From the NCBI GenBank assembly GCA_944376295.1, contig CALWCE010000003.1:135528-199527 (forward strand): a stretch of DNA of 64,000 bases. Direction: 5' to 3'. Of the stretch, positions 1-64,000 are shown piece after piece (position 1 is the stretch's first letter; the number at the start of each line of letters is the position of its first letter). The notes under the pieces are model-generated. The model ran no database searches. It saw only the letters and a program-made list of their open reading frames with translations, and was not told the DNA's origin. Source of the DNA: an uncultured Clostridia bacterium (GTDB taxonomy: Bacteria; Bacillota; Clostridia; Christensenellales; Borkfalkiaceae). The position numbers and the translations under genes were made by a program.

Positions 1-1
1 T

Positions 2-856
2 CCCTTGTCGCAGCTCGGGCAGGCGGCGAACTTGTTCCAGTCCGCCTCTGCCGCCGCAGGCCGCGTCTTTGAATTCCTCGAAGAGGAGGAAGAACCGCAG
101 GAAACGCCCGCCGCGCACATTGCGCCCGAAGAGGTGAAAGGCGCCGTCGAATTCCGCCACGTCTCCTTCGGGTATGATGCTTCCCACCCCGTCCTCCGCG
201 ATTTCTCCGCGACGGTCAAAGCGGGGCAGAAGGTCGCCATCGTCGGCCCCACGGGCGCAGGTAAGACGACGCTTGTCAATCTTCTGATGCGCTTTTACGA
301 ATGCGAAGGGGATATCCTCATCGACGGCGTCTCCATCAAATTGCTCTCCCGCGCCAACGTGCGCGATCTCTTCTCGATGGTCTTGCAGGATGCATGGGTG
401 TTCGGCGGCACGCTCAAAGATAACGTCCTCTACAGCAAGCAGGGCGTTCCCGAAGAGCGCGTCAAAGAGGCGGTCATCGCTTCCGATATCTATCACCTCG
501 TCGCGGCGCTCCCGCAGGGTGCGGAGACGGTCATCGGCGAAAATTCCCTCTCGGGCGGGCAGAAGCAGCTCGTCACCATCGCCCGCGCCATGATCGAAGA
601 CGCGCCCATGCTCATTTTGGACGAGGCGACTTCCAACGTCGACACCCGCACCGAGCGCACCATCCAGGCGGCGATGGACGCCCTCACGAAGGGCCGCACG
701 AGCTTCGTCATCGCCCACCGCCTTTCGACCATCCAAAATGCCGACCTCATCCTCGTGCTCGACCACGGCAACATCGTCGAACAGGGCACGCACGAAGAGC
801 TACTTTCCCGCCGCGGCTTCTATTACGATCTCTACAACGCCCAGTTCGCAGGCTGA
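2..856 (+). CDS. ABC exporter, C-terminal ATPase part (5' end outside window)
   Basis: The reading frame is open to the left edge, so this is the C-terminal part of a longer protein. It shows a complete nucleotide-binding domain: Walker A GPTGAGKTT, signature LSGGQ, Walker B MLILDEATS and the switch histidine in IAHRLS. The residues before it (QAANLFQSASAAAGRVFEFL) match the linker that joins the transmembrane half to the ATPase half in MsbA/LmrA-type exporters. It is therefore probably a fused half-transporter that exports a lipid, drug or peptide across the membrane; the substrate cannot be read from this part. It ends 110 bases before the next gene and is not obviously linked to the sugar genes. 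Confidence 0.93.
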   Translation, partial: PLSQLGQAANLFQSASAAAGRVFEFLEEEEEPQETPAAHIAPEEVKGAVEFRHVSFGYDASHPVLRDFSATVKAGQKVAIVGPTGAGKTTLVNLLMRFYECEGDILIDGVSIKLLSRANVRDLFSMVLQDAWVFGGTLKDNVLYSKQGVPEERVKEAVIASDIYHLVAALPQGAETVIGENSLSGGQKQLVTIARAMIEDAPMLILDEATSNVDTRTERTIQAAMDALTKGRTSFVIAHRLSTIQNADLILVLDHGNIVEQGTHEELLSRRGFYYDLYNAQFAG

Positions 857-966
857 AAAAGGAGAATATCTTGTCATTGATGAAAAGATTTTGATAGAAC
901 ATCACAGTTTTTTCTGCTATGATAAGAAAAAAGAGGGGAGCCGCACCTCTCCCGAGGAGAACATCC

Positions 967-1956
967 ATGAAACGCGAAGAAGTCTTACAGAAATTAGGAT
1001 TTTCCATTCCCAAAGAAAAGCGCATCCGCGTCATCGTCCACAGCGACCTGAAAAACGAGGCAGACGACCAGTACGCCGTCATGCATCATCTGCTTTCCCC
1101 CAACGAAGAAGTGCTCGGCATCATCGCGGGGCACTTCGAATGGTTCCCCCGCCTTGCCGAAGAAGTCGCCGCAAGAGGGGAGTCGGGCCGCTTCGGCGAG
1201 GGGCTTAAGACCATGCTCTCCCGTCGCGGCAACACCATGCAGATGAGCTACGAAGAGGGCGAGCGCCTTTTATCTTTGGCGGAGATCGACGACGTGCCCC
1301 TTTTGAAGGGCGCACAGTTTGAGCTCGCCCGCGGCGACGAGCCGAGCGAAGGCGCCAAGTTCATCGTCCAAGAGGCAATGAAGGAAGACAGCCGCCCGCT
1401 CTTCGTGTGTTTCTTAGGCGGCATCACCGATCTTGCCGCAGCCTACAAGATAGAGCCCCGCATCGCACAAAAGCTCACCGCCGTCTGGATCGGCGGCGGC
1501 TCCTATCCCGCGGGCAACCCCGAATTCAACCTCTGTCAGGATATCGATGCTGTCAACCTCGTCTTTGAAAGCAATATCCCGCTCTGGCAGGTCCCGCAGG
1601 ACGTCTACCGCACGATGGAAGTCAGTTTTTCCGAGCTCGCCCTCCACGTCGCCCCCTGCGGCAAGCTCGGCAAATATCTCTTCGAGGAACTTATCGAGAC
1701 CTCGCAGACCATCATCGGCACCGAAAAGGACCGCTTCCCCGAAACCTGGGTGCTGGGCGATAACCCCACGGTGAGCGTGCTCCTCGAATGGGGGCAGCAC
1801 TATTTCGATGAGATCCCCGCACCCCATGTCAACGCCGACGGCACCTATTCGGAAGGCGCCAAAAAAGAGCGCACCATCCGCGTCTACCGCTCGGTCAACG
1901 TGGGGCTCACCTTCCGCGACCTCTTTGCAAAGCTCGCACTCTGCTACAAGCCATAA
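967..1956 (+). CDS. Nucleoside hydrolase-like protein
   Basis: A 329-residue protein of the inosine-uridine nucleoside hydrolase superfamily. Near the N terminus it has an Asp-rich motif (HSDLKNEADDQ) in the position of the calcium- and ribose-binding DxDxxxDD motif, and later a WIGGGSY block followed by EFNLCQDIDA, the region that normally contributes the Asn/Asp sugar ligands. The first motif differs from the classical one, so the substrate may not be a nucleoside. I chose the ATG at 967 because a GAGGAGA ribosome site lies just upstream; an earlier in-frame start at 919 has none. The next gene, a GH3 enzyme, starts 12 bases downstream, which suggests co-transcription and a role in glycoside processing. 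No signal peptide. Confidence 0.75.
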   Translation: MKREEVLQKLGFSIPKEKRIRVIVHSDLKNEADDQYAVMHHLLSPNEEVLGIIAGHFEWFPRLAEEVAARGESGRFGEGLKTMLSRRGNTMQMSYEEGERLLSLAEIDDVPLLKGAQFELARGDEPSEGAKFIVQEAMKEDSRPLFVCFLGGITDLAAAYKIEPRIAQKLTAVWIGGGSYPAGNPEFNLCQDIDAVNLVFESNIPLWQVPQDVYRTMEVSFSELALHVAPCGKLGKYLFEELIETSQTIIGTEKDRFPETWVLGDNPTVSVLLEWGQHYFDEIPAPHVNADGTYSEGAKKERTIRVYRSVNVGLTFRDLFAKLALCYKP

Positions 1957-1968
1957 AGGAGAACAAAT

Positions 1969-4347
1969 ATGCCGAGGACAAAGGACAATCTCAAGCGGGA
2001 AGTTGCTTCTCTGCTCTCCAAAATGACGGTCAGGGAAAAAGCCTCCCTTCTCTACGGGCGGCGCTTCTGGTACGTCACGGGTAAGGAGACGGGGCAGCCT
2101 CTTCCCGAGATCATGGTAACGGACGGCCCGAGCGGTCTCAGAAAGCAGTGCGGCAAAACGGATATGATCGGGCTCAACGAGAGCGTTCCCTCCATCGCCT
2201 ATCCCACGGGCTCGGCGCTCGCCTCCTCGTGGGATCCCGCTCTCCTCTTTTCGGTGGGGCAGGCGCTCGCAGAAGACTGCATCAAGGAAGAAGTTTCCGT
2301 CCTCTTAGGCCCCGCCGTCAACCACAAGCGCGATCCCTTATGCGGCCGCAATTTTGAATATTATTCGGAAGATCCCGTTCTCACCGCCGACCTCGGTACG
2401 GCGATGGTGCAGGGCATCCAGTCCAAGGGCGTGGGGGCGTGCGTCAAGCACTTTGCCTGCAACTCGCAGGAAGACGCCCGCTTCTTCTCGGACAGCATCG
2501 TCGACGAACGCGCCCTGCGCGAAATTTATCTCCGCCAGTTCGAAGCCATCCTCCGCCGCGCGCAGCCGTGGATGGTCATGACGGCGTACAACAAAATCAA
2601 CGGCACCCACTGCACGGAAAACAGCCGCCTTATGACGGACATCGCCCGCCGCGAGTGGGGGTATGAAGGGCTCTTCGTCACCGATTGGAGCGCCATGCGC
2701 GATCAGCTCGCCGCCTACCGTGCGGGGCTCGATCTCGAAATGCCGGGCACCGTCGGGAGCGATCTCGACCTCGAGGAAGCCGTGAAAAGCGGCGCGCTCT
2801 CCGAAGAAGTGCTCAACGAGCGCGCGGGCAAGGTGCTCGAACTTCTCTTAAAGAGCGGGCAGAAAAAGCCGGCCCTTCCCAAGAACATGCAGGCGCAGCA
2901 TCTCGCTGTCGCCCGCCGCGCGGCGGAAGAGTCCGCCGTCCTCGTCAAAAATCAAAACATCCTGCCGTTCTTCGCAAAGCAGCCCATCCTCGTCATCGGC
3001 GCGTTTGCAAAGCAGCCCCGCTATCAGGGCGGCGGCAGCAGCAAGGTCATCCCCGTTCTGCTCGAAAACGCTCTCGAAGAGCTCCAAAAGCTGGGCGCAG
3101 AAGTCGTCTTTGCCGAAGGCTACGCCCGCAATTCCACCGAGCCCGACCCCTCGCTCATTCAGGAGGCCGCATCCCTTGCAAAGAAGTATCCTCAGACCGT
3201 CGTCTTTGCGGGGCTCCCCGAATCGTGCGAAACGGAGGGGGAGGACCGCACCACGCTCTCTCTGCCCGCCTCCCACAACGCCCTCATCGAGGCGGTGCTC
3301 GAAGCCAACCCCGAAGCCGCCGTCGTCTTGACTGCGGGCTCTCCCGTCACGCTCCCGTGGGAAAGCAAAGCAAAGGCCATTCTTCTCACCTATCTTGCGG
3401 GCTGCTGCGGCGGCTCGGCGGCGGCAAACATTCTGCTCGGCAAAGTCAGCCCTTCGGGAAGGCTCGCCGAGACGTGGCCGCTTTCTTACGAAGATACTCC
3501 CGCAGCCGCTTACTATCACAAGCACGAGGACTACGCGGAATACCGCGAGAGCATCTTCACGGGCTACCGCTTCTACGACAGCGCAAAAAGAGCCGTGCTC
3601 TTTCCCTTTGGGCACGGGCTCTCCTACACGACGTTCTCCTATTCCGATCTCTCCCTCGACGGCCATGTCGGCAAAGGGAAACCGCTCACGCTCTCCTTCC
3701 GCCTCAAAAATACGGGCAAGTGCCTCGGCAAAGAGACCGTGCAGGTCTACGTCCAAAAGAAGGAGTCCCGCATCTTCCGCCCCGAAAAGGAGCTCAAAGC
3801 CTATTCGAAGTTCACCCTCGGCAAGGGCGCCGAAGTCCGCGCCGTCCTCACCCTCCCGTCCGAAAGCTTCGCCTTTTACAATGCCGAGAGGGGAGCCTGG
3901 CAGACGGAGCCTGGCGTCTATTTCATCCTCGTGGGGGCAAGCTCGCGCGACATCCGCCTCGCCGCCGAAGTGTATGTAGAAGGGGACGGCGACGTGCCCG
4001 ATCTCCGCGCAGTTGCGCCTGCCTACTACGATATGCCCTCCGCGCCCCGGGAACTTCCCGAAGATCAGTTCCTCGCCCTTGCAAAGGCGAACAAGCCCAA
4101 AGAGCGCGACCGCACCACGATCACCCGCTATTCTCCCATCAAGGACCTCGCCTTTTCCAAGGGCGGCAGACCCATCTACGAAAGTATCGTCAAGCGCGCC
4201 TCTTCCAATCCCGACCCCGAGATGGCAAAGACCAACCTCAAAATGGCGATGGATATGCCCGTCATGAACCTGTTCATGGGCAATTCCCGCCGCAGCGAGG
4301 TGGACAAAATTTTACAAATCGCCAACGGCGGCACGCCCGAGGAATGA
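1969..4347 (+). CDS. Glycoside hydrolase family 3, beta-glycosidase
   Basis: A 792-residue GH3 enzyme, full length for the family. Order: (beta/alpha)8 domain with the KHFACNSQE motif, nucleophile Asp239 in VTDWSAM, the alpha/beta sandwich domain (VLVKNQNILP onwards), and an FnIII-like domain (FGHGLSYTTF onwards). About 110 extra residues follow the FnIII region. No signal peptide, so it should act in the cytoplasm on imported oligosaccharides, releasing a terminal beta-linked glucose, xylose or similar sugar; GH3 specificity cannot be settled from sequence alone. An AAGGAG site precedes the ATG. A clear intrinsic terminator follows at 4378. It is 12 bases from the nucleoside hydrolase-like gene and probably in its operon. 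Confidence 0.93.
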   Translation: MPRTKDNLKREVASLLSKMTVREKASLLYGRRFWYVTGKETGQPLPEIMVTDGPSGLRKQCGKTDMIGLNESVPSIAYPTGSALASSWDPALLFSVGQALAEDCIKEEVSVLLGPAVNHKRDPLCGRNFEYYSEDPVLTADLGTAMVQGIQSKGVGACVKHFACNSQEDARFFSDSIVDERALREIYLRQFEAILRRAQPWMVMTAYNKINGTHCTENSRLMTDIARREWGYEGLFVTDWSAMRDQLAAYRAGLDLEMPGTVGSDLDLEEAVKSGALSEEVLNERAGKVLELLLKSGQKKPALPKNMQAQHLAVARRAAEESAVLVKNQNILPFFAKQPILVIGAFAKQPRYQGGGSSKVIPVLLENALEELQKLGAEVVFAEGYARNSTEPDPSLIQEAASLAKKYPQTVVFAGLPESCETEGEDRTTLSLPASHNALIEAVLEANPEAAVVLTAGSPVTLPWESKAKAILLTYLAGCCGGSAAANILLGKVSPSGRLAETWPLSYEDTPAAAYYHKHEDYAEYRESIFTGYRFYDSAKRAVLFPFGHGLSYTTFSYSDLSLDGHVGKGKPLTLSFRLKNTGKCLGKETVQVYVQKKESRIFRPEKELKAYSKFTLGKGAEVRAVLTLPSESFAFYNAERGAWQTEPGVYFILVGASSRDIRLAAEVYVEGDGDVPDLRAVAPAYYDMPSAPRELPEDQFLALAKANKPKERDRTTITRYSPIKDLAFSKGGRPIYESIVKRASSNPDPEMAKTNLKMAMDMPVMNLFMGNSRRSEVDKILQIANGGTPEE

Positions 4348-4377
4348 CAATATTTTGATATAAAGGTGCAAAATAGT

Positions 4378-4408
4378 AAAAGAGCAGACCCTCCCGGCCT
4401 GCTCTTTT
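4378..4408 (+). terminator. Intrinsic terminator after the GH3 gene
   Basis: Perfect 10-bp stem AAAAGAGCAG / CTGCTCTTTT (4378-4387 and 4399-4408), with the U-run forming the end of the stem. It lies 30 bases after the GH3 stop codon. Confidence 0.85.
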
Positions 4409-4419
4409 GCCCGATTTTA

Positions 4420-4523
4420 CGCCATTCTTGCGTATTTTATTTTCTCAAAACCCGCAATTTTTGCGTGTTTCCATATCAACAAACCCGCAATTCTTGCGTA
4501 AACGGCTTGCTTTTTTTACGCAA
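4420..4523. repeat. 33-bp degenerate tandem repeat with palindromic cores
   Basis: Three units begin at 4420, 4453 and 4486, exactly 33 bp apart, and the start of a fourth (CGCAA) lies at 4519. The core of each unit is CGCAA-N3-TTGCG (CGCAATTTTTGCG, CGCAATTCTTGCG, and a diverged CGCCATTCTTGCG), followed by an AT-rich stretch ending in AAACC. The cores are inverted repeats on the same face of the helix. The array sits between two convergent genes, an odd place for operators. It overlaps no recognisable gene. Confidence 0.8.
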
Positions 4524-4532
4524 GTCCGCCCT

Positions 4533-5771
4533 TTACGCCTCACCGCGGGCGCGGTATTCGCTCGGGGTCATGCCCGTCTGCTCCTTGAAGAGCTTCTGAA
4601 AGTAGCTCTGCGAAGAAAAGTCGAAGTACCCCGAAATTTCCGCGAGCGACTTATCGGTAAAGCGCAAAAAGCGCTTGGCTTCGATGATCTTCTGGCGGTT
4701 GATGTACTGCGAAATGCCCATGCCGACCTCTTCCTTGAACTTGCGCGAAAGATACGCCCTGCTCGTCTTTGTGAGCTTCGCGAGATCGTCGAGCCCGATC
4801 TTTTCCGAAAGGTTCTGCTGGATGTAGGCGACGGCGCGGTCGATGGTGGGGTTGCCCGTATGGCGGCACTGCAATTCCTTGATGCGCTGCGCAAACTCCA
4901 TCGTGATGCTGTAGCGGATATGGAAGAGCTGCGAAATGGTGGTGCATTCCTCCGTCTGACGGATGTAGATATCGCGGAGGGAGAGCACTTCCTCGGGGTT
5001 GAGCTCGGTCGAAAGCACCGCGCTCGTGACGATGGCGATGGATGCGATCATGGCATTTTTCACTTCGCGGATCTCTTCGGGCGATTCCGTGGTCGCAGAG
5101 GGCATTTCAACGCGCATCCAGTACGATTTGAGCTGTTCGGGCATCCCGTTGGTGATGTAGTAGAGGATGAGCTGTTCGCTCGGCGCATAATTGGTGGAAG
5201 GCGAATCTCCTTCGAGCGCCGCCTCTTCCTTCGCCTTAAGCGTCTCTTTCCCGACCGTCTCATTCAGCTTCCGCGCGAGCAGGGCGTTGAGCTTGTCTTC
5301 CAGTTCGCTCTCATCCGCCTCTTCGCCGCGCACGGCGTTGACGGCGCCGACGGTGAGCGCCAGAAAACAGGCGTCGTGCATCACGGGGATGCACGAAAGA
5401 TAGGCATGAAGGGGAGCCGCCAGCTTTTTGTCGAAGGAGATATGCTGCTCCTTTTCCAGCTTTTCGATGGCTTCCTGCATGGTGAGCGGCCCGATGGGCA
5501 GCGAATGCGAGGGCCCCAAAATAACTTTCAGCCCGTTCTCGTCGTCGCGGACGCAGGCAAGCGCAAACACGCTGTCCGTCACGGCAAAGGAAACGGGAGC
5601 GTCCGAGCGGAGCAGCGTCTTCATCGGAAGCTCCAAAAATGCCTCCTCATCCTCTTTGAGATCGCTCGGCCCGAAGGCATGAAGCAGTTCTTCCCCGCGG
5701 AAGATGCGCACGGGGATGTGCGAACTTAAATACAGGTTGCTGCAATATTGCCGTAAAATTTGTTCTTTCAT
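4533..5771 (-). CDS. AraC-family transcriptional regulator
   Basis: A 412-residue regulator. The last 100 residues are an AraC/XylS DNA-binding domain with two helix-turn-helix segments (IGLDDLAKLTKTSRAYLSRK and SLAEISGYFDFSSQSYFQKL), ending in the typical GMTPSEYR. The first 300 residues form a large sensor region without the cupin sequence of classical AraC. The ATG at 5771 is preceded by GAGGGAAAATCACA; an earlier in-frame ATG at 5816 would lie inside the promoter. It is divergent from the permease operon beginning at 5907, so it most likely activates that operon when its oligosaccharide signal is present. A consensus sigma-A promoter serves it at 5799-5827. Confidence 0.92.
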   Translation of the reverse strand: MKEQILRQYCSNLYLSSHIPVRIFRGEELLHAFGPSDLKEDEEAFLELPMKTLLRSDAPVSFAVTDSVFALACVRDDENGLKVILGPSHSLPIGPLTMQEAIEKLEKEQHISFDKKLAAPLHAYLSCIPVMHDACFLALTVGAVNAVRGEEADESELEDKLNALLARKLNETVGKETLKAKEEAALEGDSPSTNYAPSEQLILYYITNGMPEQLKSYWMRVEMPSATTESPEEIREVKNAMIASIAIVTSAVLSTELNPEEVLSLRDIYIRQTEECTTISQLFHIRYSITMEFAQRIKELQCRHTGNPTIDRAVAYIQQNLSEKIGLDDLAKLTKTSRAYLSRKFKEEVGMGISQYINRQKIIEAKRFLRFTDKSLAEISGYFDFSSQSYFQKLFKEQTGMTPSEYRARGEA

Positions 5772-5798
5772 TTGTGATTTTCCCTCAATATCGGTATC

Positions 5799-5827
5799 AT
5801 TATAAACAAAAGGCAATATTTTGTCAA
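5799..5827 (-). promoter_or_regulatory. Sigma-A promoter of the AraC regulator
   Basis: On the minus strand: -35 TTGACA (5822-5827), 17-bp spacer, -10 TATAAT (5799-5804). Both hexamers are perfect consensus. The opposite direction, toward 5907, has no comparable -35 box, which suits an activator-dependent promoter. Confidence 0.85.
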
Positions 5828-5906
5828 ATAGGTATAAAGATTAAAATACACATCGGATAAAAAAATGTAAAATAAGGGCACACAAACGTGATAAGGAGGT
5901 CATCAT

Positions 5907-6995
5907 ATGGTGAAAACTTCGCCGGGGGCCGCGGATCCCGCCGTCGAGGAAGAGCTCATCCTTTCGGGATCGGAAGAGAGCGCCCTCACAGCCCCCGAGG
6001 CGGAAGCCGCACCCGTGTCCGATGCGGCTGCCGTCAGGGAGAATATGGCGCGGCTCAGGAAGATCGGCCATGTGCCGTGGAAGAAGGACTTCAAGACCAA
6101 TTGGGTCATCTACTGTCTTTTCATCCCCGTGCTCGTCTGGCTCATCCTCTTCCATTATCTGCCCATCGCCTTCAGCATCCCGCTCGCCTTCAAGGACTAC
6201 AAAGATTATCTCGGTATCTTTGAAAGCCCCTGGAACGGATGGGAAAACTTCAAGTACCTGTTCACGGGCGGCGGCGTGGGAGGGAGCGAGTTCCTGCTCG
6301 CACTGCGCAACACCTTCGCGATCGGCGGGCTCAATCTGACGATCGGCTTCATCGTCCCCGTCATCTTCGCGCTGCTCGTCTCGCAGCTCCGCTTCAAGAA
6401 GTACAAGCGCGTCTGCCAGATGCTCTCGTATCTTCCCAACTTTGTCGCATCCGTCGTCATCGTCCAGATCATGCAGAACCTGCTCGATCGCGACGGCGCG
6501 CTCACGATGATGTTCCATAACCTCTTCGGCGCGTCCAACACCAATTGGCTCGCGGACGATACGCCCGCCTTCTGGGGCTGGTACATCTTATTCTCGGTAT
6601 GGCAGGGCTTCGGGTACGGCTCCATCACCTATGTCTCGGCGATCTCCAACATCAGCGAAGATCTCTACGAGGCAGCCGCCATCGACGGTGCGAACCGCTG
6701 GCAGATGATGTGGAAAATAACGCTCCCCGGCATCATGCCTATGATCCTCATGCTTTGGCTTTTGCAGATCGGCGTCGTCTTCAAGGTGGGCTTCGATAGG
6801 ACCTTCCTTCTCTACAACGCCTCGACGAATGCCGACGTCTGCGATACGCTCTTTTCCTACACCATGCGCATGACGCTCAACGGGAATCTCGGCATCGCGA
6901 CGGTATCCAGCCTCTTCCAGTCCGTTGTCGGCACCGTGCTGATGCTGTTCGGGAATTGGATCAGCCGCAAGTCCGCAGGTGTAAGTATGTTTTAA
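5907..6995 (+). CDS. Sugar ABC transporter permease, LplB type
   Basis: A 362-residue CUT1-family permease, the first of a pair. It has a hydrophobic first segment near residues 68-85, then five further membrane segments, and the permease EAA loop (YEAAAIDGANRWQMMWKITL) that contacts the ATPase. The N-terminal 60 residues are an Ala/Glu/Pro-rich hydrophilic extension, longer than in most LplB-like proteins. An AAGGAGG site sits seven bases before the ATG. The second permease follows 21 bases after the stop and the binding protein after that. No ATPase is encoded here, as is usual for such operons, which borrow a shared MsmX-type ATPase. Confidence 0.93.
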   Translation: MVKTSPGAADPAVEEELILSGSEESALTAPEAEAAPVSDAAAVRENMARLRKIGHVPWKKDFKTNWVIYCLFIPVLVWLILFHYLPIAFSIPLAFKDYKDYLGIFESPWNGWENFKYLFTGGGVGGSEFLLALRNTFAIGGLNLTIGFIVPVIFALLVSQLRFKKYKRVCQMLSYLPNFVASVVIVQIMQNLLDRDGALTMMFHNLFGASNTNWLADDTPAFWGWYILFSVWQGFGYGSITYVSAISNISEDLYEAAAIDGANRWQMMWKITLPGIMPMILMLWLLQIGVVFKVGFDRTFLLYNASTNADVCDTLFSYTMRMTLNGNLGIATVSSLFQSVVGTVLMLFGNWISRKSAGVSMF

Positions 6996-7016
6996 CGAAA
7001 GGAGGGTTTGAAAACT

Positions 7017-7988
7017 ATGAAAGAAACAACTGTCCAACAACAAGTTCAACTCTCTCCCGAAGAGAAGCTCGCCTACCTGCGTTCTCATCCCCGCAAGATA
7101 AAGTCGGGCATGGTGCGCGGCAAGTCCGTCGGCTCCGTCATTGTCGATATCATCATCGTGCTCCTCGTGGGCGCTCTGGCGCTCGTCGCCATCATCCCCA
7201 TGTGGCACGTCCTCATGTCGTCGTTTTCGGACGGCCGCTCCATCTTCTATTACAGCGGCATCGCCTTTGTTCCGGAAGGGGGGTTCACCTTCCGTGCCTA
7301 CGAGGAACTCTTCTCCTTTGAAGACGGCCTCATCTGGACGGGTTACATGAACACCATCCTCTATGTCATCGGCACGCTCGCGGTGGGGCTCGTCCTCAAC
7401 GTGCTCGCAGGGTACTGTCTCTCGCGCAAGACCAAGCTCGGCGGCGTCATGTCGGCGCTGTGTGTGTTCACCGTCATCTTCTCGGCAGGGCAGGGCCCCA
7501 CGTTCTACGTCGTCGATATGCTCGGGCTCACGCAGACCCGCTTCGCCGTCATCCTTACGGAATGCACGATGGGCATGTACATGATCATCGGCGCGATGGC
7601 GTTCCGCTCCGTCCCCGAAGAGACGGTGGAATCCGCCAAGCTCGAAGGCGCGGGGCATCTTCGCATCATGTTCAGCATCATGCTCCCGCAGTGCTTCTCC
7701 CTCTTCATGGTCACGGTGCTCTTCACGTTCGTCGCGGCGTGGAACTCCTTCATCGGGGCGCGCCTTTATAACGCGGGCATCACCGACCTGTATCCTTTGC
7801 AGCTCATCCTGCAGCGCATCAAGGAAAGTTCCGACCGCGTCGCCTCGCAGATCGGCAACGCCAATTGGGCGCGCTATCCCATGCAGTTCGCGGGCGTCAT
7901 CGCCGCGACGCTGCCCATCATGGTCATCATGCCCTTCTTCCAGAAGCAACTCGAATCGGGCGCGCTCGGCGGCGCCGTCAAGGGCTGA
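7017..7988 (+). CDS. Sugar ABC transporter permease, LplC/YtcP type
   Basis: A 323-residue CUT1-family permease that pairs with the upstream LplB-type protein to form the membrane channel. It has about six membrane segments, the early PMWHVLMSSFSD block typical of this subfamily, and the EAA loop (VESAKLEGAGHLRIMFSIML). The ATG at 7017 is preferred because the GGAGGG site at 7001 is well spaced for it, while the in-frame TTG at 7008 is too close. The binding-protein gene starts 34 bases downstream. The cargo is probably a plant-derived oligosaccharide, judging from the glycosidases further along. Confidence 0.93.
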   Translation: MKETTVQQQVQLSPEEKLAYLRSHPRKIKSGMVRGKSVGSVIVDIIIVLLVGALALVAIIPMWHVLMSSFSDGRSIFYYSGIAFVPEGGFTFRAYEELFSFEDGLIWTGYMNTILYVIGTLAVGLVLNVLAGYCLSRKTKLGGVMSALCVFTVIFSAGQGPTFYVVDMLGLTQTRFAVILTECTMGMYMIIGAMAFRSVPEETVESAKLEGAGHLRIMFSIMLPQCFSLFMVTVLFTFVAAWNSFIGARLYNAGITDLYPLQLILQRIKESSDRVASQIGNANWARYPMQFAGVIAATLPIMVIMPFFQKQLESGALGGAVKG

Positions 7989-8022
7989 TCTCAAACGCAT
8001 CGAATTTTAAGGAGGAAAAGAT

Positions 8023-10011
8023 ATGAAACGCAGCAAACTCATCGCTCTCACGCTTTCGGGCGTGCTCGCACTCTCGTCCGCAGCCATTCTTGCAGGCTGC
8101 GGCGGCAATAGCAAAGCGGGAGCAGACACCACCTTCACCTGGTACCTCACGGCAGGGGAGGACGGCTACTATTCCGATTACGAGGATAACCCCGTCATCG
8201 AATACATCATGGAGAACATGCAGTTCGAAGGTTCGGACGGCGAAATGAAGTACATCGCCTTTGACTTCTTCCAGCCGACCACCACCGAAAACGCCCGCTC
8301 CGAATTCAACCAAAAGTACATGAGCGGCAATTGGGAAGACGTCATCGATCCCACGATGAGCCGCGGCATCACCGACATGTATGAAGCCGGCGTCGTCGCC
8401 GACCTCACGCCCTACATCACCGACCGCGAGCTCATGCCCAACCTCAACGCCTATCTCGACGCCCATCCCGAATACCGCGCTCTCATGCAGACGCAGACGA
8501 AGGACGGCGCAAAGTATCTCTCCATTCCCACCTTCAAAGACTCCATCAGCTACGAATCGCAGACCTTCGGCTTCAACTATCGCCGCGACCTTCTCGTCAG
8601 ATACGGCGTGCAGCCCGATGAATTTTACGATCCCATGACGGACGAAGCGCCCACGGCAAACCCCAAGGCTGGGCAGAAGTTCCAGGGGCATTACACCGTC
8701 AATCTGGACGGCACGAAGCGCAGCGATCCCATGTCGCAGGATACGACGCTCCCCGAAGGTGCCAACGGCCAGAGCTGGGAGGACGACGTCACCTTCCCCA
8801 GCGGTCATTCCGATCCCGTTTATATCTCCGACTGGATGTGGATGTTCGAAACGTATGAAACGGCATACGAGGCGATGGGCATCGAGCCCGCCTACATGAT
8901 GTCTCTCTTCTATCCGGGCTACAACGCCAACGGCGACCTTTCCTCGGGCTTCGGCGGGGGCGGCGTGCTCTGGTATAAGGATGAAGACGACAACTGTCAG
9001 TTCGGCGCGGCAGGCACGGGCTTCAGGGCATATCTCGAATGCATGAATGATTGGTATTCCCGCGGCTGGGTCTGCAACACCTTCAACGAAGATACCTCTC
9101 CCTTCTATCAGATCGACCTCGACCTCGTCGCCAACGGCACCGTGCCCCTTTGGATGGGCGGTTCCAACTTCGGCACCGCCATCCAGAGCTCTGAACAGGG
9201 TTACGAGGCAGCGGCGGGCGCCGTTGTGTATCTTGCGGCAACGCCCATCAACGACATCCCCGGCTACGACGGCAACCCCTCGACGAGCGACTACTCCACG
9301 CAGGCGACCGCCGAAGAGGCAAAAGAAGCCATGAACGGCGGTTCGGGCAGCGAATATATGCTGCAGATCCCCACCTGCCTCTATCAGGCAGAGGACTTTT
9401 CGCAGGGCGTCGTCATCAGCAAGGCGGCAGAGGGCAAAGATATGGAAGTTCTCATGCGCTTCTTCGACTTTTTATACAGCGAAGAGGGCTCCGTCCTCAT
9501 AACGCTCGGCCTCAGCGCCGAACAGGCAGAAGGCAGCCGCTACTACGAAGACTACGGCCTCACGAACGGCGCTTACACCGTGAATTCTGACGGCACCTAC
9601 ACCTTCGATCAGATCCTCGAACAGAACGTCGGCGAGATCCGCAATGCCATGGTGGCAGGCCGCATCCCCGGCATCCGCTGCGAGAGCAAGATCACCTACA
9701 CCTTCCCCGAACCCTACATCAACGGCCGAAAGCAGTGGCTCAAATACGAGGCGACGGGCTTTATCGGCGGCATCCTCAACGGTCAGAGAACGGCGGAGGA
9801 GACGGACGTCATTGAAACGGTGAAGGCCGCCGTCGAGCAGAACTACCTTTACAAGGAAGTCTACAAGTTCATCAAGGGCGAGCGCTCCCTCGAAAACGCC
9901 GAGTGGACGAGCTTTGCCCGCGACGTCATGAACTACTCCTACACGGGCGTCAGCGTCAGCGATGCCACCGCCGCATATCAGGCAGAATTCGACCGCCTGT
10001 ACCGCAGCTAA
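8023..10011 (+). CDS. Extracellular solute-binding lipoprotein of the sugar ABC transporter
   Basis: A 662-residue secreted lipoprotein. The signal peptide (MKRSKLIALTLSGVLALSSA) ends in a lipobox, LAGC, so it should be lipid-anchored and present sugar to the 5907/7017 permeases. It resembles the large LipO-like binding proteins that go with LplB/LplC permeases and is about 100 residues longer than most, with acidic and aromatic-rich stretches (WEDDVTF, WMWMFETYETAYEAM) suited to binding a multi-sugar ligand. A TAAGGAGG ribosome site precedes the ATG. A strong stem-loop at 10026 follows and may stabilise the 3' end of this highly expressed part of the message. Confidence 0.92.
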   Translation: MKRSKLIALTLSGVLALSSAAILAGCGGNSKAGADTTFTWYLTAGEDGYYSDYEDNPVIEYIMENMQFEGSDGEMKYIAFDFFQPTTTENARSEFNQKYMSGNWEDVIDPTMSRGITDMYEAGVVADLTPYITDRELMPNLNAYLDAHPEYRALMQTQTKDGAKYLSIPTFKDSISYESQTFGFNYRRDLLVRYGVQPDEFYDPMTDEAPTANPKAGQKFQGHYTVNLDGTKRSDPMSQDTTLPEGANGQSWEDDVTFPSGHSDPVYISDWMWMFETYETAYEAMGIEPAYMMSLFYPGYNANGDLSSGFGGGGVLWYKDEDDNCQFGAAGTGFRAYLECMNDWYSRGWVCNTFNEDTSPFYQIDLDLVANGTVPLWMGGSNFGTAIQSSEQGYEAAAGAVVYLAATPINDIPGYDGNPSTSDYSTQATAEEAKEAMNGGSGSEYMLQIPTCLYQAEDFSQGVVISKAAEGKDMEVLMRFFDFLYSEEGSVLITLGLSAEQAEGSRYYEDYGLTNGAYTVNSDGTYTFDQILEQNVGEIRNAMVAGRIPGIRCESKITYTFPEPYINGRKQWLKYEATGFIGGILNGQRTAEETDVIETVKAAVEQNYLYKEVYKFIKGERSLENAEWTSFARDVMNYSYTGVSVSDATAAYQAEFDRLYRS

Positions 10012-10025
10012 ACCATTCGGCACCG

Positions 10026-10048
10026 CCTCCCGCCCTTACGGCGGGAGG
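10026..10048 (+). other. Stem-loop between the binding protein and the next lipoprotein
   Basis: Perfect 9-bp GC-rich stem CCTCCCGCC / GGCGGGAGG with a 5-base loop (CTTAC), starting 15 bases after the stop codon. No U-run follows, so it is more likely an mRNA-stabilising or partial-pausing element than a full terminator. Confidence 0.75.
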
Positions 10049-10071
10049 GGAGCTTTCAAAAGGAGATCACC

Positions 10072-12057
10072 ATGAAAAAATCTGCTAAACTTCTTGTTTC
10101 TTTGACTCTCACCGCAAGCCTCGCGCTTTCGGGCATCCTTGCAGCCTGCACCGATCCCGAGCCCGATGACCCCTGCACCGAGCACGTCGATGCGAACGGC
10201 GACGGCGTCTGCGACAACTGTGGCGAAACGGTTTCCACCCCCGAGCCTGCAGAAAAGCAGCTCTACGACGGCCGCTGGATCACCCCCGCCAATACGCCGG
10301 ACGGCGAAGGCGCGACCCTTAAGCTGAAAGAGGACGGTTCCTATTACTACTATTCCGCATGGACATATTCCATGGGAAACTGGGAAGTCGTAGAGGGAAA
10401 CTATACCTACTATAAGATCGAGGTGGGCAACGCACCCGATGCCTCCGCCGGCGACGACACGACCGCCTATGAGGCGACCGAGCAGCTCGTCCTCACCGCC
10501 TTCGACGGCGCTTCCTTCAAGGGCGTCATCGCCGAGGGCCGCATCTGGAACATGGAGCGCAGCACCCTGCAGGGGACTTCCTGGAATTCTCTCGCGCAGG
10601 AAGCCGATTACGTCTGGGACGAAGACAGAGACGAAGAGCTCATCGCTTCCCTTGAGCTCTGCGAGACCAAAGACGCCTCCGCGCAACTCATCTTCTATGC
10701 GAGCATGACGAACGAGGGCGCCCTCTTCGACAGCATCAACGGCAACAACATCACCGCCGACAGCGGCTCGTACGAAAAGTCCGTCTCGGGCGACGTCACG
10801 ACGTACACCCTCAAAAACGGCGGCACGGCTTATGCAACGCTCACCGTCAACGCAGACGGCACCTACACCTACACCCCGGACGGCGAAGAGGGCTTCGCGC
10901 TCGTCACCGAGGCATGGACGACGACGCAACTGCTTACCTCGGGCGATGAGTACATCTCTCTTTCCTTCGGCGGCGCCGCCGAGGACGCGATGGCAGAGCT
11001 CCGTCTCTGGCAGGACAATTCCGCCGACGTCGTCGTCACCCGCATCAAGGACTATTCCTACGAGACCGTCCTTTCGGGCACTTACACGCAGAACAGCGAC
11101 CGCACCATAACGCTCACTTTCGGTGAGGAGAGCTATACCGTCTCCGCGCCCGATGAGAACAAACTCATCTCCGTCGCCCTCACCATCCCCGCAGGGGAGT
11201 ATGTGACGGAAGCTGCCGAGATCACCCTTACGGGCGAAGTAAAGGAAGTGGGCACGCCTCTCTTCTCCTTCGCATCGGGTACGGTCACGTTCGGTACGAC
11301 GGGCGCATCTCCCACTCCCACGATGGACGGCTCTTTGGAACTTGTTCTCTACTCGGACGGCATCGCCGAAATGATGGTCACCGTCTCTCCCGCGGAAGGC
11401 ATGGTATTTACGACCGTTCTCGACAGCGGCACCTATACCGTCGATGAGAGCGGCACGGTTCCCGTCTATACCTTCAACTTCGAAAAAGCAGGCGCGCTCA
11501 CTTCTTCCGTCGCCGAGGGCGCCACGGAGACCGCAGCCACGCTCGAGCTTTCCTACAGCGTCGAGAACGCCTCGGGTACGTTCGACATGGGTGTTCCCGC
11601 CGTTATCAACTTCACGGTGGAAGACGCGCTTCTCACCTATGACTGGTCGGCAGAGGCCGTCTACACCTTCACGGCAACGGGTATCGAAGTCACGGCGGCA
11701 AGCCCGCTTCCTTCGCAGGAGGGCAACACGGTGGACGTCACGCTTTCCCTCTGGGCAGATGGCACGGCGACGCTCGATCTCGTCCTTCACACCGCAGGTT
11801 CGGGTGATTTCTCCGCTCCTGCTTCCGAGACGGGCACCTGGACCGCAGATACTTCGGGCATGATCCCTACGATCACCGTTACGATGGCAAGTGCGGGCAC
11901 GCTCACTTCGGCTCCCGATTATTCTTCTGCAACGCCGACGGGCATCGACCTTACCCTCACCTACACGGCAGAAGGCATCAGCTATATGACGACCATGGGC
12001 ATCCCCGTATCCCTCACCTTCACGGGTATTCTGACCGGGCATTATTCGATCGGTTGA
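10072..12057 (+). CDS. Lipoprotein of unknown function with duplicated C-terminal domain
   Basis: I do not recognise the family as a whole. The 661-residue product has a lipoprotein signal peptide with lipobox LAAC (Cys about residue 24), then a short Cys-rich motif HVDANGDGVCDNCGE of a type seen in Clostridia surface proteins. The rest is rich in Thr, Ser, Gly and Asp and reads as beta-sandwich domains. Residues about 417-530 and 554-655 resemble each other (each runs from a DGSLELVLYSDG-like strand, through GTYTVDESG / GTWTADTSG, to a GMPV/GIPV-type end), so the C terminus is an internal duplication. Its place directly after the binding-protein gene suggests a surface glycan-binding accessory protein. 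A terminator follows at 12063. Confidence 0.8.
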   Translation: MKKSAKLLVSLTLTASLALSGILAACTDPEPDDPCTEHVDANGDGVCDNCGETVSTPEPAEKQLYDGRWITPANTPDGEGATLKLKEDGSYYYYSAWTYSMGNWEVVEGNYTYYKIEVGNAPDASAGDDTTAYEATEQLVLTAFDGASFKGVIAEGRIWNMERSTLQGTSWNSLAQEADYVWDEDRDEELIASLELCETKDASAQLIFYASMTNEGALFDSINGNNITADSGSYEKSVSGDVTTYTLKNGGTAYATLTVNADGTYTYTPDGEEGFALVTEAWTTTQLLTSGDEYISLSFGGAAEDAMAELRLWQDNSADVVVTRIKDYSYETVLSGTYTQNSDRTITLTFGEESYTVSAPDENKLISVALTIPAGEYVTEAAEITLTGEVKEVGTPLFSFASGTVTFGTTGASPTPTMDGSLELVLYSDGIAEMMVTVSPAEGMVFTTVLDSGTYTVDESGTVPVYTFNFEKAGALTSSVAEGATETAATLELSYSVENASGTFDMGVPAVINFTVEDALLTYDWSAEAVYTFTATGIEVTAASPLPSQEGNTVDVTLSLWADGTATLDLVLHTAGSGDFSAPASETGTWTADTSGMIPTITVTMASAGTLTSAPDYSSATPTGIDLTLTYTAEGISYMTTMGIPVSLTFTGILTGHYSIG

Positions 12058-12062
12058 TCGGC

Positions 12063-12101
12063 AGGCGGATGCGCTTTCTAAGTGTATCCGCCTCTTTTTT
12101 T
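12063..12101 (+). terminator. Intrinsic terminator inside the operon
   Basis: Perfect 8-bp stem AGGCGGAT / ATCCGCCT (12063-12070 and 12086-12093) followed by CTTTTTTT. The ribosome site of the next gene (GGAGAG at 12102) begins right after the U-run, so readthrough would be needed to express the enzymes downstream from the transporter promoter. Confidence 0.85.
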
Positions 12102-12112
12102 GGAGAGAAATC

Positions 12113-14116
12113 ATGGAACAGAACATCTACGATCCCAAGACAGACCCCGCTTTCTCGAAGCCCTATATCGATACCGAAGATCACCGTCCCGAGGGCTATA
12201 CTTACGTACACGGCGGCTTCGAGGGCACCGATACCCGCTTTTCCTTCTTCTATCCCCCCAAGGAACAGTATGAGGGCCGCTTCTTTCAGTTCATGTCCCC
12301 CGTCGAGGGCAGCGAGAACGCTTCTATCGGCAGACGCGGCATGGAAAACAAGATCGGCTTTGCCAACTCCCACGGCGCGTACTTTGTCGAAACCAACATG
12401 GGCGTCGCCCAAGGCATCCATCAGGGCGACGGCAGCATCATCTACAAGGCAAGCTCTGCCTCCGCGGAATTTTCCCGCAAGGTCGCCGAGCGCATCTACG
12501 GCTATTCCCACCGCCCGTACGGCTACATCTACGGCGGCAGCGGCGGCGCCTTCAAGACGACGAGCTGCTTCGAAATGACGAACACCTGGGATGGAGCCGT
12601 TCCCTACATCCACGGCTCGCCTATGGCGATCCCCAACGTCTTCTGCGTGCGCGCCCACGCCAAGCGGGTGCTGCGCCACGCCTTCCCCAAGATCGCCGAC
12701 GCGCTCGATGCTGGCGGCAGCGGGAACCCCTACGAGGGTCTCTCCGCCGAAGAGCGCGCGACCCTCTTTGAAGCCACCAAAATGGGTTTTCCCTTAAAGA
12801 GCTGGTTCTACTACGAAAAGCTCGACGACGGCGCGCTTCCCGTCGTGGCGGCAGGCACTTTGGGGCGCGATCTTCAATACTTCAAGGACTTCTGGCAGCT
12901 TCCAGGCTATCTCGGGGCAGACCCTTTTAGTTCCGTTCACCGCGACCGCATCCAATGCGCCTGCACTCTCAAAGAGGTGCACCTCCCCCGCGCCAAAGAA
13001 GAGGTCGACCGCCGCGCCATGACGGGCGCCGACAACGCCTGGAAGCGCGAACAGAACGACCTTCTGATGGAAGGGGAGACCTATCTCGTCCTCGAAGGCG
13101 CGCCCACGGGCGACATCTACGCCTATGGCGCAAACGTCCGCTTCGAAAACGGCGGCGCTGAGGGGCTCACGCTCACCGCAGACCGCCTCATCGGCGACAA
13201 GCTCGTGCTGGCTCCCGGCTTCGGGTTCGAGCACGCGCTCACCAAGCTTGCCCTCGCAAAGGCGGGCGACAAGGTTTCCCTCGATAATTCCGACTACCTC
13301 GCCGCGCAGACGTATTACCGCCATCAGACGCCAGAAGGGCACGAATACATCGGCTGGGAGCAGTTCAAAACGGCGCAGGGCACGCCCATTTACCCCGTGC
13401 GCGAGTATAAGGCGGGGCCGCCCATCGCCCGCGGCAGCTGCGGGAGCCTGCAATCGGGGAATTTTCGCGGCAAGATGATCGTCGTCGCCGCCACGATGGA
13501 CGAGTCCGCCTTCCCCTGGCAGATCGATTGGTACCGCCAAAAGGTCAAAGAGCACTTCGGCGCCGAGACGGACGAACACTACCGCGTCTACTTCTTCGAC
13601 AACAGCTTCCACGACGACAGCGAGCACACGGTGGACGAGCTTCACCTCATCTCCTATCTCGGCGGCCTCCATCAGGCGCTTTTGGACCTTGCAAATTGGG
13701 TAGAAAAGGGCATCCCGCCCCGCGATTCGAGTCAGTACACGATCGAAGACGGCCAGATCGTCCTCGCCTCCAAGGCAGAAGAGCGCGGCGCTGTTCAGCC
13801 CGTCGTCACCCTCACGGCGGGGGGCGAAAAGCGCTTGGAAGCGGGGTGCGGCGAAAAAGTCTCTTTGACAGCCGCGATCGGCATCCCGAAGGGCGCGGGC
13901 AAAGTCACCAAAGTCGAGTGGAGCTTTGAAGGCGAACCTTACACGGAAGGCACGTTCACGCAGGAAGGGCAGAACGCCCGGGCAACAGCAGAGCACGCCT
14001 TCGCCGCCCCCGGCACCTACTTTGCGGTCTGCCGCGTCTGGCTGCAGCGGGAGGGCTCTAAGGACATCTACACCCAGGTCCCCAACCTCGACCGCGTCCG
14101 CATCATCGTCAGATAA
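12113..14116 (+). CDS. Uncharacterised alpha/beta-hydrolase with C-terminal PKD-like domain
   Basis: A 667-residue protein. A nucleophile elbow GGSGGAF (Ser143) lies within YGYIYGGSGG, and a late His (in NSFHDDSEHTVDELH, about residue 500) could complete a catalytic triad, so it is probably an esterase or related hydrolase. The last 100 residues (KVEWSFEGEPY to GTYFAVCRVWL) read as a PKD/Ig-like beta-sandwich. No signal peptide, which is unusual for a PKD-bearing enzyme. It sits between the transporter genes and the rhamnosidase, so removal of acetyl, methyl or feruloyl groups from imported pectic oligosaccharides is a reasonable guess, but the true substrate is unknown. Confidence 0.7.
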   Translation: MEQNIYDPKTDPAFSKPYIDTEDHRPEGYTYVHGGFEGTDTRFSFFYPPKEQYEGRFFQFMSPVEGSENASIGRRGMENKIGFANSHGAYFVETNMGVAQGIHQGDGSIIYKASSASAEFSRKVAERIYGYSHRPYGYIYGGSGGAFKTTSCFEMTNTWDGAVPYIHGSPMAIPNVFCVRAHAKRVLRHAFPKIADALDAGGSGNPYEGLSAEERATLFEATKMGFPLKSWFYYEKLDDGALPVVAAGTLGRDLQYFKDFWQLPGYLGADPFSSVHRDRIQCACTLKEVHLPRAKEEVDRRAMTGADNAWKREQNDLLMEGETYLVLEGAPTGDIYAYGANVRFENGGAEGLTLTADRLIGDKLVLAPGFGFEHALTKLALAKAGDKVSLDNSDYLAAQTYYRHQTPEGHEYIGWEQFKTAQGTPIYPVREYKAGPPIARGSCGSLQSGNFRGKMIVVAATMDESAFPWQIDWYRQKVKEHFGAETDEHYRVYFFDNSFHDDSEHTVDELHLISYLGGLHQALLDLANWVEKGIPPRDSSQYTIEDGQIVLASKAEERGAVQPVVTLTAGGEKRLEAGCGEKVSLTAAIGIPKGAGKVTKVEWSFEGEPYTEGTFTQEGQNARATAEHAFAAPGTYFAVCRVWLQREGSKDIYTQVPNLDRVRIIVR

Positions 14117-14164
14117 ACAGCATATCGCCGCAGCCTGCTGCGCTTTGAAAGAGAGGAAACCATC

Positions 14165-16867
14165 ATGCTCAAGATCACTTCCTTCACTGTGGAATACCGC
14201 GCCCACGCTCTGGGCATCGATGAGCCTCGCCCCCGCTTTTCGTGGGTGCTCGGCTCCGACAGGCAAAATACCTTCCAGTCCTCTTATACGCTCACCGTCA
14301 AGGCGGGGGATACCCCCGTCTTTACGGGCGCGGGCGGCTCCGAGAGCGTCCTCGTCGAATACGCGGGCGAAGCGTTAAAGCCCCGCACCGTCTACACCGC
14401 CGAACTTGTCGTTACCGACAACTACGGCAACACCGCCTCCGCCGGGACGTCCTTCGAAACGGGCGTCATGGGGGATCTCAAGGGCGAGTTCATCGGTCAT
14501 GACTTCGGCGATGTCGTCCCCGAACTTTCCCGCACCTTCACGCTTCCGAAAAAGCCCGTCCGCGCCCGCATCTACGCGACGGCGCTCGGCGTCATGGAGC
14601 TCTTTGTCAACGGCAAGCGGGTGGGGGAGGACTACGACGCCCCCGGCTGGACGAGCTATTCCCACCGCCTGCAATACGAAACGTACGACGTCACTTCCCT
14701 CCTCCGGGAGGGCGAAAACACCCTCTCCGCGCTCATCGGCAAGGGGTGGTATTCGGGCGTCGTGGGCTATTTTCACACCAAAAACAACTACGGAGACAGG
14801 ACGGCGCTCTGCCTCGATCTCGCCCTCACGTTTGAGGACGGCTCCGAGCAATTCCTCACGACCGACAAAACGTGGTCTGCCAAGGAGAGCGCTCTCCGCT
14901 TCTCCGAATTCCAGGACGGCGAACTCTTCGACGCGACGTTCGAAGCCAAAGAGAGCTTCCCCGTCGAAGTCGTCTCCTATCCGAAGGAAAATCTCCTCGC
15001 GCAGATCGACGAGCCCGTCCGCGTCACCGAACGCATCAAAGGCAAACAGCTCATCGTAACGCCCAAGGGGGAGAAGGTCATCGACTTCGGTCAGAACGCA
15101 ACGGGCATCGTGGAATTTACGGTGAACGGCGCGCGCGGGCAGAAGGTCACGCTCTCCCATGCCGAGGTGCTCGACGAAGAAGGCAATTTCTACACCGCCA
15201 ACCTCCGCGGCGCCAAAGCGCAGGATACCTACATTTTGTCAGGCGGCAAAGAGACGTTCCGCCCGCACTTCACCTTCCACGGCTTCCGCTATCTCCGCGT
15301 CGAGGGCATCGACAAGGTCCGCCCCGAAGATTTCACCTTCCTCGTGCTGCACACCGATATGCAGAAGACGGGCTCCTTCACCTGCGAGCACGCCCTCGTC
15401 AACAGGTTGCAGCAGAACATCGTCTGGGGGCAGCGGAGCAATTTCTTCGATCTTCCCACCGACTGCCCGCAGCGCGACGAGCGCCTCGGCTGGACGGGGG
15501 ATGCGCAGGTCTTCTGCCGCACGTCGACGTTCAACTACAACGTCGCGCCCTTCTTTGCAAAATGGCTGGGCGACGTCGCCGCCGAACAGACCGTCGAAAA
15601 GGGCGTTCCGCAGACGGTGCCAAACGTCATCTCCGTCAACGATTTCGGCACATCCGCCTGGGGCGATGCCGCCACCGTCTGCCCGTGGACTGTCTACGAA
15701 GTCTACGGCGATAACCGCCTTCTTGCCCGCCAGTACGAGAGCATGAAAGACTGGGTGGAGTACATCCGCCTGCACTCGAAGAACGATCTTTGGCTTTCGG
15801 GCTTCCAGTACGGCGATTGGCTCGCGCTTGACAGGAACGACCCCGAAGACAACAAGGGGGCGACCGACGACTATTTCATCGCCTCCGCTTACTACGCCTA
15901 TTCGGCGGAGCTCGTCGCAAAGGCAGCCCGCGTCCTCAAAAAAGAGGAGGATGCCGCAGCGTACGAAGCCCTGCATCAAAGAATCGTCGCTTCCTTCCAA
16001 AAAGAATTCATGACGGAGCGCGGCCGCCTCGTCTCCGAAACACAGACCGCCCTCGTTCTCGCCCTCGGCTTCGATCTCGTGCCCGAACGCTTCCGCGAAG
16101 ACATCAAAGCCCGCCTCCGCGCGAGCTTCAAGCAAAACCACGAGCACCTCGTCACGGGCTTTGTGGGAACGCCCTATCTTTGCCACGTCCTTTCGGAAAA
16201 CGGCATGCACGACATCGCCTCCAAGCTCCTTCTGCGCGAGAAGTGTCCTTCCTGGCTGTACGAAGTCAAAATGGGCGCGACCACCATCTGGGAGCGCTGG
16301 AACGCCATCTTCCCCGACGGCACCCTCTTCGACCCTGCCATGAGCTCCTTCAACCACTACGCTTACGGCTCGGTGGGGGATTGGCTGTATCGCAAAGTCG
16401 CGGGCATCGACTGCCTGGAAGCGGGCTACAAGAAAATTTCCGTCAAGCCCTATCCCGTGCGCGAGCTCGGCAATATCGCCGCAAGCTATCTCACTCCCTA
16501 CGGCGCCGTCTCCGTCGCTTATTCCTACGAGGGCGGCAAGGCGCATTACCGCATCGAAGTGCCCGTCAACACCACGGCGGTCATCTCCCTTCCGGGCGGA
16601 ACGGCGCAGGAAGTGGGCTCGGGCGTCTATGAGTACCAAACGGAAGACGATCCTTCCTACCTGGAGCGCAAGGCGCTTGCGCACACCTTCGGCGAGGCGA
16701 TCGCAGATAAAACGTGCCGCGCCCTCCTCGAAGAGGCGATCCCTGCTTCCATGTTCGCGCCCATGCGTGAGTTCGGCACCGAGCGCCCTTTGAGCAACGC
16801 CGTCGAAGCCATGCCGCAATATGCCGAGCTCTTCATAAAGGTCGCTCATCTTCTGGAGGACAAGTAA
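14165..16867 (+). CDS. GH78 alpha-L-rhamnosidase
   Basis: A 900-residue enzyme with the full GH78 layout: N-terminal beta-sandwich domains, an (alpha/alpha)6 barrel and a C-terminal beta-sandwich. The diagnostic block LPTDCPQRDERLGWTGD near residue 430 holds the acid Glu, and TTIWERWN near residue 707 holds the second catalytic Glu. It should release alpha-linked L-rhamnose from pectic (RG-I or RG-II), arabinogalactan or flavonoid glycans. No signal peptide, so it acts in the cytoplasm. Its TAA stop overlaps the ATG of the GH43 gene by one base (TAATG), implying translational coupling. A GAGAGGAAA site precedes its own start. Confidence 0.96.
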   Translation: MLKITSFTVEYRAHALGIDEPRPRFSWVLGSDRQNTFQSSYTLTVKAGDTPVFTGAGGSESVLVEYAGEALKPRTVYTAELVVTDNYGNTASAGTSFETGVMGDLKGEFIGHDFGDVVPELSRTFTLPKKPVRARIYATALGVMELFVNGKRVGEDYDAPGWTSYSHRLQYETYDVTSLLREGENTLSALIGKGWYSGVVGYFHTKNNYGDRTALCLDLALTFEDGSEQFLTTDKTWSAKESALRFSEFQDGELFDATFEAKESFPVEVVSYPKENLLAQIDEPVRVTERIKGKQLIVTPKGEKVIDFGQNATGIVEFTVNGARGQKVTLSHAEVLDEEGNFYTANLRGAKAQDTYILSGGKETFRPHFTFHGFRYLRVEGIDKVRPEDFTFLVLHTDMQKTGSFTCEHALVNRLQQNIVWGQRSNFFDLPTDCPQRDERLGWTGDAQVFCRTSTFNYNVAPFFAKWLGDVAAEQTVEKGVPQTVPNVISVNDFGTSAWGDAATVCPWTVYEVYGDNRLLARQYESMKDWVEYIRLHSKNDLWLSGFQYGDWLALDRNDPEDNKGATDDYFIASAYYAYSAELVAKAARVLKKEEDAAAYEALHQRIVASFQKEFMTERGRLVSETQTALVLALGFDLVPERFREDIKARLRASFKQNHEHLVTGFVGTPYLCHVLSENGMHDIASKLLLREKCPSWLYEVKMGATTIWERWNAIFPDGTLFDPAMSSFNHYAYGSVGDWLYRKVAGIDCLEAGYKKISVKPYPVRELGNIAASYLTPYGAVSVAYSYEGGKAHYRIEVPVNTTAVISLPGGTAQEVGSGVYEYQTEDDPSYLERKALAHTFGEAIADKTCRALLEEAIPASMFAPMREFGTERPLSNAVEAMPQYAELFIKVAHLLEDK

Positions 16868-17907
16868 TGTATCATAGTTTCCGCCCCGGCGAAGAGTGGC
16901 TGGATACGAACGGCAAACCCATCCAGGCGCACGGCGGTTCGGTGTTCTTTGAAAACGGCACCTACTATTGGTACGGCGAAAACAAGGAGTTCACCGACGG
17001 CAAGAACGGCGTCTGGACGTGGGGCGTCCGCTGCTATTCCTCGCAGGACCTCTACAATTGGAAGGACGAAGGGCTCATCATCCCGCCCGACGAAAAGGAC
17101 GAAACTTCGCCTTTGCACCCGACGGCGATGCTCGACCGCCCGCATATCCTCTACAACCGTAAGACGAAACAATACGTCTGCTGGTGCAAGATCATGCAAA
17201 CAAACGGCGAGCAGACGGAAACCGTCTTGACTGCCGATACGATCTTAGGCCCGTACACCGTCAAAAAGACGGGCTTAAAACCCTTGGGCATGAGCGCGGG
17301 CGACTTCGACCTCGCAGTTGCCCCCGACGGCAAGGGCTATTACTTCTTCGAGCGCGTGCACTCGGAGACCATCATCGCAGACCTCACCGACGACTACTGC
17401 GATGTCACGGGGTACTATTCGACGCACTTCCCGCACGCGGGCCCGCCCTATGTCAGAGAGGCGACCGCCCACTTCGTGCGGGGCGGGAAGCACTATCTTC
17501 TCACGTCCGGCACGACGGGGTATTTCCCCAACCCGTCCGAAGCCGCCGTCGCCGAGACCTGGCACGGCCCTTATCGTGTGCTCGGCGATCCCCATCGGGG
17601 GGATGAGAGCCGCACTTCCTTCCATTCGCAGATCTCCTGCGTCTTCCGCGTGCAGGGCACCGATCTTTATATCGCGATGGCAGACAGATGGCTCCCCGAT
17701 TGCACCTACGCCTACGAGGACTATCGTAAGGCGTTTGAGCGCCGTTTCATCGAGGGCAAGCCGCCCCTTCCCGAAGAGGAGAAGTACTTTTCCGACGCCG
17801 CCGCAAACACCTCGCGCTCGCGCTACGTCTGGCTCCCCATCCGCTTCGAGGGGGAGATGCCCGTCATCGAATGGCACCCCGAATGGAAAATCTCCAACTA
17901 TATTTGA
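16867..17907 (+). CDS. Glycoside hydrolase family 43 protein
   Basis: A 346-residue five-bladed beta-propeller enzyme. Its opening (DTNGKPIQAHGGSVFFENGT, then YYWYGENKE) strongly resembles the exo-beta-1,3-galactanase-type branch of GH43, with HPTAMLDRPHILYN and AGDFDLAVAPDG as further blades. It lacks the extra carbohydrate-binding module many relatives carry, and it lacks a signal peptide. It likely trims galactose or arabinose from arabinogalactan-type side chains in the cytoplasm. Translation is coupled to the rhamnosidase by the one-base stop/start overlap, so the two probably act on the same oligosaccharide. The exact linkage cannot be fixed from the sequence. Confidence 0.85.
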   Translation: MYHSFRPGEEWLDTNGKPIQAHGGSVFFENGTYYWYGENKEFTDGKNGVWTWGVRCYSSQDLYNWKDEGLIIPPDEKDETSPLHPTAMLDRPHILYNRKTKQYVCWCKIMQTNGEQTETVLTADTILGPYTVKKTGLKPLGMSAGDFDLAVAPDGKGYYFFERVHSETIIADLTDDYCDVTGYYSTHFPHAGPPYVREATAHFVRGGKHYLLTSGTTGYFPNPSEAAVAETWHGPYRVLGDPHRGDESRTSFHSQISCVFRVQGTDLYIAMADRWLPDCTYAYEDYRKAFERRFIEGKPPLPEEEKYFSDAAANTSRSRYVWLPIRFEGEMPVIEWHPEWKISNYI

Positions 17908-17929
17908 AAAGCATTCATCGCCCGAATAC

Positions 17930-18024
17930 CATGTCGCCCTTACGCACGGCTCAGTCACTTACGTCTCAGTAAGCTCCTGTCGCCGTTTGCGCGGGCTCCT
18001 CGTCTCGGCCGCGACTGCTTTCCA
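17930..18024 (+). repeat. Probable dispersed intergenic repeat
   Basis: The 161-base gap between the GH43 and GH3 genes holds a GC-rich, non-coding segment with small hairpins (CTTAC-gtctca-GTAAG at 17958-17973; GCCG/CGGC-type arms after 17990). Its phrases (GGCTCAGTCACTTACGTCTC, GTTTGCGCGGGCTCCTCG) look like a dispersed repeat of Clostridia genomes. There is no second copy in this window, so the family call is from memory of similar elements. Confidence 0.45.
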
Positions 18025-18068
18025 AATATCACATCTCCCGACTTCATTTTAAGGTATTCACACACACC

Positions 18069-20444
18069 ATGAAACCCTACTTAAACCCCGCATTATCCCC
18101 CTGCGAACGCGCGGAGGACCTTCTCAAAGACCTCACCCTCGACGAAAAGATGGCGCAGGTCAACTGCTATATGTTCGCCCGCGAAGAGGACCTCGAAAAT
18201 CGTCACAAGTGCCTCACGCACGGCATCGGCGTCATTTCGACGCTCGAATTCCGCGGCGTTCCTAAAAAGGACTGCATCGCCCGCCGCAACGACATCCAGA
18301 AGGAAGTCATCGAACGCTCTCCCCATCACATCCCCGCCATCTTCCATATGGAGGGTCTCTGTGGGCTGCTCTTTTCCGATGCCTCCTGCTTCCCGTCGGG
18401 CATGGCGCGCGGCGCGTCCTTCGACTGCGAGCTCGAATACGCCATCGGCAAAACGGTGGGGGACGAGGCGGCTCAGATGGGTATCTCGCACGTCTTTGCG
18501 CCCGTTCTCGATGTCACCCGCGATCCGCGCTTCGGCCGCAGTTACGAAAGCTACGGCGAGGACGAAACGCTCGTCACCCGCATGGGCGTTAGTTACGCCC
18601 TCGGCGTGCAGGCAAGTGAAGACCGCCCCCTCAACGTCGAAGGCGTCGCCAAGCACTTTTTGGGCTTCCACCGCGGCGCGGGCGGTCAGCACGGCTCCGA
18701 CTGCACCATCGGCGAAAGGGAGCTCCGCGAAGTGTATGCAAAGCCCTTCGAAGCCTGCTTCCGTCTTTCCGATCTCAAGGGCGTCATGCCCTGCTACAAT
18801 ATCCTCAACGGCGAGCTCGTCTCTCTCTCCGCGCGCTACGAAACAAAGCTCCTTCGCGAAGAGCTCGGCTTTCAGGGCGTCGCCGTCTCCGACTACTGCG
18901 CCGTCATGAACAGCGTCACCTGCAACCATGTGGCGGCGAGCCCCGTCGAAGCAGGCCTTCGCGCCATGAAGGCGGGCATGGACGTCGAACAGCAGTTCCC
19001 TTACGGCTTCGGCGAAGACCTCAAAGCGAAATTTTTATCGGGCGAAGCGGACATCGCCATCCTCGACCGCGCCGTCCTGCGCGTCCTCGAAGCCAAGTTC
19101 CGCATGGGGCTCTTCGAACGGCCCTATATCGACGGGGAGGACATTATGCCCGCCAAGGGAGATGCGCTCTCCCGCCGCTCCGCGCTCGAGAGCATGGTGC
19201 TCCTCAAAAACGACGGCATCCTGCCCTTACAGCCCGTTAAAAAGATCGCCGTCATCGGCTATCACGCTTCCACGACGCGCGGCTATTTCGGCGGCTACAC
19301 CAATTTCAGCATGTACGAAGGCGCGCTCGGCGACAAGAACACCATGGCAGGTCTCATTGCGGAAAGCGGCGCCGATCCCACCTACCCCGGCACCACCGTC
19401 TACCGCGAGGACGCCTATCGGGAAGTTTACGAAGCCGCCCTTCATCGGGCATTCCCCGCGATCCGCACCCTGCCCGAAGCGCTCCAAGCCCGTTTCCCCG
19501 AAAGCGAAGTGATTTACGCCTACGGCTACGATTTTGCAGGCACGGACGAGAGTTATTTCGACGAGGCGCTCAAAGCGATCGAGGGGGCGGACGTCGCTAT
19601 CCTCACGCTGGGCGGCAAGTGCGGCACGGGCGCGCGCTGTTCGATGGGGGAGAACGTCAACTCCACATCCATCGGTCTCCCGCCCGCGCAGGAGCAGTTT
19701 ATCCGCCGCGCCGCCATGCTCAACAAGCCCCTCATCGGCGTGCATTTCGACGGCCGTCCCATCTCTTCGGACGCCGCCGACGAATGCCTTTCCGCCATCC
19801 TCGAATGCTGGAACCCTTCGCAGTTCGGCTCCGAGGCCGTCGTCGCGCTGCTTGCGGGCGACGAAACGCCCGGCGGCAAACTTCCCGTCACGGTCGCAAG
19901 GAACGCGGGTCAGCTGCCGCTCTACTATTCCCAGCCCTACGGCTCGGGGTACCGTCCCAACGAGTTCTACAAAGACAGCGTCTATATCGACAGCTCCACC
20001 CGCCCGCGCTATGAGTTCGGCTTCGGCATGAGCTACACGTCGTTCGGATATTCCGATCTTTCGCTCGACAAGACGGCGCTCTCCGCAGAGGATACCCTCA
20101 CGCTCTCCTTCACCCTCAAAAACACGGGCAAAAGGGAGGGCACGGAAGTTGCACAGCTCTATCTTTCCGACCCTGCCGCGACGGTCGCCCGCCCCGCAAA
20201 ACAGCTTTTGGGCTTTGCGCGCGTTCCGCTTCAAGCGGGGGAGGAGCGGCGCGTCACCTTCTCCGTTCCCGTCACCCTCTTTGCCTTCCTCGATGAAGAC
20301 ATGAAGTGGAAAGTGGAGAAGGGGGAAGTGCAGCTTCTCGTCGGTGCCTCTTCGGAGGACATCCGCCTCACGGCATCCCTCTCCGTCAAAGAAGACGCCT
20401 ATATCGCCCCTTCCGCCCGCGCTTTCTTTGCGGAAGTGAAATAA
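18069..20444 (+). CDS. Glycoside hydrolase family 3, second paralogue
   Basis: A 791-residue GH3 enzyme only distantly like the one at 1969. It has the barrel domain with GRSYESYGED and AKHFLGFHRGAGG, nucleophile Asp275 in AVSDYCAVM, the alpha/beta domain (MVLLKNDGILPL), and a C-terminal FnIII-like domain (FGFGMSYTSF to the end). The RSYESYGEDE / KHFLG combination is common in beta-xylosidase and beta-glucosidase branches of GH3. No signal peptide. It is preceded by a repeat-containing gap and has only a weak ribosome site before the ATG, so it may be less strongly expressed than GH78/GH43. The dehydrogenase-CMD gene follows after 61 bases. Confidence 0.93.
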   Translation: MKPYLNPALSPCERAEDLLKDLTLDEKMAQVNCYMFAREEDLENRHKCLTHGIGVISTLEFRGVPKKDCIARRNDIQKEVIERSPHHIPAIFHMEGLCGLLFSDASCFPSGMARGASFDCELEYAIGKTVGDEAAQMGISHVFAPVLDVTRDPRFGRSYESYGEDETLVTRMGVSYALGVQASEDRPLNVEGVAKHFLGFHRGAGGQHGSDCTIGERELREVYAKPFEACFRLSDLKGVMPCYNILNGELVSLSARYETKLLREELGFQGVAVSDYCAVMNSVTCNHVAASPVEAGLRAMKAGMDVEQQFPYGFGEDLKAKFLSGEADIAILDRAVLRVLEAKFRMGLFERPYIDGEDIMPAKGDALSRRSALESMVLLKNDGILPLQPVKKIAVIGYHASTTRGYFGGYTNFSMYEGALGDKNTMAGLIAESGADPTYPGTTVYREDAYREVYEAALHRAFPAIRTLPEALQARFPESEVIYAYGYDFAGTDESYFDEALKAIEGADVAILTLGGKCGTGARCSMGENVNSTSIGLPPAQEQFIRRAAMLNKPLIGVHFDGRPISSDAADECLSAILECWNPSQFGSEAVVALLAGDETPGGKLPVTVARNAGQLPLYYSQPYGSGYRPNEFYKDSVYIDSSTRPRYEFGFGMSYTSFGYSDLSLDKTALSAEDTLTLSFTLKNTGKREGTEVAQLYLSDPAATVARPAKQLLGFARVPLQAGEERRVTFSVPVTLFAFLDEDMKWKVEKGEVQLLVGASSEDIRLTASLSVKEDAYIAPSARAFFAEVK

Positions 20445-20505
20445 GGCTGCCCGCCGTCAGGATCGTTTTCCCGAGAGGCGCGAGCCGATATAAGGAGTTA
20501 TAAAA

Positions 20506-21771
20506 ATGTATACGGAAAAAAGAAATTCTGAGATTTCCGATCAGGAAAAACTGCGCGCCGGGGTCGTCGGCCTCGGCATGATCGGCGGCGGGATCGCCGA
20601 GAGCCTCCTTACAAGCGGCTATCTGCCCGCCGTCTACGATGTGCGTCGCGAGAGCATGGAACCCTTCGCAGGGCGCGCCCGTCTCGCTTCCTCCGCCAAA
20701 GAGGTCGCCGCGCTCTCCGAAGTCGTCATGATCTGCGTCGTCAATGCGGCGCAGGCAGAGAGCGTGCTCACGGGCGGGGACGGCGTGCTTTCGGCGGGGA
20801 AGAGGGGGCTCATCGTCTGCCTCGTCTCCACCGTCTCCCGCCGCGACGTGCTCCGCCTCGGCGCACTCTGTGAGGAAGCGGGCGCATCGCTTGTCGACTG
20901 CGGCGTTTCGCCCGGTTATCTTGCCGCAAGGAACGGCATGATCGCCATGGCGGGCGGCGGCGACGAAGCGCTCGAGCGTGCGGAGAGCGTGCTCTCGGGC
21001 TGGTCGAAAGAGGTCATCCGCTGCGGCGGCGCGGGGGCGGGGATGGCGGTCAAGCTTGCCCGCAACGTCTTCACTTTCGGTTGCTGGCGCGTCGCCAAAG
21101 AGGCGCAGCACCTCGTCGAAGCGTCGGGCGGCGATCCGCATAAGCTGCTTCGCGCCATCGAAGCCTCCGACCCCGAGGGGGAACTTCCCCTCGATAAGCT
21201 GCGCCGCGCGGGCAAAGACGGAAAGATCCCTCCCGAGGTCGCCGAAAAGAATTATCCTCTGATGGTAAAGGACCTCGATGCCGCGCTCGACCTTGCCGAA
21301 GAGACGGACGTCTCCATGCCGGCGGCGCTCGCCGCCAGGGAGTTCGCCGAAGATACGCTCGACTTTCCCCGGCCCGAAGAGGATGCTTCGGCGCGCGGGA
21401 TCGCCGCGGCGGACAGGGTCTACCGCGGCATGGGCGCGCATCTTGCCTCGCGCGCAGAGAACGCCTATGTTGGCGAGACGTTGAAAAACGTCTTCGGCGG
21501 CGTCTGGTCGCGCGGAGGGCTTTCGCTCTCCTCCCGCCGGCTGCTCGTGATGGGCGTGGCGGCGGCGCAGGGGAGGGCAGACCTCATCCGCACGCAGGCG
21601 CTGGGCGCCCTGCAGAACGGGGAGCTCACCGAGAGTGCCCTGCAGGAGGCCGTGCTGCAGCTTTCTTACTATGCGGGCTGGTGTAACGGGGGCGCGGTCG
21701 CCCGCGGCGTCTCCGAAGCGATCGCCGCCTTTCATCGGGAACGCGGGCTAAATGATCCCGCTCAGAAGTAA
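20506..21771 (+). CDS. 3-hydroxyisobutyrate dehydrogenase-like enzyme fused to a CMD-type domain
   Basis: A 421-residue fusion. Residues 18-185 are a Rossmann NAD(P)-binding domain (GLGMIG at 22-27), followed by the all-alpha domain of the beta-hydroxyacid dehydrogenase family with the catalytic Lys183 in GMAVKLARN. Residues about 299-415 are unrelated to that family and match carboxymuconolactone decarboxylase/AhpD-like domains (VFGGVWSRGGLSLSSRRLLV, then YAGWCNGGAV). The CMD part has a single Cys rather than the redox CxxC, so it is not an AhpD peroxidase. In this locus it may oxidise a sugar acid (a 6-phosphogluconate or tartronate semialdehyde-type substrate) and then process the keto product. 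A GGAGTT site precedes the ATG. Confidence 0.85.
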   Translation: MYTEKRNSEISDQEKLRAGVVGLGMIGGGIAESLLTSGYLPAVYDVRRESMEPFAGRARLASSAKEVAALSEVVMICVVNAAQAESVLTGGDGVLSAGKRGLIVCLVSTVSRRDVLRLGALCEEAGASLVDCGVSPGYLAARNGMIAMAGGGDEALERAESVLSGWSKEVIRCGGAGAGMAVKLARNVFTFGCWRVAKEAQHLVEASGGDPHKLLRAIEASDPEGELPLDKLRRAGKDGKIPPEVAEKNYPLMVKDLDAALDLAEETDVSMPAALAAREFAEDTLDFPRPEEDASARGIAAADRVYRGMGAHLASRAENAYVGETLKNVFGGVWSRGGLSLSSRRLLVMGVAAAQGRADLIRTQALGALQNGELTESALQEAVLQLSYYAGWCNGGAVARGVSEAIAAFHRERGLNDPAQK

Positions 21772-21843
21772 CGCTCTGCCTGGTTCCCTGACCCTTTGCT
21801 CATTTCTTGACAATTCCCCCGCATTTTGCTAAAATGATGAAAA
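21771..21843 (+). repeat. Direct repeat copy 1 (promoter-bearing)
   Basis: About 73 bases starting with ACGCTCTGCCTGGTTCCCTG and including a complete promoter. A closely matching copy lies at 23685-23757, after the next gene. The two differ by one deleted C and a few substitutions, mostly in the spacer. Confidence 0.85.
21807..21835 (+). promoter_or_regulatory. Sigma-A promoter of the GH43-like gene
   Basis: -35 TTGACA (21807-21812), 17-bp spacer, -10 TAAAAT (21830-21835). It lies in repeat copy 1, 68 bases before the ATG at 21903. Confidence 0.8.
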
Positions 21844-21902
21844 CCGTGCCGCGCGTCTCGATCTGCCCCGCGGCGCAAGAAAAAACCGTCAAGGAGGTTT
21901 CC

Positions 21903-23705
21903 ATGAAATACATTTCAGTCCCGCTCGATCTCGAGTACCGTTATTCCTTTATCCGCCGCGACGGCCGCATCACGCTGAGCCGTGAAGCCGCCGATCCTTC
22001 CGCCGTGTTCTGGCGCGGGAAGTACTACATCTTCCCCTCTATGAGCAAGGGCTGCTATGTGAGCGAAGACCTTTCACATTGGGAGTTTCTTTCCCTCAAG
22101 GGCCTTCCCTTCTATGATTATGCGCCCGACGTGTGCGTACACGGGGAATATCTCTATCTCTGCGCCTCCAAACGCGATGCCGTCTGCAATTTCTATCGCA
22201 GCAAGACCTTCCCCGAAGGGGAGTTTGAAGAGATCGAGGGCAGCTTCCCCTTTTGGGATCCCAACCTCTTCTTCGATGACGACGGAAAAGTGTACCTCTT
22301 TTGGGGGTGTTCCAATCTGACCCCCGTCTACGGCGTGGAGCTCGACGAAAATACCATGCGCCCCAAGGGGGAGCCGGCCGTGCTTCTCGAGGGCAGGCAT
22401 CGCGTCATCGGCTACGAGCGCCTCGGCGAAGATCACTTCTTCGACCCCGAAACGAGCGCCACCCTGAAAATGCTCAAAGACAAGCTCTCCCCGATGCTGA
22501 AAAAGCCCGCCTCCGAGCTGACCAAAGAGGACGTGATGAAGACGCTGCCGCCCGAACAGCAGGAAGTCTTGAAAAAGATACTTTTGGACAGCCCCTACAT
22601 GGAGGGCGCTTGGATGACCAAATACAAGGGGAAGTATTATCTCCAATACGCCGCCCCCGGCACCGAGTTCAACATTTATGGCGACGGCGTCTATGTCGCC
22701 GATTCGCCTCTCGGGCCCTATACGCTCGCGGAGAACGCGCCCTATTCCTATCACCCGGGCGGCTTTATTACGGGCGCAGGTCACGGCAGCACCTTCCGCG
22801 GAGAGGGCGCGCTCTGGCACACGTCCACCGCGCGCATTTCGCGCACGCATTTCTTCGAACGCCGCCTCGGGCTCTGGAAGGCGGGATTCGATGAGGACGA
22901 CGAGCTTTACTGCGATCAGCGCTTCGGCGATTGGGTACACGCCGTGGAGGACGCTCCCTTCAAAGCGCCCCGCTGGATGCTCCTTTCCTATCAAAAGCCC
23001 TGCACCGTCTCTTCTGCGCCCGAGGATGCAAAGAACATCACCGACGAAAACATCCGCACCCTCTGGCAGTCCGAGGAACAGCAAGGCACCGTCACGCTCG
23101 ATCTTACAAAGGGTTACAAGGTGCACGCCGTGCAGCTCAACTTTGGCGACAATTTCGGCTCCGTCTCCCTTCCTTCGCGCGGCGAAGAGGAGATGAAGGC
23201 ACACGGCCGCTACATCGACGACGAGAAGTTCCCGCTCCGCTGGTATCTCGAATATTCCGAGGACGGCGCCCAATGGCAGATGTGGGAGGACCACCGCTCG
23301 GCAGAGGACGACCGCGCGCATCCGCTCCTCGTCAACGAAGAGGGCATCTCGCTCCGCTATCTGCGCCTCACCGTCACCGAGATGCCCTACGGCCAGAATG
23401 CCTGTGTCTCGGGCATCCGCGTGTTCGGCGTTTCCGATTGTCCCGCGCCGGAACCCGCAAGCAATGTCAGGCTCTCTCTTGAAGAGGATGGCGAAGGCTT
23501 CTTTGCCGAGTGGCGGGGGAGCGCCATGGGCTACAACGTCCTCTGGGGGCACACGCCCGAAAAACTCTATCACTGCTATCAGGTGTTGGGTTCGAGCAAG
23601 GTAAACGTCCGCGCCCTCGTCAAGGGTCGGCCGTGCTATGTGCGCATCGACGCCTTCGGCGAAGGCGGCGTCACGGAAGGGGAGACGCTCTGCCTGGTTC
23701 CCTGA
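21903..23705 (+). CDS. GH43-like beta-propeller enzyme with F5/8-type C and FnIII domains
   Basis: A 600-residue protein. Residues 1-350 are a five-bladed propeller with GH43 landmarks (AADPSAVFWRGKYY, YAPDVCV, WDPNLFFDDDG, MEGAWMTKYKGKYYL). Residues about 360-505 are a discoidin/F5-8C-type carbohydrate-binding domain, and about 515-595 an FnIII domain. It probably removes xylose or arabinose from side chains. The ATG at 21903 has an AAGGAGG site; an earlier in-frame start at 21807 would lie in the promoter. It lacks a signal peptide even though it carries domains usually found on secreted enzymes. Its last codons (TLCLVP) lie inside repeat copy 2. Confidence 0.85.
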   Translation: MKYISVPLDLEYRYSFIRRDGRITLSREAADPSAVFWRGKYYIFPSMSKGCYVSEDLSHWEFLSLKGLPFYDYAPDVCVHGEYLYLCASKRDAVCNFYRSKTFPEGEFEEIEGSFPFWDPNLFFDDDGKVYLFWGCSNLTPVYGVELDENTMRPKGEPAVLLEGRHRVIGYERLGEDHFFDPETSATLKMLKDKLSPMLKKPASELTKEDVMKTLPPEQQEVLKKILLDSPYMEGAWMTKYKGKYYLQYAAPGTEFNIYGDGVYVADSPLGPYTLAENAPYSYHPGGFITGAGHGSTFRGEGALWHTSTARISRTHFFERRLGLWKAGFDEDDELYCDQRFGDWVHAVEDAPFKAPRWMLLSYQKPCTVSSAPEDAKNITDENIRTLWQSEEQQGTVTLDLTKGYKVHAVQLNFGDNFGSVSLPSRGEEEMKAHGRYIDDEKFPLRWYLEYSEDGAQWQMWEDHRSAEDDRAHPLLVNEEGISLRYLRLTVTEMPYGQNACVSGIRVFGVSDCPAPEPASNVRLSLEEDGEGFFAEWRGSAMGYNVLWGHTPEKLYHCYQVLGSSKVNVRALVKGRPCYVRIDAFGEGGVTEGETLCLVP

Positions 23706-23757
23706 CCTTTGCCCATTCCTTGACAATTTTGCCCTGATTTGGTAAAATGATAAAAAA
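23685..23757 (+). repeat. Direct repeat copy 2 (promoter-bearing, overlaps the GH43-like 3' end)
   Basis: Matches copy 1 at 21771 from ACGCTCTGCCTGG through the -10 box. Here the first bases encode the C-terminal residues and stop codon of the GH43-like gene, while in copy 1 they are non-coding. Confidence 0.85.
23720..23748 (+). promoter_or_regulatory. Sigma-A promoter of the KDG kinase gene
   Basis: -35 TTGACA (23720-23725), 17-bp spacer, -10 TAAAAT (23743-23748), in repeat copy 2 and 46 bases before the kinase ATG. Confidence 0.8.
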
Positions 23758-23793
23758 TATGCTGCGTACATCGCTGCATATCAGGAGAAAACT

Positions 23794-24774
23794 ATGAACG
23801 TTGTCACCATCGGCGAACTCATGCTGCGGCTCACCCCGCCCCGCCACGAACGCTTCGTGCAGGCAGAAAGCTTCGAAGCCGTCTACGGCGGGGGAGAGGC
23901 CAATACTGCAGTCAGTCTTTCCTGTCTCGGCGATCAGGCAGTCTTTGTCACCAAACTTCCCGCGCACGCCGTCGGACAGGCGGCGGTGGACGCCCTCCGC
24001 CGCTACGGGGTGGATACCCGCCACATCGTCCGCGGGGGCGAGCGCATCGGCATCTACTTCATGGAGCGCGGGGCAGACCGCCGCCCCTCGGATATCATCT
24101 ACGACCGCGCCCATTCCGCCTTTGCGGAGAGCTCGGAAGAAGAGTACGACTGGTCCGCGATCTTTGCGCATGCCGATTGGCTGCATTTGACGGGCATCAC
24201 GCCCGCCCTCGGCAAGAGCACGGCTGCTCTCGCCCTCCGCGCCATCCACGAGGCAAAGAAGCGGAATATCCCCGTCTCCTTCGACGTCAACTACCGCGCC
24301 AAACTCTGGAGCGAGGAGGAGGCGCGCCCCGTCTTAACGTCTTTCGCGGCGCTTTCCGACGTCATCATCACCAACGTCACGCAGGCGAAGGAGCTTTTCC
24401 TTCTCGAAGGGGGGGACGACGAAGCCCTCGCCGCCGCGGTCAGGGAGAAGTACGGCTGCAAAAAGGTCGCCTTCACCTTCCGCCGCACGCTGAACGCGGA
24501 GCGCAACGTCATTTCGGCGGCGCTCTTCGACGGCGAAGCGCTCTTCCGCGCCCCCGAGTACGAGATGCACATGATCGACCGCATCGGCGGGGGAGACGCC
24601 TTCTCGGCGGGGCTCATCCACGCCCTCGGCAAGGGCATGAAGGCGGAAGAGGCGGTGTGCTTTGCGGAGGCTGCCAGCTGCTTAAAGCACAGCGTCGAAG
24701 GGGACATGAACCTCGTCACGGAAGGGGAGGTGTATGCTCTCATGCACAGCTCCTCCCCCCGCGTTCTCCGCTAA
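23794..24774 (+). CDS. kdgK: 2-keto-3-deoxygluconate kinase (PfkB family)
   Basis: A 326-residue PfkB/ribokinase-family kinase. It opens with VVTIGELMLRLTPP, has GGGEANTAVSLSCLG near residue 30 (sugar-binding), FDVNYRAKLW near 165, and the anion-hole/catalytic-base motif RIGGGDAFSAGLIHAL near 265. The opening and the FDVNYR segment are typical of KDG kinases. It would phosphorylate KDG to KDPG, which the aldolase encoded at 29808 splits, so the two form the last steps of galacturonate/glucuronate catabolism. It has its own promoter, a copy of the one driving the GH43-like gene. Another PfkB sugar kinase is possible, but the nearby aldolase supports this call. Confidence 0.85.
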   Translation: MNVVTIGELMLRLTPPRHERFVQAESFEAVYGGGEANTAVSLSCLGDQAVFVTKLPAHAVGQAAVDALRRYGVDTRHIVRGGERIGIYFMERGADRRPSDIIYDRAHSAFAESSEEEYDWSAIFAHADWLHLTGITPALGKSTAALALRAIHEAKKRNIPVSFDVNYRAKLWSEEEARPVLTSFAALSDVIITNVTQAKELFLLEGGDDEALAAAVREKYGCKKVAFTFRRTLNAERNVISAALFDGEALFRAPEYEMHMIDRIGGGDAFSAGLIHALGKGMKAEEAVCFAEAASCLKHSVEGDMNLVTEGEVYALMHSSSPRVLR

Positions 24775-24788
24775 ATCTCCTCAACATA

Positions 24789-24962
24789 GCCTCCCCTGTG
24801 TAAGGGGAGGTGGCTCATCATTCGGCGAATGCCGATGATGAGACGGAGGGGTTGTTAAACCCCAAGGCGAGTCGAAGGCGTAATTGCCGGAGTTTCGCAA
24901 CTTCCCTTGGCTCCCTCCCTGAGGGAGCTGTCGAGCGCAGCGAGACTGAAGGAGTCGCCTTA
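24789..24962 (+). repeat. Composite of two REP-like intergenic elements
   Basis: Two hairpin modules in tandem. Module A (24789-24856): stem CCTCCCCT / AGGGGAGG, then GTGGC, a second stem CTCATCA-TCGGC / GCCGATGATGAG with one bulged T, then GACGGAGGGGTTG. Module B (24909-24962): stem GCTCCCTC / GAGGGAGC, then CTGTCGAGCGCAGCGAGAC, then GAAGGAGTCG. Both follow the same plan of hairpin, linker, hairpin, GGAG tail, so they look like two paralogous families side by side. Elements of this type are widespread between genes of gut Firmicutes. No open frame crosses them. Confidence 0.75.
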
Positions 24963-25067
24963 TTGTAGAAAGCAAGGAATACGATACCGCGTTCCTCTCC
25001 ACCGCGCAAGACGGTGTCTTGCCGAATGCAAGCCGAAAAGAGCAAACACATCGAAAAGGTGTATCCC

Positions 25068-27308
25068 ATGATCATCACACTCAACGACAATTGGACTTTC
25101 TTCAAAGACACGGCGGCGCCCGCCGCCAACAAAGCGCAGTCGCCCGCCCAAGTCTCGGCGCAGACAGGCGAAAAAGTCACCCTTCCCCACACCTGGAACG
25201 CCATCGACGGCCAGGACGGCGGCAGCGATTATTTCCGCGGCGAATGCACCTACACCCGCCCGCTTCCCGCCCTCACCCTCAAAGAGGACGAGGAAGCACA
25301 CCTCTGCTTTTACGGCGTCTCGCAGACGGCGGAAGTCTTCGTGAACGGTGAACTTGTCACCCGTCACGAGGGCGGCTATTCCCGCTTCTATGCCGACGTC
25401 ACCCGCTTCTTCCGCACGGGCGGCTTCATGGAGCTCACCGTCCGCGTCAGTAACGCCGTCTCCGACCGCGTCTACCCGCAGGCGGCGGATTTCACCTTCT
25501 TCGGCGGCATCTATCGGAGCGTCGGGCTCCTCATCGTCCGCAGATCTCACTTCGATCTCACGGCGATGGGCGGCGGCGTCAAAATCACCCCCAAAGAGCA
25601 GAACGGCGCGTGGAGCGTCGAACTCGTGCCCTATGTCGTGGGCGGCGAACACGCCGAGATCTCCTGGCGCATCCTCGATGGCGCGAAGGAGATCGCCGGG
25701 AAGGAGTCGCCCGCCGCGCAGACGGTCAACATCGCGATCCCCGATCCCATCCTCTGGCAGGGCGTCGACGATCCCCATCTCTATACCCTCGAAGCCGACC
25801 TTCTCTCTCCAGAAGGCAAAATTCTCGATACCTTTTCGGCGCGTTTTGGGCTGCGCACCTTTTCTATCGATCCCGAACGCGGCTTCTTCCTCAACGGCAA
25901 GAGCTATCCCTTGCGCGGCGTCTCCCGCCATCAGGACCGTGAAAACATGGGCTACGCCGTCACGCGCAGGGAGCACGAAGAGGATATCGCCCTCATCCGC
26001 GAGCTGGGCGCCAATTCCGTGCGCCTTGCCCACTATCAGCACGACGACTACTTCTATTCCCTCTGCGACGAGGCGGGTCTCATCGTCTGGGCGGAAGTTC
26101 CCTATATCACGATGGAGCTTCCCGACGGGCACGAGAACATCCTCTCGCAGTTCCGCGAGCTCATCACGCAGAATTATAACCACACCTGCATCGTCTGCTG
26201 GGGCCTCTCCAACGAGATCACGCTAAAAGGCGTCACCGACGGCATCATTCAAACGCACGCCGCCTTAAAGGCGATCAAAGAAGAGCTCGATCCTTATCGC
26301 CCTTCGACGATGGCGCACATCAGTATGCTCCCGCCCGATTCTCCCTTCGTCGAGACGGCGGATATCTGCGCATGGAACCTCTACTTCGGCTGGTACGAAG
26401 GGAACGTCTCTCAGTACAAGCCCTGGCTCGACGCATTCCACGCCTCGCATCCCCGCCTTCCCGTCGGCCTTTCGGAGTACGGCGCAGACGCCCTCGTCGC
26501 CTATCAGTCGCCTAAGCCCGCCGTCGGCGATTATTCGGAGAGCTATCAGGAATATTATCACGAGAAACTTTTGGAACAGATCGAGAAGATGCCCTATCTC
26601 TGGTGCACTTACGTCTGGAACATGTTCGACTTCGCCGCCGACGCGCGCGAGGAGGCGGGCGATCCGGGCAAGAACCACAAGGGGCTTGTAACTTACGACC
26701 GCAAGATAAAAAAGGACGCCTTCTACGTCTACAAGGCGCGCTGGAGCAGGCAGCCCTTTGTCCACCTTGCCGGCAGCCGCTACGTTTATCGCCACGAAGC
26801 GACGACGAGCATCCGCGTCTACACCAACCTTCCCAAAGTTTCCCTCTATGTCGACCAAAAATTGTTTGCAGAGCAGGAGGGGAGATATCTCTTCTCCTTC
26901 GAAGTGCCCATTTCGGGCAGGCATCTGATCGAAGCGCGCGCGGAAGGCTGCTCCGATACGATCGCGATCGAGCACGTCGAAAAACCGTATGAAGGTTACC
27001 GCTGCAAGGTGAAGCAAGGGGCGGTCAATTGGCTGGACGGCTGCTCGGAAGAGGGCTTCGTCGTCACCGACCGCGTCGGCGATATCCTCGCCGTCCCCGA
27101 AGGCAGAGCGTTTATCGAACAGCTGCTTTCCTATGTCATCGAAAAACGGCGTGCAAAGGGTGCGCCCGTCCGCGAGCTGAGCGAGGAGCTCATCGAAGGC
27201 ATGACGGATCACTCCGTCGAGCGGATCTTCAACATGGCGGGCGATCTTCTCTCCGAACGCGAGCAGATCCACATCGTCCGCGCCCTCAATCGTGTGAAAA
27301 AGCCTTAA
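25068..27308 (+). CDS. GH2 beta-galactosidase/beta-glucuronidase-like enzyme
   Basis: A 746-residue GH2 enzyme: N-terminal sugar-binding jelly roll (LPHTWNAIDGQDGGSDYFRG), Ig-like domain, (beta/alpha)8 barrel, then a C-terminal sandwich. The acid/base is Glu383 in WGLSNEIT and the nucleophile Glu470 in GLSEYGAD. The start is placed at 25068 (MIITLNDNW), which matches where GH2 proteins usually begin and has an AAGGTG site; earlier in-frame starts at 25014 and 25029 are possible. No signal peptide. It likely hydrolyses terminal beta-galactosides or beta-uronides. It follows a REP-like repeat and shows no clear promoter of its own. Confidence 0.93.
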   Translation: MIITLNDNWTFFKDTAAPAANKAQSPAQVSAQTGEKVTLPHTWNAIDGQDGGSDYFRGECTYTRPLPALTLKEDEEAHLCFYGVSQTAEVFVNGELVTRHEGGYSRFYADVTRFFRTGGFMELTVRVSNAVSDRVYPQAADFTFFGGIYRSVGLLIVRRSHFDLTAMGGGVKITPKEQNGAWSVELVPYVVGGEHAEISWRILDGAKEIAGKESPAAQTVNIAIPDPILWQGVDDPHLYTLEADLLSPEGKILDTFSARFGLRTFSIDPERGFFLNGKSYPLRGVSRHQDRENMGYAVTRREHEEDIALIRELGANSVRLAHYQHDDYFYSLCDEAGLIVWAEVPYITMELPDGHENILSQFRELITQNYNHTCIVCWGLSNEITLKGVTDGIIQTHAALKAIKEELDPYRPSTMAHISMLPPDSPFVETADICAWNLYFGWYEGNVSQYKPWLDAFHASHPRLPVGLSEYGADALVAYQSPKPAVGDYSESYQEYYHEKLLEQIEKMPYLWCTYVWNMFDFAADAREEAGDPGKNHKGLVTYDRKIKKDAFYVYKARWSRQPFVHLAGSRYVYRHEATTSIRVYTNLPKVSLYVDQKLFAEQEGRYLFSFEVPISGRHLIEARAEGCSDTIAIEHVEKPYEGYRCKVKQGAVNWLDGCSEEGFVVTDRVGDILAVPEGRAFIEQLLSYVIEKRRAKGAPVRELSEELIEGMTDHSVERIFNMAGDLLSEREQIHIVRALNRVKKP

Positions 27309-27438
27309 AATGTGTCAAAAATCGGGGCAAAATACCCCCAAATCGTGTGACAGTGTGGTGAAAGCCTACTCAAAATTTCGCCGAAGTTCATCTTATTTAA
27401 CGATATAATTTGAAAAGAGGAGATCTGATCCTTTCGCC

Positions 27439-29811
27439 ATGAAACGCATTTCTTTCAACAACGATTGGCACTTCACCCGCCTTGCAAGCGGAAAAACGGA
27501 GCGCGTCGATCTGCCGCACGACGCCACCATCTCGGAGCCGCGCGATCCCGCGATCCGCATCGGGTACCTTTGCGCCTTCTATCACGGCGGAAAGTACGAA
27601 TACCGCAAGAGCTTCACGCTGCCCCGTGAGTGGGCGGGAAAGGCCGTTTATCTTGAATTCGAGGGCATCTACTGCCGCAGCGAAGTTTTTGTCAACGGCA
27701 GCAGGATAAGCTCGCTCACCAACGGCTATATCGGCGTCTCGGAGCGCATCGATCATCTTCTTCATGCGGGCGAAAACGAGGTCAGAGTGACTGTCGATAC
27801 CCCCTATAACGACCATTCGCGCTGGTATCAGGGCAGCGGCATCTACCGCGACGTGTGGCTTTACGTCGGCGAAAAAGAGCACATCCTGCCGCACGCGCTG
27901 AAAGTCAGAACGCTCTCCCATGCGCCCGCCGTCATCGAAGCAAACTGCAGGGCGGAAGGGGGGCTGAGCTATACCGTCTTCGACGGCGCGACCCCCGTCG
28001 CTCACGGCAAAGGCAGCTCCGCCCGCATCGAGATCCCTCGGGCAAAGCTGTGGAGCGACGAAACGCCGCACCTCTATACGCTCAAAGTGGAGCTCTATTC
28101 GGGCGGGGTAAAGCGCGACGAGGCGGAAGTGAAGTTCGGCATCCGCTCATTATCCTGGAGCGCGCAGGAAGGCTTCCTCGTCAACGGCAAAAGAACGCTC
28201 CTCCGCGGCGGCTGCATCCACTGCGACAACGGCGTTCTGGGCTGTGTCACGACGCGGCAGACGGAGCTCCGCCGTGCTCAAAAAATCAAGTCTTGCGGCT
28301 TCAATGCCGTCCGCTCGGCGCATCATCCCATGTCGCCCGCGCTCCTGGAAGCGTGCGACGAAGCGGGTCTTTTCGTCATGGATGAAGCCTTCGATATGTG
28401 GTACCGCATGAAGACGCGAAACGACTTTTCTTCGGCGTTTTACGAGGAATTTCCGCTTGTTTTGCGCGAAATGGCGGCAAAAGACTACAATCATCCCTGC
28501 GTCGTCCTATATTCCGTCGGCAACGAGATCCCCGAGATCGGCTCTAAAAAAGCCATCCGTTTCGGCAAGCAAATGATCGGCATCCTCAAAGAGGAAGACG
28601 GCACCCGCCCTGTGCTCATGTGCCCGAGCATGCGCCTTGCAAAAGATTTTCTTTTCAATATGCCCTATCACGAAGTTGACGAAGACGAATGGCTGAAAGA
28701 CCCTGTTCATCAGAAGGAAGATTTTCAGCATTATGTCGCGGTGTGGACGCGGGGATTAAAGAATGTTCTGAGCGTCTTCACCTACGACGAAGAGCGGAAG
28801 GAGCAGGACGAGCGCGCCACGAAAGAGCTCTACGACCTTTTCGATCTGGCGGGCTACAATTATTACGGCGAGTACTACGAAGATCTTCATAAGCTCCATC
28901 CCGAGCGCGTCATCGTCGGCACCGAGACGGAGGGGAACAAGCTTTCCTATCACTTTGAAAAGATGAAGAAGTACCCCTATGTCATCGGGGATTTCGTCTG
29001 GACGCTTCAGGATCATCTGGGCGAGTGCAACTGCGCCGATCTTCGCTACGGCGACGAGCCTGTGGAAAAAGACTTCCCGTGGGTGACCAACTGGTGCGGC
29101 AAGCTCGATCTCATCGGCGACGAAAACATCACCGCTCACCGCTACCGCATGGTGTGGGGGCTTGAAAAGGGCATCCGCCTTGCCGCGCAGCCGCCCGTCC
29201 ACGGGGGCGCCGAGGCGAAATTTTCGGGCGACCGCGAGACGGACGCCGTCATGAATTGGACGTTCGAGGGCTGCGAAGGGAACAGGACGTACATCGACGC
29301 CGTCACCGACGCACCCTTTGCCGAAGTTCTCATAAACGGCAGGAGCCTCGGCGTACAGAGGACGGAGGACTTCAGAACGCGCTTCTTCTGCACCTATGAG
29401 CCCGGGGAAGTCGTCGGCCGCGGTTTGGACGAAAATGGCAATATCGTCTATGAAACGAGCCTGAAAACGGCAGGAAAGGGGACAAAACTCACGCTTTCGC
29501 CGGACAGGAAGACGCTGCGTGCGGACGGGCAGGAGATGTGCTTTGTCTATGTTTCCATAACCGACGAAGCGGGAGCCCTGAAAGCCCTTCCCGAGCGGCT
29601 TTTGAAGGCAAAAGCGGAGGGCGCTGCGTCGCTCGCGGGCTTCGGAAGCGCTGCCTATAAGTCGGAACACGGCTTTTTGGAAGGAATTTACGAAACGTTC
29701 GGCGGAAGGGCTTTGGCGGTCCTCCGCGCAGGGACAAAGCCCGGCAAAGCCGTCCTCACCGTGGAGGGCGAAGGGCTTTGCGAAACACTTGAGATCGAGG
29801 TGAAAGCATGA
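27439..29811 (+). CDS. GH2 glycosidase, second paralogue
   Basis: A 790-residue GH2 enzyme of the branch with extra C-terminal sandwich domains. It starts ISFNNDWHF, has QGSGIYRDVWL in the jelly roll, acid/base Glu363 in YSVGNEIPE, and nucleophile Glu496 in VGTETEGN. The C-terminal part (about 600-790) resembles the DUF4982 plus additional Ig-like domains found in beta-galactosidases and beta-glucuronidases. No signal peptide. A TATAAT -10 box lies at 27404 without a good -35, suggesting activator dependence. The last four bases overlap the start of the KDPG aldolase gene (ATGA), so the released sugar is probably a uronic acid that feeds the KDG pathway. Confidence 0.93.
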   Translation: MKRISFNNDWHFTRLASGKTERVDLPHDATISEPRDPAIRIGYLCAFYHGGKYEYRKSFTLPREWAGKAVYLEFEGIYCRSEVFVNGSRISSLTNGYIGVSERIDHLLHAGENEVRVTVDTPYNDHSRWYQGSGIYRDVWLYVGEKEHILPHALKVRTLSHAPAVIEANCRAEGGLSYTVFDGATPVAHGKGSSARIEIPRAKLWSDETPHLYTLKVELYSGGVKRDEAEVKFGIRSLSWSAQEGFLVNGKRTLLRGGCIHCDNGVLGCVTTRQTELRRAQKIKSCGFNAVRSAHHPMSPALLEACDEAGLFVMDEAFDMWYRMKTRNDFSSAFYEEFPLVLREMAAKDYNHPCVVLYSVGNEIPEIGSKKAIRFGKQMIGILKEEDGTRPVLMCPSMRLAKDFLFNMPYHEVDEDEWLKDPVHQKEDFQHYVAVWTRGLKNVLSVFTYDEERKEQDERATKELYDLFDLAGYNYYGEYYEDLHKLHPERVIVGTETEGNKLSYHFEKMKKYPYVIGDFVWTLQDHLGECNCADLRYGDEPVEKDFPWVTNWCGKLDLIGDENITAHRYRMVWGLEKGIRLAAQPPVHGGAEAKFSGDRETDAVMNWTFEGCEGNRTYIDAVTDAPFAEVLINGRSLGVQRTEDFRTRFFCTYEPGEVVGRGLDENGNIVYETSLKTAGKGTKLTLSPDRKTLRADGQEMCFVYVSITDEAGALKALPERLLKAKAEGAASLAGFGSAAYKSEHGFLEGIYETFGGRALAVLRAGTKPGKAVLTVEGEGLCETLEIEVKA

Positions 29812-30425
29812 ATATCGAAACATTATTTAACGGCAGGAAGATCATCCCCGTCGTTACAATAGAACGAATGGAAGATTGTGAACGCATCTTCGGCGGCCTT
29901 TCGGACGGCGGCCTCCTCGCCGCCGAGGTTTGCTTTCGGACGGAGTGCGCCGAAGAGGCGATCCGCTATGCGAGAAAGACCTATCCTAAGATGCTCGTGG
30001 GGGCGGGGACGGTCATCGACGGCGGGCAGTGCCGCAGGGCGCTCGGGGCAGGGGCGCAGTTCATCGTCTCTCCCGGGCTTTCCGAGGACGTGGCGCTGCT
30101 TTCGGCGCAGGCGGATGTGCCTTATCTTCCGGGCACCGTGACGCCCACGGGCATCATGCGGGCATTGGCGCTCGGCATCGACCGCATCAAATTTTTCCCC
30201 GCCTGCAACTTCGGCGGCCTTGCGGGCATCAAGTCGCTCTCGGCGGCGTTCCCGCAGGTCCGCTTTATGCCGACGGGCGGTGTTGATCAAGAAAATTTAA
30301 CAGATTATCTTGCATACCCCAAGATCTTCGCCTGCGGCGGCACCTGGATGACCCGCGGCTCAAGAGAGGAAATTTCGCAAAAATCCCGCGAAGCCTTAGC
30401 GCTCGCGGCTTCAATAAAAAAATAA
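29808..30425 (+). CDS. eda: KDPG aldolase (2-keto-3-deoxy-6-phosphogluconate aldolase)
   Basis: A 205-residue class I aldolase of the KDPG/KHG family. The Schiff-base Lys128 lies in DRIKFFPAC, the acid/base Glu in LAAEVCFRTE, and the phosphate-binding GGV in MPTGGVDQEN. It splits KDPG into pyruvate and glyceraldehyde 3-phosphate, finishing the pathway from KDG kinase. Translation is coupled to the upstream GH2 gene by a four-base overlap, which ties this GH2 enzyme to uronate release. An SGNH hydrolase gene follows 21 bases later. Confidence 0.95.
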   Translation: MNIETLFNGRKIIPVVTIERMEDCERIFGGLSDGGLLAAEVCFRTECAEEAIRYARKTYPKMLVGAGTVIDGGQCRRALGAGAQFIVSPGLSEDVALLSAQADVPYLPGTVTPTGIMRALALGIDRIKFFPACNFGGLAGIKSLSAAFPQVRFMPTGGVDQENLTDYLAYPKIFACGGTWMTRGSREEISQKSREALALAASIKK

Positions 30426-30446
30426 ATTTCAGGCAGGAAAAAGGAC

Positions 30447-31070
30447 ATGATCGCTAACAACGATACCATCATATTTGCGGGAGACTCCACGACGGACGCG
30501 GACAAGAAAACGACGTTTCTGGAGCTCGGGAACGGATATGTCAGGCTCATTTTTCATTTTCTTCGCGCATTCCGTCCCGAAAACAAGTATCATCTCGTCA
30601 ATGCGGGGGTGAGCGGCAACACATCGCGCGATCTCCTTTCCCGCTGGGAGCAGGACGTTCTCGCGAAGAAGCCCGACGTCGTCTTCTGCATGATCGGCAT
30701 CAACGACGTGTGGCGGCATTTCGATACTTTTGAAAAAGAGGAGTACTACGTCTCTTTGGAAGAATATGAGCGCAACCTTGAGACAATGGCGGATAGTTCA
30801 AAAGAGGTGCGGGAGTTCGTGTTCGTTTCGCCCTTCTTCATGGAGGGGAACAGGACGGATGCGATGCGGCAGATGACGGAGCGATACGCCGCCGTGATGA
30901 AGAAGGTCGCCGATCGCCGCGGGCTCAGATTTGTGGACATGCAGGCGGCGTTCGATAAATTCTTACAGCACCGCTCCGGCATTTCAATTTCTTGGGATCG
31001 CGTTCACCCCGGCGACACGGGTTCTATGATCATCGCCCGCAGGCTGCTGGAAGAGATGAATATTGGATAA
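30447..31070 (+). CDS. SGNH/GDSL-family hydrolase (probable carbohydrate esterase)
   Basis: A 207-residue esterase with all four SGNH blocks: Ser14 in FAGDSTT, Gly in VNAGVSGNTS, Asn in GINDVW, and the Asp/His pair in DRVHPGD. No signal peptide, so it acts inside the cell. It resembles the acetyl-xylan and rhamnogalacturonan acetylesterase group. Being last in the GH2-eda cluster, it probably deacetylates imported pectic oligosaccharides. A GCAGGAAAAAGG stretch before the ATG serves as ribosome site. Confidence 0.88.
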   Translation: MIANNDTIIFAGDSTTDADKKTTFLELGNGYVRLIFHFLRAFRPENKYHLVNAGVSGNTSRDLLSRWEQDVLAKKPDVVFCMIGINDVWRHFDTFEKEEYYVSLEEYERNLETMADSSKEVREFVFVSPFFMEGNRTDAMRQMTERYAAVMKKVADRRGLRFVDMQAAFDKFLQHRSGISISWDRVHPGDTGSMIIARRLLEEMNIG

Positions 31071-31083
31071 AAAACATTGAAAA

Positions 31084-31108
31084 CCCCGCATCCCCCGCAG
31101 GGGCTTTT
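31084..31108 (+). terminator. Weak possible terminator
   Basis: CCCC and GGGG arms with a short loop, followed by CTTTTG. Short stem and weak U-run, so the call is tentative. Confidence 0.4.
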
Positions 31109-31145
31109 GTAAAAAAGTGAAAAAATTGCATAAAGTGCAAAAAAC

Positions 31146-31168
31146 GGAGCCTCGGCGATGCGGGGCTC
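31146..31168 (+). repeat. Hairpin repeat, copy 1
   Basis: An 8-bp stem (GAGCCTCG / CGGGGCTC, one G-U pair). The 23-base sequence is repeated exactly at 34004-34026. The remaining 31169-31278 gap is AT-rich with no gene seen. Confidence 0.7.
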
Positions 31169-31278
31169 TGTTATGCTTTATGCGTATAGAAGACTATGTA
31201 AAATAGGCATTTGCTATTATAAGTAAGTCATGTTACAATATAGATAACAATCGGGACACACGAAGAGCAAACTGCATT

Positions 31279-32172
31279 TTATCTCTCTTTGCAGGAGGAG
31301 AACTTCTCCTGCAAGTATCGCAAAAAGATGGTTGCTGCCTGCGAAAAGATCTGATACTTTTTCCAGACAACGTCAAGATGTGCCGTGAGCGGCGGATCGA
31401 GCGGACGAAAACACAGTTCGCTCTCGCCCGAAGTGTTAACGAGCTTGTCGAGTGTCAGCACACAGCCGTAACCCGATCTTGCCGCAAGCGCCGCGTTGTA
31501 GATAAGGTTGTAGGTGCCGATGAAGTCGATTTGGTCGGCAACATCCTTATACCATTCGGTCAGAGCGCTTTTGGGGAGTGTGTGGCGGGATTGAAAGACG
31601 GATACCCCGACAAGATCCTGCGGAGAGATCGTTTCCTTATGCGCAAGCGGATGGTTCCTGTTCATCAGCAGTCCCCATCGCTCCAGCGCAGGAAGGCGGA
31701 TGCTTTCGTACTTTGTAAGATCGGCGGGTTGGATGACAAGCCCAAAGTCGATGAGCCCCTTGTCGAGCCGCTCGCATACATCGGAAATATCTCCGCTGTA
31801 AATGTGTAGTTTGATGTTGGGATATTGCGTCCGCATTTCGTTTGCGATATCCAAAAGGAGCTGCATGGCGTGACTTTCTCCTCCGCCCAGATACACGTTG
31901 CCGCTTACCGACTGCTGCGGGTGGATGAGTTCGCTCTCCGTCTTTTCGTAGAGCGCCAGGATCTCCTCCGCGCGCTTTTTCAAAAGCAGCCCCGCTTCGG
32001 TCAGCCGCATCTTCTTTGCGCCACGCATAAACAGCGGTTGTCCGACCTCTTTTTCCATGCTCTGGATCTGCCGCGTGAGGCTGGGCTGGGTGATGTACAA
32101 AAAGTCCGCCGCACGGGAAATACTTTCTTCTCGCGCAACGGCGAGAAAATATTTCATCTGCAAAAGTTCCAT
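31279..32172 (-). CDS. LysR-family transcriptional regulator
   Basis: A 297-residue LysR-type regulator with the standard N-terminal winged HTH (FLAVAREESISRAADFLY, ITQPSLTRQIQSMEKEVGQP) and a periplasmic-binding-protein-like effector domain (from about residue 90). It is divergent from the lipoprotein gene at 32285, the usual arrangement for a LysR regulator and its target. A minus-strand promoter lies at 32192-32221 with an inverted repeat in its spacer, so it may repress itself. The effector is unknown. Confidence 0.95.
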   Translation of the reverse strand: MELLQMKYFLAVAREESISRAADFLYITQPSLTRQIQSMEKEVGQPLFMRGAKKMRLTEAGLLLKKRAEEILALYEKTESELIHPQQSVSGNVYLGGGESHAMQLLLDIANEMRTQYPNIKLHIYSGDISDVCERLDKGLIDFGLVIQPADLTKYESIRLPALERWGLLMNRNHPLAHKETISPQDLVGVSVFQSRHTLPKSALTEWYKDVADQIDFIGTYNLIYNAALAARSGYGCVLTLDKLVNTSGESELCFRPLDPPLTAHLDVVWKKYQIFSQAATIFLRYLQEKFSSCKER

Positions 32173-32191
32173 TTTCTTGCCTCCAGTATCA

Positions 32192-32221
32192 AGTATACCA
32201 GATCCGATCTATAGAAGTCAA
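32192..32221 (-). promoter_or_regulatory. Promoter of the LysR gene with embedded inverted repeat
   Basis: Minus strand: -35 TTGACT (32216-32221), 18-bp spacer, -10 TATACT (32192-32197). The palindrome AGATCCGATCT (32200-32210) sits between the boxes and could be the autoregulatory site. On the plus strand a TATAAT at 32237-32242 without a good -35 is a candidate activator-dependent promoter for the lipoprotein gene. Confidence 0.7.
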
Positions 32222-32284
32222 GCATGGAACCGCCGATATAATTCGGCTGAAGCATATATCGAAAAGCGAACACAGGAGGCAAAC

Positions 32285-32851
32285 ATGAAGTCTATCATTT
32301 TCAAGAGTGTCTTTGCGGTGTTTCTTGTCGTCTGCCTTGCGCTGTTTGCTTCGGCTTGCGGGCCAAACGGCATTTTCTCTGAGGGTGGTCAAGGAACGCA
32401 GACCCCGCCCGTTCAGCCGGAAGAGCCGAATATCCCGAATACTCCCGACCTGCCCGAAGAGCAACCGGGAGACGACGAACATGAGAAGGAGACGGAGATG
32501 TATCTTCACATCAACGGGAATGCGCTTACAATATCGCTTGCCGATACAGATGCCGCGCGCGCCCTTGCCTCGCTTTTGCAAGAGAGCGATATCGTTTATA
32601 CCGCGCGCGACTACGGCGGATTCGAAAAGGTCGGCAGCCTCGGGCATACACTGCCCGCAGAGGATAGCCGGATCGCTGCCGAACCCGGCGACGTCATGCT
32701 CTATCAGGGCGGTCAGATCGTCATCTTTTATGGTAGTAATACATGGTCCTATACGCGGCTGGGGCGCATCGAAGGATATTCTTCTGCGGAGCTTGCTGCG
32801 CTGTTGGGAACGGGTGATATGCAGGTTCGGCTGAGCTTGCAAGAGGATTGA
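32285..32851 (+). CDS. Lipoprotein with cyclophilin-like domain
   Basis: A 188-residue secreted lipoprotein: signal peptide with lipobox ASAC, a Pro/Glu-rich linker (about residues 35-75), then a 115-residue cyclophilin-like domain (MYLHINGNALTISLADTDAA to MQVRLSLQED). Such domains resemble cyclophilin in fold but are not known to be prolyl isomerases. The ATG at 32285 follows an AGGAGG site; an in-frame start further upstream (32057) would run through the divergent LysR gene and can be discarded. The hydrolase gene begins 22 bases after the stop, so they form a LysR-controlled pair. Confidence 0.82.
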   Translation: MKSIIFKSVFAVFLVVCLALFASACGPNGIFSEGGQGTQTPPVQPEEPNIPNTPDLPEEQPGDDEHEKETEMYLHINGNALTISLADTDAARALASLLQESDIVYTARDYGGFEKVGSLGHTLPAEDSRIAAEPGDVMLYQGGQIVIFYGSNTWSYTRLGRIEGYSSAELAALLGTGDMQVRLSLQED

Positions 32852-32873
32852 CAAAATTCAAGGAGGCAAAGAT

Positions 32874-33818
32874 ATGTCATACGGTTACATTGCAAAGCTG
32901 AGCGAAAAGGTCGGGCGGCAGCACGTGCGCTTTTATAACCGCTTCGGGATCGCATTGGCGGGCGATCTGTACACGGCAAAGGACTTAGATCAAAGGAAGA
33001 AGTATCCTGCTGTCATCATCGGCGCACCCTACGGCGGCGAAAAGGAACAGGGTCCCTGCGTGTACGCCAACGAGCTTGCTCGGCGCGGGTTTGTCGTGCT
33101 TACGTTCGATCAGCCGTTCATGGGCGGATCGGGCGGCGAACCGCGCCATACCTCTTCGCCCGAAATGTTCACGGAAAGCTTCAGCGCCTGCGTCGACTTT
33201 TTGGGGGTCAAAGTTCCCTTTGTCGACAGGGAAAAGATCGGCGCCATCGGTATCTGCGGTTCGGGCGGATTTGCGCTCGCCGCGGCACAGACGGATGTGC
33301 GCATCAAGGCGGTGGCGACCGCGTCTATGTATGTGATGACGGATGCGGTACGGCTGGGCCAATCGCCCGAAGAGATCGCCGCGGCAAAGAGAGCACTTGC
33401 GGAAAAGCGCTGGGAGGACTATGAAAAGGGTCAGCCCGAGTACCTCCCGAGTTTCCCCGAAGAGCCGTTGGAAAACGTTCCTCAGGGCGTACCCGAGCCC
33501 GATGCCGAATGGCTGCGCTTTTATGCGGTGAAGAGAGGGCATCATCCCGAGGCGAGGGGTGGCTTTACGACGACGAGCGTTCTTTCGATGCTGGGCAGCA
33601 AACTGCTTGCTTTCGTGGATGAGATCAGCCCTCGCCCCGTCCTCTTTTTGGTAGGCGACAGGGCGCACTCCAAATTTTTCAGTGAAAACGTCTATGCGGC
33701 TGCAAGGGAGCCCAAAGAGCTGTACGTCGTGAAGGATGCCGAGCACATCGACCTTTACGACCGCACCGACCGCATTCCCTTCGACAAGCTGGAACGCTTC
33801 TTTCAGGAAAATCTGTAA
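32874..33818 (+). CDS. Alpha/beta-hydrolase
   Basis: A 314-residue cytoplasmic alpha/beta-hydrolase. The nucleophile elbow is GICGSGG (Ser about residue 125), the acid probably the Asp in LVGDRAHS and the base the His in DAEHIDLYD. The overall pattern (KYPAVIIGAPYGG, LTFDQPFMGGSGG) matches the dienelactone-hydrolase-like group often found next to LysR regulators and cyclophilin-like proteins in Firmicutes. The substrate is unknown. An AAGGAGG site precedes the ATG, and a terminator follows at 33934. Confidence 0.88.
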   Translation: MSYGYIAKLSEKVGRQHVRFYNRFGIALAGDLYTAKDLDQRKKYPAVIIGAPYGGEKEQGPCVYANELARRGFVVLTFDQPFMGGSGGEPRHTSSPEMFTESFSACVDFLGVKVPFVDREKIGAIGICGSGGFALAAAQTDVRIKAVATASMYVMTDAVRLGQSPEEIAAAKRALAEKRWEDYEKGQPEYLPSFPEEPLENVPQGVPEPDAEWLRFYAVKRGHHPEARGGFTTTSVLSMLGSKLLAFVDEISPRPVLFLVGDRAHSKFFSENVYAAAREPKELYVVKDAEHIDLYDRTDRIPFDKLERFFQENL

Positions 33819-33933
33819 TTTTATGAAGGCGGACCGTTTTGGCTTGCGATGGTGCGTTCCTGCAAAGGAAAGGCCGAACGGGTGCAAGAGTGTAGCTTCC
33901 GAAGTAAATTTTCAAAATCAATTCTGCCGTAAG

Positions 33934-33963
33934 AGCCATCGGATGAAACTTCCGATGGCTTTT
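33934..33963 (+). terminator. Intrinsic terminator of the LysR-linked operon
   Basis: Perfect 10-bp stem AGCCATCGGA / TCCGATGGCT (33934-33943 and 33951-33960) followed by TTTT. The rest of the 236-base gap to 34055 holds only the hairpin repeat at 34004. Confidence 0.8.
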
Positions 33964-34003
33964 GCGTCTGCTTGGCTATTCGGTGGGGGGAGAGGTAAAA
34001 AAT

Positions 34004-34026
34004 GGAGCCTCGGCGATGCGGGGCTC
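34004..34026 (+). repeat. Hairpin repeat, copy 2
   Basis: Exact copy of the 23-base hairpin at 31146-31168. Here it can pair one base further (GGAGCC...GGCTCC). The two copies bracket the LysR-lipoprotein-hydrolase cluster. Confidence 0.7.
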
Positions 34027-34054
34027 CTTGATAGGGGGGAGAATGAAGAATAGG

Positions 34055-35071
34055 CTAAGAGGAAAATGCCTTGTGAAGGAAGCTGAGAAGGGCGGAAAGC
34101 CCTTTTTTTGCGGGCGCTTCCGCGAGGCGGAAGAGATAGTCGTGAGGGACGGCGCCGTTCTCCCTTTCGAAGTAGAGCTCTCGGACGGGGATGTTTTTGC
34201 GGCGCAGCGCTTCGCCTAAGGCGCGGTTCTGCACTTCGAAGCTGCCCTCGTTGCCGTCGGTGAGGAAGGCGGGCGGGAAGTCTTTTGTGACGTGCGGCGC
34301 GATGAGCGTCTCGTTCGCCGCGCGGCTCCTGTGCCAGAAGAGCTTGCCGAAATACGCCTTGCCCCAGAGATCGACGAGGAACAAGAACTTTTTGTCGTGC
34401 GCCTTCGCATAGCGGCGGAGGGCGGGAAGGTCGAAGGGGCCCGAAACGAGGGCAACGCCTTTGAGCGGGGATAAAAGGCGGCGCCGAAGGCACATTCGGG
34501 CGCGAAGCTCCGCATTCGTCTCCTTTGCGGCAAATTGTGCGGCGAGCTGGGCGCCTGCCGAATCTCCGCCAAGGACGATGCGGTCCCGATCGACGGGGCA
34601 GCGCTCACAAAGCTTTGGAAGGAAGGTGAAAAAGGCGTCGATCGCTTTGATTGCCGCAGGATAGCGGTGTTCGGGAGCGACGGGGTAGTCGAGGCTCACA
34701 GCCGCATAGCCCGCCGCCGCAAGGCAGGTCATCACGTTTTCGGTGCCTTCCTTTTCGCCTGCGATAAAGCCGCCGCCGTGGATCCACACGACAAGAGGAA
34801 GGGGCTGCGTTTTGTCGGCGTCCTTCGGAAGATAGAGGTCGAATTTGTTCGAAGGAACGCGCGAGGGGTAGGGAAGATCGCGCTGCACGCTGACGCGGGC
34901 GCGGAGCTCGTCGTAGTCTTCGGGGAAGGAGAGGGCGGTCTCGTCGACGGGGCCGCGCCTCAGCTTTTTTGCGGCAAAACGGGGGAGCAATTCAAGCGCA
35001 AGGAGCAGATACACCGCCCCCGCAGCCAAAAGGCAGCAAAGCACGATGAGCGCGATGAGCAGGGGCGCCAT
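34055..35071 (-). CDS. Membrane-anchored lipase/esterase of the HSL family
   Basis: A 338-residue alpha/beta-hydrolase. Residues 1-28 form one hydrophobic segment, a probable N-terminal anchor. The oxyanion motif HGGGF (about residue 95) and nucleophile GGDSAGA (about residue 165) define the hormone-sensitive-lipase-like family. It would cleave short-chain esters such as acetyl groups. The start codon overlaps the stop of the DUF4091 gene by one base (TGATG), so the two are translated together, pointing to a common glycan substrate. Confidence 0.9.
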   Translation of the reverse strand: MAPLLIALIVLCCLLAAGAVYLLLALELLPRFAAKKLRRGPVDETALSFPEDYDELRARVSVQRDLPYPSRVPSNKFDLYLPKDADKTQPLPLVVWIHGGGFIAGEKEGTENVMTCLAAAGYAAVSLDYPVAPEHRYPAAIKAIDAFFTFLPKLCERCPVDRDRIVLGGDSAGAQLAAQFAAKETNAELRARMCLRRRLLSPLKGVALVSGPFDLPALRRYAKAHDKKFLFLVDLWGKAYFGKLFWHRSRAANETLIAPHVTKDFPPAFLTDGNEGSFEVQNRALGEALRRKNIPVRELYFERENGAVPHDYLFRLAEAPAKKGLSALLSFLHKAFSS

Positions 35072-36795
35072 CAGTCCGCTTCCTCCGAAAGAAGCTGAAG
35101 GAGCGTTTTGCGGAATGCCGTGTAGTCGGCGGGATCGTGCGAGAGGATGCCCTCTTTCGTGAAAAAGTCGTCCTGCATGTAGGAAGAGACGTCGGTATTT
35201 TTGAGGATGAGGGGGAGCGCCGCTTCGACGTCCTGCCTGCGGCCGCGGTCACTTAGAAGCTGCATGGCTTCCTTGAGCTGCAGCATGCGCTTTAAGGCAA
35301 AGTAGCGGACGGAATAGAGCACGCCGCCGTTCTTTGCGGGGTAGACGAAGTTGACATCGCCTGCGGGGAGCGCCGTATTGTTGTAGCGGATGTCTTCGAG
35401 GGGGCGTTCCGTCCAGCAGGTGTACGCCCAGCGCAGGAAGCCGTCAAAGCCGAAGAGATACCCGATCGCGGCGAGCGCCGTGCACTCGTAAAGTTCGCTT
35501 CTAAGCACCGTGTTGGGTTCGTTCTTGGGGATATTGCAGACGTAGAAGAGGATGCGCCGCTTCTCGTTTTCCTCTCTTACCTTGTGCAGGAGCGCGCGGT
35601 TTTCGCAGCTGCAGGGGAAGGAGGCGGCGATTTCGTCCGTGTCGGGCGAGAAGGTCTGGATGGCGGACGTCTTGTCGAGCGCCATCTTGAACTTGATGTC
35701 GGGCGCGACGGAGCGCAGGAGCGCAACGTTTTTGTTGTACGCGTTGAGATCGGAGGGCTCGTCCGCGCCGATGCGCACGAGATGGAAGACGCCCATCTCG
35801 CGGAAGAGGGCAAACAGCGCGCGGATGTAGGAGAGGATGTCCTCCGTCTTTTCAAGATATTTGAAGCAGCCGTCCGCCTCGTCGAGATAGCGGATGAGCA
35901 CCTGTTCGGGGTAGTCTTCGGGCGCAGACCCCGGGAAGAGGGGCATGTGCGACCAGATCCCCATGAGGCCGTACACGGTGATATCCCCGCGGATGCCGTA
36001 GGAAAAGCACAGCTCGATATACCGCCTGAGCGCGGAAAAGTCGTAGGAAAAGCTGCCGTCCTTTTCCCTTCGGATCAAGATCATCGAATATTCGAAGAGG
36101 GTGGCGGGGTGATCTTTGAGAAGATAGCACCCCCAGCCCCGCCACGGGCAGTCGCCCGCGACGACGGTGACGGATCTCTGACCGAGGTCGGAGAGCGTCG
36201 CGATGACCTTCTCCATCTCCACGAAGTGTTCGTCGCTCCACGGCTCTACGCCGAAGGTGCGCGCGATGTTGCTGTTGTGCTGCCAGAGATCGAGATGGCA
36301 GCGCCACTGCTGCGGGGAGGGAAGGACATAGGGAAAGACGGTGAAAGGGAGCGTCTCTTCGAAGATTTTACGCTCTTCGCGGGCGCCCTTTGCCTCGAAG
36401 AGGCGCACGGTGACGGCGTATTGCCCGGGCTTTGCGTCGGCGGGCACGTCGATGAGGATGTGCGCGGGGGCAAAGAGGCCGCCTTCGTAGGTTTGCGGGC
36501 TCTCCCAGAGGATCTCTGCGCAGGGGACGCCGTTTTCGTCTTTGAGATACCCTTCCGTGCGCACGGTGCAGGGGAAGGGAGAATGGACGGCGACGCGCAG
36601 GCGAGAAAGCCCTGCTTCATAGGTGAGCGCGGGGGATGTGCCCGCATTCAGGATGCAGCGGGTGCCCGAGTCTATGAGCAGCTGGAAACAGACGCTGTCG
36701 TTGCGTGCCGAAAAGAGCTCCTTCACGGGCACGGGGGGCTTGGCGCGGACGCTGCCGCGCGCTTTGAAGTATTCGTCGGTGAGGATGATGTTCAT
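35071..36795 (-). CDS. DUF4091-domain (GH123-like) glycosidase candidate
   Basis: A 574-residue protein: N-terminal beta-sandwich (about 1-160), a barrel-like middle, and a C-terminal DUF4091 signature (FLRWAYTCWTERP, then GDVNFVYP and a run of helices). A neighbouring Asp-Glu pair in RIGADEPSD near residue 340 fits the catalytic DE pair of GH123 and related families, so it is probably a hexosaminidase-like glycosidase; activity is unproven. The start is uncertain: ATG 36795 is used, but a GTG at 36822 is in frame and neither has a good ribosome site. Coupled to the lipase gene downstream. No signal peptide. Confidence 0.75.
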   Translation of the reverse strand: MNIILTDEYFKARGSVRAKPPVPVKELFSARNDSVCFQLLIDSGTRCILNAGTSPALTYEAGLSRLRVAVHSPFPCTVRTEGYLKDENGVPCAEILWESPQTYEGGLFAPAHILIDVPADAKPGQYAVTVRLFEAKGAREERKIFEETLPFTVFPYVLPSPQQWRCHLDLWQHNSNIARTFGVEPWSDEHFVEMEKVIATLSDLGQRSVTVVAGDCPWRGWGCYLLKDHPATLFEYSMILIRREKDGSFSYDFSALRRYIELCFSYGIRGDITVYGLMGIWSHMPLFPGSAPEDYPEQVLIRYLDEADGCFKYLEKTEDILSYIRALFALFREMGVFHLVRIGADEPSDLNAYNKNVALLRSVAPDIKFKMALDKTSAIQTFSPDTDEIAASFPCSCENRALLHKVREENEKRRILFYVCNIPKNEPNTVLRSELYECTALAAIGYLFGFDGFLRWAYTCWTERPLEDIRYNNTALPAGDVNFVYPAKNGGVLYSVRYFALKRMLQLKEAMQLLSDRGRRQDVEAALPLILKNTDVSSYMQDDFFTKEGILSHDPADYTAFRKTLLQLLSEEAD

Positions 36796-36907
36796 GATGC
36801 GAGGAAAGTATAACTGATCCACAGTATCTTACAACAGTATAGCACTTTTTGCTCGTCCTTGGAGAGGGACGTGAAAAACTACTACTTCTTATTATACGAG
36901 GCAAAGT

Positions 36908-37795
36908 ATGGCAGTCAGATCGAAAAAGCCGTCCGACGTCATCGTCCGGATCGCGACGTACTTCTTTACCGCTCTCTTTGCCGTCCTGTGCGTGCTGCCC
37001 ATGTGGCACGTCATCATGGCGAGTTTTTCCGACCCCATCCGCCTTTCGCTCTATGAAGGGTTCCTCTTCAGCCCGCTCACGTTCTCCGTCGAGGGCTATG
37101 AGCTACTCTTTTCCTACGACGGCCTGTGGCGGAGCTACCTCAACACCGTCATCTACACGGCGGGCGCGACGGGGCTGGGGCTCGTGCTCGATCTGCTCGC
37201 GGCGTATGTGCTCTCGCGCAAGAAGGTGCTCTTCAACCGCCCGCTGATGGTGTTCATCATCATCACGATGCTCTTCAGCGGCGGCATCATCCCGCTGTAT
37301 ATCGTCGTGCGGGCGCTCGGGCTCGCCAATACGCCGGCTGCGATGATCATCCCCGCCTGCTGCAACGCGATGAGCATCATCATGCTCAAGAACGGCATGG
37401 AATCGGTGAACGATTCCATCTGTGAAGCGGCGCAGATCGACGGCGCGGGTCATGTGCGCATCCTCGTGCAGATCATGCTCCCGCTCACGACGTCCTTCAT
37501 CGCCACGGTGGTGCTCTTCAATGCGATCGGCCATTGGAATTCGTGGGTGAACGCTTCGATGTTCATCAGCCGCTCGCACAAGGATCTCTATCCGCTGCGG
37601 CTCATCATGCGCGACATCCTCATCAACAACAGCGCGGAGGGCGTGCTCTCCCCGTCGGGGTATCCCATCTCCTTCTACCTCGCTTCCCTTCGTGTGGTGA
37701 TGGTGGTGGTCGGTTCGCTTCCGCTCATCATCCTCTATCCCTTCATGCAGAAGTATTTCGAGACGGGCATCATCATCGGCGGCGTCAAGGAGTGA
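36908..37795 (+). CDS. Orphan sugar ABC transporter permease, LplC/YtcP type
   Basis: A 295-residue CUT1 permease, about six membrane segments, with PMWHVIMASFSDPIRL near the start and the EAA loop (ICEAAQIDGAGHVRILVQIM). It is the second-permease type, which normally works with an LplB partner and a binding lipoprotein, yet neither is adjacent: divergent DUF4091 gene on one side, convergent LacI gene on the other. A GAGG site lies before the ATG. It could pair with the LplB protein at 5907 or a distant one, possibly to broaden substrate range, or be a relic of a lost operon. Confidence 0.9.
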   Translation: MAVRSKKPSDVIVRIATYFFTALFAVLCVLPMWHVIMASFSDPIRLSLYEGFLFSPLTFSVEGYELLFSYDGLWRSYLNTVIYTAGATGLGLVLDLLAAYVLSRKKVLFNRPLMVFIIITMLFSGGIIPLYIVVRALGLANTPAAMIIPACCNAMSIIMLKNGMESVNDSICEAAQIDGAGHVRILVQIMLPLTTSFIATVVLFNAIGHWNSWVNASMFISRSHKDLYPLRLIMRDILINNSAEGVLSPSGYPISFYLASLRVVMVVVGSLPLIILYPFMQKYFETGIIIGGVKE

Positions 37796-37805
37796 CGTTC
37801 CGGCA

Positions 37806-37839
37806 ACAAAAAAAGAAAGGCGCAGCCGTGAGGCTGCGC
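37806..37839 (-). terminator. Terminator of the LacI gene
   Basis: Perfect 8-bp stem GCGCAGCC / GGCTGCGC (37820-37839). On the minus strand it is followed by CTTTCTTTTTTTG, a good U-run. On the plus strand the tail (TTATCGTT) is weak, but it may also stop the orphan permease transcript. Confidence 0.8.
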
Positions 37840-37845
37840 TTATCG

Positions 37846-38853
37846 TTATGCCGAGGTGCGGCGGATGAGCGATGTGCCGACTTCGATCTTGACGGGCGGG
37901 AGCCCGTCTTTTATTTTGTCCAAAAGGCGTTTTGCGGCGGCCCTGCCCATCTCCTGTTTGGGGACGCGCACCGTCGTGAGCGTGGGGGAGGTGTAGGCGC
38001 AGAGGGGCATATCGTCGAACCCGACGACGGCGACATCCTGCGGGATGCGCTTCCCCCGCTCGGTGAGCGCCCGCATGGCGCCCGCCGCGATGAGGTCGTT
38101 GTCGGCAAAATAGCAGCGGGCAAGCTCTTCGCCGCGGTCTAAAAGTTCGAGCATGTCCGAATAGGCGCCTTCCGCGGAGGGGGTCAGACGGTGCACGATG
38201 CTGCGCGAAGGGGAGAGCCCGCTCTTGCGGATGGCTTTGTAAAAGCCGTCGGCGCGCTCCGAGAAATTGTTGATGGGGTAGGAGGAGCTCAGATACCCCG
38301 CCTGCGTGCGGTACTTGGAGATGAGATAGCCCGTCGCAAGATAAGCCCCCTGCACGTTGTTGATGAGCACGCTGTCGTATGGCGCGCCTTCGAAGTAGGT
38401 ATCAAGGAGCACAACGGGGAAGGGAAGCAAGGAAAGGAGGGGGAGATCGCCTTCGTCCATCTCGGTGCCGAGGATGACCGCCCCGCCGAAGCCCTCTTTG
38501 GCGGCAAGGGAAAACTGCGTGCGGCTGTCTTCTTCATAGACATAGCGCACAAGAAGGCGGTAGCCCTGTTTCCGCGTCTCCGCTTCGATGCCCTGCGTGA
38601 GCTCGGAAAAGAAGGGGGTGTCGGCGACCACGGCGCCGTGCTTTTTATAGATGAGAAAGAGGATGTTTCCTTCGGGGTGTTCGCGTTCGAACTGCCTTTC
38701 CTTGATGCGCGAAAAGTCGTAGCCCTGTTCTTCCGCTGCCGCAAGGACGCGCGCCCGCGTTTTTTCGCTGACGCCGACTTTTCCGTTGAGCGCCATCGAG
38801 ACGGCTGCCTCCGATAAATTTAATTGCTTTGCAAGTTCCTTCGCTGTGATCAT
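37846..38853 (-). CDS. LacI-family repressor, probable regulator of the apiose-type operon
   Basis: A 335-residue LacI/GalR-type regulator. The N-terminal HTH and hinge (MITAKELAKQLNLSEAAVSM, ALNGKVGVSEKTRARV) are typical, followed by a periplasmic-binding-protein-like domain for a sugar effector (YLISKYRTQAGYL; VGFDDMPLCAYTSPTLTTVR). It is divergent from the operon starting at 38990 and separated by a 136-base region with two face-to-face promoters and a 10-bp inverted repeat, so it very likely represses that operon until a pathway sugar is present. Confidence 0.93.
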   Translation of the reverse strand: MITAKELAKQLNLSEAAVSMALNGKVGVSEKTRARVLAAAEEQGYDFSRIKERQFEREHPEGNILFLIYKKHGAVVADTPFFSELTQGIEAETRKQGYRLLVRYVYEEDSRTQFSLAAKEGFGGAVILGTEMDEGDLPLLSLLPFPVVLLDTYFEGAPYDSVLINNVQGAYLATGYLISKYRTQAGYLSSSYPINNFSERADGFYKAIRKSGLSPSRSIVHRLTPSAEGAYSDMLELLDRGEELARCYFADNDLIAAGAMRALTERGKRIPQDVAVVGFDDMPLCAYTSPTLTTVRVPKQEMGRAAAKRLLDKIKDGLPPVKIEVGTSLIRRTSA

Positions 38854-38885
38854 GAGCTCCTCCCGCGGATGCGTTCCGCAGCTTT

Positions 38886-38914
38886 ATTGTAGCAAATTAA
38901 GTAAATTAAGTCAA
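38886..38914 (-). promoter_or_regulatory. Promoter of the LacI gene
   Basis: Minus strand: -35 TTGACT (38909-38914), 17-bp spacer, -10 TACAAT (38886-38891). The spacer holds a 9-base direct repeat (TAAATTAAG in plus-strand sense). Confidence 0.8.
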
Positions 38915-38921
38915 TGGTTTT

Positions 38922-38955
38922 ACTGAACTTCTCTTGAAGAAAGATGAAGTTCAGT
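38922..38955. promoter_or_regulatory. Candidate LacI operator (inverted repeat)
   Basis: ACTGAACTTC (38922-38931) and its exact reverse complement GAAGTTCAGT (38946-38955), 14 bp apart. The arms flank the -35 box of the plus-strand promoter and the right arm abuts its -10, where a bound repressor would block RNA polymerase. Confidence 0.65.
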
Positions 38956-38962
38956 TTACAAT
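38934..38962 (+). promoter_or_regulatory. Promoter of the apiose-type operon
   Basis: -35 TTGAAG (38934-38939), 17-bp spacer, -10 TACAAT (38957-38962). Transcription would start near 38969, which favours the ATG at 38990 over the one at 38975. Confidence 0.75.
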
Positions 38963-38989
38963 GAAGAAAAAATCATGAGAGGGCTCACT

Positions 38990-40456
38990 ATGACCGTAAA
39001 ACAGTATGACATGATAGAATTTTCCGTCGGCAATGCGCCGCTTTGCGCAGAGTTCCGATTGGGAGAAAAGTGTGTGCGGGCGGAGAGCTTTTTGAAGGCA
39101 AAGGGCGATTACGCCGTGCGCTTCATGCCCGATGCTTTGGGCGAGTGGCGCTACCGCATCGGGGAAAAAGAGGGGAGCTTCGGATGCGTCCCAGATGAGG
39201 GTGTGCACGGGCGCGTGCAGGAGAAGGGAACGCATTTTTGCTATGAGGACGGCACGCCCTTCTATCCCTTCGGCACGACTTGCTATGCCTGGACGAGCCA
39301 GGAGGACGCGCTCGTGGAAGAGACGATTTTCACGCTGAAGACGGCGCCCTTCAACAAGATCCGCATGTGCATCTTCCCCAAGCATATGCCCTATAACTAC
39401 AACGAGCCGCCCTACTTCCCCTTTGAAAAGGACGAGAAGGGGGAGTGGGATATGCAAAAGCCCGACTTCCGCTATTGGGATCGCCTCGACCGCTGCCTTG
39501 CGGCGCTTCGGGAGATGAACATCGAGGCAGACATCATCCTCTTCCACCCCTATGACCGCTGGGGCTTTTCGAGGCTCGGGATGAAGAAAAATTTGCAGTA
39601 CCTCAAATATGCCGTCGCCCGCCTTTCCGCTTACCGCAATGTGTGGTGGAGCCTTGCCAACGAGTACGAAATGGTGACGGCGCTCTCCTTGGACGATTGG
39701 GATACGATCGGGCGCTTTATCGCGGAAAAGGACGCTTATCATCATCTCATCGGCGTGCATGATTGGGTCTGCCCCTTCCCCAAGAAGAAATGGCTGACGC
39801 ATGCCTCCATCCAGAGCGGCGAGGTGAGAAGGGTCGCTGCCTGGAAGAAGGAGTATGGCATCCCCGTCATCATCGATGAATTCGGCTATGAAGGCGATCT
39901 TCCGTTCGGATGGGGGAATTTGTCTGCCTTCGAATTTATGAATCGCGCGTGGAGCATCGCCGCGGTCGGCGGTTATGCAACGCACGGCGAGACCTTCCAC
40001 CGCGAGGACGAAGTCTTGTGGTGGGCGAAGGGCGGAAAGCTGTACGGCAAGGCGCCCGAACGGTTTGCTTATCTTAAGAGCGTGATCGAGGAAGCCGGGG
40101 CGCTGGAGCCCGTTTCGGCGCTGCCCAAAGACCCCAACGGCAACGACGGGAACGATTGGGTGAGGAGGCTTGTAGAAGGGTTCCCCGCCCGCGAACAGTG
40201 GCAGGTGGAGCTCTGTTTTGCCGAGTTCTACGGCCGCAACGAGGGGCACCGTATTCTGTATCTCGGCCGCCAGTGCGCGCGGTATCTGGAGCTCGCGCTT
40301 CCCGAAAAGGGCGAGTACCGCGTGGAAGTCATCGATATCTGGGAGATGACGCGGAGGACGGCGCTCGAAGCTGCACACGGCAAGGTACGCGTGGAACTGC
40401 CCGCCAAAGAGGGCATCGCGCTCCTTGTCACGCGTTTAAGCGGAGAAAATTTATAA
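38990..40456 (+). CDS. DUF4038/GH140-like glycosidase, putative apiosidase
   Basis: A 488-residue protein: N-terminal DUF5060-like beta-sandwich (about 1-85, FEFSV-type start, GEWRYRIGEKEGSF), a (beta/alpha)8 barrel of the DUF4038/GH140 type (YPFGTTCYAWTS, KIRMCIFPKHM, DIILFHPYDRWGF, WWSLANEYEM, VIIDEFGYEGDLP), and a C-terminal DUF5605-like sandwich. Characterised GH140 enzymes release D-apiose from rhamnogalacturonan II. Here the enzyme heads an operon with sugar isomerase, split transketolase and kinase genes, which supports the same role. The ATG at 38990 has an AGAGGG site. No signal peptide, so it would act on imported apiose-bearing oligosaccharides. A related beta-glycosidase activity cannot be excluded. 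Confidence 0.82.
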   Translation: MTVKQYDMIEFSVGNAPLCAEFRLGEKCVRAESFLKAKGDYAVRFMPDALGEWRYRIGEKEGSFGCVPDEGVHGRVQEKGTHFCYEDGTPFYPFGTTCYAWTSQEDALVEETIFTLKTAPFNKIRMCIFPKHMPYNYNEPPYFPFEKDEKGEWDMQKPDFRYWDRLDRCLAALREMNIEADIILFHPYDRWGFSRLGMKKNLQYLKYAVARLSAYRNVWWSLANEYEMVTALSLDDWDTIGRFIAEKDAYHHLIGVHDWVCPFPKKKWLTHASIQSGEVRRVAAWKKEYGIPVIIDEFGYEGDLPFGWGNLSAFEFMNRAWSIAAVGGYATHGETFHREDEVLWWAKGGKLYGKAPERFAYLKSVIEEAGALEPVSALPKDPNGNDGNDWVRRLVEGFPAREQWQVELCFAEFYGRNEGHRILYLGRQCARYLELALPEKGEYRVEVIDIWEMTRRTALEAAHGKVRVELPAKEGIALLVTRLSGENL

Positions 40457-40472
40457 AATTCGGAGGATAGAT

Positions 40473-41873
40473 ATGGATAAGATCGTTTTGGGATTTGCGC
40501 CGACGAGGCGGAGCATTTTCTCCGCGCCTGCGGCGGTGGAGTATGCAAACTACACGCGCGAGAAGCTGCGCGCAATGGGCGTGGAGTTCGTCGATATCGA
40601 CGATATTTCTTCGGACGGGCTTCTGCATGACGACAACGACCGCGTGAAGATCGCCAAAAAATTCAAGGCGGTGGGGGTGGACGGGCTCTTTTTCCCGCAC
40701 ACCAACTTCGGCACTGAATATGAGGTTGCCCGCCTCGCAAAGGAGATGGGGCTGCCCGTCCTTTTGTGGGGTCCGCGCGACGAGCGCCCCGATGAGAACG
40801 GCGTGCGCCTGCGCGACAGCCAGTGCGGGCTCTTTGCAACGGGCAAGGTGCTGCGCCGCTTCCGCGTTCCCTTCACCTATCTTTGCAACTGCAATTTGGA
40901 GGACGAGGCGTTTGAGCGGGGCGTGAAGCTGTTCCTTGCCGTCTGCAACACGGTGAAGGCATTCCGCAAGACGCGCATTTTGCAGATCGGGCCGCGCCCC
41001 TTCGACTTCTGGTCGACGATGTGCAACGAGGGGGAGCTTTTGGAAAAGTTCAACATTCAGCTTGCGCCCGTGCCGCTTGCAGAGCTCACCGCCGAGATGA
41101 AGAAGGTGAAGGAAGAGGGGAAAAAGGTCAAAGAAACGATCGAATATTGCCGCAGGAATTTCAAAGTATCCGTTTCGGACGAACAGCTCGAAAACGTTGC
41201 CGCGCTCAAGGGCGCCATGCAGAATTTGGCGGAAAAATACGGCTGCAATGCGGGGTGCATCCAATGCTGGAACGCGCTTCAGGATGAGATCGGCATCATG
41301 CCGTGCGCCGCGAACAGCCTTCTCAATGAGGAGGGCTTCCCCGTCGCCTGCGAGACGGATATCCACGGGGCGATCACATCTGTTCTGGTGGAAGCGGCGG
41401 GCATGGGCGTGAAGCGCTCCTTCTTCGCCGATTGGACGGTGCGCCACCCCGACAACGAGAACGGGGAACTGTTGCAACATTGCGGGCCGTGGCCGTCTTC
41501 CTGCCTGAATTGCAAGCCCGAGATCTGCTATCCGCTCGCCTTCGACTATCCGGGCGCGGTCGCGGGCGAAGCCAAGCACGGCACCATGACGCTCGCCCGC
41601 TTTGACGGCGACAACGGCGAATATTCGCTTTTGCTCGGCAACGCGAAGGGCATCGACGGGCCTTATACCAAGGGCACCTATGTGTGGGTGGAAGTCAGGA
41701 ACTGGAAGCGGCTGGAAGCGAAGATCGTCGAAGGCCCGTATATCCATCACTGCGTGGGCATCCATGAAGACGTCGTGCCCGTCCTCTACGAGGCGTGCAA
41801 GTATCTGGGCATCAAGCCCGATCTCTATGACGACGTCGAAGAAGACGTGAAGGCGTATATCCGAGGGGAATGA
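40473..41873 (+). CDS. L-fucose/L-arabinose isomerase-fold sugar isomerase (putative D-apiose isomerase)
   Basis: A 466-residue member of the fucose/arabinose isomerase superfamily. Conserved parts are a substrate-binding N-terminal half (GVDGLFFPHTNFGTEYE, LLWGPRDERPDE) and the metal-binding half with CIQCWNALQDE, ACETDIHGAITS and a late His (IHHCVGIHED). It would convert an aldose to a ketose. Given the apiosidase-like gene before it and the transketolase and FGGY kinase after, D-apiose to apulose is the best-fitting reaction, but other pentoses are possible. An CGGAGG site precedes the ATG. The transketolase gene starts two bases after its stop, so they are coupled. Confidence 0.8.
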   Translation: MDKIVLGFAPTRRSIFSAPAAVEYANYTREKLRAMGVEFVDIDDISSDGLLHDDNDRVKIAKKFKAVGVDGLFFPHTNFGTEYEVARLAKEMGLPVLLWGPRDERPDENGVRLRDSQCGLFATGKVLRRFRVPFTYLCNCNLEDEAFERGVKLFLAVCNTVKAFRKTRILQIGPRPFDFWSTMCNEGELLEKFNIQLAPVPLAELTAEMKKVKEEGKKVKETIEYCRRNFKVSVSDEQLENVAALKGAMQNLAEKYGCNAGCIQCWNALQDEIGIMPCAANSLLNEEGFPVACETDIHGAITSVLVEAAGMGVKRSFFADWTVRHPDNENGELLQHCGPWPSSCLNCKPEICYPLAFDYPGAVAGEAKHGTMTLARFDGDNGEYSLLLGNAKGIDGPYTKGTYVWVEVRNWKRLEAKIVEGPYIHHCVGIHEDVVPVLYEACKYLGIKPDLYDDVEEDVKAYIRGE

Positions 41874-41874
41874 G

Positions 41875-42693
41875 ATGGACGAACTTACAAAAAATTCTTA
41901 CAAGCTTCGGCGCATCGTCATCGAGGCGGTGTACCGCTCCTCGTCTGGGCATATCGGCGGCGATCTCTCCGTCGTCGATATCCTCAATGTGCTTTATAAC
42001 AAGATCATGAACGTCTCGCCCGAAACGCGCACCGATCCGAACAGAGATCGCTTTATTCTGAGCAAGGCGCACTGCGCGGACTGCCTTTATGCCGTCCTCG
42101 GAGAGAAGGGGTATTTCGATCTTGAAGAGTATCTCAACACCTTCGAACGTTTTCAGAGCCGGTTCATCGGCCATACAAATACGGATATCCCCGGAGTGGA
42201 GATGAACGGCGGTTCGCTGGGGCATGGACTTGCGGTGAGCGTGGGAATGGCGCTTTCGGCCAAGATGGACGGACGCGGCTATCGCACCTATGTCGTCCTC
42301 GGCGACGGCGAGATGGCGGAGGGCAGCAACTATGAGGCGATGATGGCGGCGGCGCAGTACGGTTTGGATAATCTCTGTGCGACCGTCGATCTCAACGGGC
42401 TACAAATTTCGGGCACGACGAAGGAAGTCATGAACAGCGCGCCGCTCGGCGAGAAATTCAAGGCGTTCGGATGGAACGTTATCGAAGTCATGGACGGAAA
42501 TCACTGCGAAGAGCTCGTCGCTGCCTATGAGGCGGCAAAGAACTGTAAAGGGAAGCCCACCGCCGTCATCGCGCACACGGTGAAGGGCAAGGGGGTCTCC
42601 TTCATGGAGAACAACGCGAAGTGGCATCACGGCGTGATGAGCGCCGAACAGTACGAGCGCGCGGTGCGCGAATTGGAGGCGATGTATGAATAA
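41875..42693 (+). CDS. Transketolase N-terminal subunit (putative apulose-4-phosphate transketolase)
   Basis: A 272-residue protein equal to the thiamine-diphosphate-binding half of transketolase. The TPP/Mg motif is GDGEMAEGSNYEAMMAAAQY...NG, with RIVIEAVYRSSSGHIGGDLS at the start and AHTVKGKGVSFMEN near the end. Split transketolases work as two-subunit enzymes with the following gene. In the known apiose route such a pair moves a two-carbon unit from apulose 4-phosphate to glyceraldehyde 3-phosphate, giving xylulose 5-phosphate and dihydroxyacetone phosphate. A general pentose-phosphate transketolase is the alternative. It overlaps the next gene by eight bases. Confidence 0.9.
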   Translation: MDELTKNSYKLRRIVIEAVYRSSSGHIGGDLSVVDILNVLYNKIMNVSPETRTDPNRDRFILSKAHCADCLYAVLGEKGYFDLEEYLNTFERFQSRFIGHTNTDIPGVEMNGGSLGHGLAVSVGMALSAKMDGRGYRTYVVLGDGEMAEGSNYEAMMAAAQYGLDNLCATVDLNGLQISGTTKEVMNSAPLGEKFKAFGWNVIEVMDGNHCEELVAAYEAAKNCKGKPTAVIAHTVKGKGVSFMENNAKWHHGVMSAEQYERAVRELEAMYE

Positions 42694-43612
42694 AGTGACC
42701 AACCGCCAGGTCATCTGCGATACGCTGCTTGCGGCGGCAAAGGAAGATCGGAATATCATCGTCGCCTGCTCCGATTCGCGCGGGTCGGGCTCGATGACGG
42801 CGTTTTTTGAGCAGTTTCCCGCTCAGAGCGTGGAAGTGGGCATTGCGGAGCAGGATCTTGTCTCTATTTCGGCGGGACTTGCCTCCTGTGGCAGGAAGGT
42901 GTTTTCCGTCTCTCCCGCCTGCTTCCTCTCCACCCGCTCCTATGAACAGGCGAAGGTGGACGTCGCTTATGCGGAGACCAACGTGACGCTCGTCGGCATT
43001 TCGGGGGGCATTTCCTACGGGGCGCTGGGCATGACGCACCATTCTTTGCAGGATATAGCGGCAATGTCGGCTCTGCCCGGGATGCGCGTGTATCTGCCTT
43101 CCGACCGCTTCCAAACGAAAGCCGTCGTCGAGGAATTGCTCCAGGACGAAAAGCCTGCCTACATCCGCGTTTCGCGCAGTGCGAGCGAAGATCTCTATTC
43201 CGAAGACACCGTTTTCTCGGGCGGCGCAAAGGTGCTGAAAGAGGGGAAGGACGTGCTGTTTGTCGCCTGCGGCGAACTCGTCGCGCCCTGCCTGCATGCG
43301 GCGGAGCTGCTAGGGGAAGAGGGCGTTTCGGCGGGCGTCGTCGATGCCTACCGCGTCAAGCCGCTCAATGAGGAGCTAATTTTGAAGGCGGCGGAGGGGG
43401 TGCGCCTTGTGGCGGCGGCAGAAGAGCATTCCCCCTACGGCGGGCTGTTTTCGATGACGGCGCAGCTGTTCTCTTCGAAGCGCCCGAAGAAGGTCATAGG
43501 GCTCACCCTGCCCGACGGGCATATCGTCACGGGGACGCAATCGGAGGCCTTTCAGTACTACGGGCTGACCGCAGAAGGCATCGCAAGGCGCGTGAAAAAG
43601 GAGCTCGCATGA
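42686..43612 (+). CDS. Transketolase C-terminal subunit
   Basis: A 308-residue protein with the transketolase pyrimidine-binding domain (VEVGIAEQDLVSISAGLASC, the catalytic Glu in IAEQD; SYGALGMTHHSLQDIA) and the C-terminal domain (LLGEEGVSAGVVDAYRVKPL). It completes the active site of the upstream subunit. The gene overlaps its partner by eight bases and the kinase gene by four (ATGA), so all three are made in matched amounts. Confidence 0.92.
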   Translation: MNKVTNRQVICDTLLAAAKEDRNIIVACSDSRGSGSMTAFFEQFPAQSVEVGIAEQDLVSISAGLASCGRKVFSVSPACFLSTRSYEQAKVDVAYAETNVTLVGISGGISYGALGMTHHSLQDIAAMSALPGMRVYLPSDRFQTKAVVEELLQDEKPAYIRVSRSASEDLYSEDTVFSGGAKVLKEGKDVLFVACGELVAPCLHAAELLGEEGVSAGVVDAYRVKPLNEELILKAAEGVRLVAAAEEHSPYGGLFSMTAQLFSSKRPKKVIGLTLPDGHIVTGTQSEAFQYYGLTAEGIARRVKKELA

Positions 43613-45024
43613 AGACGGTACTTTGTATCGACCAGAGCACGCAGGGCACGAAGGCGCTCCTTCTCGATGAAGAGGGGCGGGTGATCGCGCGCGCCGCAAG
43701 GCCGCACAGGCAGATCGTCGACGGGCGGGGATATATCTCCCATGACCTCAATGAGATCTGGCAAAACGTGCTTCTTGTCGCCCGCGAGTGCGTGGGGGAG
43801 AATGCCGCGAGCGTGAAAGCGGTCGGCATCTCCAACCAACGGGAGACGAGCTGTATGTGGAACGATGAGGGCCCGCTTGCAGATGCCGTCGTGTGGCAAT
43901 GTGCGCGGGGGAAGGATATTTCCGACGCGCTCGCTCCGTATGCGGATCTTGTGCGCGAGAGAACGGGACTGCCGCTCTCGCCCTATTTCCCCGCCGCGAA
44001 GTATGCCTGGCTGCTTCGGAATACGGAGAAAAGCGGGAAAGTGCGCTTGGGCACCGTTGACAGCTTTCTCGTATGGAAGCTCACGGGCAATTATTATACC
44101 GACTATTCCAATGCTTCGCGCACGCAGCTCTTTGATCTCCATACGCTGCAATGGGATGAGGAGCTGTGCCGCCTCTTCGGCGTGCCCGTCGAAGCGCTGC
44201 CCGAGGTCAAAGACAGCGACGGGGTGTTCGGCTATACCGACCTGGGCGGCATTCTCCCCGAACAGGTGCCCGTGTGCGGCGTTCTGGGCGATTCGCACGC
44301 CGCCCTCTTCGCCGAGGGATGCCTTGCCGCGGGGCAGCTCAAAGTCACCTACGGCACGGGAAGCTCCGTGATGATGAACGTGGGGGAGAAATTCGTTGAG
44401 AGTCGCTGCGGGCTCGCTTCTTCGCTCGCATGGAAGCGGAAGGGGAAAGTCAGTTATGTGCTCGAAGGGAATATCAATTATTCCTGTGCCGTCATCACCT
44501 GGCTGAAAGACGATCTGGGGCTCCTGAACGACGCGAAGGAGGCGGGCGTGTTGGCGGCGGAGGCGAACGAGCGGGATGAGACGGTGCTCATCCCCGCCTT
44601 TTCGGGGCTTTCGGCGCCCTATTGGAAGCCGGAGGCAAGGGCCGCCATCCTCAACATGAGCCGCACGACGGGCAAAAAGGAGCTTTGCCGTGCGGCGGAG
44701 GAGAGCATTGCCTTTCAGATCGCCGATATTCTGGATGCGCTCCGCGCCGATACGGGGCTCGAAGCCCGCGAAGTGCGGGCGGACGGCGGCGCCGCGGGGG
44801 ATGCGTTCCTCATGCAGCTGCAGGCGGACGTTTCAGGGGCAAGCGTGCTTGCTTCCTGTGAGCGTGAGCTTTCCCCACTCGGGGCGGGCGTGCTTGCGGG
44901 CATTGCGGCGGGGGTGTACCAAGAGGACGTCCTCCAAGGCGAGGTGCGCCGTTTTACGCCCCGCGAAAATGCGCGCGTCATAGCTTCCCGCGCTCGCTGG
45001 AAAAATTGTCTGAAACAGCTATAA
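43609..45024 (+). CDS. FGGY-family carbohydrate kinase (putative apulose kinase)
   Basis: A 471-residue FGGY kinase with both halves of the fold: N-terminal CIDQSTQGTKALLLDEEG and the ISNQRETSCMW block, and C-terminal VTYGTGSSVMMNVG and RADGGAAGDAFLMQLQAD. The early sequence resembles glycerol and xylulose kinases. With an isomerase making a ketose and a transketolase using a ketose phosphate, the position in the pathway demands a ketose kinase; apulose is the candidate. Glycerol or xylulose kinase activity is the main alternative. Its start overlaps the upstream gene by four bases and a strong terminator follows at 45031. Confidence 0.9.
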   Translation: MKTVLCIDQSTQGTKALLLDEEGRVIARAARPHRQIVDGRGYISHDLNEIWQNVLLVARECVGENAASVKAVGISNQRETSCMWNDEGPLADAVVWQCARGKDISDALAPYADLVRERTGLPLSPYFPAAKYAWLLRNTEKSGKVRLGTVDSFLVWKLTGNYYTDYSNASRTQLFDLHTLQWDEELCRLFGVPVEALPEVKDSDGVFGYTDLGGILPEQVPVCGVLGDSHAALFAEGCLAAGQLKVTYGTGSSVMMNVGEKFVESRCGLASSLAWKRKGKVSYVLEGNINYSCAVITWLKDDLGLLNDAKEAGVLAAEANERDETVLIPAFSGLSAPYWKPEARAAILNMSRTTGKKELCRAAEESIAFQIADILDALRADTGLEAREVRADGGAAGDAFLMQLQADVSGASVLASCERELSPLGAGVLAGIAAGVYQEDVLQGEVRRFTPRENARVIASRARWKNCLKQL

Positions 45025-45030
45025 GCACAA

Positions 45031-45055
45031 AAGCCCGCGTGAGCGGGTTTTTTTT
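45031..45055 (+). terminator. Intrinsic terminator of the apiose-type operon
   Basis: Stem CCCGC / GCGGG (45034-45038, 45043-45047) with a GTGA loop and an eight-base T-run, extended by A-T pairs. It starts seven bases after the kinase stop. Confidence 0.9.
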
Positions 45056-45154
45056 GCGGCAAAATAGAAAACGATTTGATACAAAATAAAACAATTTTGC
45101 AAGACGAGGAGGGGCGGTTTGTGCTATCATAGAGAAAAACTCCGGAGGCGAAAG

Positions 45155-45827
45155 ATGGACGAACAGGCGATCAAGCAATTCAGAGACTACATGATCGAGG
45201 CGGGCAGGCGCAACAGAGAACAGAAGTACGAAAAGTACCGCCGTCTCAACGCGTTCTGCGAGAAGGGACAGATACTGTTTACGGGATCCTCGCTCATGGA
45301 GTACTTTCCCGTCGTTGAGATGGCGCAGGGGCTGACAAAGAAGAAAGTCTATAACCGCGGGGTGGGGGGGGGCGACTTCCTTTGAGTTTCTCGCCCATAT
45401 CGATGCGATGCTCTTCGACCCGGAGCCGAGCGTTGTCTTTTTGAACATCGGCACCAACGATCTGAGCCGCCCCGATTATACGCACGAGGGGTTGAAGGAG
45501 CGGTACCGCTTTATCTTCACGCAGATCGCGGAGAGGCTGCCCGATACAAAGGTGTATTTCATGGCGTTCTATCCCATGAACGAAGCGAAGATGTCGCACC
45601 CGATGGCGTTCGGGCTGCGCACGAACGAGCTCACAACGGAAGCCAATGCCGCCGTGAAGGAAGTGTGCGCGGAGTTCTCGTTTGTGGAGTACCTTGACTG
45701 CAACGAGGGGCTCAGAGACGAGGCAGGCCGGCTCAAAGAGGAGTTTGCGATCGACGGCGTGCACATGTGGCCCGAGGCGTATGCGCTCGTTCTGGAAGCG
45801 CTTAAGCCTTATTTGGAGGCGCTGTGA
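45155..45827 (+). pseudogene. SGNH hydrolase interrupted by a frameshift in a G9 tract
   Basis: Two adjoining frames make one SGNH esterase of about 223 residues. The first (45155-45385) holds block I (FTGSSLMEYF) and begins block II (NRGVGG), then reaches a premature TGA. The second, in the +1-shifted frame, continues with block II (ATSFEFL), block III (NIGTNDLS) and the Asp/His block (DGVHMWPEAY). The switch falls in nine consecutive Gs at 45364-45372; eight would restore the intact protein. This may be phase variation, a real mutation or a sequencing error. A CGGAGGCG site precedes the ATG. The SemiSWEET-like gene overlaps its stop by one base. Confidence 0.85.
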
Positions 45828-46138
45828 TGAGCACTGTCATTTCCGCCTTTGAAGCGGTGATGCTCGTCTGCTTCGGCGTGAGCTGGCCCGTTTCCGTCGT
45901 CAAGTCTTACCGCGCCCGCACAACAAAAGGCAAGAGCATCCTCTTCCTGCTTGCGATCTGGATCGGCTATGTGTTCGGGCTTGCGGGCAAAATTTTGCTC
46001 GCCGTAGAGACCGGGAGCATCCCTTATGTGCTCTTTATCTATGCGTTCAATCTTATCGTTGTGTCGCTCGATCTCATCTTATACTTCCGCAATCTGCGCC
46101 TTGATAAAAAGGCGGCGGGAAACGGAGTGAAAGAGTAA
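45827..46138 (+). CDS. SemiSWEET/PQ-loop-like small membrane protein
   Basis: A 103-residue protein with three hydrophobic segments (about residues 8-25, 40-58, 65-85) and the motif SWPVSVVKSYRARTTKGKS, which matches the PQ-loop region of small bacterial SemiSWEET-like proteins. Such proteins dimerise into a sugar pore. The ATG at 45827 is used because it overlaps the upstream stop (TGATG), which suggests coupling; a GTG one codon earlier is possible. Its place after sugar-catabolic genes makes sugar or sugar-acid movement likely, but this subfamily is poorly characterised. Confidence 0.75.
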   Translation: MSTVISAFEAVMLVCFGVSWPVSVVKSYRARTTKGKSILFLLAIWIGYVFGLAGKILLAVETGSIPYVLFIYAFNLIVVSLDLILYFRNLRLDKKAAGNGVKE

Positions 46139-46153
46139 GTGATGGTTTGTATC

Positions 46154-46193
46154 GCCGCGGCGGCGGGGCAATGAGCCCCGCCGCCGCGGCTTT
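46154..46193 (+). terminator. Plus-strand terminator (convergent pair)
   Basis: Perfect 15-bp GC-rich stem (46154-46168 and 46176-46190, GCCGCGGCGGCGGGG arm) with a seven-base loop and a short TTT tail. Confidence 0.75.
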
Positions 46194-46228
46194 CAAAAAG
46201 GCGCCCTGCGGCAAAAGCCGCAGGGCGC
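46191..46228 (-). terminator. Minus-strand terminator of the gal operon
   Basis: Perfect 12-bp stem GCGCCCTGCGGC / GCCGCAGGGCGC (46201-46228) with an AAAA loop. On the minus strand it is followed by CTTTTTGAAA, so it ends galTKE transcription. Confidence 0.85.
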
Positions 46229-46263
46229 ACCATGTTGATTTGCTTCGTTATTGATTTGCTTTG

Positions 46264-47283
46264 TTAATTTGCTTCGTAGCCGTTCGGGTTATGGCTCTGC
46301 CAATTCCACTGGTCGCGGCACATCTCCTCGATGCCGTTCTCTGCCTCCCAACCGAGCTCTCTCTTTGCCTTGGAAGCGTCTGCATAGCAGGCGGCGATGT
46401 CGCCCGCGCGGCGGGGCTTGATCTCGTAGGGGAGCGTCTTCCCGCATGCCTTTTCGAAGGCGTGGATCATGTCGAGCACGCTGTAGCCGACGCCCGTGCC
46501 GAGGTTATAGACGTGCACGCCCGCCTTCTTGCAGCCCTCGATGGCGGCGATATGCCCGCGCGCGAGGTCGACGACGTGGATATAATCTCTCACGCCCGTG
46601 CCGTCGGGGGTGGGGTAGTCGTTGCCGAAGACGCCGATCTTTTGGAGCTTCCCGCTCGCCACCTGCGCCACATAGGGCATCAGGTTGTTGGGGATGCCCT
46701 TGGGGTCTTCGCCGATGAGCCCCGAAGCATGCGCGCCCACGGGGTTGAAATAGCGCAGCAGGATGATGTTCCATGCGTTATCCGCACGGAAGACGTCGCG
46801 CAGCATGAGTTCCTGAAAGTACTTGCTCGTGCCGTAGGGGTTGGTCGTGCCGCCGATGGGGCTCTCCTCGGTAAGGGGGAGATGTTCGGGAGTGCCGTAG
46901 ACGGTCGCAGACGACGAGAAGACGAGCTTCTTGACGTTATGCGCCTTCATCGTTTCGAGGAGCACGAGGGTGCCGTAGAGGTTGTTGTCGTAATATTCGA
47001 TGGGCTTTTGCACGCTCTCGCCCACCGCTTTGAGCCCTGCAAAGTGGATGACGGCGTCAAACGTGTTCTCCGAAAAGATGCGCTCCATCGCGGCGCGGTC
47101 GCGGATGTCCGCGTTATAAAATCCGACTTCTTTTCCCGTGATCGTTTCGACGCGGCGGAGCGATTCTTCGCTCGAATTGGAAAGATTGTCGACGACCACG
47201 ACGCCGTAGCCGCGTTCCAAAAGTTCCACCACGGTGTGGCTGCCGATGTAGCCCGCGCCGCCCGTTACCAAAATGTTTTGCAT
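46264..47283 (-). CDS. galE: UDP-glucose 4-epimerase
   Basis: A 339-residue extended short-chain dehydrogenase. It has the NAD-binding [11 protein letters not shown] at residues 7-17, the catalytic Ser-Ser-Ala (FSSSATVYG) and the YGTSKYF Tyr/Lys pair, followed by the [10 protein letters not shown] block. It interconverts UDP-galactose and UDP-glucose. The start at 47283 has a perfect AAGGAGG site at six bases; an upstream in-frame extension to 47421 lies in the galK gene and is discarded. Last gene of galT-galK-galE, starting 10 bases after galK. Confidence 0.98.
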
Positions 47284-47293
47284 ACCGTCCTCC

Positions 47294-48445
47294 TTAAAAA
47301 TGCCTGATCTTGACGCCGTCTTCGATGCTCGTATCGTAGAAAGCGGCGGTGTATCCCGTTTCCTGGGTGTATTTTTTGCCGACTGCCTGCTTGAAGGCTT
47401 CCGTCTTGCCCTGTTCGACAAGGCTTATCGTGCAGCCGCCGAAGCCCGCGCCGATCATGCGCGAGGCGATGCAGCCCTCCGTCTCCCGTGCGGCATACGC
47501 AAGGGCGTCGGGCTCTTTGCCCGTCACTTCATAGAGCTTGGAGAGCGAGTCGTGCGAGGCGTTGATGAGCTTTGCAAGCGTCTGAATATCGCCTGCTTTG
47601 AGGGCGGACGCCGCCTCTTTGACGCGCGCGCATTCATAGACGACGTGCTGCGCTCTTGCAAGAAGGGTGCAAGGCAAGACGTGCTTTGCGCCCTCGAACG
47701 CCTGAGGCGTGATGTCGGCAAGGCAGCTTGCCTCGGGGAGCTCCTTTTGAAGGAGGGAGAGCGCTTCGTCCGTTTCGGCGCGGCGTTCGTTGTATTTGCT
47801 CGTCACGAGCGCGTGCGGCTTGTTGCAGTTGGCGACGATGAGCTCGTAGCGTTCAAGCTCCAGGGGGATATACTCATATTCGAGCGTCTTGCAGTTGAGA
47901 AGGATGGCTTTGTCCTTTTTGCCCATCGCCGAGGCGAACTGATCCATGATGCCGCAGTTGACGCCGCAGTAGGTGTTTTCCGCCTTCTGCGAAAGGAGAG
48001 CGATCGTGGTAAGATCGTACGTTTCGCCCGTGAGTTCGCGCATCGCGACCGCCGTTGCGACTTCGATGGCGGCAGAGGAGGAGAGCCCGCTCCCGAAGGG
48101 GACGGAGCAGGAGTAGTAAAGATCGCAGCCGATGAGGGTGTGCCCCGCCTCTTTGAGGACGGAGAGGACGCCCGCCTGATATTTGCCCCAGCCGAGCGAC
48201 TTGTACTCTTCCAGCCGGTCGAGGGAGAGTTTTGCCGTCTCGTCGAGGTCGTCTGCATAGACGTTGACGACATTGGTGCCGTTGGGGCGCGCGAGCACGC
48301 GGCAGCAGAGGTTGAGGGATGCCGGCATGACGAGCCCGCCGCAGTAATCGACGTGTTCGCCGATGAGGTTGATGCGCCCCGCCGCGCTCACTTCGAGCGT
48401 GGGGGAGCCGTAAAATACCTTTTGAAAATGTGCCGTGATGTCCAT
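47294..48445 (-). CDS. galK: Galactokinase
   Basis: A 383-residue GHMP-family kinase. The galactose signature [15 protein letters not shown] lies near residue 23, the ATP loop [12 protein letters not shown] near 110, and the [11 protein letters not shown] motif near 340. It phosphorylates galactose to galactose 1-phosphate for the Leloir pathway. It lies between galT (three bases upstream) and galE, so the three genes form one operon. Confidence 0.98.
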
Positions 48446-48448
48446 ATA

Positions 48449-49984
48449 TCAGACCTCCTCAAATCCCATCGAGCGCAGGAAGGCGTCAAAGCCCCGCCTG
48501 CCCGTTTCGTCATTCTTGAATACCGCCGTGTTGTCGAGGATGGCGGCGCACGTCTTGTTGACAAAGTCTTTGACGCGCGCCTCGGCTTCCTCTTTCGAGG
48601 CGGCTCTGCCTTCCGAAAGCAGCGTCTTGATCATATTGCGGTGGATGGAAAGATCGTTTTCGGGAGCGTTGAGGGCGGTCTCGTCGTACTCCGCATTGCC
48701 GCAGAGAATGTCTGCGATCGCCGCGAGCTGGCGCTTTAAGCGGGGCGGCAGGATGAAGAGCCCCATCGCTTCGATGAGCCCGATGCCCTCGCTCTTGATG
48801 TTGAGGTGCTCGGGGTGCACATGGAAGATGCCGTCGGGGTATTCCTCGTCCGTGCGGTTGTTGCGCAGGATGATGGTGAAGGAGTACTTGTCTCCGATCT
48901 TGCGGAGGATGGGGGAGCATGCGTTGTGCGGGGTATCGCCCGTGCGGCTCAGGATGCTGCAAGCGGGGCAGTCGAACGACTTCCAGGCTTCGATGATCTT
49001 TGCAGCGCAGGCTTCCGCCTCGTCGCGCGGGCCTTCGAAGCGGACGGCGCTGTTGTACCAATCGAGGATGCCGAAAGAAAGATGAGGGAACCCGGGATGG
49101 GCATAGCGCGTGCGGATGGGCGCGTGATGCATGGGCATCAGGTGCTTGCCGCCCTGGAAGTGCTCATGATCGAGGATGGAGCCGCCCACGATGGGAAGGG
49201 AAGCGTTGCTCCCGATGAAGTAGTGGGGGAGAACGTCCACAAAATCGAGAAGCTTTGCAGGCGTCGTCCCGTCGACGTGCATGGGGACGTGCTCTTCGTT
49301 GATGGCGATGCAGTGTTCCTCGTAATAGGCATAGGGAGAGTACTGCAAAAACCACTTTTCGCCGCCCAGCGTCAGCTTGATCGTGCGCAGGTTCCTGCGG
49401 GGCGGGTGGGTCGCAGAGCCTTCGAAGCCCTCGTTCTCCTTGCAGAGCGCACAGGAAGGGTATTTGTTGCCCTTGGGCGCGCTGAGGAGCTTGGCGATAT
49501 CCTTGTTGTTCTTTTCGGGTTTGGATAAATTGACGGTGATCTCGAGCCCGCTCTTGCCGTCGTCGTAGTTCCATTTAAGGTTGCGCGCGATGGCGGTTTT
49601 TTGCACATAGCCGCTCTTGACGGAGAGCGAGTAAAGATAATCGGAAGCCTTTGAAGCGCCCTCTCTTTCGCGGATGCGGGAAAATTCTTCGTTGACCTTG
49701 GAGGGGCGGGGCATGAGGAGCCCGAAGACATTTGCGGCAAAGCGTTCTTCTGCGCCCTCTTCACAAAGATGAGCGCTCTTTGCGAAGACTGCGATCTCGC
49801 CCATGAGCGCGTCGGGCACGTCGGCGTTTTCCGCTTCGGCGGTATCCGCTTCCCCCTGATAGGGCGAAGAGAGGCTAAAGTGCGATAAAAGCACGTTCCG
49901 CATGTAGATTTCGTCCTCCTCGGGGAGGAAGAGGTGGCATTTCGCATAGGCGAGCAGGTTTTCGATGAGAAGTTCGGGTGACAT
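48449..49984 (-). CDS. galT: UDP-glucose-hexose-1-phosphate uridylyltransferase, class II
   Basis: A 511-residue protein of the Firmicutes-type (class II) GalT family, which is longer than the E. coli type. It has NLRTIKLTLGGEKWFLQYSPY in the middle, the DHEHFQGGKHLMPM histidine-rich active-site segment, and LHVHPEHLNIKSEG further on (written here as FHVHPEHLN). It transfers UMP from UDP-glucose to galactose 1-phosphate. First gene of galTKE, preceded by a GGAGCCAAAG site, a 170-base structured leader and a promoter at 50162. Confidence 0.97.
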   Translation of the reverse strand: MSPELLIENLLAYAKCHLFLPEEDEIYMRNVLLSHFSLSSPYQGEADTAEAENADVPDALMGEIAVFAKSAHLCEEGAEERFAANVFGLLMPRPSKVNEEFSRIREREGASKASDYLYSLSVKSGYVQKTAIARNLKWNYDDGKSGLEITVNLSKPEKNNKDIAKLLSAPKGNKYPSCALCKENEGFEGSATHPPRRNLRTIKLTLGGEKWFLQYSPYAYYEEHCIAINEEHVPMHVDGTTPAKLLDFVDVLPHYFIGSNASLPIVGGSILDHEHFQGGKHLMPMHHAPIRTRYAHPGFPHLSFGILDWYNSAVRFEGPRDEAEACAAKIIEAWKSFDCPACSILSRTGDTPHNACSPILRKIGDKYSFTIILRNNRTDEEYPDGIFHVHPEHLNIKSEGIGLIEAMGLFILPPRLKRQLAAIADILCGNAEYDETALNAPENDLSIHRNMIKTLLSEGRAASKEEAEARVKDFVNKTCAAILDNTAVFKNDETGRRGFDAFLRSMGFEEV

Positions 49985-50032
49985 CTTTGGCTCCTTGCGT
50001 TGCGTTTGCGTCGTTTGCGCAATTTGTGCGGC

Positions 50033-50072
50033 TTACAGCAAAAGGGCGAACATAGTCGCCCGATCGCTGTAA
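50033..50072 (-). promoter_or_regulatory. Structured element in the galT leader
   Basis: Two nested perfect stems: outer TTACAGC / GCTGTAA (7 bp) and inner GGGCGA / TCGCCC (6 bp), separated by symmetric four-base internal loops (AAAA and GATC). It lies 50-90 bases before the galT ATG in the transcript and has no U-run, so it is not a simple terminator. It could control mRNA stability or translation. Confidence 0.6.
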
Positions 50073-50161
50073 TATAGGGGGAATTTAAGAATGTGTGTTG
50101 CCCGGAAAACGGGGGAAACGGGGGCGATGCCGCCCGGCTCCCTTTCGCTTTCGGCACATTT

Positions 50162-50190
50162 ATTATAACGCATCCGCACATCGGATGCAA
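50162..50190 (-). promoter_or_regulatory. Promoter of the galTKE operon with operator in the spacer
   Basis: Minus strand: -35 TTGCAT (50185-50190), 17-bp spacer, -10 TATAAT (50162-50167). The inverted repeat GCATCCG / CGGATGC (50170-50188) covers the spacer and would allow repression or activation at the promoter itself. Confidence 0.75.
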
Positions 50191-50199
50191 GCAGGCAGT

Positions 50200-50215
50200 T
50201 GTCCGATATCGGACA
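50200..50215. promoter_or_regulatory. 16-bp palindromic operator candidate
   Basis: TGTCCGATATCGGACA is a perfect palindrome. It lies just upstream of both divergent promoters (gal at 50162-50190, AraC gene at 50234-50262) and shares the ATCGGA half with the repeat in the gal spacer. Confidence 0.65.
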
Positions 50216-50233
50216 TTTATTGACCTTATCCTC

Positions 50234-50262
50234 TTGACAGGTGAATTGATTTAGATTATAAT
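50234..50262 (+). promoter_or_regulatory. Promoter of the gal-linked AraC regulator
   Basis: -35 TTGACA (50234-50239), 17-bp spacer, -10 TATAAT (50257-50262), both perfect consensus, 23 bases before the ATG. Confidence 0.85.
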
Positions 50263-50284
50263 AAAGCAAAAAGGGAGGGAAGGC

Positions 50285-51157
50285 ATGCTTGCAAAGCGGG
50301 AGATCTGGAATTACCCCGAGGGGGCGAAGGTGTGGGCGGGCAAATACCGCAACTCGCACAACCTTTTACATTGGCACTTCGACTGCGAATTTATCTCGGT
50401 GGAGCGGGGGAAGCTCGAAGTGTTCTGCGAGAAAAAGCTGCATACCCTTTCCGAAGGGGAGGCGCTCTTTACGGACAGCGGGCAGATGCACTATCAGCGG
50501 GCTCTGGAGCCCGATACTGTGCTGCGCGTCATCGTGTTCGAAAGCTCCGTCTTTCCCGCGCTGGAAACTTTCAGGCTGCTTTCGCCCAAGCTTGCGGGCG
50601 TTTACCCCGTCGCCGAGGCGTACGCACGGCTTTTACGGGCGCTCAAAGAGAAAAAGCCCTTCTTCGGCGAAGAGGCGCGCTGCATCGTGAGCGAGCTGAT
50701 GATAAATGTGTTCCGCGGAGAAGCCGTCGTCCGCCGCACGGGGGGAGACCGCACCGAGGACGCTTTCAAACGGCTTTTAGAGGACGTCGAGGAGCACTAT
50801 GAAGAGTATACCTTTTCGGACGCCGTCGCTTTTATGGGCATGAGCGAGGCGTACTTTTCGCGCTATTTCAAGGCGATGACGGGGACGACGTTTTCGCAGT
50901 ACCTCAATTATGTGCGCACGGACGCCGCGGTGCGTTTTTTGCAGGAGGGGCGGGGGATGACGATGACGGAAATTTCCGAGGCGTGCGGGTTTTCGACCAT
51001 CCGCAACTTCAACCGCATCTTCAGGGAGCTGACGGGGCATTCGCCTTCCCGCCTTCCCGAGGGGTTCGTGCTCAGCGAGCCCTTCTCCGGACGCAGCGAA
51101 CAGGCGTTCCGCCCGACGCTTTTAGGGTGTGAGCTCATCGAAAGCTGTGAAGGGTGA
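50285..51157 (+). CDS. AraC-family regulator, probable gal regulator
   Basis: A 290-residue AraC-type regulator. The N-terminal part is a cupin sensor (LLHWHFDCEFISVERGKLEV, then LSEGEALFTDSGQMHYQ), and residues about 185-285 carry two HTH motifs (TFSDAVAFMGMSEAYFSRYF and MTEISEACGFSTIRNFNRIF), ending GHSPSRLP. It is divergent from galTKE across a region with two palindromes, so it probably controls galactose use. An AAGGGAGG site precedes the ATG. Confidence 0.92.
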   Translation: MLAKREIWNYPEGAKVWAGKYRNSHNLLHWHFDCEFISVERGKLEVFCEKKLHTLSEGEALFTDSGQMHYQRALEPDTVLRVIVFESSVFPALETFRLLSPKLAGVYPVAEAYARLLRALKEKKPFFGEEARCIVSELMINVFRGEAVVRRTGGDRTEDAFKRLLEDVEEHYEEYTFSDAVAFMGMSEAYFSRYFKAMTGTTFSQYLNYVRTDAAVRFLQEGRGMTMTEISEACGFSTIRNFNRIFRELTGHSPSRLPEGFVLSEPFSGRSEQAFRPTLLGCELIESCEG

Positions 51158-51198
51158 GTGCACTTTGTAAAAAGTGTGTAAAATTTTCAAAGCGGCTA

Positions 51199-51227
51199 TT
51201 GACAAAACAACGTTTCGGCGGTATAAT
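51199..51227 (+). promoter_or_regulatory. Promoter of the iron alcohol dehydrogenase gene
   Basis: -35 TTGACA (51199-51204), 17-bp spacer, -10 TATAAT (51222-51227), both perfect consensus, so high constitutive expression is expected. Confidence 0.88.
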
Positions 51228-51282
51228 GTGTGCTGCAAGAACGAAATACCGTTCAAAAATAACCTTACGGGGGTATCTACCA

Positions 51283-52500
51283 ATGGCAAGATTTACGTTA
51301 CCGAGAGACCTTTATCACGGAAAGGGTTCTCTCGAGACCCTCAAGACGCTTGAGGGCAAGAAGGCAATGGTGTGCGTGGGCGGCGGCTCGATGAAGCGCT
51401 TCGGCTTCCTCGACCGTGCCGTTTCCTACCTCAAAGAGGCGGGCATGGAAGTCGAGCTCTTCGAAGGCATCGAAGCCGATCCTTCCGTCGAGACCGTCAT
51501 GCGCGGCGCCGCTGCGATGGAGAAGTTCCAGCCCGACTGGATCGTCGCAATGGGCGGCGGTTCGCCCATCGACGCTGCGAAGGCAATGTGGATCAAGTAC
51601 GAGTATCCCGACATCACGTTCGAGGATATGTGCAAGGTCTTCGGCATTCCCAAGCTCCGCAAGAAGGCAAAGTTCTGCGCCATCCCTTCGACTTCGGGTA
51701 CCGCGACGGAAGTCACGGCTTTTTCCATCATCACCGATTATCAGAAGGGCATCAAGTATCCCATCGCGGACTTTGAGATCACGCCCGATATCGCCATCGT
51801 CGATCCCGACCTTGCCGAGACGATGCCCAAAAAGCTCGTCGCGCATACCGGTATGGATGCAATGACGCACGCGATCGAAGCTTATGTTTCGACGGCGAAC
51901 TGCGACTTCACCGATCCTCTTGCGATCCACGCGATCGAGATGATCCAGAAGGACCTCATCCCTTCCTACAACGGCGATATGGAAGCGCGCGATAAGATGC
52001 ACAATGCACAGTGCCTTGCGGGTCAGGCGTTCTCCAACGCGCTGCTCGGCATCGTCCACTCCATGGCGCACAAGACGGGCGCAGCCTTTGCAGACTACGG
52101 CGCGCACATCATCCACGGCGCGGCGAATGCAATGTATTTGCCTAAGGTCATCGCCTACAACGCCAAGGATGAGACGGCGAAGAAGCGCTACGGCGTCATC
52201 GCCGACTATATGCATCTCGGCGGCGCGAACGACGATGAGAAGGTCGCTCTCCTCATCAAGACGCTGCGCGACATGAACGACGCGCTCAACATCCCTCACT
52301 GCATCAAGAATTACGGTGCGGACAGCTATCCCTGCGAGCAGGGCTTCGTGCCCGAGGACGTGTTCCTTGCACGCCTTCCCGAGATCGCCAAGAACGCGAT
52401 CGGCGACGCTTGCACGGGTTCCAATCCCCGTATCCCCACGCAGGAAGAGATGGAAAAGCTCCTCAAGTGCTGCTACTACGACACCGAGGTCGACTTCTAA
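51283..52500 (+). CDS. Iron-containing alcohol dehydrogenase
   Basis: A 405-residue Fe-dependent (class III) alcohol dehydrogenase. The nucleotide-binding motif GGGSPIDAAKAMW is near residue 100, the metal ligands lie in HTGMDAMTHAIEAYVS and HSMAHKTGA plus GAANAMYLP further on. It most resembles fermentative ethanol/butanol dehydrogenases and the C-terminal half of AdhE, so it probably recycles NADH by reducing an aldehyde; lactaldehyde from rhamnose breakdown would be one locally relevant substrate, but that is only an inference. The ATG at 51283 follows a GGGGGT site and a 50-base leader. Codon use is strongly biased, in line with high expression. Confidence 0.95.
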   Translation: MARFTLPRDLYHGKGSLETLKTLEGKKAMVCVGGGSMKRFGFLDRAVSYLKEAGMEVELFEGIEADPSVETVMRGAAAMEKFQPDWIVAMGGGSPIDAAKAMWIKYEYPDITFEDMCKVFGIPKLRKKAKFCAIPSTSGTATEVTAFSIITDYQKGIKYPIADFEITPDIAIVDPDLAETMPKKLVAHTGMDAMTHAIEAYVSTANCDFTDPLAIHAIEMIQKDLIPSYNGDMEARDKMHNAQCLAGQAFSNALLGIVHSMAHKTGAAFADYGAHIIHGAANAMYLPKVIAYNAKDETAKKRYGVIADYMHLGGANDDEKVALLIKTLRDMNDALNIPHCIKNYGADSYPCEQGFVPEDVFLARLPEIAKNAIGDACTGSNPRIPTQEEMEKLLKCCYYDTEVDF

Positions 52501-52519
52501 GTTTTTCCGTGAATGCGAT

Positions 52520-52553
52520 GAGCCCCGCGGCTTTTGCCGCGGGGCTCCTTTTG
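52520..52553 (+). terminator. Intrinsic terminator of the alcohol dehydrogenase gene
   Basis: Perfect 12-bp stem GAGCCCCGCGGC / GCCGCGGGGCTC with a TTTT loop, followed by CTTTTG. Confidence 0.9.
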
Positions 52554-52569
52554 TATGGCGCACGCTTTC

Positions 52570-53964
52570 TTACAGCGTCTTTCTGAATTTGCGTTCCTTT
52601 CTGAGATAGAGCGGGATGGTGACGGCGAAGGAGAGAAGGGCAAGCGCTCCGAACGCTCCGCCGAGGCTGAGGAAGAGGATGGTGTTTGTGAAGTCATCCT
52701 GCTCAAAGAGGGAGGGACCGAATGCGGCTTCGACATAGAGTTCGCCCTCCCTGCCTGTTTCCGAAACTTCGATATATTTGAGTTCGCCCTGCCATCTGTA
52801 GTCATAGGCATAGAATTCGGCGATGTTTCCTTCTTCGCTCGCGGCGCGGTATTTGTAGATGGTGACGAGGGTGCCGTCCGCCGTCTCCTGCGTGCGGTAA
52901 TATCCCAGCCATTCTTCGGGGAAAGAGGGGAAGAGATAGACGGCTTCGAATTTGCCCGTCTCATTCTCGCTTTCGGGCTGCTCTTCCGAAACAAGGGTGT
53001 ATTCGCCGTTTTCAAAAGGGCTGTTTTGGCTGAGCGTTGCTCTTTCCCTGAACGTAAAGGTGTACGTCGTTTGCAGTACGACGTCCGTCTCGCTTGACGC
53101 GGGGATGGCGAGGAAGATCAGCGAAAGCGCCAAAAGGACGGCAAAGGGCAGGACGATGAGGAGCGGGATGCGCTTTGCTCGCCAAACGGACAGCGTGTTT
53201 TGGCGCATGAGGGCGGTGAATGCTCCGCTTTGTTCGTCGGACGCCCGATCGACGGCGGCGAGCAGGCGCTTCTTCTGAACGCGCAGCAGGACGGGATAGC
53301 CGATGAGAAAGGTAAGCGCCGCCGCGCCCAGCGCAAAGAGGAGCTGGAGAAGGAGGGTTTCCCCTTCGAAGAGAAGACCCGCTTCGGCAGGGACAAAGGC
53401 GTGCGGAAGATCGAAGCCGAAGACGGCGATGTTCGCAAAGACGAGCCAAAAGAGCGCCTTATCGAGCGAGAGGGAAAAGCGGAGCGCGGGCTCGCTCTCC
53501 CATGGATCGCCCGCCTGGAAGCGGCGGATGCAGGTGACCGCCGTGATGACGGACGCCGCGTGGAAGATGAGCCCGAGGAAGAATGCGAGCAGGCTCTTGA
53601 GCGCCGCGTAGCCGACGATGGACGTGAGCAGGAAGGCAAGACCCGCAAGCCCGCCCGCGATCCACGAGAGCGTGAAGAGGTTGGTTTTCTGCCGTTGCAG
53701 CAGGCGTTCCGTCGCCTTTTTGCGCTTTGACGGGGAGGGCGTTTCCTCCGCGCCGAGCCTTCTTCCGTGGATGATCTCGTCGCATGTCACGCCGTAAAGT
53801 TCTGCAAGCACGGGGAGCATGGAGATGTCGGGGCAGGAAGCGCCCGTCTCCCAGCTCGACACCGTCTTATTGGAGACGCCGAGGGTATCCGCGACCTCCT
53901 GCTGGGTGTATCCTTTTGATTTTCTGAGGGCGGCAAGAAATTCGCCCATCCGGTTGTTTTCCAT
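52570..53964 (-). CDS. XRE-type HTH regulator fused to a membrane domain
   Basis: A 464-residue protein. Residues 5-65 are a Cro/C1-type HTH (FLAALRKSKGYTQQEVADTL, VSNKTVSSWETGASCPDISM). From about residue 95 there are several hydrophobic segments: four between residues 95 and 215, one near 270, and one near the C terminus (ILFLSLGGAFGALALLSFAV). A hydrophilic segment of about 140 residues lies before the last, probably outside the cell. This architecture suggests a membrane-bound one-component regulator that senses an envelope signal. An AAGGAGAA site precedes the ATG at 53964; an in-frame upstream extension to 54021 lacks one. Target genes are unknown. Confidence 0.85.
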   Translation of the reverse strand: MENNRMGEFLAALRKSKGYTQQEVADTLGVSNKTVSSWETGASCPDISMLPVLAELYGVTCDEIIHGRRLGAEETPSPSKRKKATERLLQRQKTNLFTLSWIAGGLAGLAFLLTSIVGYAALKSLLAFFLGLIFHAASVITAVTCIRRFQAGDPWESEPALRFSLSLDKALFWLVFANIAVFGFDLPHAFVPAEAGLLFEGETLLLQLLFALGAAALTFLIGYPVLLRVQKKRLLAAVDRASDEQSGAFTALMRQNTLSVWRAKRIPLLIVLPFAVLLALSLIFLAIPASSETDVVLQTTYTFTFRERATLSQNSPFENGEYTLVSEEQPESENETGKFEAVYLFPSFPEEWLGYYRTQETADGTLVTIYKYRAASEEGNIAEFYAYDYRWQGELKYIEVSETGREGELYVEAAFGPSLFEQDDFTNTILFLSLGGAFGALALLSFAVTIPLYLRKERKFRKTL

Positions 53965-54099
53965 TGTTTCTCCTTTCCGATCGGTCGCCTTGATTGTACC
54001 ATACCCTGGAGAAAAATTCAATGCCGAACGGGGCGAAATCGCTCCAAGCTCCTTGGAATGGCTCCGAAATCGGGAGGAAGCGGACTAGGGAAACGGGAT

Positions 54100-54666
54100 T
54101 CAGCGCCTGTCGACTGCAACAATTTCCATTGTTTCCGAATTGAGTGTAATGACGTATTTGGGCAAACGGCAGAGATAGAGATGGGCGCTCGAGTTGCTTA
54201 AAGCGCCGCCGTCATAGACTTTGTCTGCGGAGGTAAGTGCTTCCCTCAGATAGGGAATGAGTTCTTCCTCTGTAAGGCGCAGCTTTCGTATTAGTCTTTT
54301 TGCAAGCTTGGGCGAGATCGAAAGTGATTTCGCATGCTGTAAAAGATAAGTGCGGAGGATTTTCTCCTCTTCTTTTTCCCACGCATGGAGAAGTTCCAGC
54401 GTTTTATGCAGCTGTGCGTATGGAACATACAGCCGCTCGTTTTCAAGCGGAAGCGCGAGCTGAGAGCGAAAACCGTCACCGTATGGTACGCCGATCGCTT
54501 GAATGCCGTATCTTGCAAGATCTTCTTTGCGTTGAGCTGCCTGACTTTTTTTGCATTCCGTCACAAGGCAGTAGTCGTCATCTTTGACGGGGCGCAGTTT
54601 TTTGCTGCCGCACAGTGGGCAGCGGGAATCATTTGTCGCGCATGAACAATTTTCACAGTATTTCAT
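54100..54666 (-). CDS. Zinc-ribbon protein of unknown function
   Basis: A 188-residue protein. It begins with a four-Cys zinc ribbon (CENC at residues 4-7, CPLC at 16-19), followed by a small alpha/beta part with a YCLVTECKK and GVPYGDGF segment, and a helical, charged region (about 95-150). The remainder is not a recognised family. It might bind nucleic acid or a partner protein through the ribbon. It is a single gene between the XRE regulator and a divergent beta-helix gene. Confidence 0.65.
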   Translation of the reverse strand: MKYCENCSCATNDSRCPLCGSKKLRPVKDDDYCLVTECKKSQAAQRKEDLARYGIQAIGVPYGDGFRSQLALPLENERLYVPYAQLHKTLELLHAWEKEEEKILRTYLLQHAKSLSISPKLAKRLIRKLRLTEEELIPYLREALTSADKVYDGGALSNSSAHLYLCRLPKYVITLNSETMEIVAVDRR

Positions 54667-54776
54667 GATCTCACCTCTGCGTTCATGCTATCATACCCAT
54701 GTCTGTTTGTCAAGCCGGGAAGGTCGTGCTCTTTTCGGCGGAGGCTATTTTTTGCGCGAGGCTCATACAATATGAT

Positions 54777-55454
54777 ATGGAAAATGATATGGATATTTCG
54801 GGAAGAGGGTTTACAAGCGAGCTGTTCGCCCTTCGGGGGGCGGCGGGGGAGTATCTGTCCGCGTTCTGCGATCCGTGGGAAGCGCTCGAGGGCATCGAGA
54901 AATGGCTTTGGGCATTGGGCGGGGCGCTTTCGGGGGAATTTCGGGAACTTTCCCGCGGCGTGTGGGTACATGAAAGGGCGAAGATCGCCGAAAGCGCTGC
55001 TCTCGCGCCGCCCTGCATCGTCTGCGCGGGGGCGGAGGTGCGCCAAAATGCTTTTGTGCGCGGCAGGGCGTATGTGGGGGAGGGCTGCGTCGTCGGCAAT
55101 GCGACGGAGCTCAAAAACGTCATCTTATTGGACGGGGCGAAACTGCCGCACTTCAATTACGCGGGCGACAGCATCGTGGGGGATGCCCATCTCGGCGCGG
55201 GGGTCATCCTCTCCAATGTGCGCGCGGACCGCATGCCCGTCACCGTGCGCCTTCCGCATGCCGCCATCCCCACAGGCAGAAAGAAGCTGGGCGCGATGGT
55301 GGGGGACGGCGCGGAGGTCGGCTGCCAGTGCGTTCTCAACCCCGGCACGGTGATGGGAAGAAATTCGCGCGCGGAACCGCTCTCTTCCGTGCGGGGGTAT
55401 GTTCCCCCTGCCTATCTTTATAAAAAGGACGGCTCCCTTGTGCCGCTGCTCTAA
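54777..55454 (+). CDS. Left-handed beta-helix (hexapeptide repeat) protein, nucleotidyltransferase-associated type
   Basis: A 225-residue protein. After 60 residues of unclear fold it shows imperfect hexapeptide repeats (VWVHERAKIAESAALAPPCI, VCAGAEVRQNAFVRGRAYVG, then IVGDAHLGAGVILSNVRADR and VGDGAEVGCQCVLNPGTVMG), as in the C-terminal domains of GlmU-like sugar-1-phosphate uridylyl/acyltransferases. The nucleotidyltransferase domain is missing. It could be a stand-alone acyltransferase or a partner of a separate pyrophosphorylase. The start is uncertain (54699 and 54789 are in frame), since no clear ribosome site is seen. Confidence 0.72.
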   Translation: MENDMDISGRGFTSELFALRGAAGEYLSAFCDPWEALEGIEKWLWALGGALSGEFRELSRGVWVHERAKIAESAALAPPCIVCAGAEVRQNAFVRGRAYVGEGCVVGNATELKNVILLDGAKLPHFNYAGDSIVGDAHLGAGVILSNVRADRMPVTVRLPHAAIPTGRKKLGAMVGDGAEVGCQCVLNPGTVMGRNSRAEPLSSVRGYVPPAYLYKKDGSLVPLL

Positions 55455-55523
55455 AAAGCCTTTCATCATAATGCGCTCTCTTTCGACATACAATGTGTCA
55501 ATACCGGAAGGGGGTACAAGTTG

Positions 55524-55838
55524 ATGTGGGACTATATGCGCGAGCGTGCCGTGCGGTGCGGGGAGTATATCGCAAAGACGGGCTGCACGGTGCGCGCGTG
55601 CGCGGCGCATTTTGGCGTGAGCAAATCGACGGTACATAAGGACGTGACGGAGCGGCTTTTCTATCTCGAACCCGCCCTTTGGCGGCGCGTGCAGAAGGTG
55701 TTGAAAGTCAACCTTTCGGAGCGGCATCTGCGCGGGGGCAGGGCGACGCAGCTCAAATACGAAAACATGGAAAAGGGAAGAGGGGAGAAAAACGCACGCG
55801 AAATAGCAGGCTTGGCGCATGCCTCCGCCCGAAAATGA
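55524..55838 (+). CDS. spoIIID: Sporulation transcription regulator SpoIIID
   Basis: A 104-residue protein matching SpoIIID: RAVRCGEYIAKTGCTVRACA, then the HTH FGVSKSTVHKDVTERL and the basic region LWRRVQKVLKVNLSERHLRG that ends RGGRATQLKY. SpoIIID acts in the mother cell during sporulation. The C-terminal tail is about 10 residues longer than in Bacillus. A GGAAGGGGGT site sits before the ATG at 55524 (a TTG at 55521 is in frame). This gene is the main sign that the host can form endospores. Confidence 0.93.
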   Translation: MWDYMRERAVRCGEYIAKTGCTVRACAAHFGVSKSTVHKDVTERLFYLEPALWRRVQKVLKVNLSERHLRGGRATQLKYENMEKGRGEKNAREIAGLAHASARK

Positions 55839-55854
55839 ACATTTTGTGAAATAC

Positions 55855-55883
55855 TTGATATTGCCGCAGGAATGTGATATAAT
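55855..55883 (+). promoter_or_regulatory. Promoter of the dehydratase activase gene
   Basis: -35 TTGATA (55855-55860), 17-bp spacer, -10 TATAAT (55878-55883), 43 bases before the ATG. Confidence 0.82.
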
Positions 55884-55925
55884 ACGTATGGATAAATTTA
55901 CAAAATTTCTTACGGTCAAGATACT

Positions 55926-58871
55926 ATGGCAAAATTGCTCGGCATCGACGTCGGTTCTACGACGGTCAAGGTATGCGTCATCGACGAAGGGGGGAACATC
56001 CTCTCTTCCACTTACGAAAGGCACTTCTCCAAGGTCAAGGAGTGCGTTTTAGAGGAACTTAAAAAGCTTGGCGACCCCGACGGGGAATACAAGGCGTGCA
56101 TCACGGGCTCTGCGGGGCTCGGGCTTGCGCAGCGCGGGGAGATCGGCTTCGTGCAGGAGGTGCAGTCCGCCTTCGGCGCCATCCGAAGATTTTACCCTCA
56201 GGCGGACGCCGCCGTGGAGCTGGGCGGAGAGGATGCCAAGATCATCTTCATCACGGGCGGCACAGAACAGCGCATGAACGGCAGCTGCGCGGGCGGCACT
56301 GGCGCGTTCATCGACCAGATGGCGACTCTTCTCAACGTCTCCGTGGGGGAGCTGGATGAGCTCGCCTTAAAGGCGGAGCGCGTCTATCCCATCGCTTCCC
56401 GCTGCGGCGTGTTCGCAAAATCGGATATCCAGCCCCTTCTCAATCAGGGGGCGAGCAAAGCGGATATCGCCGCTTCCATCTTGCAGGCGGTCGTCGATCA
56501 GACGGTCGCGGGGCTTGCGCAGGGGCGCAGGATCAAGGGCACGGTGCTCTTTTTGGGCGGGCCTCTATACTTTTTGAAAGGACTGAGAAAGGCGTTTCAA
56601 GAGACGTTGAAGCTCGACGACGAGCACGCCATCTTTCCCGACAATGCGCCCTGCTTCATGTCGGTCGGCGCGGCACTCTACGCGGAAGGGGAGAAAGCGG
56701 AAAAGCTCTCCGCTATCATGGAGCGCATCGAAAACGCCAAGTTCGGAAGCGGCATCACGGTGGGTGAACCGCTCTTTGCCTCCCGCAAGGAGTACGACGA
56801 ATTCATCATGCGCCACATGCGCAGCGATCTTTCCTTCGAGGACATCCATTCCTACCGCGGGGACGCGTATCTCGGCATCGACTCGGGCTCGACGACGACC
56901 AAGCTCATGCTCATCACGCCCGAGTGTAAAATTTTATATTCGCACTATCAGTCCAACAACGGCCAGCCGCTCGATATCGTCGTCAACAAGTTAAAAGAGC
57001 TCTACTGGCTGATGGGCGACAGGATCGTCATCCGCGGCGCGTGCGTCACGGGATACGGCGAGGATATGATGCGAGCGGCGCTCAAGATCGATTTCGGAGT
57101 CGTTGAGACGATGGCGCACTTCAAGGCGGCGCTCTACTTCAATCCCGACGTCGACTTTATCATCGACATCGGCGGGCAGGACATCAAGTGTTTCAAGGTG
57201 AAGAACCGCGTCATCGACTCCATCATGCTCAACGAGGCGTGTTCCTCGGGCTGCGGCTCCTTCATCCAGACGTTCGCAAAGGCGATGGGGATGGAGATCG
57301 AAGAATTCTCCCGCCTCGGGCTGTTTGCGCGGCATCCCGTCGAACTCGGTTCGCGCTGCACGGTGTTCATGAACAGCTCTGTCAAGCAGGCGCAGAAGGA
57401 GGGCGCGACCGTCGAAGATATTTCGGCGGGGCTCTCTTCTTCCATCGTCAAGAATGCGATCTATAAAGTCATCCGTGCGCGGACGCCCGAAGAGCTCGGC
57501 GAGCACATCGTCGTGCAGGGCGGCACCTTCTTGAACGACGCCGTGTTGCGCTCCTTTGAAAAGGAGACGGGTAAAGAGGTCGTCCGTCCCGCCATCGCGG
57601 GGCTGATGGGCGCGTTCGGCGCCGCGCTCTATGCCAAGGAGAGTACGAGGAAAGATACGCTTATAAGTTTGCTCGCAACGCCCGCCGAGCTCGACCGCTT
57701 CGGCTATTCGTCGCGCTCCGTCATGTGCAAGGGCTGCACGTCGCACTGCTCCGTCAATATTCTCACGTTCTCGGACGGCCGCCGCTTTGTTTCGGGCAAC
57801 AAGTGCGAGCGCGGCGCGGGGCTCCCGAGGCCCAAGAACGTGCCCGACATCTATACATATAAGTATGAAAAGCTGCTCGCCCTTCCTTCCGGGCTTCCCG
57901 GAAAGCGCGGGAAGGTGGGGCTTCCGCTGCAGCTTGTGATGTATGAACAGCTCCCGCTCTGGACGAGCTTTTTCGAAACTTGTGGGTTTGAAGTCGTGCT
58001 CTCCGAAAAAAGTTCGCGCGAGCTCTACTTCAAGGGTCAGCACACCGTCGCGAGCGACACGGCGTGCTATCCCGCCAAGCTCATGCACGGGCATATCGAA
58101 AGCCTGCTCAACATGGGCGTCGACTTCATCTTCTATCCTTCCGAGAGTTACAATCTCGACGAGCATGATTCGGCCAACCACTACAACTGCCCCGTGGTGG
58201 CGTATTACGGGGAGCTCTTAAAAGCCAACAACGAGCGGCTGAATGAAGACAACTTCGTGATGCCGTATGTCGACCTCAACGAAGAGAAGAGCGCCGTACA
58301 TACGCTCACCCGTGCATTGAAGAAATACAAGGTGCCCGCCTCCCTCGTGCGAAAGGGGCTGCGCGAAGGCAAGCGGCGCATGGAGGAGTTCCATCAAGGC
58401 ATCGTCGAGCGCGGCAGGAGCATTCTGGCGGATGCCGAGCGCGAAGGGCGGCATGTCATCGTGCTCGCGGGCAGGCCCTATCACACCGACCCCGAGATCA
58501 ACCACGGCATCGACAAGCTTTTGACGAGCCTCGGCATCGCCGTGCTTTCCGAAGATTCCGTCTTCGAAGAAGGGGAGCTCGTCAAGGTCAACGTGCTCGA
58601 CCAGTGGACGTACCACGCCCGCCTCTACCGCGCGGCGGAGTTCGTCACGCGGCACGAAAACGTCGATCTCGTGCAGCTCGTCTCCTTCGGGTGCGGCATC
58701 GACGCCGTCACGACGGACGAAGTAAGGCACATCCTCGAAAGCCGCGGGAAGCTTTATACGCAGATCAAGATCGATGAGATCAACAACCTCGGCGTCGTGA
58801 AGATAAGATTGCGGTCGCTGCTCGCTGCCATCGAGGAGCAGAAAGCGGAACGCGAGAGGGACAAGGCATGA
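55926..58871 (+). CDS. 2-hydroxyacyl-CoA dehydratase activase-related protein (double BadF/BcrA ATPase plus DUF2229)
   Basis: A 981-residue protein with two ASKHA-type ATPase modules: GIDVGSTTVKVCVIDEGG at residue 5 and GIDSGSTTTKLMLITPE near 320, each followed by a Cys-containing loop (CAGGTGAFIDQMA and CSSGCGSFIQTFA) that could bridge a [4Fe-4S] cluster. From about residue 585 on is a DUF2229 region with several Cys (MCKGCTSHCSVN). In many Clostridia the homologue is one protein of about 1,400 residues; here it stops early and the rest is the next gene, which overlaps by four bases. Such proteins couple ATP hydrolysis to low-potential electron transfer; the substrate is unknown. Confidence 0.92.
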   Translation: MAKLLGIDVGSTTVKVCVIDEGGNILSSTYERHFSKVKECVLEELKKLGDPDGEYKACITGSAGLGLAQRGEIGFVQEVQSAFGAIRRFYPQADAAVELGGEDAKIIFITGGTEQRMNGSCAGGTGAFIDQMATLLNVSVGELDELALKAERVYPIASRCGVFAKSDIQPLLNQGASKADIAASILQAVVDQTVAGLAQGRRIKGTVLFLGGPLYFLKGLRKAFQETLKLDDEHAIFPDNAPCFMSVGAALYAEGEKAEKLSAIMERIENAKFGSGITVGEPLFASRKEYDEFIMRHMRSDLSFEDIHSYRGDAYLGIDSGSTTTKLMLITPECKILYSHYQSNNGQPLDIVVNKLKELYWLMGDRIVIRGACVTGYGEDMMRAALKIDFGVVETMAHFKAALYFNPDVDFIIDIGGQDIKCFKVKNRVIDSIMLNEACSSGCGSFIQTFAKAMGMEIEEFSRLGLFARHPVELGSRCTVFMNSSVKQAQKEGATVEDISAGLSSSIVKNAIYKVIRARTPEELGEHIVVQGGTFLNDAVLRSFEKETGKEVVRPAIAGLMGAFGAALYAKESTRKDTLISLLATPAELDRFGYSSRSVMCKGCTSHCSVNILTFSDGRRFVSGNKCERGAGLPRPKNVPDIYTYKYEKLLALPSGLPGKRGKVGLPLQLVMYEQLPLWTSFFETCGFEVVLSEKSSRELYFKGQHTVASDTACYPAKLMHGHIESLLNMGVDFIFYPSESYNLDEHDSANHYNCPVVAYYGELLKANNERLNEDNFVMPYVDLNEEKSAVHTLTRALKKYKVPASLVRKGLREGKRRMEEFHQGIVERGRSILADAEREGRHVIVLAGRPYHTDPEINHGIDKLLTSLGIAVLSEDSVFEEGELVKVNVLDQWTYHARLYRAAEFVTRHENVDLVQLVSFGCGIDAVTTDEVRHILESRGKLYTQIKIDEINNLGVVKIRLRSLLAAIEEQKAERERDKA

Positions 58872-60160
58872 AGAAGCAAGAAGAGACAAGACCCGTCGTC
58901 GATTTCACCGACGACTATCCCAGATTTACCCCCGCCATGAAGGCGACGCACACCATCCTCATCCCCGATATGCTCCCGTGGCATTTCGATCTTCTCGTCC
59001 ACGTCATGCGCCTCAGAGGCTATAAAGTGGAAGTTCTGAAAAACGAGGGGCGCGCCGTCATCGACGAGGGCTTAAAGCACGTCCACAACGACGCCTGCTA
59101 TCCCGCGCTCTGCGTCATCGGGCAATACCTCGACGCTTTGAAGAGCGGCAAGTACGACCCCAAGCATACGGCAGTCATGATCACGCAGTCGGGCGGCGGG
59201 TGCCGCGCGAGCAACTATATCCCGCTCATCCGCAAGGCGCTGAAGGCGGAATTTCCCGAAGTCCCCGTGCTTTCTTTGAACTTTGCGGGGCTTGAGAAGG
59301 GGAACGGGCTGGAGATCACGCTCGGATTTTTGCTGGAGCTCGCCTATGCCATCTTCTACGGCGATCTCATCATGAGCGCCTTCGATCAGACGAAGCCCTA
59401 TGAAAGGGAGGAGGGCGCCGCCGCCAAGGCGCGCGAGGAGTGCGTGAAGTATATCCGCTCCGCCTTCGACAAGAAGAGCTATTCTAAGTACACACGCAAC
59501 GTGAAGTACATTCTCAATGCGTTTGAGAAGGTGCCCGTCAAGCTCGAGCCCAAAGTCAAAGTGGGCATCGTGGGGGAGATCTACGTCAAGTATTCCCCCT
59601 TGGGCAATTCGCATCTTGAAGATTTCCTGCTTTCCGAGGGTTGCGAGCCCGTCGTGCCCGCCCTCATGGACTTCATCTTGTACTGCGTCGTCAATAATCT
59701 CAACGACGCCAAGTTCTACGGCAGAAGGAGCACGGCGACCCCGCTCTTTGCGCTTGCCTACCGCTGGCTGCTTGCAAAACAGAGGAAGCTCATCCGCCTC
59801 ACGAAGAAATACAGCCGCTTCGAGCCCGTGCACGACTTCGAACATCTGAGGAAGTGCGCCGATCTTGTCATGGACCAAGGGGTGAAGATGGGGGAAGGGT
59901 GGCTCATCCCCGCCGAGATGGCGGCGCTCGCCGAGACGGGAACGGAGAACATCGTCTGCGCGCAGCCCTTCGGTTGTCTGCCCAACCATATCGCGGGCAA
60001 GGGCGCGGTGCGTACCTTAAAGAAACTGTTTGAAAACGAGAACATCGTGCCCGTCGACTACGACCCTTCGGCAACGCGCGTCAATCAGGAGAACAGGATC
60101 AAACTCATGCTCGCGACCGCGAGAGAAAATTATGGACGAATAAAAAATCAAGAAAAATAA
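58868..60160 (+). CDS. 2-hydroxyacyl-CoA dehydratase-like protein
   Basis: A 430-residue protein of the 2-hydroxyglutaryl-CoA dehydratase D-component family, corresponding to the C-terminal third of the long activase-dehydratase fusions. Cys-containing motifs (HVHNDACYPALCVIGQYL, QSGGGCRASNY, CAQPFGCLPNHI) are candidate ligands of an iron-sulfur cluster. The start overlaps the upstream gene by four bases (ATGA), so the two products are surely made together and probably form one complex. Which substrate, if any, they reduce or dehydrate is not known. A terminator follows at 60218. Confidence 0.92.
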   Translation: MKKQEETRPVVDFTDDYPRFTPAMKATHTILIPDMLPWHFDLLVHVMRLRGYKVEVLKNEGRAVIDEGLKHVHNDACYPALCVIGQYLDALKSGKYDPKHTAVMITQSGGGCRASNYIPLIRKALKAEFPEVPVLSLNFAGLEKGNGLEITLGFLLELAYAIFYGDLIMSAFDQTKPYEREEGAAAKAREECVKYIRSAFDKKSYSKYTRNVKYILNAFEKVPVKLEPKVKVGIVGEIYVKYSPLGNSHLEDFLLSEGCEPVVPALMDFILYCVVNNLNDAKFYGRRSTATPLFALAYRWLLAKQRKLIRLTKKYSRFEPVHDFEHLRKCADLVMDQGVKMGEGWLIPAEMAALAETGTENIVCAQPFGCLPNHIAGKGAVRTLKKLFENENIVPVDYDPSATRVNQENRIKLMLATARENYGRIKNQEK

Positions 60161-60217
60161 CGATCGCATATCCCTAATTTGATGAAAAATCATTGCAAAA
60201 CTCTTTGAATTAAGTCT

Positions 60218-60256
60218 AAAAACTGTGGTTTGTGTTGTGCATGCCGCAGTTTTTTT
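60218..60256 (+). terminator. Intrinsic terminator of the activase/dehydratase operon
   Basis: 11-bp stem AAAAACTGTGG / CCGCAGTTTTT (one G-U pair) with a 15-base loop; the T-run continues to 60256. Confidence 0.82.
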
Positions 60257-60306
60257 GCTTTGAGAAAAATATATAATTTTACGAGCATAAATTATGGACT
60301 AATAAT

Positions 60307-60651
60307 GTGGAGACATTGGTTCTCCTTTCCAAAAATTCGGACAGTCATATCAACGTGACTGTTGAGTTCGGCGAAGGAGAGGGGCAAATCTCTCTGAAAG
60401 AAGTAGAAAAACGGGCAGAAGCTCGTAAGCCGAAAGAAAAAGTAACCTATAAGATGATACAGCAGTACATTGAAGAAAACTATGGCTTCAAAGTGCATAC
60501 GGCGTACATTGCAGAAGTTAAAAGAAGTTTGGGATTGCCGATGTATGTAGCTCCCAATGCAGTGGAAGAATTGAAACATCCTAGGCCGCATCCTACCGAA
60601 CGGATGGTAGCGGCAATTAAAGAAACTTTGGCACATTTCGATTTTATTTAG
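60307..60651 (+). pseudogene. C-terminal remnant of an RlmD-type 23S rRNA methyltransferase
   Basis: A 114-residue frame beginning VETLVLLSK, which matches the point in Firmicutes RlmD/RumA-like uracil methyltransferases just after the catalytic domain (usual HVETVVLLS). The rest (VTYKMIQQYIEENYGFKVHT, AYIAEVKRSLGLPMY, HPRPHPTERM) is the conserved C-terminal extension of those enzymes. The catalytic part is absent and an intrinsic terminator of the previous operon lies just upstream, so this is a truncated remnant, although it could still be translated from the GTG at 60307. It is AT-richer than the DNA to its left and is followed by its own terminator. Confidence 0.7.
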
Positions 60652-60673
60652 TTAATTAAAAGGTGATAGATAG

Positions 60674-60703
60674 GCCCTGCGGATATTTCCGTCGGGCTTT
60701 TTT
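60674..60703 (+). terminator. Intrinsic terminator after the methyltransferase remnant
   Basis: Stem GCCC / GGGC with an inner CGG / CCG pair and a TTTTTT tail (60674-60703). Confidence 0.75.
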
Positions 60704-60802
60704 ATTAAATCAAAAATTTATAATTTATATAAAAGAATTAAAATACAAGTTCCAAAATATATGATATCATCCAAGCATTCAGATTTATAGGAATGTTATA
60801 GT

Positions 60803-60930
60803 ATGGATAATGCTGTTGTGATGACAACAAAATGAGCTTTGGAAGGTTTTATTGAAAACGGGGTGCGCAAATTCTACGGCGTGCCGGTTGCCGAGCCACC
60901 TGTCGGGAAACTCCGTTTAATGGCAGGGAA
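60803..60930 (+). pseudogene. Type B carboxylesterase N-terminal fragment with in-frame stop
   Basis: From the ATG at 60803 the frame reads MDNAVVMTTK, a TGA at 60833-60835, then ALEGFIENGVRKFYGVPVAE and PPVGKLRLMA. The second part is the N-terminal signature of type B carboxylesterases (usual G-xxGxxxxGVxxFxGIPYAxPPVGxLR). The TGA sits where these enzymes have Gly, so a GGA-to-TGA change explains it. Homology ends after about 40 codons and no catalytic part follows, so the gene is dead. The rest of the 545-base gap up to 61198 holds only the inverted repeat and promoter listed below. Confidence 0.72.
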
Positions 60931-61114
60931 TAAAGTTCCATTACATATAGGCTTGGCGTGTTTGGTTTTTACCATTTTAATGAATACGATCGACTTATTT
61001 GTTCGGATTGATTTTTGGTTTTGATTATGAGGATTGTGTGTTGTTTTCTGAAAAATCATAAGTAGCTTTGACGGTTTTCGTATCGAAGGAAAGAGGTATG
61101 TTTGCAGCGATATC

Positions 61115-61135
61115 TTTGAAGAAAACTTCTTCAAA
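61115..61135. repeat. Perfect inverted repeat upstream of the 61198 gene
   Basis: TTTGAAGAA-aac-TTCTTCAAA, 9-bp arms, immediately upstream of the promoter at 61139, so it could be an operator. Confidence 0.6.
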
Positions 61136-61138
61136 CAG

Positions 61139-61168
61139 GTGACAGTCGATTTTCTGCTATGCTATAAT
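61139..61168 (+). promoter_or_regulatory. Promoter of the membrane-anchored protein gene
   Basis: -35 GTGACA (61139-61144), 18-bp spacer, -10 TATAAT (61163-61168), 30 bases before the ATG. Confidence 0.65.
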
Positions 61169-61197
61169 AAAAGCGGAATCAAGAGGGAGGCAGATAT

Positions 61198-61887
61198 ATG
61201 TGGTATGATATTTTGCTGGTTGTTATCTCGGTTGCCGTCGCTTTTGCCATCATCTTTTTTGTTTTTCGTCGGGCGAAGCGTTGGGGGAATCCCAAGAAAT
61301 TTACCGAGCATACCATCGGTATTCTGCGAAAGGTGCAGTGTACCGGGATGTATGTCAATGAACAGCCGCAACTTGTCCTCTCTTTCGATGCCGTCTTGGC
61401 GGACGGATGCCCGACGCCCGTTACGGTCACGGAGATTGTATCGCTCACGGATCTGCATCGTCTGAAGGAGGGTGGGGTTTTCGCGATCTGCTACGATCCG
61501 GAAAGCTGTCGCGGCTCGTTCGACGGCAGCGCGGATAAGGAGCATTTGCAGGATATGTTCGACAGATACATGGCAAAGCGCAATCCGCGTGGATTTACCT
61601 ATGAACAGCGTGTTGCTCTCCGTACCCGCGGGATCAGACGCAAGGCGTTGCTTACCGATTTGAGACTGACGGGAGAAGAGGAGGAAGGATGCCGCGAGGT
61701 CAAACTGACGGTGCGTATCGATGAAAAGGACGGTAGCGAGCGTATTTTACAGCGTACATCGTGGATGACGGAGGCCGAGCTGGAATCTCTCGTCGTAGGC
61801 AAGCTGGTGACATTGGAGATTGTGGAGGATGATCCGCCGTGGTTTTCCATATTGCAGGATGCGGAACTATTCGGCACGCCTGCATGA
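61198..61887 (+). CDS. Membrane-anchored protein of unknown function
   Basis: I do not recognise this 229-residue protein. One hydrophobic segment (residues 5-23, ILLVVISVAVAFAIIFFVF) followed by a basic stretch (RRAKRWGNPKK) makes it an N-terminally anchored protein with a cytoplasmic or extracellular 200-residue domain. That domain is rich in beta strands (GILRKVQCTGMYVNEQPQLV, SLTDLHRLKEGGVFAICYDP) and could be an OB- or SH3-like module, with a similar second part (ALLTDLRLTGEEEEGCREVK). A GAGGGAGG site precedes the ATG. It faces a convergent MarR gene across a bidirectional terminator. Confidence 0.7.
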   Translation: MWYDILLVVISVAVAFAIIFFVFRRAKRWGNPKKFTEHTIGILRKVQCTGMYVNEQPQLVLSFDAVLADGCPTPVTVTEIVSLTDLHRLKEGGVFAICYDPESCRGSFDGSADKEHLQDMFDRYMAKRNPRGFTYEQRVALRTRGIRRKALLTDLRLTGEEEEGCREVKLTVRIDEKDGSERILQRTSWMTEAELESLVVGKLVTLEIVEDDPPWFSILQDAELFGTPA

Positions 61888-61955
61888 GTCAGGTGTGCTG
61901 AATAGCAAACGTCGTCCGATAAGCAATGAGCAAATGGAGACGGTAAAAAAGTAAA

Positions 61956-61990
61956 ACGCCCGCAGCTCTCATGCCGGGGCGTCATTTTTT
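61956..61990. terminator. Bidirectional terminator
   Basis: Stem ACGCCC / GGGCGT (61956-61961, 61977-61982). T-run CATTTTTT on the plus strand and TTTTACTTTTTT on the minus strand serve both convergent genes. Confidence 0.75.
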
Positions 61991-62010
61991 CTGTAAAGAA
62001 GGTTGTCTGC

Positions 62011-62502
62011 TTATTCTCGTGCGGATTTTTCGGAAGGCATTGCGCTTTCGGTTGTTGCTTTTTCGGCGGAAAGACTTTCGAGGTTTCGGAGCATATCTTT
62101 AAGGCAGTCGAGCGTTGTGTCGAGCGTCTTTTCATTGATCCCCTTAAAAACAGGGGAGAGCAAGGCATCGCCGAGGCCTTTGTGTTCATCCATGAATTTT
62201 GTGGCAGCGTCGGTGAGCGTAAGGTCATTTGTATGGCTGTTGGTCGGAGAGGGCTTGCGCGAAATGAAGCCTTTCTCACACAGAGCGTTGACAAGCTGCC
62301 GCACGTTCTGCCTTGTGCCGCCGAACTCTTCGGAAAGGCGTGCGAGAGATACGCTTTGGTCAGAAATGTCCCGCAGGGTTTCCAGCAGCGTAAACTGACG
62401 CCATGTGATGCCGTCGAAAACCTGCTTGTTTTTTTGCTGCCAAAGAACGCCTGTTTTGAGGATCATATCGACGATTCGTTCCTTTTTCTTTGCTTTCTTC
62501 AT
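62011..62502 (-). CDS. MarR-family regulator
   Basis: A 163-residue winged-helix regulator. The DNA-binding core is WRQFTLLETLRDI, VSLARLSEEFGGTRQNVRQL and NALCEKGFISRKPSPTNSHT, followed by a C-terminal dimerisation helix. MarR proteins usually repress nearby efflux or stress genes in response to small ligands. The ATG at 62502 is used; a TTG at 62577 is also in frame. No ribosome site is obvious for either and a TATAAT lies only eight bases upstream of the ATG, so a nearly leaderless message is possible. No obvious target lies next to it. Confidence 0.85.
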   Translation of the reverse strand: MKKAKKKERIVDMILKTGVLWQQKNKQVFDGITWRQFTLLETLRDISDQSVSLARLSEEFGGTRQNVRQLVNALCEKGFISRKPSPTNSHTNDLTLTDAATKFMDEHKGLGDALLSPVFKGINEKTLDTTLDCLKDMLRNLESLSAEKATTESAMPSEKSARE

Positions 62503-62599
62503 TGTGATTATAGTGCTAATCTGAAAAAAACAGATATAGCATTGTTCTACACTTGAAAGCGTGAGTTTTGGGTTCAAATTTTAAGACCTGATTAGTGGA

Positions 62600-62628
62600 T
62601 TTACTTTATAGAAAAAATATGATATAAT
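62600..62628 (+). promoter_or_regulatory. Promoter of the WYL regulator gene
   Basis: -35 TTTACT (62600-62605), 17-bp spacer, -10 TATAAT (62623-62628), 27 bases before the ATG. Confidence 0.75.
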
Positions 62629-62655
62629 AAGGTCACTTCAAAGAGACAGGAGAAA

Positions 62656-63636
62656 ATGATGTCACGAAGTGCGGAGCAAAAAGTAAAGCTGTTGGTGCTT
62701 TACGATTTATTAGAAAAGAAAACGGATGAAGATCATCCGATGACAACGAATGACATTGTGGAAGAATTGGCGAAATTAGGTATTACGGCTACACGACAGA
62801 CTCTTTACGATGATATAGAAGTTCTGAACAGCTTTGGATATGATATAATTTGTGAACATGGACGGAATAATCGCTATTATGTTGCCGACCGTACCTTTGA
62901 ACGTCCGGAAGTACAAATATTGTTGCATGCAGTAGGTGCGGCAAAATTTTTAACAGAAAAAAAAGCATCGGCTTTATCAGAAAAAATAGCCGAACTGTTA
63001 AATCCGCAACAAGCAAAGGAACTTCGATTTGGTGTTCCTGACTGTGTGGGAAAAAGCAATAATGAAAGAATCCTTTACAGTATTGATGTGATTACTTCTG
63101 CTTTACTGAACAAGAAACAGATTTCCTTCTTGTATTATGATGTGGATGTGAACGGGAAAAAACTGTACAGAAAGGATAAAGAAAGGTATGTTGTCAATCC
63201 TCTCGGATTAGTTTATTCTGGGGAATATTTTTACTTGGTTTGTTTCCACGACAAATACGGCGATCCTGCAAATTATCGTATCGATAAAATGGAAGATGTA
63301 TGCGAGGAAAAGCAATCTATTACCAAAAAGAAAGAATATGACAACTTTGATCTTAATGCATATCGGAAAGAATCTTTCTCCATGTTTTCAGGGGAAAAGG
63401 TTGAAGTAACATTGTTTTTCCCAAGAGATTTGATTTATGTGGCAAAAGAACGTTTCGGGGATATAATACCTGTAAGCGTTGATAATGGGTATATCATACA
63501 TACGACAGTCAGAGTAAGTAAAACTTTTTTCGCTTGGTTGTCAACTTTCGAAGGACAAGTTAAAATAATAGATCCGAAACCGACACGGCAACAGTTCAAA
63601 GAGTTTATTACAGGGATTTTGGCAAAAATAGAGTAA
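62656..63636 (+). CDS. WYL-domain transcriptional regulator
   Basis: A 326-residue regulator: N-terminal DeoR-like winged HTH (about 5-75, TTNDIVEELAKLGITATRQT), then a WYL domain (about 140-215, KKQISFLYYDVDVNGKKLYR, YVVNPLGLVYSGEYFYLVCF) and a C-terminal WCX-type dimerisation part. WYL regulators sense nucleic acids or nucleotides and often sit in defence or mobile regions. The gene is clearly more AT-rich than the first 60 kb, suggesting recent acquisition. A CAGGAGAA site precedes the ATG; no partner gene is adjacent on either side. Confidence 0.93.
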   Translation: MMSRSAEQKVKLLVLYDLLEKKTDEDHPMTTNDIVEELAKLGITATRQTLYDDIEVLNSFGYDIICEHGRNNRYYVADRTFERPEVQILLHAVGAAKFLTEKKASALSEKIAELLNPQQAKELRFGVPDCVGKSNNERILYSIDVITSALLNKKQISFLYYDVDVNGKKLYRKDKERYVVNPLGLVYSGEYFYLVCFHDKYGDPANYRIDKMEDVCEEKQSITKKKEYDNFDLNAYRKESFSMFSGEKVEVTLFFPRDLIYVAKERFGDIIPVSVDNGYIIHTTVRVSKTFFAWLSTFEGQVKIIDPKPTRQQFKEFITGILAKIE

Positions 63637-63661
63637 ATCGCGTTTGGTATGTGATTTTTTT
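63635..63661 (+). terminator. Intrinsic terminator of the WYL gene
   Basis: 7-bp stem AAATCGC / GTGATTT (one G-U pair) followed by a T-run; it overlaps the end of the stop codon. Confidence 0.7.
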
Positions 63662-63669
63662 ATAAGGGC

Positions 63670-63698
63670 TTGCATTGTAGGGGAAGATATGGTATAAT
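63670..63698 (+). promoter_or_regulatory. Promoter of the leader/RlmA-like gene
   Basis: -35 TTGCAT (63670-63675), 17-bp spacer, -10 TATAAT (63693-63698). Transcription would start about 250 bases before the 63955 gene, leaving a long leader. Confidence 0.8.
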
Positions 63699-63746
63699 TT
63701 AGAATATGGGTAGATATGTGTTTGATTAAAAAAGGAAATTGTATTT

Positions 63747-63914
63747 ATGCTTATCAACCAAACAAATATCCGTAAATCTCGCTTAATGTGTTTAGATATA
63801 CATAAAGATTTGACACTATTTTTAATAACGGAATACGACACTCACGGTAAAGCTACATTTGATTTTGATGTGGTCTGTTTAGCCTTGCGTCCCTTCACGC
63901 CTTGTTGTGAATGA
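63747..63914 (+). CDS. Leader ORF of 55 codons ending in an attenuator
   Basis: A short frame starting MLINQTNIRK and ending ALRPFTPCCE, with an AAGGAAA site nine bases upstream. Its last ten codons cross the 5' arm and loop of the terminator at 63883, and its stop codon touches the first base of the 3' arm. A ribosome that reaches the end would block the hairpin, allowing transcription of the next gene. No similarity to a protein family was seen, and it may exist for regulation only. Confidence 0.55.
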   Translation: MLINQTNIRKSRLMCLDIHKDLTLFLITEYDTHGKATFDFDVVCLALRPFTPCCE

Positions 63915-63928
63915 CGCAAGGTGTTTTT
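63883..63928 (+). terminator. Attenuator terminator in the leader
   Basis: Perfect 8-bp stem CCTTGCGT / ACGCAAGG (63883-63890, 63914-63921) with an inner TTCAC / GTGAA stem, then TGTTTTT. It lies 27 bases before the downstream gene. Confidence 0.85.
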
Positions 63929-63954
63929 ATTTTATGAGAAAAGGAGAAAATGCT

Positions 63955-64000
63955 ATGAAACTTAACTACCAATGCCCGATTTGCGGCACTCCTTTGGGCT
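63955..64000 (+). CDS. Start of an RlmA-like rRNA guanine methyltransferase (cut by window edge)
   Basis: Only 15 codons are visible: MKLNYQCPICGTPLG, after an AAGGAGAA ribosome site. A CPIC zinc-knuckle at residues 7-10 is how 23S rRNA (guanine-N1) methyltransferases of the RlmA family begin. Members methylate G745 or G748 and can contribute to macrolide resistance, and attenuated leaders fit that. Other zinc-ribbon proteins would look the same over so short a stretch. Confidence 0.4.
   Translation, partial: MKLNYQCPICGTPLG

Follow-up and report, generated by a model that had tools for sequence, protein, structure and literature searches.

Bacterial systems for apiose

Apiose, a branched sugar, occurs in the cell walls and flavonoids of plants. 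The reaction scheme for its degradation by a transketolase route reportedly originates with the 2018 work of Carter et al. Among the literature matches listed, PMC13001218 alone dealt with bacterial apiose catabolism. According to that paper, E. coli with a cluster of the SE15 type (aptA, aptB and aplK) grows on D-apiose and K-12 does not, and Clostridia are stated to be shown apiose degraders, with Carter et al. cited. PMC11747546 contains a single occurrence of the word apionate.

In three of the seven proteobacterial aptA records inspected, those of Rahnella, Klebsiella INF102 and Sodalis, a gene of the fucose isomerase family lies between aptB and the kinase gene, and the same type of ABC transporter adjoins the cluster. 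The clusters of E. coli, Klebsiella KLP00155 and Caballeronia contain SDR oxidoreductases instead, and near the Erwinia aptA record neither a fucose-family isomerase nor an SDR oxidoreductase was found. In Listeria, one gene run encodes a LacI regulator, an isomerase, both halves of a transketolase, a kinase, a beta-glucoside PTS and a PF13204 protein (313 bits). In the associated protein search, four of the ten queries were antisense frames that gave no match and carry no weight.

Organization of the operon

The window, a stretch of 64,000 nucleotides from an uncultured Clostridia bacterium, harbors an operon that is very probably LacI-controlled and dedicated to D-apiose by the transketolase route. 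Its divergent gene (37846-38853, minus strand; Pfam LacI and Peripla_BP_3) encodes a LacI-family repressor. On the plus strand follow the genes for a DUF5060/PF13204/DUF5605 glycosidase (38975-40456), a member of the fucose/arabinose isomerase superfamily (40473-41873), the N-terminal (41875-42693; Transketolase_N) and C-terminal (42686-43612; Transket_pyr and Transketolase_C) subunits of a split transketolase, and an FGGY kinase (43609-45024). The open reading frames are separated by gaps of 16 and 1 bases and then overlap by 8 and 4, and with the family assignments they bear out the predicted arrangement of a divergent LacI gene and an operon with overlaps or gaps of at most 17 bases. The predicted terminator is likewise present at 45034-45055, where a CCCGC-GTGA-GCGGG hairpin (45034-45047) precedes eight T; this call comes from direct reading, the automated hairpin scan having listed the hairpin on the minus strand only.

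The shared control region (38854-38974) contains consensus matches to promoter hexamers on the plus (38934-38962) and minus (38914-38886) strands. Two arms of 10 bases each (38922-38931/38946-38955) form a perfect inverted repeat in the same region that, as a sequence match, is a candidate operator. As the consensus scan returned 4 promoter-like sites in the full 64-kb window against 2.1 expected by chance, the hexamers are weak evidence. Beyond the repressor gene lies an orphan permease gene (36908-37795) that has relatives elsewhere in the genome, and no partner gene was seen adjoining it.

Conservation in sister loci

The order of the cassette recurs among 73 named sister loci, beyond what chance would give. 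In those with enough DNA, the isomerase gene is followed on its 3' side by transketolase A in 64/64, transketolase B in 63/63 and the kinase in 52/56, and a divergent LacI gene lies within 3.5 kb in 42/56. A looser count, in which short loci enter only if the gene is found, gives 70/70, 66/66, 61/65 and, for LacI, 51/65.

Genes with a PF13204 domain also accompany the cassette. Such a gene, scoring at least 90 bits, occurs in the covered DNA of 27/73 sister loci, and none was found in that of the other 46. In a sample of 50 genomes, 25 have PF13204 genes within 10 kb of the cassette, against 0.47 expected if matches were spread evenly over each genome, one match below the cut-off having been excluded. 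This sample, the window's own genome plus 49 of the 73, was chosen after the position of the glycosidase had been seen. It draws 23 loci from the 27 that have a PF13204 gene and 26 from the other 46; it is thus enriched, so that 25/50 is somewhat high and 27/73 is the fairer share. In Holdemanella and Floccifex, PF13204 genes flank the cassette on both sides, and the Holdemanella gene 3' of the kinase has as its best match the solved 'Apiosidase' 8t9w. Two PF13204 proteins of sister cassettes match GH140 structures (5msy or 8t9w).

A sugar substrate-binding protein scoring at least 90 bits to that of Anaerovibrio is encoded at 11/73 sister loci. The Anaerovibrio protein, the only one so compared with the PDB, matches 5ibq/4ry0 best (363 bits, the next 193), and the E. 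coli apiose-binding protein has the same top entries. The PDB labels 5ibq only a 'Probable ribose ABC transporter, substrate-binding protein'; it is reportedly an apiose-bound form. A search of the window's own genome, run without a positive control, gave no match to an apiose-type binding protein.

The split transketolase

The transketolase is of the AptA type by best match, clade and signature residues. When E. coli AptA was searched against 18 genomes in which the cassette had been located by its isomerase, the top match was the cassette subunit in all 18. In a tree covering 26 of the 73 named loci, the cassette subunits fall into one clade (support 99/91) with AptA and with the subunits of two further operons whose isomerase is of the Rahnella type. 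It leaves out four transketolases adjoining other isomerases and 19 of 20 other split transketolases; the twentieth, L148, falls within it and adjoins a second, partial copy of the isomerase. Asn111, His117, Ser151 and His252 are invariant in 36/36 members of the clade and are present in 1, 2, 1 and 1, respectively, of 23 outsiders. The C-terminal subunit is AptB-like and was compared pairwise only, with 35% identity to E. coli AptB.

The isomerase and the kinase

The fucose/arabinose-fold enzyme is proposed to be a D-apiose isomerase. Glu294, Asp296, Asp320, His336, His425 and His426 are invariant in its alignment. It shares superfamily and operon company with the enzymes of Rahnella, Klebsiella INF102 and Sodalis; its clade is distinct, forming a separate group from the proteobacterial apt-operon isomerases in a tree of 25 of the 73 named loci, and its identity to the Rahnella enzyme is 25%. 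The doubt that the original prediction attached to this protein was well placed: it shares its fold with the isomerases of some proteobacterial apt operons yet comes from another clade. Two genomes of the window's own class keep the glycosidase, transketolase and kinase and have a Rahnella-type isomerase instead, so the two isomerase types look interchangeable.

The kinase falls below both NCBIfam cut-offs for GlpK (453 bits against 590 for TIGR01311, 456 against 498 for NF000756). E. coli AplK has GlpK as its top-scoring models and is also below both cut-offs, which alone therefore decide nothing. For the same reason, that AplK itself scores best against GlpK models, clustering with glycerol kinases, offered in advance as a refuting result, fails to discriminate. 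In a tree of 24 of the 73 named loci plus Listeria and Monoglobus (L098, with a partial kinase match, was omitted), 17 GlpK-like paralogs make up their own clade, distinct from the cassette kinases (100/100). The cassette kinases join AplK weakly (80/51); those of Listeria and Caballeronia lie outside this group on long branches. A plain glycerol operon was rejected on the scores below both cut-offs and on the position of the kinase outside the paralog clade. With AplK as query, the cassette kinase was the best match in 4/18 genomes, and another GlpK-like kinase outscored it in 14/18. Its similarity to AplK as against other GlpK-like kinases is thus ambiguous.

The glycosidase

The glycosidase probably starts at 38990 rather than at 38975, since an in-frame ATG preceded by AGAGGG makes the better-looking start. 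No signal peptide was seen on inspection by eye, and the protein is probably cytoplasmic. It was predicted to be GH140-like, a description that holds for the Pfam domain (PF13204, 51.8 bits against a curated cut-off of 26.5) and not for the structures, as the GH140 entries 5msy and 8t9w went unmatched both in protein (E<=0.001) and in profile (E<=0.01) searches, in which 4n0r was the sole match. Because the enzyme lies outside GH140 by sequence, its putative apiosidase activity rests on linkage.

Glu230 and Glu302 are invariant in the alignment and are likely the catalytic pair. In GH140, an Asp acts as acid/base and a Glu as nucleophile. A weak alignment (62% probability) with a GH140-type sister protein places Glu230 against Asp154 and Glu302 against Glu238; in another alignment, Glu230 pairs with a Glu of a DUF5060-bearing sister-cassette protein that itself matches 5msy.

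Alternative explanations

A cassette for a different sugar, another furanosidic or branched aldose handled by the same isomerase-kinase-transketolase logic, is unlikely. It would accord with the separate isomerase clade and with the nearest relatives outside that clade among those with inspected surroundings, L112-L122, which are 39-53% identical to the window isomerase and in 11/11 cases lack a transketolase of this kind in the 9-14 kb covered around each. The same transketolase group, binding-protein family and apiosidase-type PF13204 genes nevertheless recur around the cassette, and a Rahnella-type isomerase can replace its own. Slightly less probable still is a change in step order with the sugar retained, in which the transketolase would split unphosphorylated apulose to give dihydroxyacetone, then phosphorylated by the GlpK-like kinase. 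The kinase is indeed about as near to its own genome's other GlpK-like protein (38% identity) as to E. coli AplK (37%), but the E. coli apulose kinase is likewise GlpK-like, and the 17 paralogs stand in their own clade.

An operon for sulfoquinovose of the sulfo-transketolase type, which would also pair an isomerase with a split transketolase, is barely credible and was rejected on SftI score, kinase presence and transketolase tree. SftI is the only NCBIfam model that the isomerase matches, yet its 107 bits fall below the cut-off of 700; scores against the model are 114 and 117 for two Rahnella-type isomerases, and 202, 290 and 101 for three isomerases adjoining other split transketolases. The transketolases at all four other-isomerase loci lie outside the AptA clade. 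Known sulfoquinovosidase families include GH31 and GH188, neither of which appeared among the nine genes scanned, and the operon has a kinase.

Proposed pathway and implications

D-apiose is the best-supported substrate. The core of the original prediction is well supported by comparison with the growth-validated E. coli cluster, the apiose-type transporters of sister loci and their GH140-type apiosidases. Rhamnogalacturonan II, its suggested source, fared less well: the GH1 genes of some sister cassettes or the beta-glucoside PTS point at least equally to apiosyl-glucosides.

Gene content, conservation and the kinship of the transketolase are established by the comparisons above; every activity, the import route and the inducer are predictions. 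In the proposed scheme, apiose-bearing plant glycosides or oligosaccharides would be imported, and the cytoplasmic PF13204 glycosidase would release free D-apiose. The fucose-isomerase-fold enzyme, which belongs to a different clade from its proteobacterial counterparts, would convert D-apiose to D-apulose, and the FGGY kinase, a proposed apulose kinase, would form apulose 4-phosphate. The AptAB-type transketolase would then transfer two carbons to glyceraldehyde 3-phosphate, yielding xylulose 5-phosphate and dihydroxyacetone phosphate.

A broader proposal, to which we give a little under an even chance, is that a distant clade of the fucose/arabinose isomerase superfamily was separately recruited as D-apiose isomerase in gut Firmicutes and Coriobacteria, where it is paired with apioside-cleaving enzymes outside GH140, namely DUF5060-PF13204-DUF5605 proteins with a Glu acid/base and sister-cassette proteins of the nucleoside hydrolase fold acting on apiofuranosides; the cassette would then give the unassigned Listeria operon a function in consuming sugar from plant apiosides. 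The analysis supplies a testable substrate for an operon that is widespread in gut bacteria and Listeria and whose genes are mostly labelled 'transketolase' or 'glycerol kinase'. Two or three candidate apiosidase families are offered, and the four-residue signature provides a means of finding apulose-phosphate transketolases.

Comparison with known systems

The D-apiose cluster of E. coli SE15/ST131 (aptA, aptB, aplK and SBP-DUF2291-ABC; PMC13001218) resembles the window operon in both transketolase subunits, which are 45% and 35% identical, and in its GlpK-like FGGY kinase (37%). It differs in having two SDR oxidoreductases, no isomerase, an ABC transporter, a different kind of regulator and no glycosidase. 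The Rahnella, Klebsiella INF102 and Sodalis operons (SBP-DUF2291-ABC, aptA-aptB-isomerase-kinase) cover the three catabolic steps as well and use an isomerase of the fucose isomerase family; the Rahnella isomerase is of another clade, and gene order and regulator differ. The Listeria monocytogenes operon (NZ_LR134403), which corresponds to lmo1030-1036 by gene order and annotation, is 30% identical to the window in LacI, 70% in the isomerase, 53% and 50% in transketolase A and B, and 38% in the kinase; where the window has its glycosidase, this operon instead carries a beta-glucoside PTS together with a PF13204 gene of the GH140 type, and the accessible part of PMC2996996 assigns it no function. 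The GH140 apiosidases (3kzs/5msy, 8t9w) share with the window glycosidase the PF13204 domain, whereas sequence similarity falls short of a match. In the weak alignment with the GH140-type sister protein, Glu302 pairs with a Glu and Glu230 with an Asp. The closest structure to the glycosidase, and the sole solved relative matched in the PDB search, is the putative glycoside hydrolase 4n0r (E 1e-80).

Operon structure and distribution

The operon is real: ORF reading of the window places its six genes (37846-45024) at the positions and spacing originally predicted, and a domain scan returned the families then named, which are LacI, a fucose-isomerase C-terminal domain protein, Transketolase_N, Transket_pyr/Transketolase_C and an FGGY kinase. 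The glycosidase has the make-up DUF5060-PF13204-DUF5605. The control region contains promoter-like sites back to back together with a perfect 10-base inverted repeat, and the operon ends at its 3' side in a hairpin with eight T.

A scan for the isomerase across named genomes gave 74 loci, from which L102 (36% identity) was dropped. The 73 sister loci read come, by record title, from Lachnospiraceae, Oscillospiraceae, Anaerovibrio, Holdemanella, Olsenella and others. Where there was enough DNA, the gene after the isomerase is transketolase A (64/64 loci), with transketolase B in order in 63/63, the kinase in order in 52/56, and a divergent LacI gene upstream in 42/56. Three of the four loci missed for the kinase (L070, L083 and L086) have it further along, and it is absent from the L073 DNA examined. 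An isomerase homologue at 1e-20, in many cases distant, is found in 89 of 391 sampled genomes of the window's class, its own included. None was found at this threshold in the three other genus members and two family members of the sample, so the spread of the cassette is patchy. Among named relatives the nearest is a Candidatus Gallimonas contig, whose isomerase is 98% identical. The cassette of a close relative (L098, 13131-14666) has a partial kinase match of 145 bits; that gene is possibly broken or misassembled.

The cassette is also found in a Listeria monocytogenes record (L170, 4004-13086), with LacI, isomerase (70%), both transketolase subunits, the kinase, a beta-glucoside PTS and a GH140-type PF13204 protein scoring 313 bits. 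By gene order and annotation this operon matches lmo1030-1036. The portions of PMC2996996 consulted label these genes only as hypothetical, transketolase, glycerol kinase and PTS, with no function assigned, and list lmo1030 as a BglG-type regulator, in contrast to the LacI of the record here.

Transketolase and kinase

One line of evidence on the substrate is the transketolase. According to the portions of PMC13001218 consulted, D-apiose supports growth of E. coli strains that carry the aptA/aptB/aplK cluster but not of K-12. The best match to AptA of E. coli SE15 is the cassette subunit in 18/18 genomes. In a tree of 59 transketolase A sequences, one clade (99/91) unites the cassette with six AptA proteins and two further operons, leaving outside it 19 of 20 paralogs and all four transketolases that adjoin other isomerases. 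The single paralog inside, L148, adjoins a second, partial isomerase copy in genome G403. Asn111, His117, Ser151 and His252 are identical in all 36 clade members and in at most 2 of the 23 outsiders. AptB and the cassette subunit share 35% identity, by pairwise comparison only. Taken with the transporters and glycosidases of sister cassettes (below), apiose use by the transketolase route is very likely.

The kinase is the weakest member of the case. The original prediction was to fall if it clustered with glycerol kinases, a test that cannot discriminate because the E. coli apulose kinase AplK is itself GlpK-like. The best match to AplK is the cassette kinase in 4/18 genomes and another GlpK-like kinase in 14/18. 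In the kinase tree, 17 GlpK-like paralogs form one clade (100/100) and the cassette kinases another (100/100; 26 rows, Listeria excluded), with AplK weakly on the cassette side (80/51). The Listeria and Caballeronia kinases lie apart on long branches.

Glycosidases and transport

Of 50 genomes, 25 have a PF13204 gene no more than 10 kb from the isomerase (0.47 expected), although this set is biased toward PF13204 carriers; the count over all 73 loci is 27. Among the 25, the window-type family occurs in 20 and a stronger class, scoring at least 180 bits, in six, with both in one. A Floccifex run, its families assigned from cluster typing, comprises an esterase-like gene, PF13204, isomerase, transketolase A, B, kinase, a second PF13204 and two GH1, as expected for apiosyl-glucosides.

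The window glycosidase had been called GH140-like. It does have PF13204 in common with GH140, but among solved structures both protein and profile searches matched only 4n0r, a putative glycoside hydrolase, and not the GH140 structures. Profile-profile probability is 99.7% with the DUF5060-PF13204 sister family and 62% with the GH140-type sister family, in which Glu230 falls opposite Asp and Glu302 opposite Glu. Glu230 alone does not settle membership, because the DUF5060-PF13204 sister family has Glu there too, yet matches the GH140 structure 5msy. From its sequence the enzyme is a candidate apiosidase outside GH140, with no evident signal peptide; it could instead take off a neighbouring sugar.

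Apiose occurs as a furanoside, and nucleoside-hydrolase-like PF07632 proteins near the cassette are therefore candidate apiofuranosidases: 13/50 genomes have such a match no more than 10 kb from the isomerase (expected 0.26). The sole match in the window's own genome, at E up to 1e-5, is at 919-1956 on the plus strand (PF01156 62 bits, PF07632 39 bits), about 38.5 kb from the isomerase. Elsewhere in the window, a plus-strand run (14165-30425: GH78, GH43, GH3, 6PGDH-like/CMD fusion, GH43, PfkB, GH2, GH2, KDPG/KHG aldolase) resembles a locus for plant glycans or uronates. On the minus strand, a BD-FAE/Abhydrolase_3 esterase gene (34055-35071) adjoins one for a protein with a GH123-type catalytic domain (35071-36822).

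The Anaerovibrio, Dorea and Olsenella sister cassettes contain a sugar-binding protein, a DUF2291 protein, an ABC ATPase and a permease. Identities to the E. coli and Rahnella clusters are 42-59% for the binding protein (five loci), 43-48% for the ATPase (six loci) and 51-53% for the permease (four loci); the DUF2291 protein matches in one locus only (29%). For the Anaerovibrio and E. coli binding proteins, 5ibq/4ry0 are far ahead of all other structures, and 5ibq we take to be an apiose complex. A search of the window's own genome, run without a positive control, gave no match to an apiose-type binding protein, a result consistent with uptake of glycosides instead of free apiose. The window also contains a plus-strand sugar ABC permease (36908-37795), beside which neither a partner permease nor a binding protein was seen; its nearest relatives are at G000:C12, in the same genome, and at about 7113-7982 in the window.

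Isomerase and comparison with known apiose operons

The cassette isomerase belongs to the L-arabinose isomerase superfamily (6e-14, profile search). Its invariant residues Glu294, Asp296, Asp320, His336 and His425/426 are candidate metal ligands, roles presumably equivalent to those in fucose isomerase. In loci L128 and L129, another isomerase clade of this superfamily adjoins a divergent split transketolase; no kinase was matched in L128, and L129 gave a weak match (22%). The E. coli apiose cluster (L106, 32042-33657) lacks an isomerase and contains two SDR oxidoreductases, as does Klebsiella pKLP00155_2.

The apt operons of Rahnella, Klebsiella INF102 and Sodalis likewise employ a fucose-isomerase-family gene, which is absent from the aptA cluster in the other four proteobacterial records examined. 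In Rahnella this gene is probably apsI, judging from its operon position, and its product is 25% identical to the cassette isomerase. The cassette and Rahnella types form separate clades, each 100/100, the latter including three isomerases whose loci have no AptA-type transketolase hit. A Rahnella-type isomerase is also found in two operons from the window's class, L123 and L124, which retain the glycosidase, both transketolase subunits and the kinase. The plain reading is that two superfamily lineages perform the same isomerase step. The new parts of this system are its glycosidase family and its isomerase clade.
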